Shown: piece after piece, positions 1 through 64,000 of the stretch
Position numbering within the stretch: position 1 is the first letter of the stretch
Layout of the letters: each line of letters begins with the position of its first letter
Source of the DNA: Ostrinia nubilalis
Taxonomy: Eukaryota > Arthropoda > Insecta > Lepidoptera > Crambidae
Assembly: GCF_963855985.1 (NCBI RefSeq)
Contig: NC_087100.1
Span: 8,281,001 to 8,345,000, forward strand
DNA: 64,000 nt
Direction of reading: 5' to 3'
The notes under the pieces: generated by a model
Database searches by the model: none
What the model was told of the DNA's origin: nothing
What the model saw: the letters and a program-made list of their open reading frames with translations, nothing else
Position numbers and translations under genes: made by a program

Positions 1-1525
1 AAAGCATTTAATACATAATTTTGAAATTTTTAGGGGAAATGTTTGGATGACAGAAACCTTTAGAGAACGTATATCACATAGATAAAAGTTAGCTCATCAT
101 GTCCCATAAGTTTTCAGCACCCACCTAAAAGTATGTTCTCACAACTTTAATACCTATATTATTAATAGCTACCTAGACTACCTACACAATCTAGCAAATC
201 TATAAATTAATACAAAATATTCGTCTTTAGACAAACTCTACAAAATAAGTTTAGAATATCACTTTAAACATATTTATTACTTAATAAAATAATATCGAGA
301 TCGTAGAGCGATTCTAAAAATTAGTTATTTATTTTAAAAATATAAAAATTGAAAGTATATGGAAACAAGGAATGCCTGTAGGGTAGTTGAATATTAAACT
401 ATCTAGTAATAACAGTACCAGTGCAATAGTACCAGTTTCATGATAAAGGCTGATAGTTTTATAGTCAAGCTTATAGCCTCAAAGTCTTCAAATGTCCGGT
501 AGATGACGTAGGCACTAGGCACAAATAATCACTATCTACCCTCCATTAACCATTATTTCGTACGGCTGTTGGGATAACACATAAGTATTTTCGGCTCTAC
601 CTCTCGCATATTAGCATCGTACAAATAAGTAGATCCAAAAATGATGTATAATATTCTAGGAACTAGATTCGCTAATGCTGATGATTGTAGCAAGGCTTTT
701 TGACACCGTAAGCCTGACTATAAAATCGGCTGAACATTTTGAAATTTTCGTAGAATAATATCTCAAATGTTAAATTATAAGATGATTTAATTTTAAAGTA
801 AAAGGTACATTTAAAAGCATAATTAGTGTAAGGCAAGCACTTTGTTTGTTTAGGTATACTTTTTTATACATTAAAAAGTTTCCATAGGCTCTAGGTAGTA
901 CGGTAGCACTTAACCTACGTCATACTTGTTGTATGTTAAGTTTGATATGTCTACCAAAATCTAGCGATAACAGGATGGCCTGCTGAAAGGTTGCATAAAT
1001 AAAATTAATAGCTATCTTTATGATATCTTTGCAATTTGTAATGTTTATAATAATAAAATTATTAAATAAAAAACAAAGAAAGAGGAAAAAATGTGACCTT
1101 TGAGTTATGGAAGAAGAACTCAATTTACGTAACAGTGGATCAAAATTGACGTAAGTAATAACATTTTGTTATTATTTTGTTTTATTTTATTGATAGGTAG
1201 GCACATAAGTGCATCCGTAGTTTTATTTTCATTATGTACTCGTATATGTATTAAAGTTCAAGCAACACACTTTAAAAGTAAGGAATTGCTTCTGTTACGT
1301 TATTGGCCCTTCAATACCAACCTACTCTTGAATTCACTAACGAATGAATGCAGAAGCAGAATAGAAGAAGGCACTCATTATTCTCGGCATTCTGTTCAGA
1401 AAATCCAAGAATACCCCATGGTTCTATCTAAGGGAGTGTAAATAAAACTATGGCGAGTTCACGATTGAAAAGGCTTGCTCTGTCGACTAGAGTATGAAAG
1501 CGCCCTAAGAACACATATGACATAA
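1..1525. other. AT-rich region without a recognisable gene
   Basis: I see no conserved protein, RNA gene or clear transposon end here. The short open frames at 920-1123 and 1166-1441 are low-complexity translations with no splice-site context, so I treat them as chance. Confidence 0.5.
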
Positions 1526-1771
1526 CTAGCTTTCCGCCCGCGGCTTCGCCCGCGTGGAATTTTGTCTGTCACAGAAAAACTTTATCGCGCGCGTCCCTGT
1601 TTCAAAAACCGGGATAAAAACTATCCTATGTTCTTTCCCGGGACTCAAACTATCTCTATGCCAAATTTCATCAAAATCGGTTGCGAGGTTTAAGCGGGAA
1701 AGCGTAACAGACAGACAGACAGACAGAGTTACTTTCGCATTTATAATATTAGTTGGGATAACAAACAAATC
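1526..1771 (+). mobile_element. Dispersed lepidopteran repeat (non-LTR 3' end or SINE-like)
   Basis: The block opens with the phrase CCGCGGCTTCGCCCGCGTGG and holds a 'catcaaaatcggtt' segment. It then has a (GACA)n stretch and ends in 'ataatattagt'. A related block lies at 27541-27735, which shows it is interspersed. The simple-repeat 3' tail suggests retroposition. The exact family is not certain. The overlapping open frames on both strands are translations of the repeat. Confidence 0.6.
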
Positions 1772-2510
1772 ATAATTGTAACGATCTACAGAAGCGAATT
1801 ATTGAACGACTTTTAATATTATTATGTTTTATTTCACTCATAGGTAATATTATGTTAAATAGTAACTGAGATCGAACACTTGTTCCTAATCGTCAATCTT
1901 TAGGAACGTTATCCATTAATTAGATATGTATAGGTAATTATTATTTACAGAATTACTTATTTATAATTACATTATTTACATGATCAGACGTGTAGAAAAA
2001 ATTCGGAGGTACTATTTTGATTGTAGCTAAAATGTAGTAAAATGAATTAGTATTTTCACTTCATTCTATCGATAGAGTTATTTGTACAGAAATTAACAAT
2101 AAGTCTATGAAAATGAAAATGGAAAAATGGAATTTCACGAAATAATTTTTTTTGGAATAAACTTTTCTTCTTCATTATTTATTAACTGTTGAAAAAAACA
2201 CGCTACAGTAATAATATGGCACTAAAAGATTAGCGATTAAATGAAATATAGCAGGCATTTGCGTCTTACATGAACTACTTTTAACTGGTAAAGTAAGTGC
2301 ATATAATTTAAAGATAATCACATAACAAACTTTGAATAAATACTTTAGTTAATTGTAAATATTCTTATCACAACTCATTAATGAAGCCATTATTTGTTAT
2401 TAAACTTATTTATTTAACGCAACGATAATTACGTACCAAAGTACTTCATTAACAAACAAATTAAGTATGTGCCTATCTACAACATTAAAATTAAAGCAAT
2501 AGTTAGGGAG
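1772..2510. other. AT-rich region, nothing recognised
   Basis: No coding signal, RNA gene or repeat boundary was seen. Confidence 0.4.
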
Positions 2511-2519
2511 GCGAATAGG

Positions 2520-3620
2520 GGAATTTTCGGCAATACTCGAGCTTGGCAGTTTAAGATATGAGAGATACCTTAGACCTAATAGAACAACCTTGTAAAGTAT
2601 TTAGCTCTATATGTAGTGACGCGCGCCTAGGATAGGCGATCAGATTAGTAAAATAAAATGGATAGTCTGAAATACTCGAGCGCGTCAGATTAAGATATTG
2701 GGGGTTGATTTTAGTGTTTAAAGACTAAATTTAACTAATCTGACGATAAGTCCTTGACGCCGCCGAGTTATAGGGTCGCGAACTTGTAAAAAAAAAAAGT
2801 TAATCCGGCATTCTCGAGCGCGATTTTTTATTTTTTATTTTGAAGAATATAATCTAAAACTTACTAAAAATACAAAATCTGCGGGTTTCCGCATGACCGG
2901 AAGTGTGGAGAAGCCATTTCGTCTTCCTAAGAACGCGTTACGGCATATAAGTCGCGAACGATACATTTTACAAAAAAAAAGTTTAAATAAACATTTACGT
3001 TGGTTGTATCTATCGCTTTATTGACATTCTTAAATTCCCCATTTTATCAAGGAGAAAGAAAGGAAAAAAAAAGAAACCAAAAACCTTTTTCGGTCAGATT
3101 AAGAGAACCCATCAACATTTTTGTCAGATTAAAAAAATATGCTTTCAGGATACCGAGATAAACCTCCCCTATGAAAATCTGACGCGCTCGAGTATTTCAA
3201 AAAAACTTTTTTTTTTTGCGTTTTCAAAAATTCATCGTAACTTATCGTCACGCCGAAATCGTCAGTTTTTTTAAAGGGAGCTTCCTTGGGGCCTACTTAA
3301 CACCCCTTCCGAAAATCTGAAGCGCTCGAGTAATTTTTTTTTTTCATTTTTGACTACTTTATATGCCTACCCCCACCACGCAAACCGGCAGATTAGTATA
3401 CCGTTGTTATCAGAGGCACTCGGGGCATACGTAGTATGAATATCGAGAATGCCCAAGTAACAGTTTTTTTTTACATTTTTGAAAAACCGTACACGCCAAA
3501 CCCACCGCTAAAATGGTTTTTGCCATACGAGCTTTTCTTTTCGAAATTATTTTATCTTTCGATTTAGATAGGTCTCGACGGCGCCGTTGAATTACGCCAT
3601 TTAGCTACCTCGCCTCCCTA
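2520..3620. repeat. Degenerate repeat field with CTCGAG-centred motif
   Basis: The phrase 'atactcgagcgcgtcagatt' or a decayed form recurs near 2534, 2673 and 2812. It occurs in the opposite orientation near 3178 and 3317, usually next to poly-A or poly-T runs. Spacing is irregular, so this is neither a simple satellite nor a tandem array. The opposite orientations suggest nested or foldback copies of one mobile sequence. No open frame explains it. Confidence 0.5.
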
Positions 3621-4333
3621 ACTACAAGAAACGTTCTATAAGGCGGTAAATGAGTCCTATCGTACGTAATAAAATATAAAACTTAAGAGTGCAATTCAAT
3701 GAGAATGAAATTCTGGATTGCGAGCGACATAACAGGGTGAAGAGATTTTTCATATGAGATCTGTAAGCAAGAGCATGGGAAATAACAACCATGATTGCTT
3801 CATTATTTACCTAAAGTAGGTACATTAAATTAATGAGACATTTGAACTGCAAAAGAAATGTGTAATTTCTTTAGGACTGTCAAAGTTTGTTACATGGTTT
3901 GAAGATGACGTTTACCTTAGAGATAAATATTAAAGTATTATTAGAAATATAAAATAGCGTAATACGTTTTTGTAAGTCGCTATTCGTAAGGCATAAGATA
4001 ATGTACGGTCGGCAGTGAATCCACCTACAACAAAATTAGGAATTTCTGCAATTAATATTGATCTTCATAATTTTAATAACTGGTAATATGTCAATCACAA
4101 GTTACATAATTACTCCCATTAACCTCACCGTTAGTTACTATAAGACTCGGTTTCTACCAAAGCGGAGAGAAGAGGTTTCGTTATTTCCACAATATCGCCT
4201 CTCCTCCACACTTTGGCGGAAACAGGCCTACTGTTTGTAGCTACCTAATGTTTGTGTTAGGACTGGGTTCACTATAATAGTCCGAAGAGATCAACGGGGA
4301 TCGGAACTAGCGACTGTCAAAATTCACAATTGA
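3621..4333. other. 3' flank of the ENT4-like gene, nothing recognised
   Basis: No gene was identified in this AT-rich stretch. It lies downstream of the minus-strand transporter. Confidence 0.4.
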
Positions 4334-4497
4334 TATAGTTGTTGCAATTCACGAAGGCGAGTGAGCTTTACATGGGTGGTGGCTCGCTACTGTTCGTTTT
4401 TCAAAAGTTTTGATAGACATTACACTATAGTTATATGCATGCACACGTACACACACAAGTTAAAGCCACTCGCCTTCGTGAGTTGCAAGAACTATAC
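4334..4497. repeat. Short inverted repeat (about 30-bp arms)
   Basis: The left arm at about 4334-4364 (atagttgttgcaattcacga...) is the near-complement of the right arm at about 4466-4496. About 100 bp of spacer separates them, so it could form a hairpin. The left arm closely matches the internal segment 'atagttgttgcaattcac' of the TTAA-flanked repeats at 25203, 42458 and 62416, so the two repeat types share sequence. Confidence 0.6.
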
Positions 4498-4633
4498 TGA
4501 AACTGTTGAACTATTGTCGTGTAGAACCGGGACCTCAGTCCATCGATCAAATCGTGAAAAATTTCGAATTTTTGGTAGATGAAGTGCTGGCGATTGTACT
4601 TTTAGTTTATCAGATCTCACATTATCTGATCAT

Positions 4634-7600
4634 TTAATGTAAGGCAGTAAGTAGGTTAGTAATATTGCCGATAGTGGTGGTAGCCGGCGGGAGGGTAGGC
4701 AGAGGCGGCGTGGGGTATATTCGGCGGCACGGCGACACCGCCTGCGGCCCTAGCATGCTGAGGAGCAGGTATGACACTAACGAACCTGACAGCAGCCCGC
4801 CGTTGTAGGATAACGTCATCATGTTACCTGAAACAAAGGACAATCATAAGGTCGTTAATGGTCATGTACTTTTTTTAAGTTGCCTGAAGACACTGAGAGG
4901 TAAATAAGTGGTTAATCATGATCATTCATGCATAATCATGTATTTCCTCCGCCATTTTCTGCAGTTTGGCACCTCACGTCACACATCATTTTACCGAAGT
5001 CAGCCCTATGGCTTCGGCGCAGTACCGATCACTGACGTTTGTCAACAAAATGGTGCTCGACCCTTGAGACAAGCTAAATTACACCATATTGTTAATGACA
5101 TTGAGCATATTTTTTTTTAAATACCTTCGCGAAGTAAACGTTCTGTAGGTACATAGTACTTATTATTATTCTGTGCCATTAGGAAAGGGATCCACCCGGA
5201 TCGTCTTTCGCGAGCTGTCATCGCCTTTCGCGCGCTGTCAACCGCGAGGCGAGGTGTTTATGTCCAACGATTTTGAAACATCAAGTGGCAAAAATTAAAA
5301 ACTAACAACCCGTATTGATAGTAGCGCCCTCCATAAAATGTCATAATCTTGTCAGAAGGTACCGCTTGGGTAAAGAAATTTCTCCAGTGTTGCCGTGCTT
5401 TGGGAGACTTGGAATGGTTGTTCAATGTGGCAAAAATCGGAACTAATAATCCAGAATTTTGTTGTTAATAGCTCCACATGCGCCATTTATGATACTAATC
5501 GCAAGCACGATGCTTCATATTCACTTACCAGCAATTTCTCGGTGCTCTCTGCCCACTCGCGAAGGTGCCATTATCATCGGCACTGAGCCAAATAAGCCGT
5601 TACTGAAGCCCAACACTACGGAGAACATAATTGGGTAGACCTGTAACAAAAAAACGGGTTTATATACATTTAAATTGGTAAACAGTAAAATGTTATTGTA
5701 GTAAAATTTAAAGTTGTTCCTTTAATAGAGATTCTTATTATTTTATTAAACAAATCATTTTTGAGAGAGTCTATTCTAAAACATTTTAGTTGTGGTAGAG
5801 TCGAAATTTTGTTCACATTAACCCTTTATTTTGCAGAAGACCACGAAGAAAATCGATTTAGTCTAAGGAGATGCAAACTGAAGTGCCAATTGACTGCTCG
5901 CTTGTCGCAAAACTGATAACCATTGGGGTCGATGTACTCTTAAGTGGAATCAGCGTCTCAGCAAGCGTAGAGTAGGATGCGCTCTTCAGTTAGGAGGAGG
6001 AGCGATATAATTATAAGCACAATAAAATACATGAACATAATGAGTATAAGGATGTATACTTATTTATTTACAGTTGATCACAATTATTATCGAATAATGT
6101 ATTTGTGCAAAAGTCAGGGCTTGAAATTGAAAAGCCTTTAGTCAGAAATATTATTTGATTAACATATTATTATAAGTTTGTTACAAAAACGGTCGTTAAT
6201 GTCCTACGTTATCTACGGAATCAACTTAGCGCAATAATTTTTGCGACATTCATAATTTTGAGATTCGGGTAATCGTCCTACTTCACCCTTCGTCGTTCGC
6301 CTGTTGGAAACGTGTAGGCAACGGTTGGAAAATAAATCTAAGAGGAGGATAGAAACGTAGTTTGCTGGAAGTGTGTAGAAAACGGTTTTGATAATGTATT
6401 ATCAAAACCGCTGTTGTTAATAAAAAATTACTGGGAAAAGCTTATTTTAATAAAGTGACGTACATTCGGTACATTGTTCAAATTGTACCTAATCATATCT
6501 CTGTGCAATTTACGTCTCCAACGATATGCGGGGAGTGCCTCGGGGCTGCGCACAGCAGTAACAAAGGTACCAGCAACAGTCGAACCCCGCTGGCCATCAG
6601 CAGCTGGCTGCGGCTCCACTCGTACGGCCACGCCGCTGCTAAATTACATTCTCACAAACTTTTGCGTGTATAATATTAGTAGGATTACTAAAGTGTGCGA
6701 CTTACGTCTCCAACGATATGCGGGGAGTGCCTTGGAGCTGCGCACAGCAGCAGTAAAGGTACTAACAGCAGCCGCACGCCGCTGGCCATCAGCAGCTGGC
6801 TGCGGCTCCACTCGTACGGCCACGCCGCTGCTATCATTACGTCCTCACAAACTTTTGCGTGTATAATATTTGTAGAATTACTAAAGTGTGCGACTTACGT
6901 CTCCAACGATATGCGGGGAGTGCTTCGGGGCTGCGCACAGCAGTAACAAAGGTACCAACAGCAGCCGCACGCCGCTAGCCATCAGCAGCTGGCTGCGGCT
7001 CCACTCGTACGGCCACGCCGCTGCTGTCATTACATCCTCACACACTTGCGTATATAATATTTGTAGGATTACTAAAGTTTGCTACTTACGTCTCCAACGA
7101 TATGCGGGGAGTGCCTCGGAGCTGCGCACAGCAGTAACAAAGGTACCAACAGCAGCCGCACGCCGCTGGCCATTAGCAGCTGGCTGCGGCTCCACTCGTA
7201 CGGCCACGCCGCTGCTATCATTACATCCTCACAATTGCGTGTATAATTGTAGGATTACTAAAGTGTGCAATTTACGTCTCCAACGATATGCGGGGAGTGC
7301 CTTGGGGCTGCGCACAGCAGTAACAAAGGTACCAACAGCAGCCGCACGCCGCTGGCCATCAGCAGCTGGCTGCGGCTCCACTCGTACGGCCACGCCGCTG
7401 CTATCATTACATCCTCACAAACTTTTGCGTGTATAATATTTGTAGGATTACTAAAGTGTGCGACTTACGTCTCCGACGATATGCAGGGAGTGCCTCGAAG
7501 CTGCGCACAGCAGTAACAAAGGTACCAACAGCAGCCGCACGCTGCTGCTATCAGCAGCTGGCTGCGGCTCCACTCGTATGGCCACGCCGCTGCTATCATT

Positions 7601-10600
7601 ACATCCTCACAACTTTTGCGTGTATATTTGTAGGATTAGTAAAGTGTGCGACTTACGTCTCCAACGATATGCGGGGAGTGCCTCGGAGCCGCGCACAGCA
7701 GCAGTAAAGGTACCAACAGCAGGCGCACGCCGCTGGCCATCAGCAGCTGGCTGCGGCTCCACTCGTACGGCCACGCCGCTGCTATCATTACATCCTCACA
7801 CACTTTTGCGTGTATAATATTTGTAGGATTACTAAAGTGCGACTTACGTCTCCAACTATATGCGGGGAGTGCCTCGGAGCTGCGCACAGCAGTAACAAAG
7901 GTACCAGCAACAGTCGAACCCCGCTGGCCATCAGCAGCTGGCTGCGGCTCCATTCGTACGGCCACGCCGCTGCTATCATTACATCCTAACAACTTTTGCG
8001 TGTATATTTGTAGGATTACTAAAGTGTGCTACTTACGTCTCCGACGATATGCAGGGAGTGCCTCGAAGCTGCGCACAGCAGTACCAAAGGTACCAACAGC
8101 AGCCGCATGCCGCTGGCCATCAGCAGCTGGCTGCGGCTCCACTCGTACGGCCACGCCGCTGCTATCATTACGTCCTCACAAACTTTTGCGTGTATAATAT
8201 TTGTAGGATTACTAAAGTGTGCGACTTACGTCTCCAACGATATGCGGGGAGTGCTTCGGGGCTGCGCACAGCAGTAAAAAAGGTACCAACAGCAGCCGCA
8301 CGCCGCTGGCCATCAGCAGCTGGCTGCGGCTCCACTCGTACGGCCACGCCGCTGCTATCATTACATCCTAACAACTTTTGCGTGTATAATTGTAGGATTA
8401 ATAAAGTGTGTCACTTACGTCTCCAACGATGTGCGGGGAATGCCTCGGAGCTGCGCACAGCAGCAGTAAAGGTACCAACAGTAGCCGCACGCCGCTGGCC
8501 ATCAGCAGCTGGCTGCGGCTCCACTCGTACGGCCACGCCGTTGCTATCATTACATCCTCACAAACTTTTGCGTGTATAATAATTGTAGGATAACTTAAGT
8601 GTGCTACTTACATCTCCAACGATATGCGGGGAGTGCCTTGGGGCTGCGCACAGCAGTAACAAGGGTACTAACAGCAGCCGCACGCCGCTGGCCATCAGCA
8701 GCTGGCTGCGGCTCCACTCGTACGGCCACGCCGCTGCTATCATTACATCCTCACACACTTTTGCATGTATAATATTTGTAGGATTACTAAAGTGTGCGAC
8801 TTACGTCTCCAACGATATGCGGGGAGTGCCTTGGAGCTGCGCACAGCAGCAGTAAAGGTACTAACAGCAGCCGCACGCCGCTGGCCATCAGCAGCTGGCT
8901 GCGGCTCCACTCGTACGGCCACGCCGCTGCTATCATTACGTCCTCACAAACTTTTGCGTGTATAATATTTGTAGGATTACTAAAGTGTGCGACTTACGTC
9001 TCCAACGATATGCGGGGAGTGCTTCGGGGCTGCGCACAGCAGTAAAAAAGGTACCAACAGCAGCCGCACGCCGCTGGCCATCAGCAGCTGGCTGCGGCTC
9101 CACTCGTACGGCCACGCCGCTGCTATCATTACGTCCTCACAAACTTTTGCGTGTATAATATTTGTAGGATTACTAAAGTGTGCGACTTACGTCTCCAACG
9201 ATATGCGGGGAGTGCTTCGGGGCTGCGCACAGCAGTAAAAAAGGTACCAACAGCAGCCGCACGCCGCTGGCCATCAGCAGCTGGCTGCGGCTCCACTCGT
9301 ACGGCCACGCTGATGCTATCATTACATCCTCACACACTTTTGCGTGTATATTTGTAGGTTTACTAAAGTTTGCGACTTACGTCTCCAACGATATGCGGGG
9401 AGTGCCTTGAAGCTGCGCACAGCAGCAGTAAAGGTACTAACAGCAGCCGCACGCCGCTGGCCATCAGCAGCTGGCTGCGGCTCCACTCGTACGGCCACGC
9501 CGCTGCTATCATTACGTCCTCACAAACTTTTGCGTGTATAATATTTGTAGGATTACTAAAGTGTGCGACTTACGTCTCCAACGATATGCGGGGAGTGCCT
9601 CGGGGCTGCGCACAGCAGCAGCAAAGGTACTAACAGTAGCCGCACGCCGCTGGCCATCAGCAGCTGGCTGCGGCTCCACTCGTACGGCCACGCTGCTGCT
9701 ATCTGAACCGAAAAACAAAACAATTGACTGCTATAATACAATGTTTATGAAGAACGAATGTCATTTGTTTATTCTAGTTTGTTTTATCTTTGCATTTTAT
9801 GGGATTGCGTGTTATGTTCCTGACTATTCCCACCTCTCATTCCCACCACTGCAACTCCTATGTAGCCAGGATTTACAGCATGTTATGTAGGCTTATCCAC
9901 TCTGTTCACTATTTAGATGCGGGTCTAAAGCCACAATAAGATAACAAGTTGAGCAATATGTAATTGAAGCTAAGCTAAGCTGACATTACAAAAAAAAACT
10001 GGTCCTTAGTAAGTTCTTTTAAGCACAGCAAAGTTGCTGGAATGCTCTGAGTTGAATATAGAGATTCTTACACTTGATAAATCTCTTAATGTAAGTACAT
10101 AGTTACATTGATTACCTTTTTGAAACATTAAAAGCATTCATACAACTCACCTTCCCAATAAAGTCGAACAGATTGAACGCCGACATGAGTATAATCGGCA
10201 TCCAGGATCCGAGCCGGCAGGACGGCACTTCAGACGCGATGCCGGGGTACAGGCTCAGCGTCGTGAAGTACACCAGCCCGATGGACACCATGTAAGGGTA
10301 GATGGCCCGCGCCACCGCCCATCTGGCCAGCACGCCGCCTGCGGGTGAGACACGTGGTGACTAGCTTAGTGTGAGTTTATATCAAACGTCGGAAAAAAAT
10401 AAATTAAAAAAAGTAGCTCACTTAGGGTCAAATGGGCGAACTTGTATACTTAAAATAACCTTACTTATACACCCACAAAGTTTGTCTAACCTCCCGCCAA
10501 ACACCCTGTATATGAAGATTTTAGTTCTTGAAAGTTTCCGCTAGGGGTGCTGTACAATCCGTCATACATTTAATGTCACTTTTTTACGCAGTCGACATCG

Positions 10601-13600
10601 AATGAATTTGACTTAAACTCACTCTACGCTCCTAGTTCAGTGATTGTTTAATGTACAAAGCAGTGAAATGATCCTGACAACTGACACAAATGACATCAGT
10701 GACACACGTGTAGCCAGTGTCAGGGTGAGACTGATAGTACCTATATGTACAGGGTAAACGAGTGAAGTACACCAGCCCGATGGACACCATGTAAGGGTAG
10801 ATGGCGCGCGCCACCGCCCATGTGGCCAGCACGCCGCCTACGGGTGTAAGGTAGATACTTTAACCAACAAAAAATACCCCCCTGTCCTCGTCCCACCGAG
10901 TAAAAGGTTTGCAAAGCTGAATGCGCTAGATTCCGTAGCTATACTAGGCGATGTGATGCTCCCAGAATGAATTCGAAATTCAAAGCATTATTAGAACCAG
11001 CTTGTTGCAAACCAGTTTTGGGTATCTAGAATCTAAAATACTAACGATGTTGTTACCTACTCAGGCGTTTTACCTCTGCTCTGCTAAGATCAGCGCGGAT
11101 GAACGATTTATCTATGTTGCTGAGTATCTAACCAAGTTGGGCTAATAATGCTCAGATAAAAACAGAAATAAAGCTTGAGCTATCTTACGCTTGAATGCCC
11201 TCCAGGAGGTGAGTCTCTCGGGCGCGCGGCGGCTCGAACACGAAGCGACGTCCTCCACCTTATAGCAGGGCCGCGGCGTACACAGGGTTCCCGAAGTTAA
11301 ATGTACTTGATTCCGTAATCCGTTGCTATAGAGCCTGCACCCTCTTCGCCTATACTATAGGGGAAGTGTTACAGGGTGTTACCAGCCTACCAGCTAAACG
11401 AATTCGAATTTTGAGTTTTGGAGCATCACATTAGAATCAGCCGCTTTGGGTACCTATGATCTAAGAAAAAAGGCAGAAATAAAGGCTACATTCTCACGTT
11501 TGAAAGCCCTCCAGGAGGTGGGTCTTTCGGGCGGCTCGAACACGACGTCCTCGACCTTGTAGGAGGGCCGCGGCGTGCGCAGCGCGGGCGGCGAGCTTGG
11601 AGCCGGCGACTGCGCGCCCGCCGCGCCCGTCGGAGAATACACCGGGTTCGCGAAGCTGAATGAGCTAGATAACGTAGCTATAGGCGAGATGGGTGTGATC
11701 CAGCATATTGAATTCAAATTTCGGAGCATACTATTAGAATCAGCAGCTTTGGGCACCTATATTCTAAGGAAAAGGCTAAGACAATAGTGGGTCTCTCACG
11801 TTTGAAAGCCCTCCAGGAGGTGGGTCTTTCGGGCGGCTCGAACACGACGTCCTCGACCTTGTAGGAGGGCCGCGGCGTGCGCAGCGCGGGCGGCGAGCTT
11901 GGAGCCGGCGACTGCGCGCCCGCCGCGCCCGTCGGAGAATACACAGGGTTGGCGAAGCTGAAGGCGCTGCCTTCTGTCTCAGCTGAAAAAATAGCATAGT
12001 CTGGTTAAGGTATTTAGGCCCGATTCGACCAAAATTTTATCCGAGAATAACTTCTGGTATAACTGGCACACCGACAGTTTCAGTATGGGAAATATGTCAA
12101 AACTGGCGATTTATTCTGAGATTAATATTAGTCTTGTTTGGTCGAATCCACCCTTAGCATATTATGGAACGAAGCTCAAATATTAATTTTCCTTCACATT
12201 TGTCACTTATTGGTTTGTGTTCTTTAAATGCACGTACCTACCAATAGAACACCGTGGCTAAGAAGGTGGTAGGTAATAACAGTAGGTTCATTACACCTAC
12301 CTTGTCCATTTGTCGACAATGCTGGACTTTGCAGTTTCAGAACCCCGTAGCTTCCTTCACCAGCTTCACTTTCCATCTGAAAAACAACAGTGTAAAATGA
12401 ATATTTTCGAAACCTTATAAGACACAAAGCTAAAGTAGGTAATAATTATGTTATAAGATTTCAGATCACGATTTTTTTCAGACAGACAGAGACAGATCAA
12501 TTACTATTATGTAGGCACAATTTAAGTATGCTTCATTGCTTCGCGACATAGCGATCATTGGCTAATGGATCCAATTAAATAATTTTAATTAGTCAAGGTC
12601 CCCGAGTCCCGAGCGTCGTATTACGGATGATATCGAATAACTTACGGAAGGAGTAGCTATTACACATTTCAATCTAATACTAATATTTTAAATACTAAAG
12701 TCTATGTTTCTGCCTGTCTAATTAATCTGATTTAAATGAAATTTGATATAAAGAATGATACCTAGTCTGAGACCCTGGGAAGAATTTTACATAAGTAAAT
12801 TATCGCGTATTCAATTATAAGGCGATATGGAAACATATTTTTTAAGAGGGACACGCGCGCTAAAGTTTTTCTGTAACAGCCTAAACTCTACAAGTATGTA
12901 CTTAGTGCAGGAAGAGCGCATAAACGAGTAAGTTTCTGCGGTAGTAGAGCGGGAGGGGTGTGCGAAACTTCAGATGTGTATATAGGTACATAAGGTAAAC
13001 GGCTACTAGTTCGTGATAGTACGTAAGTTCGTAAGTTTTTTTTCTAGCTCAAATAATAAGCAAATGGAATATTATTTCTAAAAACTATTCATTACTACAA
13101 AATCTCTATTATTTAAGCTATCTAAAAAACCAAGTACCAACATTGTGGCGCCAAAAATGAGAGCAATACGAAGCTTCAAACTCTCAGAGAGCCAAAAAAA
13201 TCCGTGCGGCTTGCAAAGGTTGCTCTCACCGTAAGGTTAGCGCTCCAACTTCTTAAGCTTATAAAAAGGCGAAGGAACGTCCATTTAAATAAAACTTGTA
13301 ATAGTGGTTTCATGTGTTCCTTGACAATTGATTTGGCTTAGAAAAAAGTTATATGAAAACGTAGAATTCCTTTAAAATTGCGATTAATTGACTCACGAAA
13401 TAGCGTACATTTTATTTTTCGGGTGTCCCCTATTTCGTGATACTACCGATTCAAGGATATTATGGATAACATTTTGATGCTTGGTTTTTAAATAATTATT
13501 TATGATAATTTAAATGTAAGTTATGAAACAAATAATGCATTTATTTAAGTTTCTCATGACCTAAATTCGGTATATGTTTCGTTCACTAGAATTTATATGA

Positions 13601-16600
13601 CACGAGTCTGAAGTTCACATAAATGACCAATTTTAAGATAAATTAGCATAAGTAGTACCAGCATAATTTTGGTTTTATTTCGATTTATTTTATTTATCTT
13701 TGTTTATTTGTATTGTATATGGGATAGATAATAGTTAACTGACACATTTTGACAATAATCCATGAATTTTACTTGGGGAATTTGGAATAATCAGTACCTA
13801 TCACGAAACAAGGAACCGTATTATTGTTACTTTTTTCCAAGTTCGTGATATATAAATGTATGGTGTTAGGTACTTTTATGACACATACCATCAAAGAAAT
13901 CGACATATTTTTTAGTTTTTAATACTGACCTACCTAAGAAATTAATTAATTACTTACTTTTTATTATGAGTCATTGGCGTATCTGGGGTTATTTTCAGGG
14001 GGGGGGGGGGGCTACCCTCACTTGAAACAGCTCCAGGGGTGGGAATATGGGGAGAAGGGGGGGAGGGGGTTAGTCCCCCCTTCCTCCCCATAATCCCACC
14101 CCTGGCATCTAATGGCTTGTGTAAATATTTTCACATACTTATCGTTACAAATAACCAAATCAAAATTTTATGGGTACGAAGAGGGGGCGGGGGGGTAAGG
14201 CCCCCCACATTTCTATTGGTTAAATAAATATTTTCACATATCGCCAGAAATAACAAATCAAAATTTTATGGGTACGAAGGGGGGGGGGGTAAGTTTCTCC
14301 CCCCCCCCCACATTTCTAATGGTTATATAAATATTTTTACATATTGTTAGAATTAACAAATCAAAATATTATACGTAGGTACGTACCTAGCTAGACTCAC
14401 ATTATTTCTTATTAATATTTCAGGTAAGTAATATCGTCAATTTCACATAATAATAATTTTAAAATTATTAAACCCTTAATCATTATTAAAATATCCTAAC
14501 TGGATGCATAAAACCTTATCCCGAAATAGGGGACATGAGTTCACGAACTTAGAAACAGAGCAAAATTTTGTCACGAAACAGGATCCAAACAAGAGGTCCA
14601 CAGAACAATTAATATAAAAAAAAGTTCAAACTATATAACTATAAATTATGTATTAACTTACTGTCAAAAGACCAAAGTTTAGCATAAAAAAGTTTTCATA
14701 CTGATATCATGCTTGGTTATTTTTAAATAAAATGTTAAAGTCGTAAGAGCCTTAATATACCGAAGTAGGGGGCACTTACCTTACCGTAACAATTTATTAT
14801 TATGTCATTCCCTCCGCACCGCATGATAGGAACTTACTTATTCAGTTAACACTTCGGTGGACAGTACAAGTTAAGAATTACTTCCCAAATATCACTACTT
14901 ATGTCATGAGTGTCAATGTAAAACGAGTAAAAACTATGATGTCTATAGGCGTTCTGTCGTATCATCCTTTACTACCTGAACGCCCGTGGACTATACTGTC
15001 CATCAATGTGTGAACCTGTAAGTTACTGTACCAGAGTAGCGTCTTCAAGTCTTCTCAAGTAGTACTGTACCAGCGGGTGTCTCATCACCACGTGGTGCAG
15101 AATGGAGTGCCCCAGCAGTATCAGTATGGAGAACACTGCTGAGGCTGACGGAATCCGTATATGGGAAGGTACTAGTAGTTAAACGCATAACTGAGTAGCC
15201 TGCAGTAGTGAGAGAGGGGTGTGATTTTCTTACGTCACATGTCACTTCTCCCGCATCGCTCCAAAACCGAAGTAACCTACTGAGATATGAATACTATGAA
15301 TACCTGTAGTAGTTAATATAGCGTACCAGAGTAGCGTCTTCAGTAGGGTTGAGGTGCAGCTGAATGCGCCGCTTGTGCCGCGACTCATTCGTCAGCCTCA
15401 AGTAGTACTGCACCAGAGGGTGTCTCATCATCACGTGGTGCAGCATGGAGTGCCCCAGCAGTATCAGTATGGAGAACACGAAGAACATAAACGTGCTGCG
15501 GCGAGGCTGACGGAACCCGTATTTGGTCAGGATTCGGTCGAGGGACACCCAGAATCCCGCGGCGCCTAGAGATAAATTGCACGCAGTTTGTACGTTATGT
15601 GATTTGTTAAGTTAGTACCTACTGGTTCAAGTGGTCGATTTAAAAAATAACAATCTCCTATGGAGTTTTAAATAGCTTGAATAATAAAATTAAATGGAGT
15701 CATGAAAGTAGGTAATTTTATTTTAGTAAAGAGAATTTTATAACGCTGTGAAAACTCAACGCGTCTCTACCATAAATTTTGTATGGACTAAGAGAAATAT
15801 CTTATGACGCAGCTAGTTTCGTACCTACTCAATTTTGTTATTTCAAAATTACTCAAAATCGAATTTACGGCATATTGAAAGGTATAACTCTTTTTTGGGA
15901 AAACAATTTTTTTAAAGTTGTGTCTTGGAATACAATTGGCTAACTCAAAATGGACAAAAAAAGTAAATAATAATTAACTTACTCTCTCCAGCCATCACCG
16001 CCTGCGTATACCGAGGCGGCAGGCACCCCGTGAACCCATAATACGAGGCCTGTTGCACCGTACAGCCGAAAGCCACCACTCCAATGGCGACCAAGTTGAT
16101 GGTGTACGAGACCTTCGTCGAGAACCCGTCCCAGCCGATGTTGCAGACCGCTACGAATAGCATTGTCGCTAACGATACTAGGATACCTGTAAATAACATG
16201 TTTTACTGTGAGTTCTTTACGAGATCGAATCAGAAATGAGGAGATCCGTAATCGAACTACAGTTGCTGACATAGCCCGACGGATTAGCAAGCTGAAGTGG
16301 CAATGGGCAGAGCACATAGTACGCAGCTGACGGCAGCAAGGTTCTGGAATGGAGGCCGCGTACCCGAAAACGCAGCGTGAGACGTCCAACAAGGTGGCCT
16401 GACGACATCATTAAGGTAGCAGGGAAGCGCTGGACGCCGGCCGCTCAACATGGAAAACATTGGAGGAGGCCTATGTTCAGCAGTGGACGTCCTATGGCTG
16501 AATGATGATTGTAAGTAGGTACGCCTACAAGTACCTACTCGCAGATCGAGACACAATAGAAATCAATTGTTGCTGTGGCCTCATGCGACCGCTTAGGGTT

Positions 16601-17780
16601 CGATTAGACACACGTCTAATTTTACTTACTTTATGAAAGCAAGAATATAGGCAGGTTAAGTTTATGATTTTTCCTGAAATATCGCATCCACCTATAAATT
16701 ATGTGTATTATTTAGTTTAGTGAACAACACGACGTATCAACGACATCTTGAATGTTTCCCGTTCGGTAGAAAATGTGTTGATTTTTAATATGCATTTAAG
16801 GATGAAAAGGAACTATTTGCACCCTAAAATTAAAAAAATGTAGAGACAAACCATGGAAAGAGTTGGTCTGGGATGATGCTCCTAATTATATTCATTGTAT
16901 GAGTTATCGACATTTTTCAATTAATTCACACGTGTTTATCACGTAATAATTTAATTGGATTGGACGTGATCTTTTGTCTGTCCAATTACCTACCTACAAT
17001 GCGATTCTAGCAAAAATCGTGTGTATATCCTCGTTCATACCACGGTATTCATACTACGTACGTTAAACTGAACTCTACAAAGGACCGGCACCATCCTCTT
17101 TTCTTTTTTTCCTTTATAGTTTCGTGCGGTTTGCATTATGGCCACTGGCTAGTGTTAAAAAGAATTGTATTTGTAGAGTGTTTTTCTTTTGTTTCTCAAA
17201 TAAAATACGATAATATTCGTTTGTTTCTCTCACTTACCAAATGTGATCCTAGTGTTGTAGGTAAACAGGTCTAGCAGCAGATTGTTGGCGACGACGGCCA
17301 CACACGCTGACGCGATGTATACCGTCGACATGTCGAACATGATGGTAGTGTTGGGGTAGTGGTGCTGGAAGTAGTCCACTGCCATGATGAAGCTGGAAAA
17401 ATTAAGAAAAATAGGTGATTGATACGCACTTAATTATTTATGTATTTTTTCTTTTATTTGATTCAAGGCGGATACTTTCTTATTCTTTAAAATTACGAAA
17501 ATCTATCATTAACACAAGTTCAACGTTGTTTGTGATGCTATGTTAAGCATTTTCAAGAAAAACTCACGAAGGTAGAGCCGCTTTAAATTTCAATAAAAAA
17601 GTTTACAGACCTGTTAAAAGGCAGTAAGAAGGCTGCGCCGGCGACGAAGAGAGTCACATAAACGGAGTTGTATCTATCCGGGGGCGGAGCGCTAGGCTCC
17701 GTCATCGGAGCAAGGGGCTCCCCGCGCGCTGCCCGAATCGCCTCGATGCGGGCGTACCCGCGCCCTAGAGTCTCGTTCAT
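4634..17780 (-). CDS. SLC29A4 (ENT4-like): Equilibrative nucleoside transporter 4-like protein (ENT4/PMAT type)
   Basis: This is a multi-pass membrane transporter. ENT4 relatives move monoamines, organic cations and adenosine across the plasma membrane. Exons on the minus strand: 17611-17780, 17238-17392, 15983-16186, 15304-15565, 12301-12368 (acceptor uncertain), 11800-11982, 10151-10338, 9574-9702, 5529-5640, 4634-4827. They sum to 1665 nt (554 aa), close to the family's ~530. Hallmarks in order: FLLPFNSFIMAVDYF in helix 1, a GWDGFSTKVSYTINL-type segment, a long cytoplasmic Pro/Ser/Ala-rich loop before helix 7, SAFNLFDFIGK, and GFSNGLFGSVPMIMAPSRV followed by REIAGNMMTLSYNGGLLSG. The weak point is exon 5. 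The strong TTTTTCAG acceptor at 12377 is out of frame with exon 4. An AAAG acceptor 8 nt further in restores the frame, or a small exon was missed. Four exons have extra copies. Family assignment is firm; exact splicing of the loop and the repeated exon is not. Confidence 0.88.
6514..9702 (-). repeat. Seventeen-copy tandem array of ENT4 exon 8
   Basis: Copies end at the exon/donor boundary at 6514, 6706, 6899, 7090, 7276, 7469, 7657, 7848, 8037, 8230, 8419, 8612, 8805, 8998, 9191, 9381 and 9574, a period of 186-193 bp. Each holds 129 nt encoding about 43 residues (IAAAWPYEWSRSQLL ... HSPHIVGD), which continue the DFIGK motif of the preceding exon in frame. All 17 keep GT at the donor, mostly GTAAGT. 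Sixteen keep the frame open; the copy ending at 7469 has a 1-nt deletion near 7550. The copy at 9574-9702 has a pyrimidine-rich acceptor (TTTTTCGGTTCAG). Others have only TGTGAG or TTAG nine bases before the exon, which would add Asp-Val-Met in frame after a ~55-nt intron. The copy at 6514 has an in-frame TAG there. The plus-strand ORFs across this region are artefacts of the repeat. Confidence 0.92.
10762..10846 (-). pseudogene. Partial decayed copy of ENT4 exon 7
   Basis: On the minus strand it reads GVLATWAVARAIYPYMVSIG, nearly the same as the start of the real exon 7 at 10151-10338, with a TAG acceptor still in place. The match stops after 'VYFT', so the 3' half and donor are missing. It sits between the real exon and the multiplied loop exon, and is best read as a truncated tandem duplicate. 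Confidence 0.8.
10895..11990 (-). repeat. Tandem duplication of ENT4 loop exon 6 (three exon copies plus a fragment)
   Basis: A unit of about 300-330 bp (exon plus flanking intron) is repeated. Copy a (exon 11800-11982) has intact splice sites and is in frame with its neighbours. Copy b (11498-11664) encodes the same FSFANPVYSPTGAAGAQSP peptide with an intact donor, but its changed acceptor (ATCTAG) puts it in another entry phase. Copy c (about 11195-11300) has a deletion and an in-frame stop, with donor GTAAGA retained. A fourth partial unit at about 10895-11050 has only the intron-side sequence. The copies code for the cytoplasmic loop before helix 7. Confidence 0.85.
13400..14390. repeat. 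Intronic repeat region with G-run tandem units
   Basis: This lies in the ENT4 intron between exons 5 and 4. From about 14100 to 14390 a unit of about 120 bp ('caaatcaaaattttatgggt', then a G run, a C run and 'acatttctaatggtt') repeats about three times. G runs of 8 or more also occur at 13999-14011. The phrase 'tcccctatttcgtgatac' near 13425 and its inverted relative near 14520 may mark old transposon ends. Confidence 0.55.
15024..15165 (-). pseudogene. Decayed duplicate of ENT4 exon 4
   Basis: Nucleotide identity with exon 4 (15304-15565) is high over 'cagtatcagtatggagaaca' and the following HSMLHHVMMRHPLVQYYL-coding stretch. There is an internal deletion after that stretch and frame-breaking changes (GAAGACTTGAAGACGC...). 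It sits directly downstream of the real exon, as expected for a tandem duplication that has decayed. Confidence 0.8.
16212..16515 (+). mobile_element. 3' fragment of an RTE-type non-LTR retrotransposon
   Basis: It encodes a decayed version of the reverse-transcriptase C-terminus (RRISKLKWQWA...H, then RRPTRWPDDI). It ends at 'tatgttcagcagtggacgtc', 'ctatggctg' and 'aatgatgat'. Frameshifts are visible compared with the copy at 19416-19718. It is inserted in the ENT4 intron between exons 2 and 3, on the opposite strand to the gene. Confidence 0.75.
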
Positions 17781-18405
17781 GTCTGCACTTGTCTACTCTA
17801 TGACCATTTTTTAACAAACACTTTTTTCACTAGTCATATTTCACTACACTTGCAGGATAACGCGCATTTAATAAGTATTTACAAATATACGCAGATTTAT
17901 AATTACGCGAGTTAGCCTCAAATGACATTAAAAACAAACACTAATTTCACTGTACACACGTCCACTGTGTTACCTAACATTTTTTTCTATAGATTAGCGT
18001 TTTGTCCTACCCAATACTATAATTTGTGGTGCTGTCTTTCGATTCATAATGGTGCAAATTGGTTTTGAATTGATTGCTCACGTGGCATAAGTTGTATAGT
18101 GTCATTTATCGAGTTACTTTCTTATTGTCCGCCTACATTTACTGAGTGAAACAACAACAAATAATTCGGCCGGTGCAAGTTGACAGCTGGAAGGTCATCA
18201 GAGCGCACGCGCGCCCTGCATTGATTTTCAGTGATGAGAACAGCTGACTTTAGTGTACTGAGAGAGGTGAGGCTCCTTGACAGAAAAAAATGCGAACAGT
18301 GATTTTCGAACAACGTTTTTAAAACAAAGATAAAGATAGTAACTGCGATTCATATTATGCTCTACTTTTGTAGCTTTGCTGTAAAAATAGAGAAACAAGA
18401 CTATC
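17781..18405. other. Upstream region of the ENT4-like gene
   Basis: This is the 5' flank of the minus-strand transporter. I see no convincing TATA box or other motif. The minus ORF at 18122-18313 has no recognisable domain. Confidence 0.35.
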
Positions 18406-18992
18406 TAGGGTCATTTTGCTGGATCGCGGCCTTGCGTTATTTCTCGGCCTTTTAGAGGATCAACTGCATAAATATTGGAATGATAAGAATTCTATCTCAC
18501 TCTTCCCAATGTGTTGTGGTTCTTTAAAAGTATAATAGTTGCCGAATGCAATGCCTATACAAATTGGTCGGTTATCCCTATCCGCGTACCGGAAATAAAT
18601 CGTCCATTTTGCTCGTCACGCTGCAAGCGCAAACACGTACGTCAAGCTGCGTAGAAAATAGCGAACAGGTCCCGCTTCAAATGTAAGTACCTATTACAAG
18701 TTTACAATTAATTTATTACTATTGTGATTGTTCTTGAGTGATCATTGTTGTTTTATTCACTTTTTTTTGCATTTATTTTGGGAGTAAATTACTTTTAATA
18801 CCCGTTTTATTTGGTGGCCGACAACTAACATAATACATTTTTAGTAAAGTTGGTTTGCGGCCGGGTGGTCGCGGTAGGTACTAACTCACTGAGTGAAATA
18901 AGTTTGTTTTCTTTTCAATTATTAATGTAAATAAAGTTTAGTTTTGTGCGAATTTTTTCTATTGTTGGGGTTGGTTTAAATGCTATGGTTGG

Positions 18993-18994
<2 letters not shown>

Positions 18995-19036
<42 letters not shown>
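18995..19036. repeat. (CA)n microsatellite
   Basis: About 21 uninterrupted AC/CA dinucleotides inside the pogo-like element. Confidence 0.95.
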
Positions 19037-19037
<1 letters not shown>

Positions 19038-19415
19038 CGGAGCAAATGTCGTCATCTTTATTCACTGTTCATGTCTTCTCATTGTATACATTCAACCTCA
19101 CGGGTGGGACCTGGAGTCCTGAAATACAGGGCTGCCCTACATTAGGCTCCAGTAGTCCAGTCACACCATTCTCTATTCCTTCATATGTACTTATGTGTAA
19201 TTCTAATTGTAACTTTAGATGTAATGTATAAGCCCTATAAGGTGTGAAAATAAACAATTTTATTATTTAAAAAAACTAACACATGCAAAAAAAACAAATC
19301 TGATTCGCGGCCGTTTAAAAATCATGTGAAAAAAAGGCGGCCGTTATCTGAATATTGAAAATATACTTAGGTGCCAGTTTACGGCCATTTCTTTCACCCA
19401 GACTATAGTTGTTTG

Positions 19416-19718
19416 AGGAGATCCGTAAACGAACCAAAGTCGCTGACATAGCCCGACGGATTAGCAAGCTGAAGTGGCAATGGGCAGGGCACATAGTACG
19501 CAGAACTGACGGCCGATGGGGCAGAAAGGTTCTGGAATGGAGGCCGCGTACCGGAAAACGCAGCGTGGGACGTCCACCTACAAGGTGGACCGACGACATC
19601 GTAAAGGTAGCAGGGAAGCGCTGGACGCAGGCCGCTACCAATCGATCAACATGGAAAGCATTGGGGGAGGCCTATGTTCAGCAGTGGACGTCCTGTGGCT
19701 GAAATGATGATGATGATG
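19416..19718 (+). mobile_element. RTE-type retrotransposon 3' end nested in the pogo-like element
   Basis: The open frame reads the reverse-transcriptase C-terminal tail (RRISKLKWQWAGHIVRRTDG, then RPPTRWTDDIVKVAGKRWTQ). It ends with a (GAT)n tail and is flanked by an 11-bp target duplication, ATAGTTGTTTG, at 19405-19415 and 19719-19729. It is heavily 5'-truncated, as is usual for non-LTR elements. Confidence 0.88.
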
Positions 19719-19760
19719 ATAGTTGTTTGGTTAATTTTTAAATAATTTTTGTTGTTACAG

Positions 19761-20179
19761 ATGTCTCCCAAAAAACTCAAGAAAAAAACTGTGAATTACA
19801 CGCCAGAATCCCTACAGCAGGTATTAATTTCGCGATTATTATAAATTTAAAGGAAATTCGCGAAGCCCAAATCCCAATCAGGGAAGCATCTCGTAAATTT
19901 GGGATTCCGAGATGTACAATTCAAGATCGATTAAGTGGCAGAAGGACTGATGAACTAAAAAAACAAGGCCCCGAGCCAGTGCTAGGAGAACAAGGTGGAA
20001 AAAAAGTTGTAGAGTGGCTTATAAATATAGCAAAATGTGGTTTTTCAATCAAAAAACCAGAACTGTTAGATACTGTGAAAAAAAAATTAAAAGACTTAAA
20101 AACGCCGAACCCTTTTAAGGATGATCGTCCTGGTCAGACATGGTATCTAAACTTTCTAAAAAGACATCCTGAAATATAG
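19761..20179 (+). pseudogene. Pogo-like transposase N-terminal (pipsqueak/CENP-B type helix-turn-helix) fragment
   Basis: A start after a good acceptor (TTGTTACAG) reads MSPKKLKKKTVNYTPESLQQ. A one-base frame shift near 19820 follows. The frame then reads EIREAQIPIREASRKFGIP, CTIQDRLSGRR, and a second domain ending PGQTWYLNFLKRHPEI before a stop at 20177. The first part is a helix-turn-helix of the pipsqueak type and the second resembles a CENP-B-type helix-turn-helix. Together they form the DNA-binding half of pogo transposases; the DDE half is absent. The upstream end may splice to a donor near 18680 (caaat/gtaagtacc). If the shift is real this is a pseudogene. If the shift region hides an intron, a DNA-binding protein without a nuclease domain could be made. 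Confidence 0.65.
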
Positions 20180-21064
20180 TGTTGATTATTTAAAATACTA
20201 GTCTTACGCTCAAATGATGGAAGATTACTTATGTTAGGTATGTTAAGAAAAATTTTTAATGTAAACCAAACTTAATTTGTTGCAATATAAGTTGATTGAA
20301 AAACTTTTGTATGTAGTGTTTTATTTCATTATTAGCAGAGATGATAAATGTGTTTAACTATAAGAGCAGAATAATTGCAGTAAAATGAAATTGTAGTATG
20401 TTAGATTTATGGAAGAAAAACAAGGAATTACAGGTTTGAGTATGGTAAGAAAGGAAGAATAATAAAGTAGAGGAAGGAAAGAAAGAAGAACAGAGCGAAA
20501 GAAAAGAAAAAAAAGTTTGTTGCAGAAATTAAAGACGAAGGTAAGTTGGGAGGAGAAGGTAAAATGCTGTAGAGATTAGAGACGAGATTGTAGTGCGTGA
20601 CCCCAGATTAGAAGAATAAATGCTGTGGAAATAAGAGATGTTAGTGTAAGGTTAGTTAGGTTAGACGAATATTGAGGAGAAACGTGATTTTTAAGAGTAA
20701 AGTCATTCGAGTAAAAACACTATCATTATAGGCAATGAGTGAAAAGTGTAAGAAAACTCAAAAGAACATGAAACACTCTTAAGTAATATTGTATGTAAAA
20801 TTGGCGACCGCAAACTGACTCTAGGGTGGTCGCGAATTAAAAAAAAGTGGCCGTTAATCGGCATTTTGAGTAAGTTTTCAGGAAATTATTTATTAAAAAA
20901 AACTATTAAAATATTCCTTAAATACTAATTTCTTAAAATAACTTGATTATATCTGCTACACCTAGAGAAACAATCAGAACTTCAATTATGAATGTAACAT
21001 ACTAATTTCAAGGAGCAAAAATGGGAAGTCGCTTAAAAGGCCGCCAACCGGCGCAATGACCCTA

Positions 21065-22260
21065 CTTCAATTATATCTTCTTGTACACCTAAAATGTCTT
21101 TAATTAATAAATTAATAGGTAAACAAGAACAAACTTGAACAAATAATTTACATTCTAACTAGATAGGTATAGTCCGTATCAATCGAGTTTGGCAAACTTT
21201 GGCAAACATAAGTGCCACTTGTGGTCTAAACTGAATAAATATTTTTGATTTTGATTTTGAATAGGTACAAATGAGACCGACTAATATTGACATCAAAAAG
21301 TTTGTTATTTCATGATGGTTCTTTCATTGAAATGTTGAATTATTTATTCTCTCTCTATTTCAGTCGTTTTTTGACATCTTAATAAGTTTAATCAATGTCT
21401 TTGCATGTACTATGTAAGTGTATGTAAAGACAAATTGGATTCTCACTGTTTGGTGTCGTAAAATGCGATAACCAGGAGGTCAAAGTTATCTGTGTGTAAG
21501 CACAAACTTACAAAAATAGTAGGTACTATGAAGTGAAACTGTAAGTTTAATAGAAAAGGATACCTTTCAAATTCCATGAAACTTTGGGGGAATCCCGGGA
21601 ACTTTAGTTAGACGCATTGTTTGGTAACATAATAGTGATATTGTTAGTTTCAGCTATTAGCACTTCCTTTTCTATGAATTTTAAGTAGTATAATACAACT
21701 GGCGATTCGATTAATGTTAGTAGGTTTCTGCACAATATAGCTCTACATATTCATAAATATCACCAAAACAATGGAACACATTACGACGAATTCCGTGCTG
21801 AATAGCAATCATTAGAAGAGAAAAAAGGTCAATCCACTTAAAAGAAACAAATTATTTAAATAAAACAGCTTTATAATTCCGTAACTTTGATAATAATGTA
21901 GGTACATTTAAAATAGAGATGTAATAAATGTTTAATTCAATCAATAGTATTATGAATAGCCTGGCTGGCTATTATAGCCATGAAACAATAAGCATTATTG
22001 GTAGATTGTAGTTTAAATAAATAATTTAAAGCTTTTTGATATGTAACTCGATCCCATTTACTATTTATTACCTACCTTCATGTTATGATTGCATTAGATT
22101 ACGAAGATCAACCATTAGACTATCAAAAGCCTGTTCTAACACATCCTAGATCTAGACTCTATATTTTTTTCTAAAATGACAGATGTTTGCATGTCTTTTT
22201 TTATGTAGATTTTAAATACAAAATCAAAAGCTAAAATTAAAATTTTTGACACATTTTTAA
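21065..22260. other. AT-rich intergenic region, nothing recognised
   Basis: No gene or repeat boundary was identified between the pogo-like element and the P450 3' end. Confidence 0.4.
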
Positions 22261-22263
22261 TGT

Positions 22264-22269
22264 TTTATT
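22264..22269 (-). terminator. Polyadenylation signal of the P450 gene
   Basis: AATAAA on the minus strand, about 30 nt after the P450 stop codon at 22299-22301. Confidence 0.65.
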
Positions 22270-22298
22270 CGATTTGAAGTATAATTATGCTGTTCTAA

Positions 22299-25200
22299 CT
22301 AAAATCTTGGTTCAAAATTAATTTTAAAAGGTTTCGCTGATAGAGTAAGGCCATCTACGGGTTCGATTGAAGGCATCGATTCTCCAGGAGGTAGTTTTAA
22401 ATTGAACCTTTGCAGAATATGGGTCAAGAACATGAACAGCTCCGATCGGGCCAAACCTTCGCCGATACATCGTCTCTTACCTAAAAAGGGAAAATACACT
22501 GAAGAAATAATAATTGATTTTATGTGCATAGGATGAAAATGAATATGAATTCATGTCATGAGTAACTAATATCCCTACCACAATCCCTACGTCTTAGATG
22601 ACAAATATTCGAGTAAATATTACCATTCATTGTTAAACAAATAAAATAAAATAAATAAATAAATAAATTCACAAAACGAATGACAGAGCAGCCCAATTTG
22701 ATACAGACATTTTTGAGTGATTGAAAATAATTGAAAATAAATAGCAATTCTACCGTAAACAAGGCCCGTTAGAAAATCCACGTGTATCTAAATAAAAATA
22801 TAGTGAAGGTAGATAAATATTACAATAAGTTTGTTTCTTACCAGCACCAAACGGCATGAACCACTCGTCCTGCATGAGGTTCCCTTCCTTCGTAAGAAAC
22901 CGTTCTGGCTGGAACACTTCGGGGTCCTTCCAATGGCTGCCGTGGTGGAGGTCATGTAGAGCCAGCAGAACGAAAGTGCCCTGAAAATAACTGCGACTTA
23001 TGCCCGTTTTCACCAACCAAGCCACCAACCACCAACCGTCCCTAACTTTTAAGTGAACAAAATTCCTGTTATGTGTTTCTTACTTAAAAAATAGGGATTG
23101 ATGGTGAAAACGGCATTATTCTCATATACGCAAAAAAATAATGATAACTAGTAACTTGTTTGTTAATATTTACATTAAATATAACTCGCATTATTAATAT
23201 AATTCTTATTTAAAATGCATGTTCTTACTTAAAAGGCCAAGGGCCTACGTACCTGTTTGTGTTTTAAGCGCTAAATGCAGATTTAAATATAAATGTTTAG
23301 TTAATTTGCAAGCGGTAAATAAACTTGTGCGTATTACAAGTTTATAACAAAATCTCCGAATTAAAACATAATTTTCGTTGCGTGGATCTACAATATTTAT
23401 GTACCACATTTTTTTGCAAAACAAAAAGTCAGTTAACATTTTTCGTTAGCTTCATCATACTATAGCTATTTTTAGTGTAGGTACGTAAGTCGCATTTCAA
23501 TATCTGGAAAAATCGAACTTTCTAAGCAGCTCAGATGGTATGAGCGAACAGTACCCGGCAAGCGAAGTTCGTGGGTTCGATTCCCACTTTAGGCATATCA
23601 TTTAAATTTTCATATCTCTTTAGCTAATCCACTTACATCACAATAATAATTGCATGGAAAATTTATTTTTACCTTGGGTATAATGTAGTCGCCAAGCTTT
23701 GCTTCCGCCAACGCCATGTGCGGTATACCAACGGGCGCGATGCTCGCCATTCGCAAAGATTCCATTATCACAGCTTCGGCGTATACCATTCTGTAAATAT
23801 TTGCTATAATTGTTTAATGGACTTAATGATATAAAGCGAAAATTAATATCATGAAGATAGCACAGAAAGTTTTTCATTATGTAAACGTGTCATATAACGT
23901 AAACAATCGAAGTTGTTTTGTTTGTTTAACGTTACGAATAACGCCTACCTATAGGTATTTTTGTATTTATTTTTATGTTTACGAACAATAAATTACGGAT
24001 ACGGAAAGTAATAAAACTTTGATAAAGGCGACCTAAATAGGTTATGCACTTTCTTTGTGCATTATCAAAAACTCGTAAATAAATTAACGTTTAATTAGTC
24101 AAGTATTTAATTTTATAAGTATTTTGCTCAGTCATAAGTACTAATATTATAATGCGAAAGTAACAGACTGTCCGTCTGTCTGAATTACACAATAATTTTC
24201 ATGAATCTTTGGTAGAAGACGAATTGGACCTTGGCGAAGTAAAAGTAACATTAGGACCTACGGCTGAAATGAAATCCTGAAAAACTTTATTAAATTAGTT
24301 TTTAATTACCTTTTTCTGTCGCTTAGCGCCGGAGCCCTATTCTTGCCAACCACCTCGTCAATCTCGTTCTGCAATCGTATCTGAATAGCATCGTTGTGAA
24401 TCAGGTAGAGAAGCATAAACACAGCTGTATTGTTCACCGTCTCTACGCCAGCCTCTAACATGTCTAAACATACCACTTGCAGATCTTCTTCACCTAATAA
24501 AGTATCAATAAATTCATCGTCAAAAGGAACAAGCGATTAAAGGACATGTGTAGTTATTTTGTATGTTACACAATCAATTTATTTTATTTTTAAAATTAAT
24601 GGTACCTCTTTACTTACAAAACGTTTCACTTTTATTGTGCATTTCTATTAAAAAGGCATCGATCACGTCTCTAGGGTTAGTTAAGTCCAGGCTTTCCTTG
24701 TGTTCATCTATAATTTCCTGAAAATAAGTTTTCTTTTAAGGCTTGGTATTTCTGCTAAAGTAGGTATTTCGCGCTGTCAAAATCTGCGCGCGCAATTCTT
24801 CGCCGAAGACAGCGCGCCAAAGAGCTCCCGCCACAATTTCCAGCTACATAGTATAGAAATACGCAGTTGGTTAGGTTAGGTCGACTTCCTTCCCTTCAAG
24901 CGTCACACTCACAACACTTTCTAATACAAATCATATCCAAGTGATACAAATTAAAACACCTTACAGACTTTTTGGGAATATATTCTAGAATCGAATAAAT
25001 ATGAAATATAACTGCAGAAGTAAACACGGTTCAAAGTGGCCGAGGCGTCGCCTGATCTTCTGGAAGTTCTGCGCCGGCTTAAAGAATTTCAAGATTACGT
25101 CACCCGACCTATCGGTAGGCCCTTGGAAGCTTGAGCGACTGGAAAAACATTTTATGATAAGTTACTCTTAGTAGCGATTATTTAGAGCTTGGATAATAAA

Positions 25201-28200
25201 TTATAGTTGTTGCAATTCACGAAGCTTTGCATGTGGTTAATAACATTAATCAGTACACGCATTAATTTTGTTCAGTCTCTTTGTTTATTAATAAATAAAA
25301 ATATCATACTAAAATTGCAGAAACATATTTGTTTGTATTGGTCTGGGTGTTTTCTTTCTATAATATGTATGACGTATGTACGGGGTTCTGTATCGAAAAT
25401 TACTATGAGCATCACACGCGGTTACCTGCTTACCTCTGTGCACTCATGGGAGTTTAAGCAGAGGTCCCTAGAGTTTGACTTTGAGCTTTGTTTATAGTCA
25501 TTACGAAGCAGACTGATGGGAAACTGCACTGTCTTGAATTCGAAAGGGCAATTTGACGGTGTTAGGGGAATTCTAGGAATAAATACAGAGTCTCCTCATT
25601 GAGATTGAGACATTTCAATTTTAGATTTCACTTGTCTTGACATTGAACACAATCTGACATGGAGTTTTCAAACACTTGTAAAAATAAAAAGTAATTAAAT
25701 CAAAGGCACTAAGTAGTATTGATATCAACTTCGAAGAAAATGACTGCCAAAATTACTTTCTACCCGTTCCACACGTCTTTCATGAATTATATTAAGGAAT
25801 TGTTAAGCTAAATTTCAAGTAGATTGAACCAAGGAATCACTTTGTCCCATACAAACTTTGCCCCCGTTTTTCACCCCCTTCATTTCATGACCCCATTTCG
25901 GAAAATCTTTTCTTATGAGATGCCTACGTCATACAAAGAACACACCTTCCAACTTTCAGGTCTCTACGATATCCGTCAGTCATTTAGGACAAAGCATTTT
26001 CATTAGTTGTCCAATACTCTATCGTTCCAGGTATGTCATTGACAGGAGGGCGCTACTATCTTAATGGGTTATTCATTAGTCCCAACTTTATGCCACTTGA
26101 CATTTCAGAATCGTTTGACTTTAGATACCTAAGTGATTTGATATTCGGAGTCTTTTAATGAAATCAAGTTCTGAAATAACTTGAGGTGTTGTACCCGATC
26201 AAGCTTTTCATCGCAGGACAGTTAAATGGTTTTATTATTAGTTTCTTCTCTAAGTCTTAATTTGTCAGAGTAGGTAAAGGCTCCATGAGAGCAAAATTTA
26301 GCATTATAATACAGTGTGAGTCACGTTAAAGTGTACATATGAAAATAGATGAAACTAGACCTATTTTTATCGACAAAAAAGAGGTCAAAAAATTTTTGAG
26401 ATTTTTTTTAAATTTTTTATAGAATTTTTTTTCTTCCAATTACTTATTGTAAAGAAAACGTAATAACTTTTAAACTAAGCGGTATATCCTGATAAAATAA
26501 AAACAGTAATAATGCTAAATAACAGGCGATACTAAAAAAATACATAAAATACACAAAAAATGGCAACAAATAATAAAAAATGAGAATTTTTGAAAAAAAT
26601 CTGCTTTAAAATTTGTGTTTTTTTGGTTATTTGATAAATTTCTCCAAAAAATGCCCCTATAACAGGTGGTTTTTATTACTTTGTATTATTCTCTATCGTA
26701 TTATCTTTGTAAAACCAAAAATCGCATGTCTCTATCCCTATCACAACATTTGCTATGATCGTTTGAACAAAGGCCTGCCACAACATTATTCTCCGCTACA
26801 GTTAGAGACAATTTTAATTTTAACTAAAAAGCTTATTTTACTTCGAAATCTTTTGTTTTTATTTGAAATCTAACTTGTCTTTATCAAAATAACAAATCTA
26901 GGGCCATTTTCAATTTCGTTGTTAACGAAGCGTTGAATGGCGCGCCCGGAGAGGCTTAGTTCAAACGATCATTGCAAACGTTGTGATAGGGATAGAGACA
27001 TGTGATTTTTGGTTTTACGAAGGTAATACGATAGAGAATAATACAAAGTAATAAAAACTACCGGTTATAGGGGCATTTTTTGGAGAAATTTATCAAATAA
27101 CAAAAAAAACACGAATTTTAAAGCAGATTTTTTTCAAAAAGTATCATTTTATATTATTTGTTGGCCTTTTTTGTGTATTTTATGTATTTTTTTAGTATCG
27201 CCTGTTATTTAGCATTATTACTGTTTTTAATTTATCAGGATATACCGCTTAGTTTAAAAGTTATTACGTTTTCTTTACAATAAGTAATAGGAAGAAAAAA
27301 AATTCTATAAAAAATTAAAAAAAAATCTCAAAAATTTTTTGACCTCTTTTTTGTCGATAAAAATAGGTCTAGTTTCATCTATTTTCATATGTACACTTTA
27401 ACGTGACTCACACTGTATAGTTTTTAATTTTTTTCTTGAAATATTTGACGCCTTGTAATCTCTCGTTAATATATAGGTTCACACAAATAAATAATGTTTG
27501 ACTTCGACTTTAATAATTATGCTCTTACATAATTATAAATAAACTAGGTTTCCGCCCGCTGCTTCGCCCGCGTGGAATTTTTCGGTTTTTATATATTCTA
27601 TTACACTCAGATATAATGTGGCTTTCTATCGGTGAAAGATTTTTTTAAAATCGGTTCAGTTGATCCCGAGATTACCCCTTACAATTTAACAAATATACAA
27701 ACACACAAACTTTACCTCTTTATAATATTAGATATAGATAGGTAATTTGAAACCCTATTTTGTTTTATTCTTTTTTTTATTTTAAATATTTCACAATCCA
27801 AACTAATATTTACTGTAAGTAAATGCTAAATAGTAAATATTAGTTTGGATTGTGAAATATCCTACTAATATTATAAAGGCGAAAGTTTGGGTGTCTAGAT
27901 GTCATGATGTCTGGATGTTTGTTACTCTTTCACGCAAAAACTACTGAACGGATTTTGTTGAAACTTCACAGTATTATTGTTTATAACCCAGATTAACATT
28001 ATGACGATATGTGGCAAGTAAATTTCAATAAATAAATAAGACGTGTCTAAAAAGCGCCATCTATCGTCATTGGTTAAAATCTACAGCACTGGACAAACTA
28101 CGGTATGACGTTCGTAAATATTCATTCGGGGGAAGCCGTGAAACGCCATCTATCAACAACGAAGTAAAACATCATATCTAACGGGGGTAAAACGAAGTCG

Positions 28201-31200
28201 CGGGCTGCCACTAGTTTATAATAGGTAGCTTTCCCTCCGCAACCTTATTGGTATTCCATGTATGTGTCTTTTAACTGATTTCTGTTAAACATTTCATGTA
28301 AAATTTGTCCAGTTATAACTCTATTTACATCTGCATCTGTAAGCAAGGATTCATGTTCTCCAGCCCAGATGCCGAGTACAGAATCGTCTTTCAGTGACGT
28401 GCAGCTGCCCCTATATTTGACCTAATTTTTATTATTTATTTGTGTCATTGTGCTCTTCTAAAGAGTGTAAGACGATTATATGTAGGTACTATAAAAATGT
28501 AATTTTAACTCATTGGTTTTGTCTCATATTTGAGGAATGTACATACTATGTATCATGAGTAGGGTCTTAGTTTAAAAGGATGCCAACGATTTAAATTTCA
28601 ATAGGTAGACAAAATTCATAATTCTTAATTATCAAAAATTTTAGCTTTCTCCAGTAACACTGATGTTATTATACTGTGACTCATCAAAGTCATAATTGTC
28701 AAAAATATTGACAAATCGCGAACTGTCACGACCAAAAAACTGACACGCGTCCGTCCTCCGTAAGCGCCACCGCGCGACTGATTGAGATTGTCCAAGCCGT
28801 CATGAGCGATTTTTTCCACATTTTTTAACATAGTAACTAAATAAGAGCCAATATAAAAATTTCATCCGTTAAAAGCCCTCAAGTTATTTCTGAACTTTAG
28901 TTTAGTAAAAGATTCAAAATCTCAAATCGCTTATTTAAAAAATAAAACCATAAATAGAAAACGAATAGAGGTAACTTTGGGAATTTATTCTATCGAGTCA
29001 ACTTCATCAAATCGTGTTTCCATCCGTTAATAGCCCTAGAAAATATCCTCAACTATGCCCAAATAAAATCTTAGCCTTTAATTTTACTGTTTAGTACCTC
29101 AAAAATGAAAAATGAAAACCTCATTTTCGCCATTTTCACTGCTACCCGGCCTTAAACAGATTTATTAGACTACTGAGATCGTATGCAGCTATCGGTGGAT
29201 TGTAGAAACCAGTTCAGTGGACATAAAAATAGCTTATATTTTGAGTAATAAAACCTGAGTTTAAAAATGCTACTAAGATAATAATATGGGCATAAAGAAA
29301 CAACAAAATGTTTATTTTTCTTATTGCATGCTACATATCAATCTGTCCAAGTAAAAACAAGATACAGGGTAACTAATTAAAAAAAAAAACAATAAAAAAC
29401 TGTAGCGACGTTTGGTAATTAATGTAAAGTTTAATTAGTGATTCTAAATGTGTTTTAAAATGCTGTTTGTTTTCTAACAATAAAAAAGAAATAAAAAAAG
29501 TCTTGCTCTTTATGTTTGAACTTTGAACATTGACTACATGTTACAAGTCACAACAAAAACGTAAAACTATTTTTTTAAGCCATTTTTTTAATTATTAATT
29601 TTAATATTAATTTAATACCAATCGATCAACGTGGAAAGCATTAGGGGAGGCCTATGTTCAGCAGTGGACGTCCTATGGCTGAAATGATGATGATGATGAT
29701 GAATATTAATTAAATATTTTACACGACATTCGTTTGTTTGCGTCTCATCTCTATCATGACACTGAGAAGATGCCGACCAAAAGCAAAACAGTATAAATAT
29801 TATTTTCAATATTATGTAATTTATGTCGAGATTTCACGGTCATATTGGACGCAAAGATATTATTAAGCTTAACTGCTATCTTATCTGCACGGATACATAA
29901 CTAATTATATCTCGATGGTTTGACGCAGATTCAGATTTAGAGAAGCAATGTTATTTGTGTTGTTTTTTACGCAGATGATTATTAGAATTATAAAACAATA
30001 ACATCTATACAGTCGCAAGATATTTTTATATTGATTCATATTTAGAAATAAAAAAGATCATTTTGCACCTTTTTAAGCCAAAAATACTTTAAGACTTGAA
30101 CTCTATCCGAACGAAGTCACGGGCGTGCATGATATATCTTTAGGTAGGTACCAGTTATCTGTTCATTTAGTTCGTATGACAGTTTTAGGTGAAGTACACC
30201 TTGAATTGATCATTTGCATGAGGATTGAATTGATTAAAATAATATAAAGCCGAAGTAAGTATATTTGCAAAGTCAGATGAGTGTTTTTAAAAATGTAATA
30301 ACTTAGATAACCCTGTACGCGTCATTATTTGAGAAAAATAGGTTATAACCTTGGTGTTTTATTATTGTCTGAATTATCGCTACATATCTTAGTTCCTTGT
30401 TGTTCAATAACTCACTCTTAGAAACTGGTGAAGAGCCCGATGCACTGCGGTCATTTCGGTGTACCCTATGAAGTCTGGAATGACGTGCCTCAGGTAAGGC
30501 ATAGAAGTTAACACTCCACCGCTCATATCCGCCACTTTGAAACACCGATTGATCAAATCACAGAGGTTTTTGAGACGTTCATCATCGAGTTCGTATCTAA
30601 AAAAGATAGTAATTAATTAATATGACTGCATTTTGTTTTTACAGTGTTACACGCACTATAAGCGTGTTTAAATTATTGTTATGCAGATAATAACACTCAG
30701 TTTAACGTGGTTTAATCATGTTCTACATAAGATATACATGACTACAGAAACCATAGCTTAAGCTCGGCTTAGTTTCCTGGTTCGATTTTGGAACCCAATT
30801 TAGAACATGATTTGTTCCAAGTTGGTTTGGGTCTAGATGTGCATTTATGCATGTACAGAAGAAACTAATACACATTTAGCAAATTATAGTGGGTATGTTC
30901 CTTCTTAAGCATCCTGTGAAAGTCATCACGTTACATTTAATGAATAAAAATGAAATCAACTAAAATAGTGGATAGGAAACAAAAATATTCTCTTACCTTT
31001 TCCCCGCTACAAACCGCCATACGATATTGATGATGGAAATGTCAAACATGCCATTGACTAGAACTGGTGCGCGGATTTTTTGTAGCCTATCCACTAGAGT
31101 TTGACATTCTTCGGCGATATGGAGTTCCATCTGTCTGGAGCCGTAGCCGAAGCCTTTCAGGAACTTCAGCGCTACTCGTCTGGTTTTACTCCAGGATGAG

Positions 31201-31900
31201 CCGTCATTGAAAACAATACCTGGAGGTTTCAGTGATAATAAGGTGTTTACGTTTACCAAGTTATACAAGTAATAAACGTAGGTGCGACAAAATTTTAATC
31301 TGAAGTGGGATAATTGGACATCTACAATTTTTCAGTTACTTAGTTCGTAAAAATAATAAGCAGTCGAGCTTTTCTTTTCATAACTAGAGAACGGTCAGAT
31401 TTGCTACGAATTTTGTTATGCCTTTTATATCATTACTACGAGAAATAAGAAAATCTATGTATAAGCAATAAATAGTTACTAGGTAGGTACTCACCAAGTT
31501 TTTTCCCAAAAGACCGCATCGTGTACAAAAAGCCGTCGGGCCGTCCGTCAAATACATCTCGCGCTATGACATCCTTGATCAAATCTTTGCCAAACACAAC
31601 CACGACGTTTACGACGCCAAGTCTTAGACCCAGCAAGTTCCCGTAACGGTGAGACCAAGACTTCCACACGCTATGGTGATATTTCACTTTCTTTAACTCA
31701 AATAAAACCGACAAAAGATTACCTACAATTGGCAGTATTTTAGGTCCTAAAAAAGAAAACTTAGCATTTAGTTCACTATGAAACATCGTGTAAAATAATG
31801 TTAATTTTTAATATTAACCTGGGGGGTATAAGTTTGGTCTATTCACTCTTATATTTAAGAAAAAATAAATCAAAATTATTACAACGATTATTGCCCACAT
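22299..31900 (-). CDS. Cytochrome P450, clan 2 (microsomal), complete
   Basis: This is a haem monooxygenase anchored in the ER by an N-terminal helix ([14 protein letters not shown]), followed by the PPGPK proline hinge. Exons: 31819-31900, 31495-31746, 30997-31219, 30416-30596, 24618-24717, 24310-24493, 23673-23790, 22842-22980, 22299-22480. All junctions are GT-AG and phases agree, giving 486 aa, the usual size. Motifs: oxygen-binding AGVET (294-298), E351-S-L-R354 (K helix), PERF (405-408), and haem loop FGAGKRRCIG with Cys431. Nothing essential is missing. By overall style it is clan 2, perhaps near the CYP15/CYP305 group that includes methyl farnesoate epoxidases; I cannot fix the subfamily without alignment. 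Intron 4 is 5.7 kb because a TTAA-flanked element with nested repeats sits in it. Confidence 0.93.
23520..23597 (+). other. tRNA-like sequence (SINE head or tRNA pseudogene)
   Basis: There is a D-arm-like CAGCTCAGATGGTATGAGC and a perfect T-arm GTGGGTTCGATTCCCAC, so both internal polymerase III boxes are present. The acceptor stem pairs imperfectly and no normal anticodon stem forms. It lies in the P450 intron between exons 7 and 8 on the opposite strand. I read it as tRNA-derived rather than a working tRNA gene. Confidence 0.6.
25740..26070 (+). repeat. Dispersed repeat, probable retrotransposon 3' UTR
   Basis: Text such as 'gcccccgtttttcaccccct' and 'ggagggcgctactatctta' resembles a non-LTR 3' untranslated region. 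Its tail recurs in inverted orientation near 5275-5345 in the ENT4 gene. The family is not determined. Confidence 0.45.
26312..27415. mobile_element. Foldback mariner-like element (long inverted repeat)
   Basis: Each end is CAGTGTGAGTCACGTTAAAG or its complement, flanked by TA (26310-26311, 27416-27417). The arms are unusually long: the left arm to about 26770 pairs with the right arm from about 26970, leaving about 200 bp of loop. No transposase is present. It is nested inside TTAA-flanked copy A in P450 intron 4. Confidence 0.8.
27541..28225. mobile_element. Clustered short dispersed repeats
   Basis: 27541-27735 is a relative of the repeat at 1526-1771 (CCGCCCGCTGCTTCGCCCGC... 'ataatattag'). 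27865-28220 is a repeat of the same broad kind in the other orientation, ending near 'cgaagtcgcgggctgccact'. Between them, 27788-27862 is a near-perfect hairpin ('cacaatccaaactaatattt' pairing with its complement). Confidence 0.55.
28625..28831 (-). other. Small ORF conserved in the TTAA-flanked elements
   Basis: It encodes a 68-residue peptide beginning [20 protein letters not shown]. Almost the same peptide is encoded at 44134-44325 and 63619-63810. I recognise no domain. Preservation may simply reflect recent copying of the element. Confidence 0.35.
29617..29701 (+). mobile_element. RTE-type retrotransposon tail
   Basis: The last ~85 bp of the same retrotransposon ('tatgttcagcagtggacgtc', then (GAT)n). 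It is flanked by near-identical 'aatattaatttaat' / 'aatattaattaaat' target duplications, in P450 intron 4. Confidence 0.8.
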
Positions 31901-34025
31901 CCTGGTGGTTACACGGTTAAACTGAAAATATTAAATTCAACAGAATTTAACCATCATTCATATGGATATGAGTAATTGTCATACGAAATTTCATTCAAAT
32001 TAAAACATGATGTTTAGTTAGATAATATTGATATTCATATTTTCTTTAAACGATTTCCAATGAACACGAGTCTACTATTGTTAACTGGTTTTATTTACCC
32101 ACCTAAAATCTTAATAGTAGAGCGGATTTACGTGTAACTGTGACACAAAAATAATAGTTATGTATCCTCAACCCATAGGAGTTCCACTGCTAGGCACATC
32201 TCTCCATGCAGTGAAGGCACAGAAGGTAGCTATGCAGGCTAGGTTGTTTTTTTTAAGTTTCAAAGTTTTCCTTCCCTTGCACGATTATGTTGTGCTTAGA
32301 TTTCTCTTACATTACAGGTTACCCCAATGCGATAGAGTAGATTAATTAGTACTTATTATCTAACAAATAAAATTGCCGGTAAAATATTGGTATTGTACAC
32401 GCCCGCCCCGTTAGATAGCGAAGCTTTTTACAAGGTTTTATTTAGTTTCACCTGTATAACATAAATTAGTTCAATTGCCACAGACAGCACCCAACTATCA
32501 TACATAGTTGAAACCATTTCACTATAAGTACGAGTACCTACTTAATACTTACAGTACTTCGAATATATTTAACTGAATCATGTTAGTATAGATTACATAG
32601 ATATGATTAGAAGCTGAATAACGGCCTATCTCAGTTAATTATCCACCAAAACGCAATCAGCTGTCGTTGCATCTCATTTTACACCGATAAGGGTCTACGA
32701 AATCAAACTATGTAGTAGTCCCTGATAACCACAATCTCATTACTTAGAATGTAAATAATGATAACGTTTTTTATGGCGTTATGAGAAACGGGTGCGTCGA
32801 TGTTAGAGATAAGACTATGGTGAATAATAATATGATAAAAGGGATGTTGTTGTTTTACTCCCATAAGTCGTAGGTTTAGTTTAGTCGTAATTTAAAACAA
32901 CTAATAATAAATTTTATTTTATTTTAGTTAGAAGAATTCGTTTATGTATTTAATTTCAATAAATTCATTTGGTATAGTTTATAGCAATGTTTGGTCTTTC
33001 TTTTCGATTAAAGGTCTCGTATGTTAGGTAACGGGCATTAAAATTATCCTCTTTATTACAAAAAGTTAATGGAAATGACATTTTAAACCCGTGTTTTTTT
33101 TAATCCACAACGAGGAAGCTCTTGGCCTGTATCTCACCTGATGGTAAGTTAATCCCGGGTTCAACTTTTTTGTAATAAGGGGTTATGTGCCTTTATTCTT
33201 CTCTGAGTTAAATACGTCTAGGAATACCCGTGTGAGTCAGACGTCAATGCGATTTCCGGTAGATAAACAATGAATGCAATACAGCAACTAAGCAATTTGT
33301 CGAATGTTAGGCCGATTTTTTCAAAGCAGCTTTTACGGTTGACTCAGACTATACCTGGGTTTACTCGGTCTATTATCCGATTGTATTTGAGTTTTAAATT
33401 GAGCAATCACCCCATAATTTACTCCAGTATTTACTGCATTTGTTCTCTATAAGGATAGAGATTCAAATACCCTCTTGGGTATTTTAATCTAACTCTGGAC
33501 GTCAAGAGGTGATCTTGATTCAGACGACGTCTCGCGGAGGCGTCAATAAAAACGCGGAAAAAGGGAATTTATTGGCATTCAAAACTCGATTCAAAAGTAT
33601 TAGATTAAAGCCTGTGAACTGTGGCTAATATTGATATTGAAATTCACCATGAGCTTAATGATACATGTCTACGTTGACATACAATAAATATCAATTTATA
33701 GAAATAAGCTCTACTATGCTACCTGTAATGTCTGTTTATTTACTTAGAATCTGTGTACGCAGTACGACGAACTATTGAATAAGTAAATAAAAATATTTAA
33801 TTTCTAGCAAAATCATAAGATCCAAACATTTTCGTTATTCTTTTAAAACACGATCATAATGTATTTAGTGTAAAAAAAATATTTCGTTAATTTAGTTCTA
33901 AAATCATTTCAATCTCTCTTTGTACAAAAAGTTCATAAAGTTAATTTAATAGTTACTAAATGTAATATGAGTAACCGATCATGACTTTAACGTAAGACAG
34001 ACGCAACTCTACATTATCGCAGACA
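31901..34025. other. Intergenic region between P450 and PNP genes
   Basis: AT-rich with no gene recognised. At 33091-33150 is the 3' end of the SINE family found at 57976-58314, in reverse orientation ('ccacaacgaggaagctcttg', 'gcctgtatctcacctgatgg'). The 5' control region of the minus-strand P450 must lie near 31901, but I see no clear core promoter. Confidence 0.5.
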
Positions 34026-34380
34026 TGCCCACCTAGAGATTGCAATCCGGATTATTCGAAATTCGAAAATATCTGAAAAATCCGGATTTTGAGGCTATAA
34101 AAAAATCCGGATTTTGACTTTGAAATCCGGTTTTTTCGAATATTTTACCCCAAAAATTTTATCATAAAATCATAAACCAAAATATCTATTGAATGCAACA
34201 TGGATGCAAAACAAGCGAAGTTTTGATTGAACTTCGTCGCACAATAACGCGATATGCCGCATGCGTAAGTGAATTCGCTAGTCGGCCAGTGAGTTTTATA
34301 CGAGACGCTGATTCTGAAACACCATATCGCTGAGTTTTAAAGAGCAGCTAAATCGGCAAATATCCCTTGCAAGTGTAAGT

Positions 34381-35108
34381 CATCATCATCATCATCATCT
34401 CAGCCATAGGACGTCCACTGCTGAACATAGGCCCCCCCAATGCTTTTCATGTTGCCTGGTTGATAGCGACCTGCGTCCAGCGCCTTCCTGCTACCTTTAT
34501 GATGTTATCGGTCCACCTTGTGGGTGGACGTCCCACGCTGCGTTTTCCGGTACGCGGCCTCCACTCCAAATTCAAATTATTTATTACATGTCACTCCAGA
34601 ACCTTGCTGCCCCATCGGCCGTCAGTTCTGCGTACTATGTGCCCTGCCCATTGCCACTTCAGCTTGTATCCGTCGGGCTAGTATGTCAGCGACTTTAGTT
34701 CGTTTACGGATCTCCTCATTTCTGATTCGATCTCGTAAAGAAACACGGAGCATAGCCCTCTCCATAGCACGCTGTGCACTTTGAGCTTCTGTATAAGGCC
34801 TATAGTGAGAGGCCACGTTTCCGAACCATAAGTCATCACTGGTAACACACATTGGTTGTAGACCTTAGTCTTCAGGCACTGAGGTATTTTGGACTAAAAG
34901 ATGTTGCGTCGTTTCCCATACGCTGCCCAGCCGAGTTGGATTCGACGATTGACCTCTTTCTCGAAATTGGACCTACTCAGCTGAATCGTTTGTCCGAGGT
35001 AGACATACCTGTCAACAATCTCTAGAATTGAGCTCCCAACCGAAACTGGGTAGGGCGCAACATGGACATTGGACATAAGCTTTGTTTTCTCCATATTCAT
35101 CCGCAGGC
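34381..35108 (-). mobile_element. 5'-truncated RTE-type retrotransposon
   Basis: On the minus strand it reads the end of a reverse transcriptase: the FADD-distal region (MNMEKTKLMSN, IVDRYVYLGQTIQLSRSNFE, EVNRRIQLGWAAYGK), the C-terminal tail, then a (GAT)n tail at the plus-strand left edge. It is flanked by the 11-bp duplication CAAGTGTAAGT at 34370-34380 and 35109-35119. It is broken by frameshifts and inserted into the hAT-like element. Confidence 0.9.
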
Positions 35109-35282
35109 CAAGTGTAAGTAGAGATCTTCAACCTCGCCCATCTAGTTCACCCAGCGGATTCGATTTGCTTACATTAATTCATCTCGAAATGTGAATATGA
35201 GAATAATGGGAGTGATTGTGGAGAAATCCTTAAAAGAGTTCTAAACAGGTTGTTGGCTATACCGCCGACCATTTAGCTGGGT

Positions 35283-35646
35283 TGATGATGGAGTCAAGAG
35301 GTGAGCATAGGAACTCTTAAACGAAACGGCGGAATCGCATCGAACTTGGGTTCGTTGGATTTGTCTTTTGGAGCAATTTAGTGCTAAATGATGCCCAGGG
35401 TCCTGATGATGGATTCGGGCGGTGGCCATAGGAACTCCTAAATGAAACGGTGGAAACTCATCGAATTTGGGTTTGTTGGATTTGTCTTTTCAAGCACTTA
35501 AGTGCTAGATGATGTTCAGGGTCCTGATGATGAAGTCAGGAGGTGGCCATAGGAACTCTTAACCGAAACGGCAGAAACTTATAGAGTTTGAGTTCGCTGG
35601 ATTCGTCTTCCCGAGCACTTTGGTCGTAAATAATGACCAGGGCCCT
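35283..35646. repeat. Three tandem units of about 120 bp
   Basis: Units begin near 35284, 35405 and 35527 with 'tgatgatgga' or 'tgatgatgaa'. Each holds 'ataggaactcttaa' and ends 'cagggtcctga' or 'cagggccctga'. They have diverged by point changes. No coding sense. Confidence 0.75.
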
Positions 35647-35713
35647 GAGATTGAAATACAACTGAAAAGTGTAAAATAAAATTATAATAAAAAAATTAGC
35701 TCCCCTGGCCTAC

Positions 35714-35872
35714 CTGGAAATCTTTATAGACTTCGGACAGGTCTGCCGTCGTAAGGACAATCTGTTCAGGTGTCAGGTGGGGATTCTTGGATGGATCAAA
35801 CTTGGAGTGCAAGTGTGGTTTTGTTCCCCAGTCGACGAAGCACATGATGTCGTGCCCTGCGTGCCCAAACAA
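35714..35872 (-). pseudogene. Exon-like segment carried inside the hAT-like element
   Basis: It has 53 codons, phase 0 at both ends. A good acceptor (CCTGCTTGCAG) precedes it and a donor (CAG/GTAGGC) follows. The peptide runs LFGHAGHDIMCFVDWGTKPH ... LTTADLSEVYKDFQ. The composition and intact splice sites look like a real gene exon rather than transposon code, but I do not recognise the parent gene. It may be a captured host exon. Confidence 0.55.
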
Positions 35873-36444
35873 CTGCAAGCAGGAAGATTTAATGAAGGCT
35901 ACTGACAACGCCACTCTTGTGGCGGAGTTTTGGGCTGACGCTGTGTAGGTTTGTTGTCGACACGACAAGAAGAAGAATAAAAAAAAATATTTTATAGGTA
36001 CAAGCAAGTTTTTATTCTGAAATGCAGTTGTACTAAAACGAAAAAAATAATGCAAAGTTCAAATAACTTCGAAAGCTTGTAGCGCAAACCGAAAAAAAGA
36101 GGAATAAATTCCATGCGCGATAATAAAATAAAACGCTTTTTTTCAAATACTTACATCTTTTTGAATAAAACTACGTTTTATTTAAATTAAATTGATGGTT
36201 TAAAAAAATTACTCAATATTCGAAAAATCCGGATAATCCGGATTTGTACGTAACACAAATCCGGAAAACCGGATTTAAGAAAAATCCGGATTTTGCAATC
36301 TCTATGCCCACCTCCACATGTTAAGTATTACGATTTGTACAAAACATTTTATTGATAAATTAATGTTATTTGTACAAAAAACAGCATCTGAAATCATGCG
36401 AGATGTCGGTAATTACAAGCGCGTCGCGACTTCGCGAGCGAGTC

Positions 36445-36451
36445 TATATAA
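36445..36451 (+). promoter_or_regulatory. Putative TATA box of the PNP gene
   Basis: TATATAA lies in a local GC-rich stretch about 115 bp upstream of the PNP start codon. Transcription would be expected to start about 30 bp downstream. The hAT-like element ends only 140 bp upstream. Confidence 0.55.
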
Positions 36452-36562
36452 CCGGCGAGACCCTCTCTCGCCTCTACATTGCATGCTCGGACATTGCCCA
36501 CTATAGTACACCACACCACGCTTTATCTCTTGTTTAGAATCGACTAATTTATCAGTTAAGTG

Positions 36563-39500
36563 ATGGCGCCTATCAATGCGGCTGACGTTAATGGGAGCAA
36601 GGCCTATTCGCCAGCTAAGAAGACGCTTCCAGAAGTCGAAACTGAGAATGGAAAATCATCCAAGGGGTATGTGTCAATGCATGCTAATTGTAAGTCAAGA
36701 TCAGCGTTCAGATAAAACGTTTCAGTATAATCATTTTGTTCAATAATTTCGCGAAACAGTCATAAATTAATAAAGCAAATGTCTGAGTGTAGTAATTTAC
36801 CATGTTTTTTAGGGTAGTGTGGAGGACAAAAGATTTAAGAAACATTAATGCGATACATACTTATAATAAACACTACTTACTTGTATAATCTGATATGAAA
36901 TTAAAAGAAATAGAGAGGTAACTCGTCAATCATGTCCAGGCAGCCAGGGTCGAGTCATTAAATGCAGGCAATTGAACGAGATTGTACTGGTTTTGATCCT
37001 TGCCTTAAAAATCCGTGCACTCGATTTATTTATAAAGATATGAGTGATAGCAATTTAATGAATAACTGTAGGAATAAAAAATCACAACAGTTATATTATT
37101 TACAATACTGGTTTTGTGCCATAAACTTTCTTGCGAACGTTCTAGTTATTTATCAATGAAAAGGTTATCAAAAAAGTTTAAGAAAATAACAATGACACAA
37201 TGCCATTGTTTTCATCCATAAACAGTACCGGGCGTAGTAATGAAGTGTTTTATTGATGTTGGCATAGTTAAATTATGTAAGTAACATTAGTATCATATTA
37301 TGGCAAGACATAGATCAAGATCTGTAACTGGAGAAAAGCTGTTGGTATGTGGAAGATCGTTGACATAGGTCGACGGCAGACTGCATTCTTAAGGATTAAT
37401 AAGCAGTCATCATGGCGTACGAACGACAGCATATAAAGCTAACTGTGGTATCACAAGTAGATGTAATACGCGCGATTTTATTACAAAAATGTACAGTTAC
37501 TACAGTCTGACGCTGTACTCGAATATACGCGTTTGTAGAGTCATTAGAATAGAAGCCATAGTATGATTGATGATTTGCAGCCTACTCGGGACCAAAATAA
37601 CCCTTTATGCACAATACATCGAAAAACAGCTCTACACGTCTGTATGTTAGGTTTACGCCTAAAATCAATAAGCATAAATACTGTTAGAGAGAATTATAGA
37701 ACTAAAGGAGATATAGGAGCTAAAGGTGGGGTTGTAGGCATGGGGAACCCATTATTTCTCTGGGTTATAAAATCCTTATTAAAATGTACCTATGTCTTTA
37801 GTAAGAAATCAAGAGTGTTTAAAATACATCGACTTTTAAATTAGAGTTATGTATGGCTAACTTCTCCCCGATTTAATAAGCACGGTCTTATCAAAACTAG
37901 TTTGAAACAAAAAATACTAAATAATGATAATAAATTCAGATTATTTTTAGACGGTGTAAAAATAGCTTGACTTTAAATCACTAAATTATTAAATGCGAAT
38001 ATTACTTAATTTCTACTTAGTAGGTGCAAATACATTTGCAAATCAAATGCAAAATAAATGATATTCTATATTTAGCAAATGGCGTTACTTCTGCCAATAA
38101 ATAACAATTAATGTAAGAATTAGAAAAAATAATTATTACGCAATAGCTTTGATTTAATACGTAAAATTAACAAGCGCGTGTTGCATTACTCAAATTCATT
38201 CACCACGTGGAAAATCATTTGAGACTTGCTGTACTCGAATTTGATTCTTATCATCGATGTCTCAAGGCATATTAATTGACAGATTTGGATTTGCAAGACT
38301 TATTTTTACCAGTAAACTGCTATTAATGTAATACAATCTTCGTGTGTGCACTTTTTCTATTTATTCCTCATCCTTCATAATGACTGGGTTTCTGGACGTT
38401 TTCCCTACAAAACGTGATAATTACTTGTATAGACTGGTTATTTGACGTGCTGTGTAATTTAAAGAGGTTTTACGAGATTATTGTTTTTATAATTCCAGGT
38501 ACTCGTATGAGACGCTTCTGGAAACTGCCAATTTCCTGCTGTCGCGAACCTCGGTGCGCCCGCGCATCGGCGTAATTTGCGGCTCTGGGATGGGTGCGTA
38601 TTGGAAAGACGGTACTTATTGCTTTGATTTATTCTCGTCTATCATCAATTGGCATTCTAACATTACATCAAATCAATTGTCAAGGCATTGAACACCTCTT
38701 AACCATGTTTGGAATTGCAAATTTTTTGTCACAATTATTTAGTTTTTAAGTCTGTAAATTTTAAGTTTTTGTTGATTGAATTTACAAAGAGGTTAATGTA
38801 ACTATTTTTCAAAATATCTTCGAGTTATTATTTTGTTAATGTATGTTTTGTTTTATCTGCAGGATCTTTGGCTGAAAACATAGTGGATCCGGAATGTATA
38901 CCATACGAGGAGATTCCAAACTTCCCAGTTAGTACAGTTGAAGGCCACCACGGCAGATTAGTATTTGGAAAATTGGAAGGAGTGCCAGTGGTTGCTATGC
39001 AAGGACGATTCCATTATTATGAAGGATACCCACTATGGAAGGTACCTACGTTTTTATAGAACATTTTTATTAGAGTTAGTTTAACTTACTAACTTAAAAA
39101 GTCATAAATTATGGACTACCTAATCAAGCAAGTTTTTTTAACTTAATTGGTTGTCAGACATGGATCAAAGGTCAGTTAATTGGTATTGGCAATAAAAATA
39201 TGGACTAAAGTCCGAAAAGAATCATTCTTTTACAAATAATCATCCATGGCAGTAATTAAAACACATTTGTAAATTGTAGAGTCAAAAATACATTTAAACG
39301 AAAACGCACGTTTAAATACTAATGGACCATAATGGACATTGACAAAAGGTTACAAAAATAACTATCAACTTGGAAATATACTGATAGAATAACTGATAGA
39401 GAGATCAATAAAACATTACTTATGGAATGTTACCTATTCGCGCCTTCCTTACGCGAACGAGTAGTAAAACTCTAGTGTAAATAAATACGTGTGTTTCGTT

Positions 39501-42500
39501 TGATTGTTGTGACGTAGGTTGAATGCAAACCGCAGCTGATGCAATATTTCATGAATTGTCATTGGTAATGGTTAAGTACCATTAATTAATTTGTTTTTCC
39601 CGTATGACGAGTAAGATTGATAAGGTAGTTTATTAGGATCGTGCTAAGGGCCTCGTATAAAGTACAGAAGGCAGATTTTGACGCATTGGAATTTCCATTC
39701 AGACGCGAAAACATACAAATCTTACTTATACGAATATCTGGTGCAGATTTTCAGGCTCAGAAGTGGGATTCTTCGAAATATCTATCCAATTCTAGGAGCT
39801 TTAACGTTGAGTTAGTTGAAAAAAAGTCAATGAGTTCTAACTTTTTTTCTCAAAATGTTAGGTACATTTTCCTCGATTTGATTATCGGCTTTAGATAGGA
39901 AATTAACATAGATAAAAATGCTTAAATATTCGTATGGAAATATCTCGATGGATGACGCAAAGTATCGTCGCGACCCCCAGCGGGTGGGTTATCTCGTGTT
40001 TTGAACGAATATCACAATAAGAGAGTACGCGGCACGATAATAGCTGCTGACTGTGGCATCATACCCTTGAGATTTAAATTATTTTTTATCCTTCTGTAGT
40101 GATATAAAATAATTTCCTTCCTAGATAAGCCAATATGAATTTAACATCCGAAAGTTTTTCTACGCATGGTAAAAGATAGAGTAGCTATTATAAAAGTAAC
40201 CTAATACTATAATATTTGAACACCTGTTTGCCAAAATTGTCTTGAACATTTTGAGATATCATAATTTTACGTACGGTTACCATGCAGTTAAAAGATAAAA
40301 ATACGTTATTTAAATATTATTTGTAAAATAAGTGGTCATCTAAAATGTTAAACTATACGATCAAAAGGTTAATCGTCACCTCGTTGGACAAATAAACGTA
40401 TTTTTAAATCGGGTTGTGGAGAAACTAGTCCTACGTTATAGTAAAAGATAAAAATCAATAAGCTCACCAGAGGTTAAATGAGGATCAAGTAGCAAGTAAA
40501 ATCAAGATCTATCAGTTCGAACTCGACCCTCGTGATTTAATTATCATCCAGTGATTTTTAATTGATCTTGTTGAATGAGATTAGATTGAATCACAAAGAT
40601 TACTCGGTTAAGTAATTATCTAATTTATGACCAATTACGTTAACATGACAGTTAATTTCAGAACAGAAATTACAGTCTATTTAAGGTTAATTAAAAAGAA
40701 ATTAAATGACGCCCACTACGATCAAGTGAACTATAAGAAACAATAAAGGACCCGAGCTTACTTAGGTGAATTTGGTCTTCAAGAAGGTCATATTAAGTAC
40801 TTTCTGGTGCATACCCATATTGTAGGGTTACAGTTTTATGCAAAGCAAAATGAAAATTACTTTAGAAGGAGAGATTTCATAATCTTTAAAAATTATTGTT
40901 TAATATTTCAGTGTTGCCTCCCAGTTCGAGTGATGAAACTCATCGGAGTACAAACATTGATCGCTACCAACGCCGCCGGCGGACTGAACCCGAACTACAA
41001 AATCGGGGACCTCATGATCGTGAAGGACCACATCAACCTGATGGGCTTCGCTGGGAACAACCCCCTCCACGGGCCCAACGACGAGAGATTTGGACCCCGT
41101 TTCCCACCGATGAACAAGGCTTACAACTTCGAATACAGAAAAATCGCTAAGGAGGTAAGATTTTGATAGAACTTACACGTTTTTGACGATAAAAGTCTAA
41201 GCGAAAAGTATCACAACCTTGTTATGTATTGTTGAGTCGCTTTTAAGTTTTTAGAAGCCGATTAAAATGAAAATAAACTTAAATTTTCGAGCAGAACAGT
41301 ACATAATATAGACACAGTAAGTCATCGATATTTATGTTTATATTTGGTTAATTGGCCGCATAATTTTTCATGATAATAATACATAATATGAAAAATAAAA
41401 CGCAAGCAATAGTGCGCAACTTGGAAGTCATTAACTTGAGTCCGATAACCTCCGGACCTAAGAAATAAGACAAACGTTACATACAACAGTTCAGTAATAA
41501 ATAAAATCAATACATAGATCTGGAAAAATCTAAAGTTGATCAGTGTTTTATTGTCATCAATTAAACGACAACCGTGTATTTTAAGAATTAGTAGTTTCAA
41601 GCTGGAATTGTTAAGAATTTTGAATTTATTTTTGAGTAATTTCGTATTGGCCATAAAATAATATAAAATTAGTTACGATATTTTAAGGGCTTCATGTAGC
41701 TTCAAAACTTAAAGACTGATGTATGTTAACCTATAGTCTCAAGAAGTCTTAGGGTTCTTGATCTAAAATAAAGTCTAAAACGACATAAGTACGAACATAT
41801 TTGATTTTATTGATATAACACGATCGACGTAAGGGATCTTGTCGTATCTATTGTAATTATCCTAGTTCCTACTTATCTAATTGCTCGTTTAGGTATGATC
41901 GTTCCGTACACTATGTGACCTATTAATGAGGCCCTGAGAACGGAGATATTGGATTTAGATAAGTAGATAATTACTGTCGGTTGACTTAAGGCTTGGTATT
42001 TCTGCTAAAGTAGGTATTTCGCGCTGTCAAAATCTGCGCGCGCAATACTTCGCCGAAGACAGCGCGCCAAAGAGCTCTCGCGGCTACACAGTATAGAAAT
42101 ATGCAGTTTGGAAATACGCAGTTGGTTAGGTTAGGTTGACTTCCTTCCGTTCAAGCGTCACACTCACAGCACTTTCTAATACAAATCATATCCAAGTGAT
42201 ACAAATTAAAACAACTTTCTAAATTTTTGGGAACATATTTTAGAATCGAATAAACATAGAATATAACTGCCAAAGTAAACACGGTTCAAAGAGGCGTGGC
42301 GTCACCCGACCTTCCGGAAGTTCCGCGCCGGCTAAAAGAATTTCAAGATTACGTCACCCGACCTATCGGTAGATCCTCGGGAGCTTGAGCGATTGGAAAA
42401 ACATTTTATGATCAGTTACTCGTAGTAGCGATTATTTAGAGCTTGGATAATAAATTATAGTTGTTGCAATTCACAAAGCTTTGCATGTGGTTAATTACAT

Positions 42501-45500
42501 TAATCAGTACACGCATCAATTTTGTTCAGTCTTTTTGTTTATTAATAAATAAAAATATCATACTAAAATTGCATACATATTTGTTTGTATTGGTCTGGGT
42601 GTTTTCTTTCCATAATTTATGTATAACGTATGAGTACGGGGCTCTGTATCGAAAATCACTATGAGCAATAAGCATCACACACGGTTACCTGGAGTGCATT
42701 ACCGCAGCAAAAAGCTTGCCATCTTAAATAAACGGTATAATATCCGAGGTTTCGTCAGTACAGTTGCGAACAAAGATGTTTGTGTAGTGTAGTTGAGTTG
42801 AGAGGTCAGATTATTGAAATAATAAAACGAACATTTTATTTTTTAAATACATTTTAAAAATAATGTACATTACAGATAACAATGAGAGGATGACATTGCA
42901 AGGTGGTGCCAGTCCAGTCTTAAATCCGTTGATATATGCTGCATCTGCCATGTTTTTGGCTAAAAGATTCTTCTATCTTGCAGTTTAGACTTTTATTACA
43001 GACCTCAGACAGTATTTTTGGAAAACTTTTACGCATGGTGGAGGAAGGGACGCTCTAGAGACTCAAGTCTAGAAGGAGTCACATGAACTCCAAGTTTTAC
43101 ATCCGTTGACATCTGCTGCATCTGCCATCTTTTTGGCTAGAAGATTCTTCTATCTTGCAGCTTAGACCTTTAGCTACAGACCTTAGACAGTATTTTTGAA
43201 ACATTCTTACGCATGGTGGAGGAAGGGACGCTCTAGAGCAGTGGTTCTTAACCGGTGGTCCGCGGACCACTGGTGGTCCCTGGAGGCATTCCAAGTGGTC
43301 CACGATGTGCACTTGCACACCTTGGTCAAAACCACTTTTAACTGATTTTTGCAGTCAAACTGGTTTTGACCGATTATGAGGTGGTCCCTGACAAGACGGA
43401 AATTTGGTAAAATGGTCCCTCATGACTTAAAGGTTAAGAACCACTGCTCTAGAGACTCAAAACTACAAGGATACACATGAACTCCAGTTTTAAATCCGTT
43501 GATATCTGCTGCATCTGCCATGTTTTTGGCTATAAGATTCTTTTATCTTACGGCTTAGACCTTTAGCTACAGACCTTAGACAGTATTTTTGTGAAAATTC
43601 TTACGCATGGTGGAGGAAGGGACGCTCTAGACACTCAAGTCTACAAGGAGTCACATCAACTCCAGTTTTAAATCCGTTGACATCTGCTGCATCTGCCATC
43701 TTTTTGGTCTTCCATCTTGCAGCGTAGACCTTTAGCTACAGACCTTAGACAGTATTTTTGTGAAAATTCTTACGCATGGTGGAGGAAGGGACGCTCTAGA
43801 GACTCAAGTCTACAAGGAGTCATATGAACTCCAGTTTTAAATCCGTTGACATCTGCTGCATCTGCCATCTTTTTGGCTAGAAGATTCTTCTATCTTACAG
43901 CTTAGACCTTTAGCTACAGACCTTAGACAGTATTTTTTATCATTTATTTGTGTCAGTGTGCTCTTCTAAAGAGTGTAAGACGATTGTATGTAGGTACCTA
44001 CTATTAAAATGTAATTTTAACTCATTGGTTTTGTCTCATATTTGAGAAATGTACTATGTATCATGAGTAGAGTCTTCGTTTAAAAGGATGCGAACGATTT
44101 AAATTTCAATAGGTAGACAAAATTGAATTGAATTTAAGCTTTCTCCAGTAACTTTGATATTATTATACTGTGACTCATCAAAGTCATCATTGTCAAAAAT
44201 ATTGACAAATCGCGAACTGTCACGGCCAAAAAACTGACACGCGTCCGTCCTCCGTAAGCGCCACCGCGCGACTGATTGAGATTGTCCAAGCCGTCATGGA
44301 CGATTTTTTCCACATTTTTTAACATAGTAACTACATAAGACGCAATATAAAAATTTCATCCGTTAAAAGCCCTCAAGTTATTTCTGAACTTTAGTTTAGT
44401 AAAAGATTTAGAATCTCAAATCGCTTATTTTAAAAATAAAACCATAAATAGAAAACGAATAGAGGTAACTTTGGGAATTTATTCTATCGAGTCAACTTCA
44501 TCAAATCGTGTTTCCATCCGTTAATAGCCCTAGAAAATATCCTCAACTATGCCCAATAAAAATCTTAGCCTTTAATTTTACTGTTTAGTACCTCAAAAAT
44601 GAAAAATGAAAACCTCATTTTCGCCATTTTCTCTGCTACCCGGCCTTAACCCAAGTTGTGAAGGATGATTTATTTATCAATACCGGAATAATAAATAAAT
44701 AGTTTTAGAACGCATTTGTGTTGATCACGTGAACTTCTTTTACGTCATACTACAAGAATACAACGTTCAAAATAATTCCAATTTAATCCTACCTAACTAA
44801 TTAATAATTTCTAAAATGCTGAATCCAAAACAGAGTAAAATAGCGCGTATTGGGGGGAGACGTATAAATGTCCAGCCGTGGACTAGCTAGTACCTATGCG
44901 CGATGATGATATGGACGATAAATGGATGGATCTACCTTAGGATATTGTTTTCCAACGCAAAAAAAGCGAAAGAGGCTAATCGAAAAAAGAAATAGCATGA
45001 TGAAATTTTAGGGTTACATCGCACAATTCACCAAAGCTGCCATGCTTCGGTTAACATTGCCTAATATGCTAAAGGAGATACACCTTATTCTTCCAGGTGG
45101 CCAAGGAACTGAACATCGACAACATAGTGCAAGAAGGCGTGTACACCTGTCTCGGCGGGCCGAACTTCGAGACCGTGGCCGAACTCAACATGCTGAAGAT
45201 GGTCGGAGTGGATGCCGTGGGCATGTCTACAGTGCACGAGGTTTGTAACGCCTAGAACTTTCTTTAGTTCCAAATACTTAATTTAAACCCTCTTATTTAT
45301 TAAAAAAAAAGTATCGTTACACACGTAGTGTATCGCTACAAACACGCGTCAGCAGCGCGCTTAAAAAACATGGTGTGCACAGACCCTTAAAAATTACTAT
45401 CGTCAGGCCTGGCTCACTCCGCGCGGTACATCCGATAATTACCTACAGCGAAGCGCCCCGGCGGGTATTATATCAGTCGAGTGTCACGCGCGCGCCCGTC

Positions 45501-47916
45501 AGGACGCTGGCGTGCGTTGTAGTACCTAATTCTATGATCGAAGTATTATTAAAAAATGGACATAAAGAGAAAGAAATATTATTGTGCGGCGTTCGGGTGT
45601 TTAAATTCGAAAAGAAATCTACCGGATTTATCTTTTTTTTCGCTTCCCAAAGATGCTGAAAGGTATGTTGGCCATGTAGGTAATCAATAAATTCTTAGGA
45701 TAGTATAGGAACCTAACCTACCATGACTACTGCTCAGAATGCGTTCGTTCGTTTCAGCCAAATGACGTCCACTGCTGGACAAAGGCCTCTCCCAAGGTTT
45801 TCCATAATGAATGCGTACTTTACCTACTATCGTACCTCATTAAAAATAAGTAGATTAATTATTTTTTTACTAGACACTACTAGACAGCAACCCTAACAGC
45901 GTAAGAAGAGTTCAGAGGCACGCGATAGAAAGAGACAAAACTTGAAGGTGAATAAAATTGTAGGTACGTAGTGCTGTGCGAGCTGAATTCCACTGTATCG
46001 CGTCGTAGCAAGACTCGCATTTATTTAAATCGTCTTGCGGAGTAATCCTTCTGTACCTGTACTATTACTTATTCTGTGCTATCGTAGCAAGATCAATATT
46101 TGAGAGAAAATGAGAAAGTAGATTAGCGTAAACGTTGATAGCATTGTTTGTTTAGTTTAAAAAAAAACTTTTTTTTTTCTGCTTAGGTACCATGCATATC
46201 GTGTACCTTTCTTACTTAAAAAAAAAATAAGTCAAAACAAGTCGAGCAAAAAAGCGGCACGGCCTCTCAACATCAAATAAACCGCACCTTCCGCGACGCG
46301 AACTTTAACGATTTTTTTCTGACACAATCATGGTACCCCAACAATATTGGTGTTATTTGAAAGCCCAATAAATATCCTTAAAGAAAAACACATTTAATTT
46401 CTTAATAAATGATTAACATATACCATAAATGTGACTTGAAAAAATACCTCACTTTGGGCCCACCTATGGGATCAATTAGACCAATTTTTATGGTTATAAA
46501 ACCAAATAATGATTTCACGTGTCCTCTTTAACAGATGGATAGCAATTAAACCCAACTTAACAGTTTTATAGTCATAAAAGTTGGCTCTAGCGTAACTACC
46601 TATTTTTTGAAGAAGTGACTCTGGACCCTTCTAAAGACACATTTTTGGGGTAAAAACCTTTCCTTTAATGAAATGAAGGTTAGAACTAGGCTTTTAAATG
46701 GTACCAATATTGGTGGGAAGTGGGGATGCATACGTTTGAAAATGCTTGTCGCGGGAGGTGCGATTTATTTGACGTCGAGTGTATTTATGTAAAACGTTAA
46801 AGATTTCCTGGCCTGGACTTGGTATTACATGGATCTCACAACTTTTCAACCGACTTCAAAAAAGGAGGAGGTTCTCAATTCGACCCGTATGTTTTTTTTT
46901 TTTTTTTTCTATGTTTGTTACGCGATAACTCCGCCAATTATGAACCGATTTGAACAAATCTTTTTTCGGCGTATAGGTAATACCTCAAGGGTGGTCCCAT
47001 TTAAATTTAATAATAAAAAAACAACCCCCAAGGGTGGAAAATTGGGGATGAACTTTTTTATACGCAATATCTCCGCCGATTATAAACCAATTTGAACGAT
47101 TATTGTTTTGTTGAATAGGTATTATCAAAAGGGTGGTTTCATGCGAATTTGAAGAAAATATTTCACCCCCAAGGGTGGAAAATTGGGGATGAACTTTTTT
47201 ATAGGCAATATCTCCGCCGATTATGAACCATTTTTTTTTGGTCTCAGTGTACTGCCTACCTTCAATAGTAACATCAAGGTAATAATTAGTTAACTAAAAA
47301 GCAAGAAATAAGTAAAATTTTATAAAAAAAAATAAAACCGACTCCAAAAAACCTACACTAAAACGTAGAAAAATAATTACTAATTACCTACTTATTTATT
47401 AGGACGAATTATTAATATTTATGTAGGTATACCATGATTGATACTTTTGGAGTCGGTGCAGGCAAACTTTACATGTTTCATAATCTTGGCACCGACTCCA
47501 GAAGTATCAATCATGGTATACCTACATAAAGATTAATAATTCGTCCTAATAAATAAGTAGGTAATTAGTAATAATTTTTCTACGTTTTAGTGTAGGTTTT
47601 TTGGAGTCGGTTTTTTTTTTTTTTATAAAATTTTTTACCGTAGAACAACTGAGTTGCGAGACTTGTTTTTTTTGACAAGTATTGTTTTTGATGGGATCAT
47701 GTATTCTCATTCCAGGTTATCATAGCGCGGCACTGCGACATGAAGGTTTTCGGTCTATCTCTGATCACGAATGAATGCGTCACGAGCTACGACCATGACT
47801 CCGAGGCGAACCACGAGGAAGTGTTAGACGTGGGCCGCATGAGACAAGACATGCTCCGCAAATACGTATCCCGACTAGTGCAGAGGTTCGCCAGTTCAGA
47901 CGACGCGTCCCCATGA
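36563..47916 (+). CDS. PNP: Purine nucleoside phosphorylase (trimeric PNP type)
   Basis: This cytosolic purine-salvage enzyme splits inosine or guanosine with phosphate into base and ribose-1-phosphate. Exons: 36563-36666, 38499-38593, 38863-39041, 40912-41154, 45097-45240, 47716-47916. All are GT-AG with matching phases, giving 321 aa, slightly longer than the ~290-residue human enzyme because of an N-terminal extension. Active-site residues seen (human equivalents): the GSGMG phosphate loop with Ser64, GHHGRLVFG with His95 (His64), [14 protein letters not shown] with Arg115 and His117 (Arg84, His86), GPNFETVAE with Glu232 (Glu201), Met250 (Met219), LITN with Asn274 (Asn243), and His288 (His257). 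The residue after the key Asn is Glu where human PNP has Lys. Glu232 plus Asn274 fits 6-oxopurine preference. Introns 4 and 5 are swollen by transposons. Confidence 0.96.
42905..43940. repeat. Minisatellite of about 175-bp units inside copy B
   Basis: Five units start near 42906, 43081, 43477, 43652 and 43829. They share 'aaatccgttgacatctgctg', 'gcttagacctttagctacag' and 'cgcatggtggaggaagggac'. One unit is lengthened by the 208-bp hAT MITE. Copy C has about three units; copy A lacks them. Confidence 0.88.
43239..43446. mobile_element. hAT-type MITE (208 bp)
   Basis: Terminal repeats CAGTGGTTCTTAACC / GGTTAAGAACCACTG are flanked by the 8-bp duplication CTCTAGAG at 43231-43238 and 43447-43454. 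The same insertion at the same site occurs in copy C, so it predates the spread of B and C. Confidence 0.92.
45556..45662 (+). pseudogene. THAP-domain first exon (transposon-derived fragment)
   Basis: Starting at 45556 the frame reads [20 protein letters not shown], then [13 protein letters not shown], then a donor AG/GTATGT. C-x4-C spacing followed by an S-F-F-x-x-P-K-D motif is the start of a THAP zinc finger. THAP domains occur in P-element, Kolobok-like and other transposases as well as host proteins. A GC-rich stretch upstream (45340-45540) looks like its promoter side. No second exon was found, so this is probably a transposon fragment in PNP intron 5. Confidence 0.7.
45740..45805 (-). 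mobile_element. RTE-family retrotransposon 3' end scrap
   Basis: 'tttcagccaaatgacgtcca' followed by 'ctgctggacaaaggcctctc' is the reverse of the conserved 3' end seen in the other RTE fragments, from a somewhat different subfamily. Confidence 0.6.
46255..46790. mobile_element. Possible small DNA element with inverted ends
   Basis: 'catcaaataaaccgcacctt' plus 'ccgcgac' near 46269 is inverted near 46753 ('gtcgcgggaggtgcgattta' plus 'tttgacgtc'). The interior has no coding sense. Target duplication was not resolved. Confidence 0.45.
46829..47230 (+). mobile_element. Dispersed repeat with 'ccgacttcaaaaaaggagga' start
   Basis: Contains a poly-T block and two to three rough units of about 130 bp ('ttacgcgataactccgccaa', then 'caagggtggaaaattgggga'). 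Probably a retrotransposon 3' region; the class is not determined. Confidence 0.5.
47314..47635. repeat. Near-perfect long inverted repeat (hairpin) in PNP intron 5
   Basis: Arms of about 145 bp (left about 47314-47461, right about 47489-47635) flank a loop of about 28 bp. Arm sequence includes 'accgactccaaaaaacctac' and 'taggacgaattattaatatt', and only a few mismatches are visible. Transcribed as part of the PNP pre-mRNA it would fold into a long double-stranded stem about 80 bp before the last exon. Confidence 0.9.
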
Positions 47917-48179
47917 AGTTTGGACTGCCTTGAACTGGAAATTTCCGAAGCACTGATAGCGGAAAAGACGCTTTGATGATAAGACAATTTTGTAGTTAAG
48001 CGAGAAACTGTCATCTTGACACAGATAAGAGCGTCTTTTCTGTGTGGGGACCCCATAGCTCTAAAATACTTTTAATTTTTGTTTCATTTAGAAAAATATG
48101 ATAAGTAACATACTGTTAATAGATATCGACTATTGTGCGGTCACTGTATGTATAAAACCCCTTATGTATGTCTGTGTTC

Positions 48180-48700
48180 AATTTAAAATTAGATAAAATA
48201 TTTCAAGAAAACAAATACACATACCTACAATAATTTATTATAGACTTACTAAACATTACTTAATAAATTATGAATAAATAAATAGTAGAACAAAAATGAT
48301 ACTTAAAATAGTTATCATTAAATTAAGATAAGTTTAATTAAATAAAATAATAATATAAAGATATAAGTACACGAATTTTAATCAATTTTTATTATGAAAC
48401 CTTTTTTGATCTGATTATTATATTTTTTAAAGAATGATTTAAGCTATCTTTACTTACTTCATGATCTTAAAACCCACAAAAAATATGTTATACCTATTTA
48501 TTTTTGAAATAGCAATATAACTGAATGTGTAATTAATTGAAATAAACAATATGTTGTACTCGTACTGTAAGAAATAATAGCCAAATTGCGATTTTATCAG
48601 TCACTTCTTAAACTAGTAATAGTATTTAGGTTTAATACATAGATAAATACATATTAAAAGGCTTATGAACAATATTAACACTTTTTATTTACGTATATTT
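48180..48700. other. PNP 3' flank
   Basis: AT-rich with several AATAAA-like hexamers near 48262-48280 that could serve PNP polyadenylation. No gene seen. Confidence 0.4.
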
Positions 48701-48710
48701 ACAAGTATAT

Positions 48711-50435
48711 AAGGTGTTATTTTTTGTACTGATCATACTTTACCAACGCATCTAATAAAATCATACAAATACAACCCAAGTGTTTTTAAAAAAAAATTCA
48801 GGCTAGTTTTTGTTTTTACTTTTCCTAACAAAAAAAAGATATTATTTTTACAACCATCCTGTCTTCACTCACTGCCTCTCTCTCTTTCTTTACTCATTTC
48901 ATTCATACGAGTACGAACAATGGCCGCGCGTTCATTCAACGTTCACACACATAAAGGTTAGATTACACTAAACCTACGTTACCAAAAATAATTATCACTC
49001 GTGAGTATGTACGATGTTACGTCATGTTAATAGGTACTACACGCTGGGAGAAACAAAATCTAGCCACATAAGTAGGTAAATAAGTGTATTTTCATTAGTG
49101 TAATAGCGGGGGACTTTTCCAACGAACCGAGGCGAATCATCCGCGTTAAACTAGAAATTTAAAAAAGGATAGAAATTGGAATTCAATATCTACGGTTTCG
49201 TAATGCCTACGCAATTTATTTAGAGACGTAATAAAAAATTGATAGGTACATACCTATTACTACTTCGCTTCGCTTCAGTGGAAATGCACCCTAATATTGA
49301 ATATGAGTAGGTGTTGTAAATAAAACTCACTGATCAATTTTCCTGGTTTTAATTCCTAAATTATGATTTGCCATCACACTTTAGATTCATTGATTTTACT
49401 TATTCACACATTTACCTATTTTGAATGTTGTTATTTAAAGTTCCTAGGTTATTATTACACTAATCACAATACATTTTGAACGTCAAGCCTTTGTTGAATG
49501 TTCACGTAAACACTGTCTTGCACTGTCTAATCTAGCCACGATCGAATTGAGGTAATGCTTTCGGGCTGCACACTTGCTTGCTGTTCACTAGACACCACGT
49601 CGGATGTTGTATTCACAATTCGCGCACTAACTTTTTTACGGAAAAAGTCCCTTTCGCGTAAACAAGCACTCATCTGTCCAAATCACACTGTAGGTATGTA
49701 CCTAGGTAGACTTCCGCAATAACCATCGATAGAACTCGGTCGCGGTCGTGGCCCTCTGGCAACAACTCCTTGATAAGGCATTCCGTATTTTTACGCAAAA
49801 GCCGCCGTCTGCGGCGCTCGCATCTGGGTACCGCCAGCACTGTGCCGGTGATTGAAATTGAAATCCAGAACTTCGTCCTCGAAGCGCACGGGATCTCGTC
49901 AAGTCAGGATACGGCTGCGCTCCCTGAAGCGCTGCGCGGCTCCAAACAAGCAAGGTGTGAAGGTTTTCGACTCGTCAATGTTTCTCGTCGGCCAGTTAGT
50001 GTGCCCGAAACATAATTTCACCTGCGTTTTGTTATTGATCAAGCGCGGCATTGTAATAACTCGCACATACACTGCAATACGTTTGGGCGCATTGGACGGA
50101 CTGGGACGATTATTTATGTTGTTGAGCTCCCGCATGCCGATCGGCGGCTCGGCGCGTGCTGTGGGCGCGGAGCGACTGGCAGCGATATCAATATGGCCGA
50201 CTCACGCGGCGCGGCACGTGGCAGCGGTCGTTGCCCTCGGCCGGCTACTACGATAGTGCGTAAACGAATACTCACCGCGCTCAAAGGATGATTTATTTTT
50301 TATTTTTTTCGAAACATTCTTTGTCGTTTTACTCGAAAACTAGCCTGAATTTTTTTTTAAAAACACTTGGGTTGTATTTGTATGATTTTATTAGATGCGT
50401 TGGTAAAGTATGATCAGTATAAAAAATAACACCTT
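48711..50435. mobile_element. DNA element with ~105-bp terminal inverted repeats and a GC-rich core
   Basis: The ends are almost identical in inverted orientation (AAGGTGTTATTTTTTGTACT ... 'aattcaggctagtttt'). The flanks read ATAT on both sides, a possible 4-bp target duplication. The core (about 49540-50280) is much more GC-rich than the surroundings. It has overlapping open frames on both strands (minus 49899-50135 starts MRELNNINNRPSPSNAPKRI), and I recognise none. It could be a non-autonomous transposon carrying a captured promoter or exon. Confidence 0.65.
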
Positions 50436-50672
50436 ATATAATAAAATCTTAAATAGAAATATAAACAATAAAATGACTACACAAACCTACAAAATGCTGT
50501 TGTGATGTAGAATTTGATATAAGATGTAAAAATAACAGATAAACACTGTGAAACATTTTTAAAGCTCGGTTCACTACTTATAAACAATTTTTACATAAAT
50601 TACTGAGGCATTTTGAACCGAACTGCTGCACAATAATTTTCAATCATTTTTTACGAACAGAAATTGATGTAC

Positions 50673-52509
50673 CTACTTTAATGGGTGCTTCTTTGGGCAT
50701 AGATGTGCGAATTCCTTGCAGGCCTCATCAATATCGCCATACCGATATTTGAAGCCGTACTCAAGTACTCTCTTAGGTATGACGTGTTGACCTTTGGTCA
50801 TGATCATCGCGCGTTCAGGGTTGAGTAAGAAGTCCAGCATTGTCTCAGGCACAGGCAGGAATGCTGGTCGCCGCAATGCTTTGGCAAAAGACTGAAAAGG
50901 TAAAAGAAGGCACTATGTTTACCATACTTTTGTTATAATATTTTCACAACATATATCACAACATCACACCACACTTTCTTTAAAAATGCTTGGCCAGAAA
51001 GAGTAAAAGAAAATGATGACATCAGTTTTGCTTAAAAATAACTTTGGCACATATACATTTTATTATGCACTATTTTTTATCTCACCTGTGTAAATTCTTC
51101 ATTAGTAATAACATGAGGAGCAACACCATTTAGGATGCCTTCAACGTGATCATTTTCAATGGCAAAATGAACAAGTCGAATGAGGTCATCTATGTGAATC
51201 CAGGGCAGGTATTGCTTGCCCGACCCAATCCGACCACCAACACCCATGTAGAATGGAAGAAACATGTTTTTTATCATACCACCCCATCGGCCTAATACAG
51301 CACCAGATCTTATTATTACCTAGAAAAATTTATAAAATAGTAGATTGACTTTATAATGACCTTTATGCACATTAGTGTATCAATGATGTCCTAGAGTCAA
51401 TGTCATTCTTTAAATACTTCTTATTTATTCAGATGAAAATTGTTTAGATCCATATAATCTATGTCTCTTGGCACCAAACCAAAATTTTACTGCTTTGCAT
51501 ACTACTTTTATAGAGTACTATTGAAATCTTAATACAATTAGATTGCTTTACTTACAAGTCTTACAGGTGGATCAATACTGGCAGCTTTCTCCCATTCAAC
51601 AACAAGCCTTGAGAAAAAGTCAATGCCAGTGGTAGGGCTACTCTCATCATATTTTTTGGTGTCTGAAGGTTCATAGGCACCAACACCAGTGACCACAATG
51701 AAAACTTTTGGCTTATCCTTGCTTTCGTTTATAGCTTTAGCCAATGCTTTGGTTGTGTAGACTCGAGAGTTCTGCACATTTTGTTTGAATCTGGAATTTA
51801 GTTTTATACATTCAGAACATAAGTTTTCATTGGTAAAAAATAATGTTAAAAAGAATCTTTTAGGCTTGCTAAGTTCTGTGGCATGTTAAGTAGATTAGAT
51901 ATATTAGCAGATAGGTTCATGTGGTTATTAATACTAACCCAGGTGTCCAGGATTTGGTGAAGTCCATAAATTGTTGTCCAGCACAGTTCACAACAGCACA
52001 AGTTCTTTTTGGCAAGCCGGAGTGTTCCAAGGTGGACCACGATATGTTGCTGGTCCCAGGCATTCGTGCCACGTTGACGACATTGTAACCATTTGACATG
52101 AGCAGTTCGCCCAAGTTCTTCCCTATGAAGCCTGTACCTCCACCTGTAAAATGAACATGACCAAAGATATCATAATGTTTATGCCTGAACAAATAAAAAT
52201 AATCTCAAACATGCGCGTATATAGCGGGGGGGGGGGGGGGGGGGGGGCCGGGGTAGCACGCCCCCCCCAGAATGTTCTGAAAAAAATACTACTTGATTAT
52301 AGCCCTATGAAGATTTTATAACTGATAACAGTATGTATGTTTTGCCGGCCGGCTATCCAGTAACTATTAGCTGGGCATTCATACTTTCAGTTATATTAAT
52401 AGCACGATTGTGTTCTGAGATTCACACACAAATAATCTGATACTACTCTAATTTCAACGGTAAAAAAACTGTTTTGATATTTACCGATCAAGACATTTCT
52501 TGCTGCCAT
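50673..52509 (-). CDS. SDR39U1: SDR39U1-type epimerase-family protein
   Basis: This is an extended short-chain dehydrogenase-like protein (TIGR01777/SulA-epimerase group). The substrate is not established in this family. Exons: 52485-52509, 51939-52143, 51556-51790, 51086-51319, 50673-50891. All are GT-AG and in phase, giving 305 aa, close to the human protein. The N-terminus reads MAARNVLIGGGTGFIGKNLG, a Rossmann NAD(P)-binding GGxxGxxG loop. VVNCAG, VTGVGAYEPS, IIRSGAVLGRWGGM, LPWIHIDDL and the C-terminal ILNGVAPHVITNEEF and LEYGFKYRY motifs are typical of the family. The start is the first ATG, only 25 nt before the first intron. The gene is head-to-head with TSEN34, 625 bp apart. Confidence 0.93.
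52226..52247. repeat. Homopolymer G run (22 bases)
   Basis: In the first intron of the SDR39U1-like gene, followed by a shorter C run near 52261. It could form a G-structure or hairpin. Its length makes it prone to sequencing error. Confidence 0.9.
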
Positions 52510-53134
52510 TATATTTTATTATGTAACACTAAAGTACACAGATGCCGGTAAAAGGATTTTAGACGGAGCTTTAAACAAGCTTGAATAGCTTAATTTCATT
52601 CAACACGTTCATGAAAATTATTTACGAAAATATTTTTTTAGATGTTTTTTACGTTTGGATTTTGTTTTCGTTTTACTGAAATCAGCTGTCTGTGTCTGAC
52701 AACAAATTTCCAGTGACACTGATGACAGCTTTTCTTTTTTTGTTCAAAGTCATTATTACTATACAGCATTTTATTATTTACTTACATTACAATGCATGCA
52801 CCATTGCACGTTCTCGAACATCCAATGATAAATAATCCACCATTAAATCATTAATTTAGCAAAATAAAACAAAACTGATGGACATGACGCTTTTCTTTCC
52901 CGCCAAGAAGTCCTAGATTTTTTTAAACATTTAACCGCTGCGTTCCGAAACAGTCTACCAAATTTTTAATATGGCGTAACGGAAGTTAACGGAACGTATT
53001 CCAAATGTCACTACTGTCACTACACAAAAAAAAACAATACATCAAAAACTTAAAAAACTGTGATTTCAGTTTAATTTTATTAATTTATTTACTTATTTGC
53101 TCGGCATTTTATCCGGCAGGTCATATTAGTTACA
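52510..53134. promoter_or_regulatory. Probable shared divergent promoter, SDR39U1 / TSEN34
   Basis: 625 bp lie between the two start codons. There is no TATA box in either direction at a useful distance, as expected for housekeeping genes. I could not place a transcription start. Confidence 0.45.
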
Positions 53135-54635
53135 ATGATAACACTGTATGTCAATAATGGAGTTGCTTATGTGTGGAATTCAGAAGGTGATTAAAATTTT
53201 ATAGTTTACCTTTTACTTTTTTACTTGTCCGTTCTTTTCTATCAAACTAGTCTAAAATAACAATGTTTTATGATTTTTCAGATTGGTATATTCTACGGTC
53301 AAAACATCGCATATGCGGATCTTTGATTGGTTCAGTAGCATCATTTCCTCGTCAAAATGATTTTAATGGTACTGTTTATGATGATTTTTATATAATGAAC
53401 CCTTAAATTGCCAACAGCACTTACATACTTCTTGCTAAATCAATACTTGCTATGTCCTCTAGGTTTACCCATGGCTCTTATGTCGGAGGAGGCAGCCTTA
53501 CTTGTAAACAATAATATTTGTGAACTAGTTGAATTGCCACAACTATGTGATAAGCCATCGGAAAGTGTCAAAAAAGAATTTACAGAATGTGAACAAAGGT
53601 GAGCTTTTCTTTAATTTGAAGATTGGCAAATAAATAAATCTATCTTTAACATTAATTTCAGTCATAATCATCATTTTCATGTTTATGATATTTTCAGGGT
53701 AAAAGAAGAACAAACTGAGGCTTTGAGAAAACGAAAAATTGAACAAATGAAACAAAAAATACATTTGATAGTTGCTGGTAAAAAGCAAAAATTAGCAGCT
53801 AAGGGAATAACAGGTAGGTCCACTATTATACTATAAAAAATATTTTATAAAAGTTTGCTTATGAAGAACACTTACAAATCTCTGTGATCTGTGATACTTT
53901 AAATTTATTATTTACATATTATATTTTTTACAGATGTTGAATTAGACCATCAGACATTATTACAAGAGGAGATTGATAAGTTGCCTAAAGTGGCAGCTGC
54001 TCACCTTCTAGTACACCTTCCCACTGAACATTTTATAAGCACAGGTTGTTTTAACATTAATAAGCTTCAAAAATATCTATAGAACTCTGCATGATAGTCA
54101 ATTTTCCTTTATTTAGCATATTAACAAGGCAATGGCTTGCTATGAATGAATTTATTTGTTCAGTGTTTAAGTACAACTTTTATTTATGTTTTTTTTTATC
54201 AATTTCAGATAAAAAGCATGTCTCTCTAGACATGTTGAAACCTAGTGTTGTGGATGTAGAAGGTGCCTTGCGCTGCTCTGTGTTTAGTGATCTCTGGAGG
54301 AAGGGTCATTACATTACCAGTGGCTCTAAATTTGGATGTGATTACTTAGTATATCCAGGTATAGTAATAAAAAATAAATATTTTATTTTAATATTGTGTA
54401 AGTACACTGGTAATAAATTGTTTTTTGTATTCCAGGAGATCCTGTGAGGTTCCATGCCAGTTATATGGTGCGCTGTATACATGACCACCAGACTGCTTTT
54501 CGTCCTGCAAACATAGTGGCTTTTGGAAGATTGTCAGTAGCTGTTAATAAAATGGCTGTGTTTGCATTCTGTACTAGCAATGGAAATGTTGATTATCAAA
54601 CACTACAATGGCATGATAATGTTGTAAATGGATAA
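53135..54635 (+). CDS. TSEN34: tRNA-splicing endonuclease subunit Sen34
   Basis: This is one of two catalytic subunits of the nuclear TSEN complex; it cuts the 3' splice site of intron-containing pre-tRNAs. Exons: 53135-53186, 53282-53368, 53463-53598, 53698-53813, 53934-54044, 54209-54358, 54436-54635. Phases all agree, giving 283 aa (human 310). An N-terminal fold (MITLYVNNGVAYVW) is followed by a charged Lys/Glu-rich linker and a C-terminal nuclease domain. That domain has the Tyr-His-Lys triad: Tyr216 in CDYLVYPGDP, His224 in RFHASY, and Lys256 in AVNKMAVFA. All three are present, so the enzyme looks active. It is compact, with short introns and no transposons inside, unlike its neighbours. 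PDCD5 follows 530 bp downstream on the same strand. Confidence 0.95.
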
Positions 54636-55166
54636 AATTGGAGTTTATTTTAATCAATTATCCCCTATTAGTCATTTATCTTGTTTTGAAGAAGGTACTG
54701 GGTTTGATGCATAAGTAGGTAATTAGGGCGCACTATTCTGTCTCGAATCAAGTAGTTTTTAAAATTTTTGAAACGAGTAGGTACCTAAATTACAAGATAC
54801 TGTAGATGTTTTGCAGATAATGGGGTTTAAAGCATCTGTTTATTTATGCTATTGCTTTTACCACGGCTTTTATAAGCCGGGCTTTTACAGACTGAAAGCT
54901 TCACCTTCAGAGCCACTGTGCTGCAAACTGCAGTTTTGTTAGTAGCGTGTGCACCTAGCTTAAAAATTGAAATTTCTGTCTGAAACATAGAGTTATTAAC
55001 CAATAACTCTATGGTCTGAAATGTCTGATGTTGAAAGAAAAAAAAAACAAACGTCAAACGATACGTCAAGGAAACGTCAAAAATCCAAGCTTGATTTCGA
55101 AAAAAAATTGCAATTCGTGATTCATCCTTTCCATTTTTACTAAATTAATCGTAATATAATATAACT
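54636..55166. other. Intergenic spacer TSEN34-PDCD5
   Basis: AT-rich 531-bp spacer. It contains the TSEN34 3' UTR and PDCD5 promoter. A short inverted pair 'agagttattaaccaataact' near 54987 is palindromic. No TATA box was placed. Confidence 0.4.
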
Positions 55167-55910
55167 ATGGATGATCCAGAACTTCAGAAAATAAGGCAAC
55201 AACGTCTTGCACAGTTGCAGTCTCAACATGGGGTAGGTATGATAGGTTATAAAAATAATATCCAATTTAATAGCATTAAAAATATTATTTCCCGTGAAAC
55301 TAATTGATTTCTTTTTATATTTAAGGGCACAGGAGATCCAAATCATGCAAAAGCTCAAGAAGAAAGAATGCAGGCCATGGAGGAAGCGAAGCACACAATA
55401 CTAGCCCAGGCACTTAGTCAAGATGCAAGAGCCAGATGTAATTATTACTGTTATTGTTTGAGCAGGATAGCATTGTATCAAGATTTTCGAATTACCATGA
55501 TATTTTAAATATAAAAAAGTCCTAAAACATAATCTTACTTGTAGGTTTTGTACAAGCGAAGTGAGATTTATAGTATGTCATTCTGATTCAGTAAAACAAT
55601 ATTACAAAGTTGTTGTTTTTATTGTTTCATCATATTTATAAATAGTTCAACAACTGCTTACACATTTAATTACCCTATTATATTTTTGATTACAGTGAAT
55701 AACATCAAACTCAGCAGACCTGAAAAAGGTGCTATGGTGGAGAATATGATCTGTAGAATGACACAAATGGGCCAAGTTCGTGGCAAGATATCGGAACAAG
55801 AATTGATACAACTGGTGGAGTCTCTGAACCAGCAAATGCCCAAGTCTACAAGCACTGTCAAGTTTGACAGAAGAAGAGCGGCCCTCGACTCCGATGATGA
55901 TGATTTCTAA
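55167..55910 (+). CDS. PDCD5: Programmed cell death protein 5 homologue
   Basis: A small conserved DNA/chaperonin-binding protein linked to apoptosis and Tip60/p53 regulation in vertebrates. Exons: 55167-55232, 55326-55437, 55696-55910, giving 130 aa (human 125). The sequence has the typical N-terminal helix (DPELQKIRQQRLAQLQ), the core ILAQALSQDARARLNNIKL, RPEKGAMVENMI, and the closing TVKFDRRR followed by an acidic SDDDDF tail. All junctions are GT-AG and in phase. Nothing is missing. Confidence 0.96.
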
Positions 55911-55962
55911 CAGACTGACACTACTTTAAGTTATGAAGCAATACACAAATTTGCAATGCCTT

Positions 55963-55968
55963 AATAAA
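55963..55968 (+). terminator. PDCD5 polyadenylation signal
   Basis: AATAAA, 53 nt after the stop codon. Confidence 0.75.
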
Positions 55969-56246
55969 ATATACCACAGTTACTTTTCAAATACCTAATC
56001 TGTTTCATTACATTGCTTGTTATAATAATTGTTTGCTTTTTCAATTCAACTGCAATAACTCTGCTAAAAAGATTTAGAATATTACATAATTTGTATGTAT
56101 TTAAATACTAAATATTCTATTTAATTTCTAAGACATTAAAGTTACTTCTTGTATTTTAAAAGTCTTGACTTTATTTAGGTAGTATATTAAAAAGAAATCC
56201 CTGTTCTTTTATTTCATAGAACTTGAAAATAGTTTTAAGAACTTAA

Positions 56247-57721
56247 CCCTTAAATGCATAGTGTTGCCATATGTCTACGAAGTACTTTTTTAATTATAGC
56301 AAGTAACACATTTTACAAGCGTTTCTGAATGTACGCTAATATCATAGAAAACATCCAAATAAAAATAAAAAAACCGCAAATGAAGGTAGATTTGAAAAAA
56401 AATTAACCGATATTTGACGTAGCGATCGCGAAGGAGAAAAAATTGGTAGTGTTAAAATTTGTGGTATTTGAATTTCAGATTCAGTGAGAATTAATTGCTA
56501 AATCGATTGGAAAAAAATACATACGTGTTAGAAACAATGTAAGAGTTCATTATTATAACTTATTTTTTTGGTAATCTATCCCGAATGTACCTTCGACTTG
56601 CTTTTTGTGTATGTAGCCAAATGTCTACACCATGCGTTTATACCATAAAATTGTTCGATAGGAATTGTTCTATGGTTTGCTTATTTGGCTTTTTTTTTTC
56701 AGCATGTTTGGCTCGCTAATTGAAAAGGAAATTGAGGCAGCTCTTGCTGCTTTAAATGATGGTGCAGTCTCAGAAGATGATGAAAATTTAGATGATGATA
56801 ACATCGATTATTACCCAAACGTACGCGATTTATTGCATGATCTGGATGAGGAGTCCATAGATCATAATCTACCCTTGGAACACAACGAAGATCCTCCCTA
56901 GTAGTCTATGAAGAGGAGCATAATAATAGATTAGATGGTGTTTCGTGTCAGTTCTATTGAGACGAATCTCAATAGAACTGACACGATTATTTGAACTAAA
57001 CCCTTTTTGAGTAATGTATAAATTCGTTTCGTCTACAATTTTCGAAACAATGTCATCGTTTATGAACTTGATAACGAACTGAAATGGCTCCTCCAGGTCA
57101 GATATTTCTGTGGGCAGTTCCGAATCCCCTAAAAAAGCAATGCGATCATCGTCCCATGGTGGTAAATTTCGTTTTTTCCAAATCATCTCCCGGCTATTAG
57201 ACCTCCAAGATGCAATTCCTGGAATACCTGAACTTGATTGCGCAGATGAAGTAGGTACCCGCCACAGGTTCCGCTAAGGAAACACCATCTAATATGTGCT
57301 CCTCTTCATAGACTATGGGAGGGTCTTTGTTATGTTCCAAGGGTAGATTATGATCTATGGACTCATGCAATAAATCCCGTACGTTTGGGTAATAATCGAT
57401 GCTATCATCATTTAAATTTTCATCATCATCTGAGACTGCACCATCATTTAAAGCAGCAAGAGCTGTCTTAATTTCCTTTTCAGATAGCGAGCCAAACATG
57501 CTGAAAAGAAAAGCCAAATAAGCAAATCATAGAACAATTACTATCGAACAATTTATGGCATAAACGCATGGTGTAGACATTTGGCTACATACTGTAAATT
57601 TTCAAAAATATACTTTTTTTTCGTACGAAGATTTTTTTTATTATTTTTCCCCCTATCTGTGACTAAAAATCTAATTGAAATATTTTTTTCATAACTAAAT
57701 AAAAAATCATGCATTTAAGGG
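56247..57721. mobile_element. Palindromic piggyBac-like transposon remnant
   Basis: The ends are CCCTTAAATGCATAG and its inverted form, flanked by TTAA at 56243-56246 and 57722-57725, as in piggyBac elements. The left part (56665-56901, plus) and the right part (57288-57517, minus) encode the same transposase N-terminus (MFGSLxEKEIxxALAALNDG). The two 5' ends therefore face each other. The longer minus-strand copy continues into 56869-57186. Confidence 0.85.
56869..57502 (-). pseudogene. PiggyBac-like transposase, N-terminal fragment
   Basis: The frame from 57502 reads MFGSLSEKEIKTALAALNDG, an acidic stretch (SDDDENLNDDSIDYYPN), and a one-frame change near 57190. It continues MIWKKRNLPPWDDDRIAFLG, then LPTEISDLEEPFQFV, a DDIV segment and ETNLYITQK, which is the start of the piggyBac transposase domain. 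It then runs into the inverted copy and stops. The DDD catalytic core is absent, so it cannot be active. Confidence 0.8.
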
Positions 57722-57786
57722 TTAAGTCTTATCTCATATTCTTGATTAGTTTACTTGATTTTAATCTCAGGCTTGCATAGCTGGGC

Positions 57787-59055
57787 ACCGTTAATCAAAT
57801 AGTTAACTTCGTTAATCGTTAAACCGTTAGCAAAAAAATTAACTTCGTTAAACGTTAAAGCGTTACATTTCGCAAGATTTAACGCAAGTTAACGTTAATC
57901 GTTAATCCGTTAACACATGATAATAAAACGAAAAAAATAATTGTATGCAAGGTTCAACCTTGCATAAGTACAATAACCGTCTCTGTGGTCTAGTGGTAAG
58001 ACCACCTGCTTCAGACACAGAGGTCCCGGGTGCGATTCCCAGTGGGGGCGAAAGGAGATTTCCTGTTCGGTTTGGTTGGTGGTAGGGCTTGTTCTAAGTC
58101 CGCCTAGCTAGCTACCACTATCTTACCTAAGTCTGTCGCCATAACAACAATGTTAACAGCATTGTTGTGTTCCGGCAGTTATAGATAAGATAGCCAGCTC
58201 CTCCGTTGAGGATTCCGGGTGAAGCTCGCTTCCACCTTCGGCCTGATCATCACCCACCATCAGGTGAGATACAGGCCAAGAGCTTCCTCGTTGTGGATAA
58301 AACAAAAAAAAAAACGTTTTAGTACAACTGCATTTCAGAATAAAAGCTTGTCTTAAAAAAGTTAAAAAACTTTTTTTATAATAAGAAATAATATTTATTA
58401 AAATTTTATTTTACACTTTTTAGTAGTATCTCAATCTCAGAGCCTTGGTTCAATTACAATACAATTTAGCCACCTCCTGACTCCACCATCAGACCAGCTC
58501 AATAGTACCATAACATTGCATTGTCATCGTACTTACATAAGTATACCAAATTTCAGCTCAATCCGTTGAGGAAAACTAGTCTTAAATTCAGTTGCAAGAT
58601 GTGTCCCATACATACAACAAGTGAAGTCAATATTATTATAAAGCTTGTAAATAAATAAAATTGCATTATTTATATCGTTTCGTTAGTGATCAGTAGGCCT
58701 AAGATGCGCGCCGCGATAAGCGGTTATCACGCCATTTTATCGATTTTGCCCATACATTTTGACGTCGATAAAAATTATCACGGCGCGCATCTTAGGCCTA
58801 CTGGTTACAAAAACTGTTGTTTTGGGTTCTGGAAGCCCGAACGTACTTGTCAGAATGCGTTTTTCAGCGTGCCTGCTGTACCTATCTTTTTGGTAAATAG
58901 TAGGTACTGGATTAACGATTAACGGACTTAGGATAATTTAACGGAAGTTAACGAGTCCGTTAACATTTTTAAAGTTAACTCAAAAGTTAATCCGTTAATA
59001 GAAATGTTAACTTCGTTAATTAACGATTAACGGATTAACGAGTTAATGCCCAGCT
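57787..59055. mobile_element. Element with TTAACG-rich inverted ends, nested SINE and MITE
   Basis: The left end GGGCACCGTTAATC with 'gttaacttcgttaatcgtta' is inverted at the right end ('cgattaacggattaacgagt', then 'taatgccc'). Inside are a SINE, a block at 58316-58500 related to the interior of the hAT-like element at 35640-36045, and a 113-bp inverted-repeat MITE at about 58691-58803 (CAGTAGGCCTAAGATGCGCG). The target duplication is unclear (perhaps AGCT). Confidence 0.6.
57976..58314 (+). mobile_element. tRNA-derived SINE
   Basis: The head has polymerase III box A (TGGTCTAGTGGTAAG) and box B (GGTGCGATTCCC). The body includes 'aacaatgttaacagcattgt', and the 3' end 'aggccaagagcttcctcgtt' runs into an A-rich tail. 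The same 3' end is found reversed at 33091-33150. Confidence 0.85.
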
Positions 59056-59492
59056 TTGGGCTTGATACCCATAAGTACCCTTTTCTCCCAAGTCTGCTAA
59101 AAATTACTTTAGTGGACTTTCGAATCTACTTTAGAGGAGACGAGTAGACATTCACATAATCCTAATCAATAAACGACATTAGACAATAGGATATTATACT
59201 TTTTCTTATTTATAATTATACCTATTTTCTTTGGAATACCTAAGGAAGCTCTAGTGATGCCGCGCGCCGGGTTAGTTTAAACTAGGATTCAAGAAAATTT
59301 TAACGGCATTAAAATTTAAGATGCGCGTTTTGCTGACAAAAAATTTGAAATTATCAAGGGCATAATAATGATATCAGGATTAAATTGCTTACGAGGTAGT
59401 AAGTAAGCTTGTTAACAGTGATTTTTTAAAGATATCGATACATGTGTAGTTTGCAAATTATCATTTAATAACCTTATCAATTTAATTCAAGT

Positions 59493-59498
59493 TATAAA
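59493..59498 (+). promoter_or_regulatory. TATA box of the lipase gene
   Basis: TATAAA lies 54 bp upstream of the chosen start codon. A likely start site, acattcatcc, lies near 59515-59523 at the usual ~25-30 bp distance. Confidence 0.75.
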
Positions 59499-59546
59499 AG
59501 CCAGTGACAAGACATTCATCCATGAATGTGTTTCGAAAACGCAATA

Positions 59547-61849
59547 ATGTTGCGCGGAGCATTGCTAGTGCTATGTGTTGGTGTGGCGGCGGTGGCCAGT
59601 TCCCCGCAAGCCGCGTACATCGAGGCCTTATACAAGACTTCGCAGGGCGCCAGGATATCTGATAACATCTTAGAAGATGCTTCTTTAGATGTGGTGAGTG
59701 ACACTGGACCATCGAGCGCACATTCAATTTCTTTTTAAGTTTTAAGTGTTAAAAACCAGTGTTTGTTTTAGCCGGAACTCGTCAGAAAGTACAGATACCC
59801 TCTTGAGGTACATTCCCTAACCACGGAAGATGGGTACATATTGGAAATGCACCGCATTCCTCACGGACGCGACCGTAACAATGTACCTGGCTCCAGGCCT
59901 ATCGTGTTCTTGATGCACGGTCTTCTGTCATCTTCTGCTGATTGGGTTTTGACCGGTCCTGGGTGTGCCTTTGGTAAGAGTTTAATCAATATAGTACCTA
60001 CTTAGGTAGTACTTAATTGATCTATGATTACTGACGCAGTAGAGGGTTAAGTGGGAGTTCTAAGTAGGTACATTGTATACAAATAAGTAGGTAGGCCTAC
60101 AATTTTTGGGCCCGATTCTAATTTGTATGAAGAATCGGGCGATACCAAATCGGTGTAATGTGCGCACTTTCATACCTAATGATTAACAGCCCGACCCAAC
60201 TATCGGCCAACTAAAAGTCGGTGGTCTTTTGGCTTTTGTGGCGCCTAGGTTAATAGGTAGGTACTTTAGCGGTCTTAAAGCTAGAAATGTATGTAGATAA
60301 CAATAGCAAAGTGCTTAGCAATGGCTTTATAAGTACTTACGGTGGATTTATAATGTAATTGAATGAATAGTACCGACCTACTCTCTCAAATGGCTTATCG
60401 CTAAGTAATTGAACTTGATTTTAACATCTTATCGTAAGACTAGCTTTGTTTTCGTCTCAATCGACTTAACACAACTCAATTATTTACAGCGTACCTCTTG
60501 GCCGAAGAAGGTTTTGACGTATGGATGGGCAATGCTCGTGGGAATTACTATTCTCGTCGACATGTTCGTTTGAACCCTGACGCACTTCTGAGCACTGCTT
60601 TCTGGCAATTCTCCTGGGATGAAATCGGTAACATAGATTTGCCCACGATGATTGACTACGCGCTCGCTCACAGCGGCAGAAACAGACTTCACTACGTGGG
60701 ACATTCTCAGGGCACTACCTCCTTCTTCGTCATGACTTCGCTTCGTCCGCAGTATAATCAGAAAATTATTTCCATGCACGCATTTGCACCTGTCGCTTAC
60801 ATGGCCAACAATAACAGCCTGCTGTTGAGAATGCTGTCCCGTTACGCCAACAACATCGAGGTAACTAGCTAACTGCATCATTTTTTAACTCTAAAAATAC
60901 CTAAGACTAGGTACGTGAGTATTTCAAAATCCTGGTCATACCTACGTTTTATTTTCAGTTTGCACTTTCTCTGATTGGTGTTGGAGAATTTCTGCCAAAC
61001 AACAACGTGATGACATGGGCTGGGCAGGCTATGTGCATGGATGAAGTCATGTTGCAGCCTATGTGCTCCAATATCATTTTCCTGTTGGGTGGATGGAATG
61101 AATGCCAACACAATGCTGTAAGTAAACCTGTTAATTGTATAGAAAAAATATTTTGTTAGTAATAAAAATCAGTTGCTTCAATCACAACATGCAGGTAGGT
61201 TACTTACCTACACACAATATCAGTCATATCTCTATTTAATAAGTATTATTTGCGAAACACCCATTAATCACGGATTATTATAATATCTATTGTGAATTAT
61301 GAAGCATAGGCTTATTGCGCAAAAAGACCTTAACTGCCTTAACCGTAACCAGACCTAGTTCTTTTTTAGGTACCAGTGGTTTGTAAGTACAATTAAGTAC
61401 AAGACTAAGTTGATTTTCTTCTTTTCTAGACAATGCTGCCCCTGAAACTGGGCCACACGCCTGCTGGAGCGGCTGCTAGGCAGTTCGTCCATTACGCCCA
61501 AGGAATAAGCGGCAAGGAGTTCCGTCGCTACGACCACGGAACCATCTTGGCCAACAGGCGTGCTTATGGAAGCTGGAGCCCCCCACGCTATGACTTATCC
61601 CGCATCACAACTCCCGTGTTCCTCCACTACTCAGACACCGACCCTCTAGCTCATGTCAATGACGTAAACAGGCTGTTCCGAGAACTTGGAAGACCCATTG
61701 GGAAATTCCGGATTCCTATGGCAACCTTCAGCCACATGGACTTCATATGGGGAGTGAATGCCGAGGATCTGCTGTACAGTCGCACTGTAAACCTTATCAA
61801 GGCGATGGACGTTAATGGACTTGATGGATTAGATGATACACTTTTGTAA
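59547..61849 (+). CDS. Secreted acid-lipase-family enzyme (lipase 1/3-like)
   Basis: An alpha/beta-hydrolase of the lysosomal acid/gastric lipase family, which hydrolyses triacylglycerols or cholesteryl esters. Exons: 59547-59693, 59772-59973, 60490-60860, 60959-61117, 61430-61849. All are GT-AG and in phase, giving 432 aa, the normal size. The N-terminus is a signal peptide (MLRGALLVLCVGVAAVASS). An in-frame ATG 21 nt upstream would add seven residues before it, so I prefer the second ATG. Motifs: lipase N-domain VHSLTTEDGYILEMHRIPHG, oxyanion-loop HGLL (98-101), GNARGNYYS, nucleophile GHSQG (Ser189), an Asp near YSDTDPLA (Asp364), and His395 in SHMDF. The full triad is present, so it should be active. 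A TTAA-flanked repeat begins 113 bp after the stop and may affect the 3' UTR. Confidence 0.93.
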
Positions 61850-61962
61850 AATGATTTCGAAGTCTGGATGCGTATTTAAGAAAATGTAAATACTTCATTG
61901 TTTTTTTTATATTACTTTGTGCATTAGAATTAAGATTCTAATTACAACTTGTACCTACTTAA

Positions 61963-64000
61963 GGCTTGGTATTTCTGCTAAAGTAGGTATTTCGCGCTGT
62001 CAAAATCTGCGCGCGCAATACTTCGCCGAAGACAGCGCGCCAAAGAGCTCTCGCGGCTACACAGTATAGAAATACGCAGTTGGTTAGGTTAGGTTGACTT
62101 CCTTCCGTTCAAGCGTCACACTCACAGCACTTTCTAATACAAATCATATCCAAGTGATACAAATTAAAACAACTTTCAAAATTTTTGGGAATATATTTTA
62201 GAATCGAATAAATATAGAATATAACTGCCAAAGTAAACACGGTTCAAAGAGGCGTGGCGTCACCCGACCTTCCGGAAGTTCCGCGCCGGCTAAAAGAATT
62301 TCAAGATTACGTCACCCGACCTATCGGTAGATCCTCGGGAGCTTGAGCGATTGGAAAAACATTTTATGATCAGTTACTCGTAGTAGCGATTATTTAGAGC
62401 TTGGATAATAAATTATAGTTGTTGCAATTCACAAAGCTTTGCATGTGGTCAATTACATTAATCAGTACACGCATCAATTTTGTTCAGTATTTTTGTTTAT
62501 TAATAAATAAAAATATCATACTAAAATTGCATACATATTTGTTTGTATTGGTCTGGGTGTTTTCTTTCCATAATTTATGTATAACGTATGTACGGGGCTC
62601 TGTATCGAAAATCACTATGAGCAATGAGCATCACACACTGTTACCTGGAGTGCATTACCGCAGCAAAATTTTTATAAATGTTGTGCTTTAGAGAGTCGAG
62701 AGTATAGCAGATAATTAGTCCATCGTGAGCAGAAATTTGTCCACTAATAGCAAAATTCGTTCAAATTATAGTTTTAAAGTTATTGGCTAGAAGATTATAT
62801 TTTTATCTTGCAGCTTAGACCTTTAGCTACAGACCTTAGACAGTATTTTTGAAACATTCTTACGCATGGTGGAGGAAGGGACGCTCTAGAGCAGTGGTTG
62901 TCCACGGACCACTGGTGATCCCTGGAGGCATTCCAAGTGGTCCACGATGTGCACTTGCACACCTTGGTCAAAACCACTTTTAACTAATTTTTGCAGTCAA
63001 ACTGGTTTTGACCGATTATGAGGTGGTCCCTGACAAGACAGAAATTTGGTAAAATGGTCCCTCATGACTTAAAGGTTAAGAACCACTGCTCTAGAGACTC
63101 AAAACTACAAGGATACACATGAACTCCAGTTTTAAATCCGTTGACATCTGCTGCATCTGTCATCTTTTTGGGTAGAAGATTCTTCAATCTTGCAGCTTAG
63201 ACCTTTAGCTACAGACTTTAGACAGTATTTTTGAAACATTCTTACGCATGGTGGAGGAAGGGACGCTCTAGAGACTCAAGTCTACAAGGAGTCATATGAA
63301 CTCCAGTTTTAAATCCGTTAACATCTGCTGCATCTGCCATCTTTTTGGCTAGAAGATTCTTCTATCTTACAGCTTAGACCTTTAGCTACAGACCTTAGAC
63401 AGCATTTTTTATTATTTATTTGTGTCAGTGTGCTCTTCTAAAGAGTGTAAGACGATTGTATGTAGGTTCTATTAAAATGTAATTTTAACTCATTGGTTTT
63501 GTCTCATATTAATTGAGGAATGTACTATGTATCATGAGTAGAGTCTTCGTTTAAAAGGATGCGAACGATTTAAATTTCAATAGGTAGACAAAATTGATAA
63601 TTCTTAATTATCAAAAATTTAAGCTTTCTCCAGTAACACTGATATTATTATACTGTGACTCATCAAAGTCATCATTGTCAAAAATATTGACAAATCGCGA
63701 ACTGTCACGGCCATAAAACTGACACGCGTCCGTCCTCCGTAAGCGCCACCGCGCGACTGATTGAGATTGTCCAAGCCGTCATGGACGATTTTTTCCACAT
63801 TTTTTAACATAGTAACTAAATAAGACGCTATATAAAAATTTCATCCGTTAAAAGCCCTCAAGTTATTTCTGAACTTTAGTTTAGTAAAAGATTTAGAATC
63901 TCAAATCGCTTATTTTAAAAATAAAACCATAAATAGAAAACGAATAGAGGTAACTTTGGGAATATATTCTATCGAGTCAACTTCATCAAATCGTGTTTCC
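61963..64000. mobile_element. TTAA-flanked repeat element, copy C (runs off the window)
   Basis: It starts after TTAA at 61959-61962 with GGCTTGGTATTTCTGC and closely follows copy B. It has fewer 175-bp units (from about 62785 to 63400), the same hAT MITE (62892-63088, with a 5' deletion) at the same CTCTAGAG site, and the same small minus-strand ORF (63619-63810). The right end lies beyond 64000. Confidence 0.78.

Follow-up and report, generated by a model that had tools for sequence, protein, structure and literature searches.

The ENT4 gene and its array of exon 8 copies

The stretch of Ostrinia nubilalis DNA that was analysed (64,000 nucleotides, referred to as the window) contains a gene on the minus strand whose coding part is divided into 10 exons. 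Exon 1 (17611–17780, the coding part with the start codon) is followed by exon 2 (17238–17392), exon 3 (15983–16186), exon 4 (15327–15565), exon 5 (12301–12376), exon 6 (11800–11982) and exon 7 (10151–10338), which is spliced to exon 8. An array of exon 8 copies follows, the next exon past it being exon 9 (5529–5640), and exon 10 (4637–4827) carries the coding part to the last codons. When the 10 exons were joined through a single copy of exon 8, named c1, the product was found to be identical with the annotated O. nubilalis ENT4 over 549 of 549 amino acids, and c1 was the only exon 8 copy in that annotated protein. The nucleoside transporter domain PF01733 was matched with E = 4e-38 (132 bits against a cut-off of 29.8), the closest annotated relative among the best 120 of 291 matches was O. 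nubilalis ENT4 at 100%, and the predicted fold matched that of human ENT1 (TM 0.89 by target). Judged by domain, relatives and predicted fold, the array-bearing gene is the ENT4 (SLC29A4) nucleoside transporter gene, and the ENT4-like assignment made in the preliminary description of this DNA was upheld. The 10-exon splice also bore out the claim that exon 8 is in phase 0 at both ends, and the hydrophobic segment that had been described as repeated corresponds to exon 8, which encodes one membrane helix in the predicted structure.

The region spanning 6514–9702 on the minus strand contains 17 head-to-tail copies of exon 8, of 129 nt each apart from c12, with 16 spacers of 57–64 nt. Tandem Repeats Finder placed the repeat in the window at 6502–9703 with a period of 193, 16.7 copies, 92% matches and a score of 5403. 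Our recount agreed with the earlier one in the number and length of the copies, in the 5′ splice site after every copy and in the 16 open frames; the donor reads GTAAGT in 15 copies and GTAAAT in c13 and c17. The copy c1 (9574–9702) is exon 8 of the annotated protein and has the sole normal acceptor (ttttcggttcag). Its 43 residues are encoded without change by seven of the 16 extra copies, namely c5 (8805–8933), c6 (8612–8740), c10 (7848–7976, in spite of 13 silent differences), c11 (7657–7785), c13 (7276–7404), c14 (7090–7218) and c16 (6706–6834). Eight others keep the 43-codon frame open and differ from c1 by one to four residues: c2 (9381–9509; Pro439 to Ser), c3 (9191–9319; Ala to Ser, Leu to Phe and Arg to Lys), c4 (8998–9126) and c8 (8230–8358), which have identical units with Leu to Phe and Arg to Lys, c7 (8419–8547; Ala to Thr), c9 (8037–8165; four changes including the loss of Pro439), c15 (6899–7027; Ile to Thr and Arg to Lys) and the last copy, c17 (6514–6642; Ile to Leu). 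Pro439 was invariant in an alignment of 48 proteins. The remaining copy, c12 (7469–7596), has 128 nt, and this one-base deletion breaks its frame. Many copies carry private differences.

The full repeat unit was not found elsewhere in the 495-Mb genome, all eight scored candidates being the ENT4 locus itself, and a genome-wide satellite was rejected on this ground. No Rfam match reached the gathering score in the window, and a known structured RNA was rejected. Partial duplicates of ENT4 exons 4, 6 and 7 were also seen; neither these nor the Helitron-like end of the spacers had been mentioned in the preliminary description.

Helitron-like spacers and splice signals

Each spacer consists of the donor side and ~40–44 nt of the 5′ end of a Hel-2-like Helitron, which is the source of a weak AG acceptor. 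The first spacer (9510–9573, minus strand) is typical of the 16 and contains the donor and ~20 nt followed by the Helitron-like 5′ end, while the sequence 3′ of c17 is unique intron sequence without the Helitron piece. The spacer element is dispersed in this genome. The 5′-TC terminus was seen as a TCC start in all 12 genomic copies that were read, and it was preceded by A in eight of them; the spacers read A/TCCTAC. The 3′ hairpin and CTRR end were absent from the spacers, which keep the 5′ end only. Among the 12 related genomic copies, five end in CTAG, and a copy near position 1753 of the window, on the minus strand, has both the hairpin and CTAG. The Hel-2 non-autonomous Helitrons of Lepidoptera include OnHel-2 (PMC4344730), and the 5′-TCC start, the 3′ hairpin with CTAG in related full elements and the dispersal in this genome are the points of likeness with Hel-2 as characterised in that report. 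In contrast to Hel-2/OnHel-2, the spacers retain the first ~40–44 nt only, and the likeness to OnHel-2 is to its published description (PMC4344730).

A normal acceptor (TTTTTCGGTTCAG) precedes c1 only, and 16 of the 17 copies are without one. The preliminary description had proposed that an AG nine bases before most internal copies, with introns of ~55 nt ending in TGTGAG or TTAG, would allow any number of copies to be included in frame. An AG at −9 was indeed found before c2–c16 (15 of the 16 extra copies), and its context is TGAG in 14 of the 16 and TTAG before c8 and c10; the introns implied after c1–c15 are 48–55 nt. In-frame inclusion was supported for 14 of the 16 extra copies, which can be joined in frame and remain open; c12 is frame-broken, and the AG of c17 lies at −8, out of frame. 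The base at −3 is G in 14 of the 16 internal acceptors, and their pyrimidine share is 0.41–0.53 as compared with 0.47–0.82 at the nine normal ENT4 acceptors. By these features, the putative internal AG acceptors are weak and the implied introns very short. Use of the −9 acceptor would add Asp-Val-Met to every included copy. In computed splices, replacing c1 with c2, c5 or c16 gave an open protein of 552 aa, and joining c1–c11 with c13–c16 gave a frame open for 1193 aa. When the frame of c1 is read into its own spacer, a stop is reached after five codons (ORF 9559–9744). An ATG also occurs just 5′ of internal copies, and as an alternative start it would encode the last helices only.

Among gene models of other moths, exon 8 is skipped exactly in isoform X3 of Trichoplusia ni and doubled in Operophtera brumata; the latter model was predicted automatically on a contig of 84 kb and itself contains other repeated stretches. 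As far as such predicted models go, exon 8 is modular in other moths. The junction peptide VMIAA was present in none of the 144 proteins fetched, and the cluster of the annotated ENT4 has one member sequence. A query with five copies returned no protein with more than two exon copies among the 73 listed, with a reach of ~400 to 1280 aa; these protein searches scored only the candidates sharing most words with the query.

Divergence among the copies

The comparison of silent and replacement divergence, which had been suggested earlier as a check, revealed a strong silent bias and supported coding use. The 16 frame-open copies show 34 distinct changes in the exon, of which 10 replace an amino acid against 22.5 ± 2.7 expected, and chance was rejected as the cause of this bias since none of 20,000 simulations gave a number as low as 10. 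The other two sense frames showed no such deficit. The bias was maintained when the variable Leu tract was left out (7 of 19 replacement against 12.75 expected, P = 0.005) and in changes confined to a single copy (7 of 18, or 39%, against 12.2 expected, P = 0.009), and pN/pS among the copies was 0.11 overall and 0.17 outside the Leu tract. Furthermore, one distinct indel was found in the 129 exon columns of c1–c16 as against six in the 64 spacer columns (P = 0.007). In simulations of one lineage with whole-unit conversion, without a population or the import of alleles, selection on c1 alone gave a pN/pS of 0.67–0.77 under random or c1-biased conversion, whereas rejection of 90% of the amino acid changes in the other copies too gave 0.07–0.10. 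The simulated replacement share of single-copy changes was 22–26% at 90% rejection and 58–62% at 50% rejection, and the observed 39% falls between these, which indicates that selection per copy is weaker than pN/pS alone suggests. The simulated silent divergence was 0.03–0.07 and thus below the observed 0.17.

Silent divergence among the copies was also higher than spacer divergence (0.06), and it was concentrated in codons 19–28 (0.33 as compared with 0.10 outside). The excess of silent over spacer divergence is unexplained by direct selection, and it would be accounted for if exon tracts were imported from other alleles. Within c1–c16, 37 of the 105 informative pairs of sites failed the four-gamete test, from which exchange among the copies is evident at the sequence level. 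A tight cluster of silent changes is common to c10 and c17, the latter of which differs from c1 by 10 silent changes and one replacement change. The AG of this last copy allows no in-frame join, and yet the copy is conserved, which indicates that constraint does not track usability there.

Possible use of the extra copies

The mostly silent nature of the differences between copies suggests that the extra ones are read from time to time. The explanation that we prefer, with less than even confidence, is that the extra copies may occasionally be included in frame and so be kept readable by selection. An early duplication would have fused exon 8 to the Helitron-like 5′ end, and unequal exchange would then have enlarged the array of exon and element. 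Low-level inclusion through the element-derived AG, beside c1 or in its place, would supply the selection, with c1 alone being kept in the annotated protein. Every added copy would bring 46 residues and one more membrane helix, and an odd number would therefore flip the last two helices; products with added copies would probably be minor and non-transporting, and selection would act mainly against copies that break the frame or misfold. The weak internal acceptors with their very short introns, the lack of VMIAA in the 144 proteins fetched, the conservation of c17, the excess of silent over spacer divergence, the broken frame of c12 and the loss of the invariant proline from c2 and c9 were counted against such leaky use. 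Nearly as likely is a silent intronic array, in which c1 alone would be used, c2–c17 would be removed as intron and exon tracts would be copied in from functional alleles, the sources being c1 and the exon 8 of other haplotypes, which would carry mostly silent variation. The preliminary description had offered the exclusive use of c1 as its alternative, and the presence of c1 alone in the annotated protein, together with its sole normal acceptor, agrees with this. The exchange seen in the four-gamete test, the high silent divergence clustered in codons 19–28, as imported tracts would give, the cluster common to c10 and c17, and the conservation of c17 without an in-frame join all fit the conversion-fed array. 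Against it, selection on c1 alone did not reproduce the low pN/pS in the simulations, although that model was without allele import, and the bias is still seen beyond the Leu tract and among changes that occur in a single copy.

The other explanations were given much less weight. It is improbable, though in keeping with the sequence, that the unit is a self-multiplying cassette, in which the 5′ end of the Helitron would have amplified the exon, perhaps by one-ended rolling-circle copying, and given it acceptors; the one gene would then give rise to a population of proteins in which this helix is absent, single, double or more numerous, with selection keeping every copy readable. We also consider it rather improbable that the 16 extra donors act as decoys that compete for the splicing machinery, slow or block the removal of intron 8 and tune ENT4 output through intron retention or a read-through exon reaching stops. 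Decoy exons with intron detention have been reported for other genes such as OGT (PMC12017769), and all 17 donors are kept here, with c1 read-through stopping after five codons; however, a donor decoy requires neither an open frame nor a silent-change bias. A Dscam-type array, in which exon 7 would join one of the 17 copies according to tissue, is very unlikely. The phase-0 exon and the open 552-aa proteins would allow it, but the copies encode nearly one peptide, so that a choice among them would give almost no protein diversity, 16 of the 17 are without a normal acceptor and no such isoform occurred in the 144 proteins fetched; the repertoire of interchangeable exons evoked in the preliminary description thus found no support. 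A transporter-derived repeat protein, with most or all copies in one mRNA and up to 14 extra helices, is hardly credible: the frame stays open for 1193 aa and the Operophtera model joins two copies, but the acceptors are weak at each step, the fold would be disrupted and none of the 73 proteins listed for the five-copy query exceeded two copies within its reach. Assemblies can give a wrong size for tandem copies that are nearly identical. An artefact of this kind, a collapsed or misassembled array as had been cautioned earlier, is nevertheless scarcely to be expected here, given the 44-fold HiFi coverage and QV of 68.8 reported for the assembly (PMC11851004) and the private differences in many copies. 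The HiFi data are given as 21.96 Gb in 1.50 million reads (PMC11851004), from which the mean read length exceeds that of the 3.2-kb array several-fold.

Arrays of tandem exons are known from other genes, and the near-identical, Helitron-spaced form looks new; no description of such an array was found in the literature searched by titles and abstract starts. The copies in Dscam arrays differ from each other, whereas those of ENT4 are nearly identical. The exon 4, 6, 9 and 17 arrays of Drosophila Dscam likewise hold tandem homologous coding exons in one gene and are spliced in a mutually exclusive manner (PMC1397879); ENT4 has the tandem exons of the same phase, but a normal acceptor in one of 17 copies and no set of different peptides. 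Exon A of Drosophila Gr39a was also repeatedly duplicated in an insect membrane-protein gene, with up to seven copies, some pseudogenised, and gene conversion was considered (PMC2204066). Its copies are fewer and are functionally diverged alternative exons, and a mobile-element spacer is not mentioned in the available text of that report (PMC2204066). In human LPA, the kringle IV type 2 units are nearly identical coding units with types set by silent changes, but they are of ~5.5 kb with two exons and vary in number between people (PMC7613587), and the annotated ENT4 protein has one unit. The 90-bp exon arrays of Tetrahymena LRR genes resemble that of ENT4 in their head-to-tail exon–intron units of constant phase, and there too a mobile element lies nearby and unequal crossing over was proposed (PMC6564038). 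Many LRR genes carry arrays in Tetrahymena (PMC6564038), whereas in ENT4 it is one transporter exon, with a mobile-element end inside every unit.

Tandem exon arrays have usually been studied after divergence, and the 17 copies of ENT4 are still almost alike. The array therefore makes it possible to follow what becomes of redundant exons under selection, gene conversion and splicing, and it provides a test case for whether a mobile-element end can supply both spacing and acceptor. Use of the extra copies would make for a transporter in which the number of one helix varies, which would be unusual. If they are unused, the array is an example of conversion mimicking the constraint on coding sequence in DNA that is silent, which would be a warning for inference from dN/dS.

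The exon 8 array in ENT4

The ENT4 gene is encoded in ten exons on the minus strand, from 17780 to 4637, of a genome of 495,445,069 bases in 52 sequences. When spliced through the exon 8 copy at 9574–9702 (named c1), it gives a product of 549 aa, which contains the PF01733 domain and is 100% identical over its full length to the annotated O. nubilalis ENT4. Sixteen further copies of exon 8 (c2 to c17, together the extra copies) are present between exon 8 and exon 9, and the tandem array of 17 copies at 6514–9702 in the preliminary description was confirmed. Tandem exon duplication as a kind is already known; a form with 17 near-identical copies and a Helitron-like end in each spacer was not found in the titles and beginnings of abstracts searched on tandem exon duplication, exon arrays, Helitron arrays, nucleoside transporters and insects.

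Partial duplicates of other exons lie beside their originals on the minus strand, namely those of exon 7 (10747–10846) and exon 4 (15054–15136), both truncated, and two of exon 6 (11183–11285 and 11437–11666), and therefore the ENT4 locus is prone to local duplication. The more diverged exon 6 duplicate contains insertions of 5 and 7 nt with the frame shifted between them. No such truncation or frame shift is seen in 15 of the 16 added copies of exon 8.

Cytochrome P450 exons were noticed upstream of ENT4 at 22302–31807 (minus strand), where four of the five pieces tested matched PF00067 at E below 0.001 and two were above the curated cut-off. The Leptidea sinapis gene model P0045 joins P450 and ENT4 domains, which hints that this neighbourhood is conserved. 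Elsewhere, a tandem unit of ~170 bp is common to two separate arrays at 42913–43937 and 63088–63409.

Units, spacers and splice sites

The exon in each unit is 129 nt long (128 nt in c12) and is followed by the donor GTAAGT in 15 of the 17 units, and by GTAAAT in c13 and c17. The 16 spacers measure 57–64 nt each; their first ~20 nt are donor-side intron and the remainder corresponds to the beginning of a dispersed element. In the genome, seven additional matches to the spacer-first unit run from unit positions 16–21 to positions 57–66. For a related element of ~200 bp, 40 of 1239 candidates were scored; all 40 started at query positions 1–3, and 39 of them ended at 196–200. The 12 element copies read all start with TCC, preceded directly by A in eight, and show a GCTA end in nine and a CTAG end in five, after a GC-rich stem-like stretch. 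A Hel-2-like Helitron at about 1520–1757 (minus strand) has a TCC start, (CTGT)n, a 3' hairpin and CTAG/T, traits with which Hel-2 Helitrons, including OnHel-2 of O. nubilalis, are described in PMC4344730. The spacer element is named “Hel-2-like” at most, because it was compared with OnHel-2 by traits and not by deposited sequence, and a clean CTRR end is lacking in half of the copies read. Both the unit alignment and the sequence downstream of c17 showed no element piece in that intron, and thus the element end is confined to positions between copies.

Copy c1 is preceded by TTTTTCGGTTCAG. The extra copies have an AG as candidate weak acceptor at −9 in 15 of 16 and at −8 in c17, in the context TGAG in 14 and TTAG ahead of c8 and c10. 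The pyrimidine share upstream of these AGs was 0.41–0.53 versus 0.47–0.82 at the nine normal ENT4 acceptors. The implied introns following c1–c15 would be 48–55 nt, which is close to the lower size limit in insects. Inclusion through the −9 AG would be open and in frame in 14 of the 16 extra copies, with Asp-Val-Met added.

The similarity between copies begins at exon base 1 and includes no upstream intron, and on this ground the extra copies probably never carried a normal acceptor. This pattern is accounted for if the array began with an exon duplication that had a Helitron-like end at the junction, and was then enlarged by unequal exchange. Of the 105 informative site pairs, 37 do not fit an exchange-free tree, and the units of c4 and c8 are identical. 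The array may also have arisen by a rolling-circle process, although no Helitron 3' end is present in the unit.

Constraint on the copies

In the unit alignment, the 16 frame-open copies differ by 34 distinct changes, 10 of which replace an amino acid, against 22.5 ± 2.7 expected if the same base changes were placed randomly (0 of 20,000 trials as low as 10). The other two sense frames, taken as control, showed no such deficit; one antisense frame showed a weaker one (13 of 31 versus 21.2 expected, P 0.001), which may mirror the codon positions of the sense strand. The result was the same when c1 was left out (10 of 34 versus 22.6), and replacements were also few without c1, c9, c10 and c17 (6 of 22 versus 14.3, P 0.0002). 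Codons 19–28 were removed because a cluster of silent changes there could represent imported tracts, and this left 7 replacements in 19 changes (12.75 expected, P 0.005). Among single-copy changes, 7 of 18 were replacements (12.2 expected, P 0.009; P 0.017 by a simpler binomial test), four of the seven lying in the first three codons, and 5 of 14 outside codons 19–28 (9.8 expected, P 0.006). Distinct indels in c1–c16 numbered one in the exon versus six in the shorter spacer (P 0.007), where the AT-rich sequence may slip more often. Copies c10 (7848–7976) and c17 (6514–6642) share closely clustered silent changes, absent from their neighbours, at exon positions 57–70, which would fit the copying of an exon tract from an older lineage.

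The earlier suggestion that the copies supply peptide diversity was not supported, as seven extra copies (c5, c6, c10, c11, c13, c14 and c16) encode the exact peptide of c1. The constraint could reflect occasional in-frame splicing of the extra copies, or the extra copies could always be removed as intron and owe their pattern to import from functional alleles. In simulations of 17 units with whole-unit conversion and a bias toward c1 as donor of 0 to 0.9, selection on c1 alone gave a pN/pS of 0.67–0.77 at every bias, whereas 0.07–0.10 resulted when 90% of replacements were also rejected in the other copies. The observed value of 0.11 (0.17 outside codons 19–28) is near the latter and therefore favours use of the copies. 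Nevertheless, the silent divergence of 0.17 is well above the spacer divergence of 0.06, a gap that tracts imported from long-separated functional alleles would account for; c17 is also conserved although its AG gives no in-frame joining; replacements make up 39% of single-copy changes, which falls between the 90%- and 50%-rejection models; and the simulation favouring copy use has no population. For these reasons occasional splicing of the extra copies is preferred by a slight edge only, with permanent removal as intron slightly below it. The possible in-frame inclusion of the extra copies, as proposed in the preliminary description, gains new indirect support.

Exon 8 as a module in relatives

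In the structure that AlphaFold2 predicts from 48 sequences (mean pLDDT 80.3, with ten-residue blocks over 401–450 at 91–96), exon 8, residues 406–448, covers the final residues of one helix and all of helix 416–437 together with its loops. The predicted fold matches human ENT1 (6ob6_A) with TM 0.89 by target. Exon 8 was matched at least once in 141 of 144 fetched proteins and twice in two, and no match was found in three (P0028, P0033 and P0038); more than two copies were seen in none of the 73 proteins listed in a five-copy query search. The following cases come from automatic gene models. A double match in the mayfly protein P0078 lies within a larger duplication, and P0033 is without exons 7 and 8. 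Exactly the 43 exon 8 residues are missing from Trichoplusia ni isoform X3 (P0028), and the Operophtera brumata model P0037, which has other repeated stretches too, carries two exon 8 copies back to back. Given this skip in T. ni and doubling in O. brumata, the number of exon 8 copies in transcripts may vary across moths.
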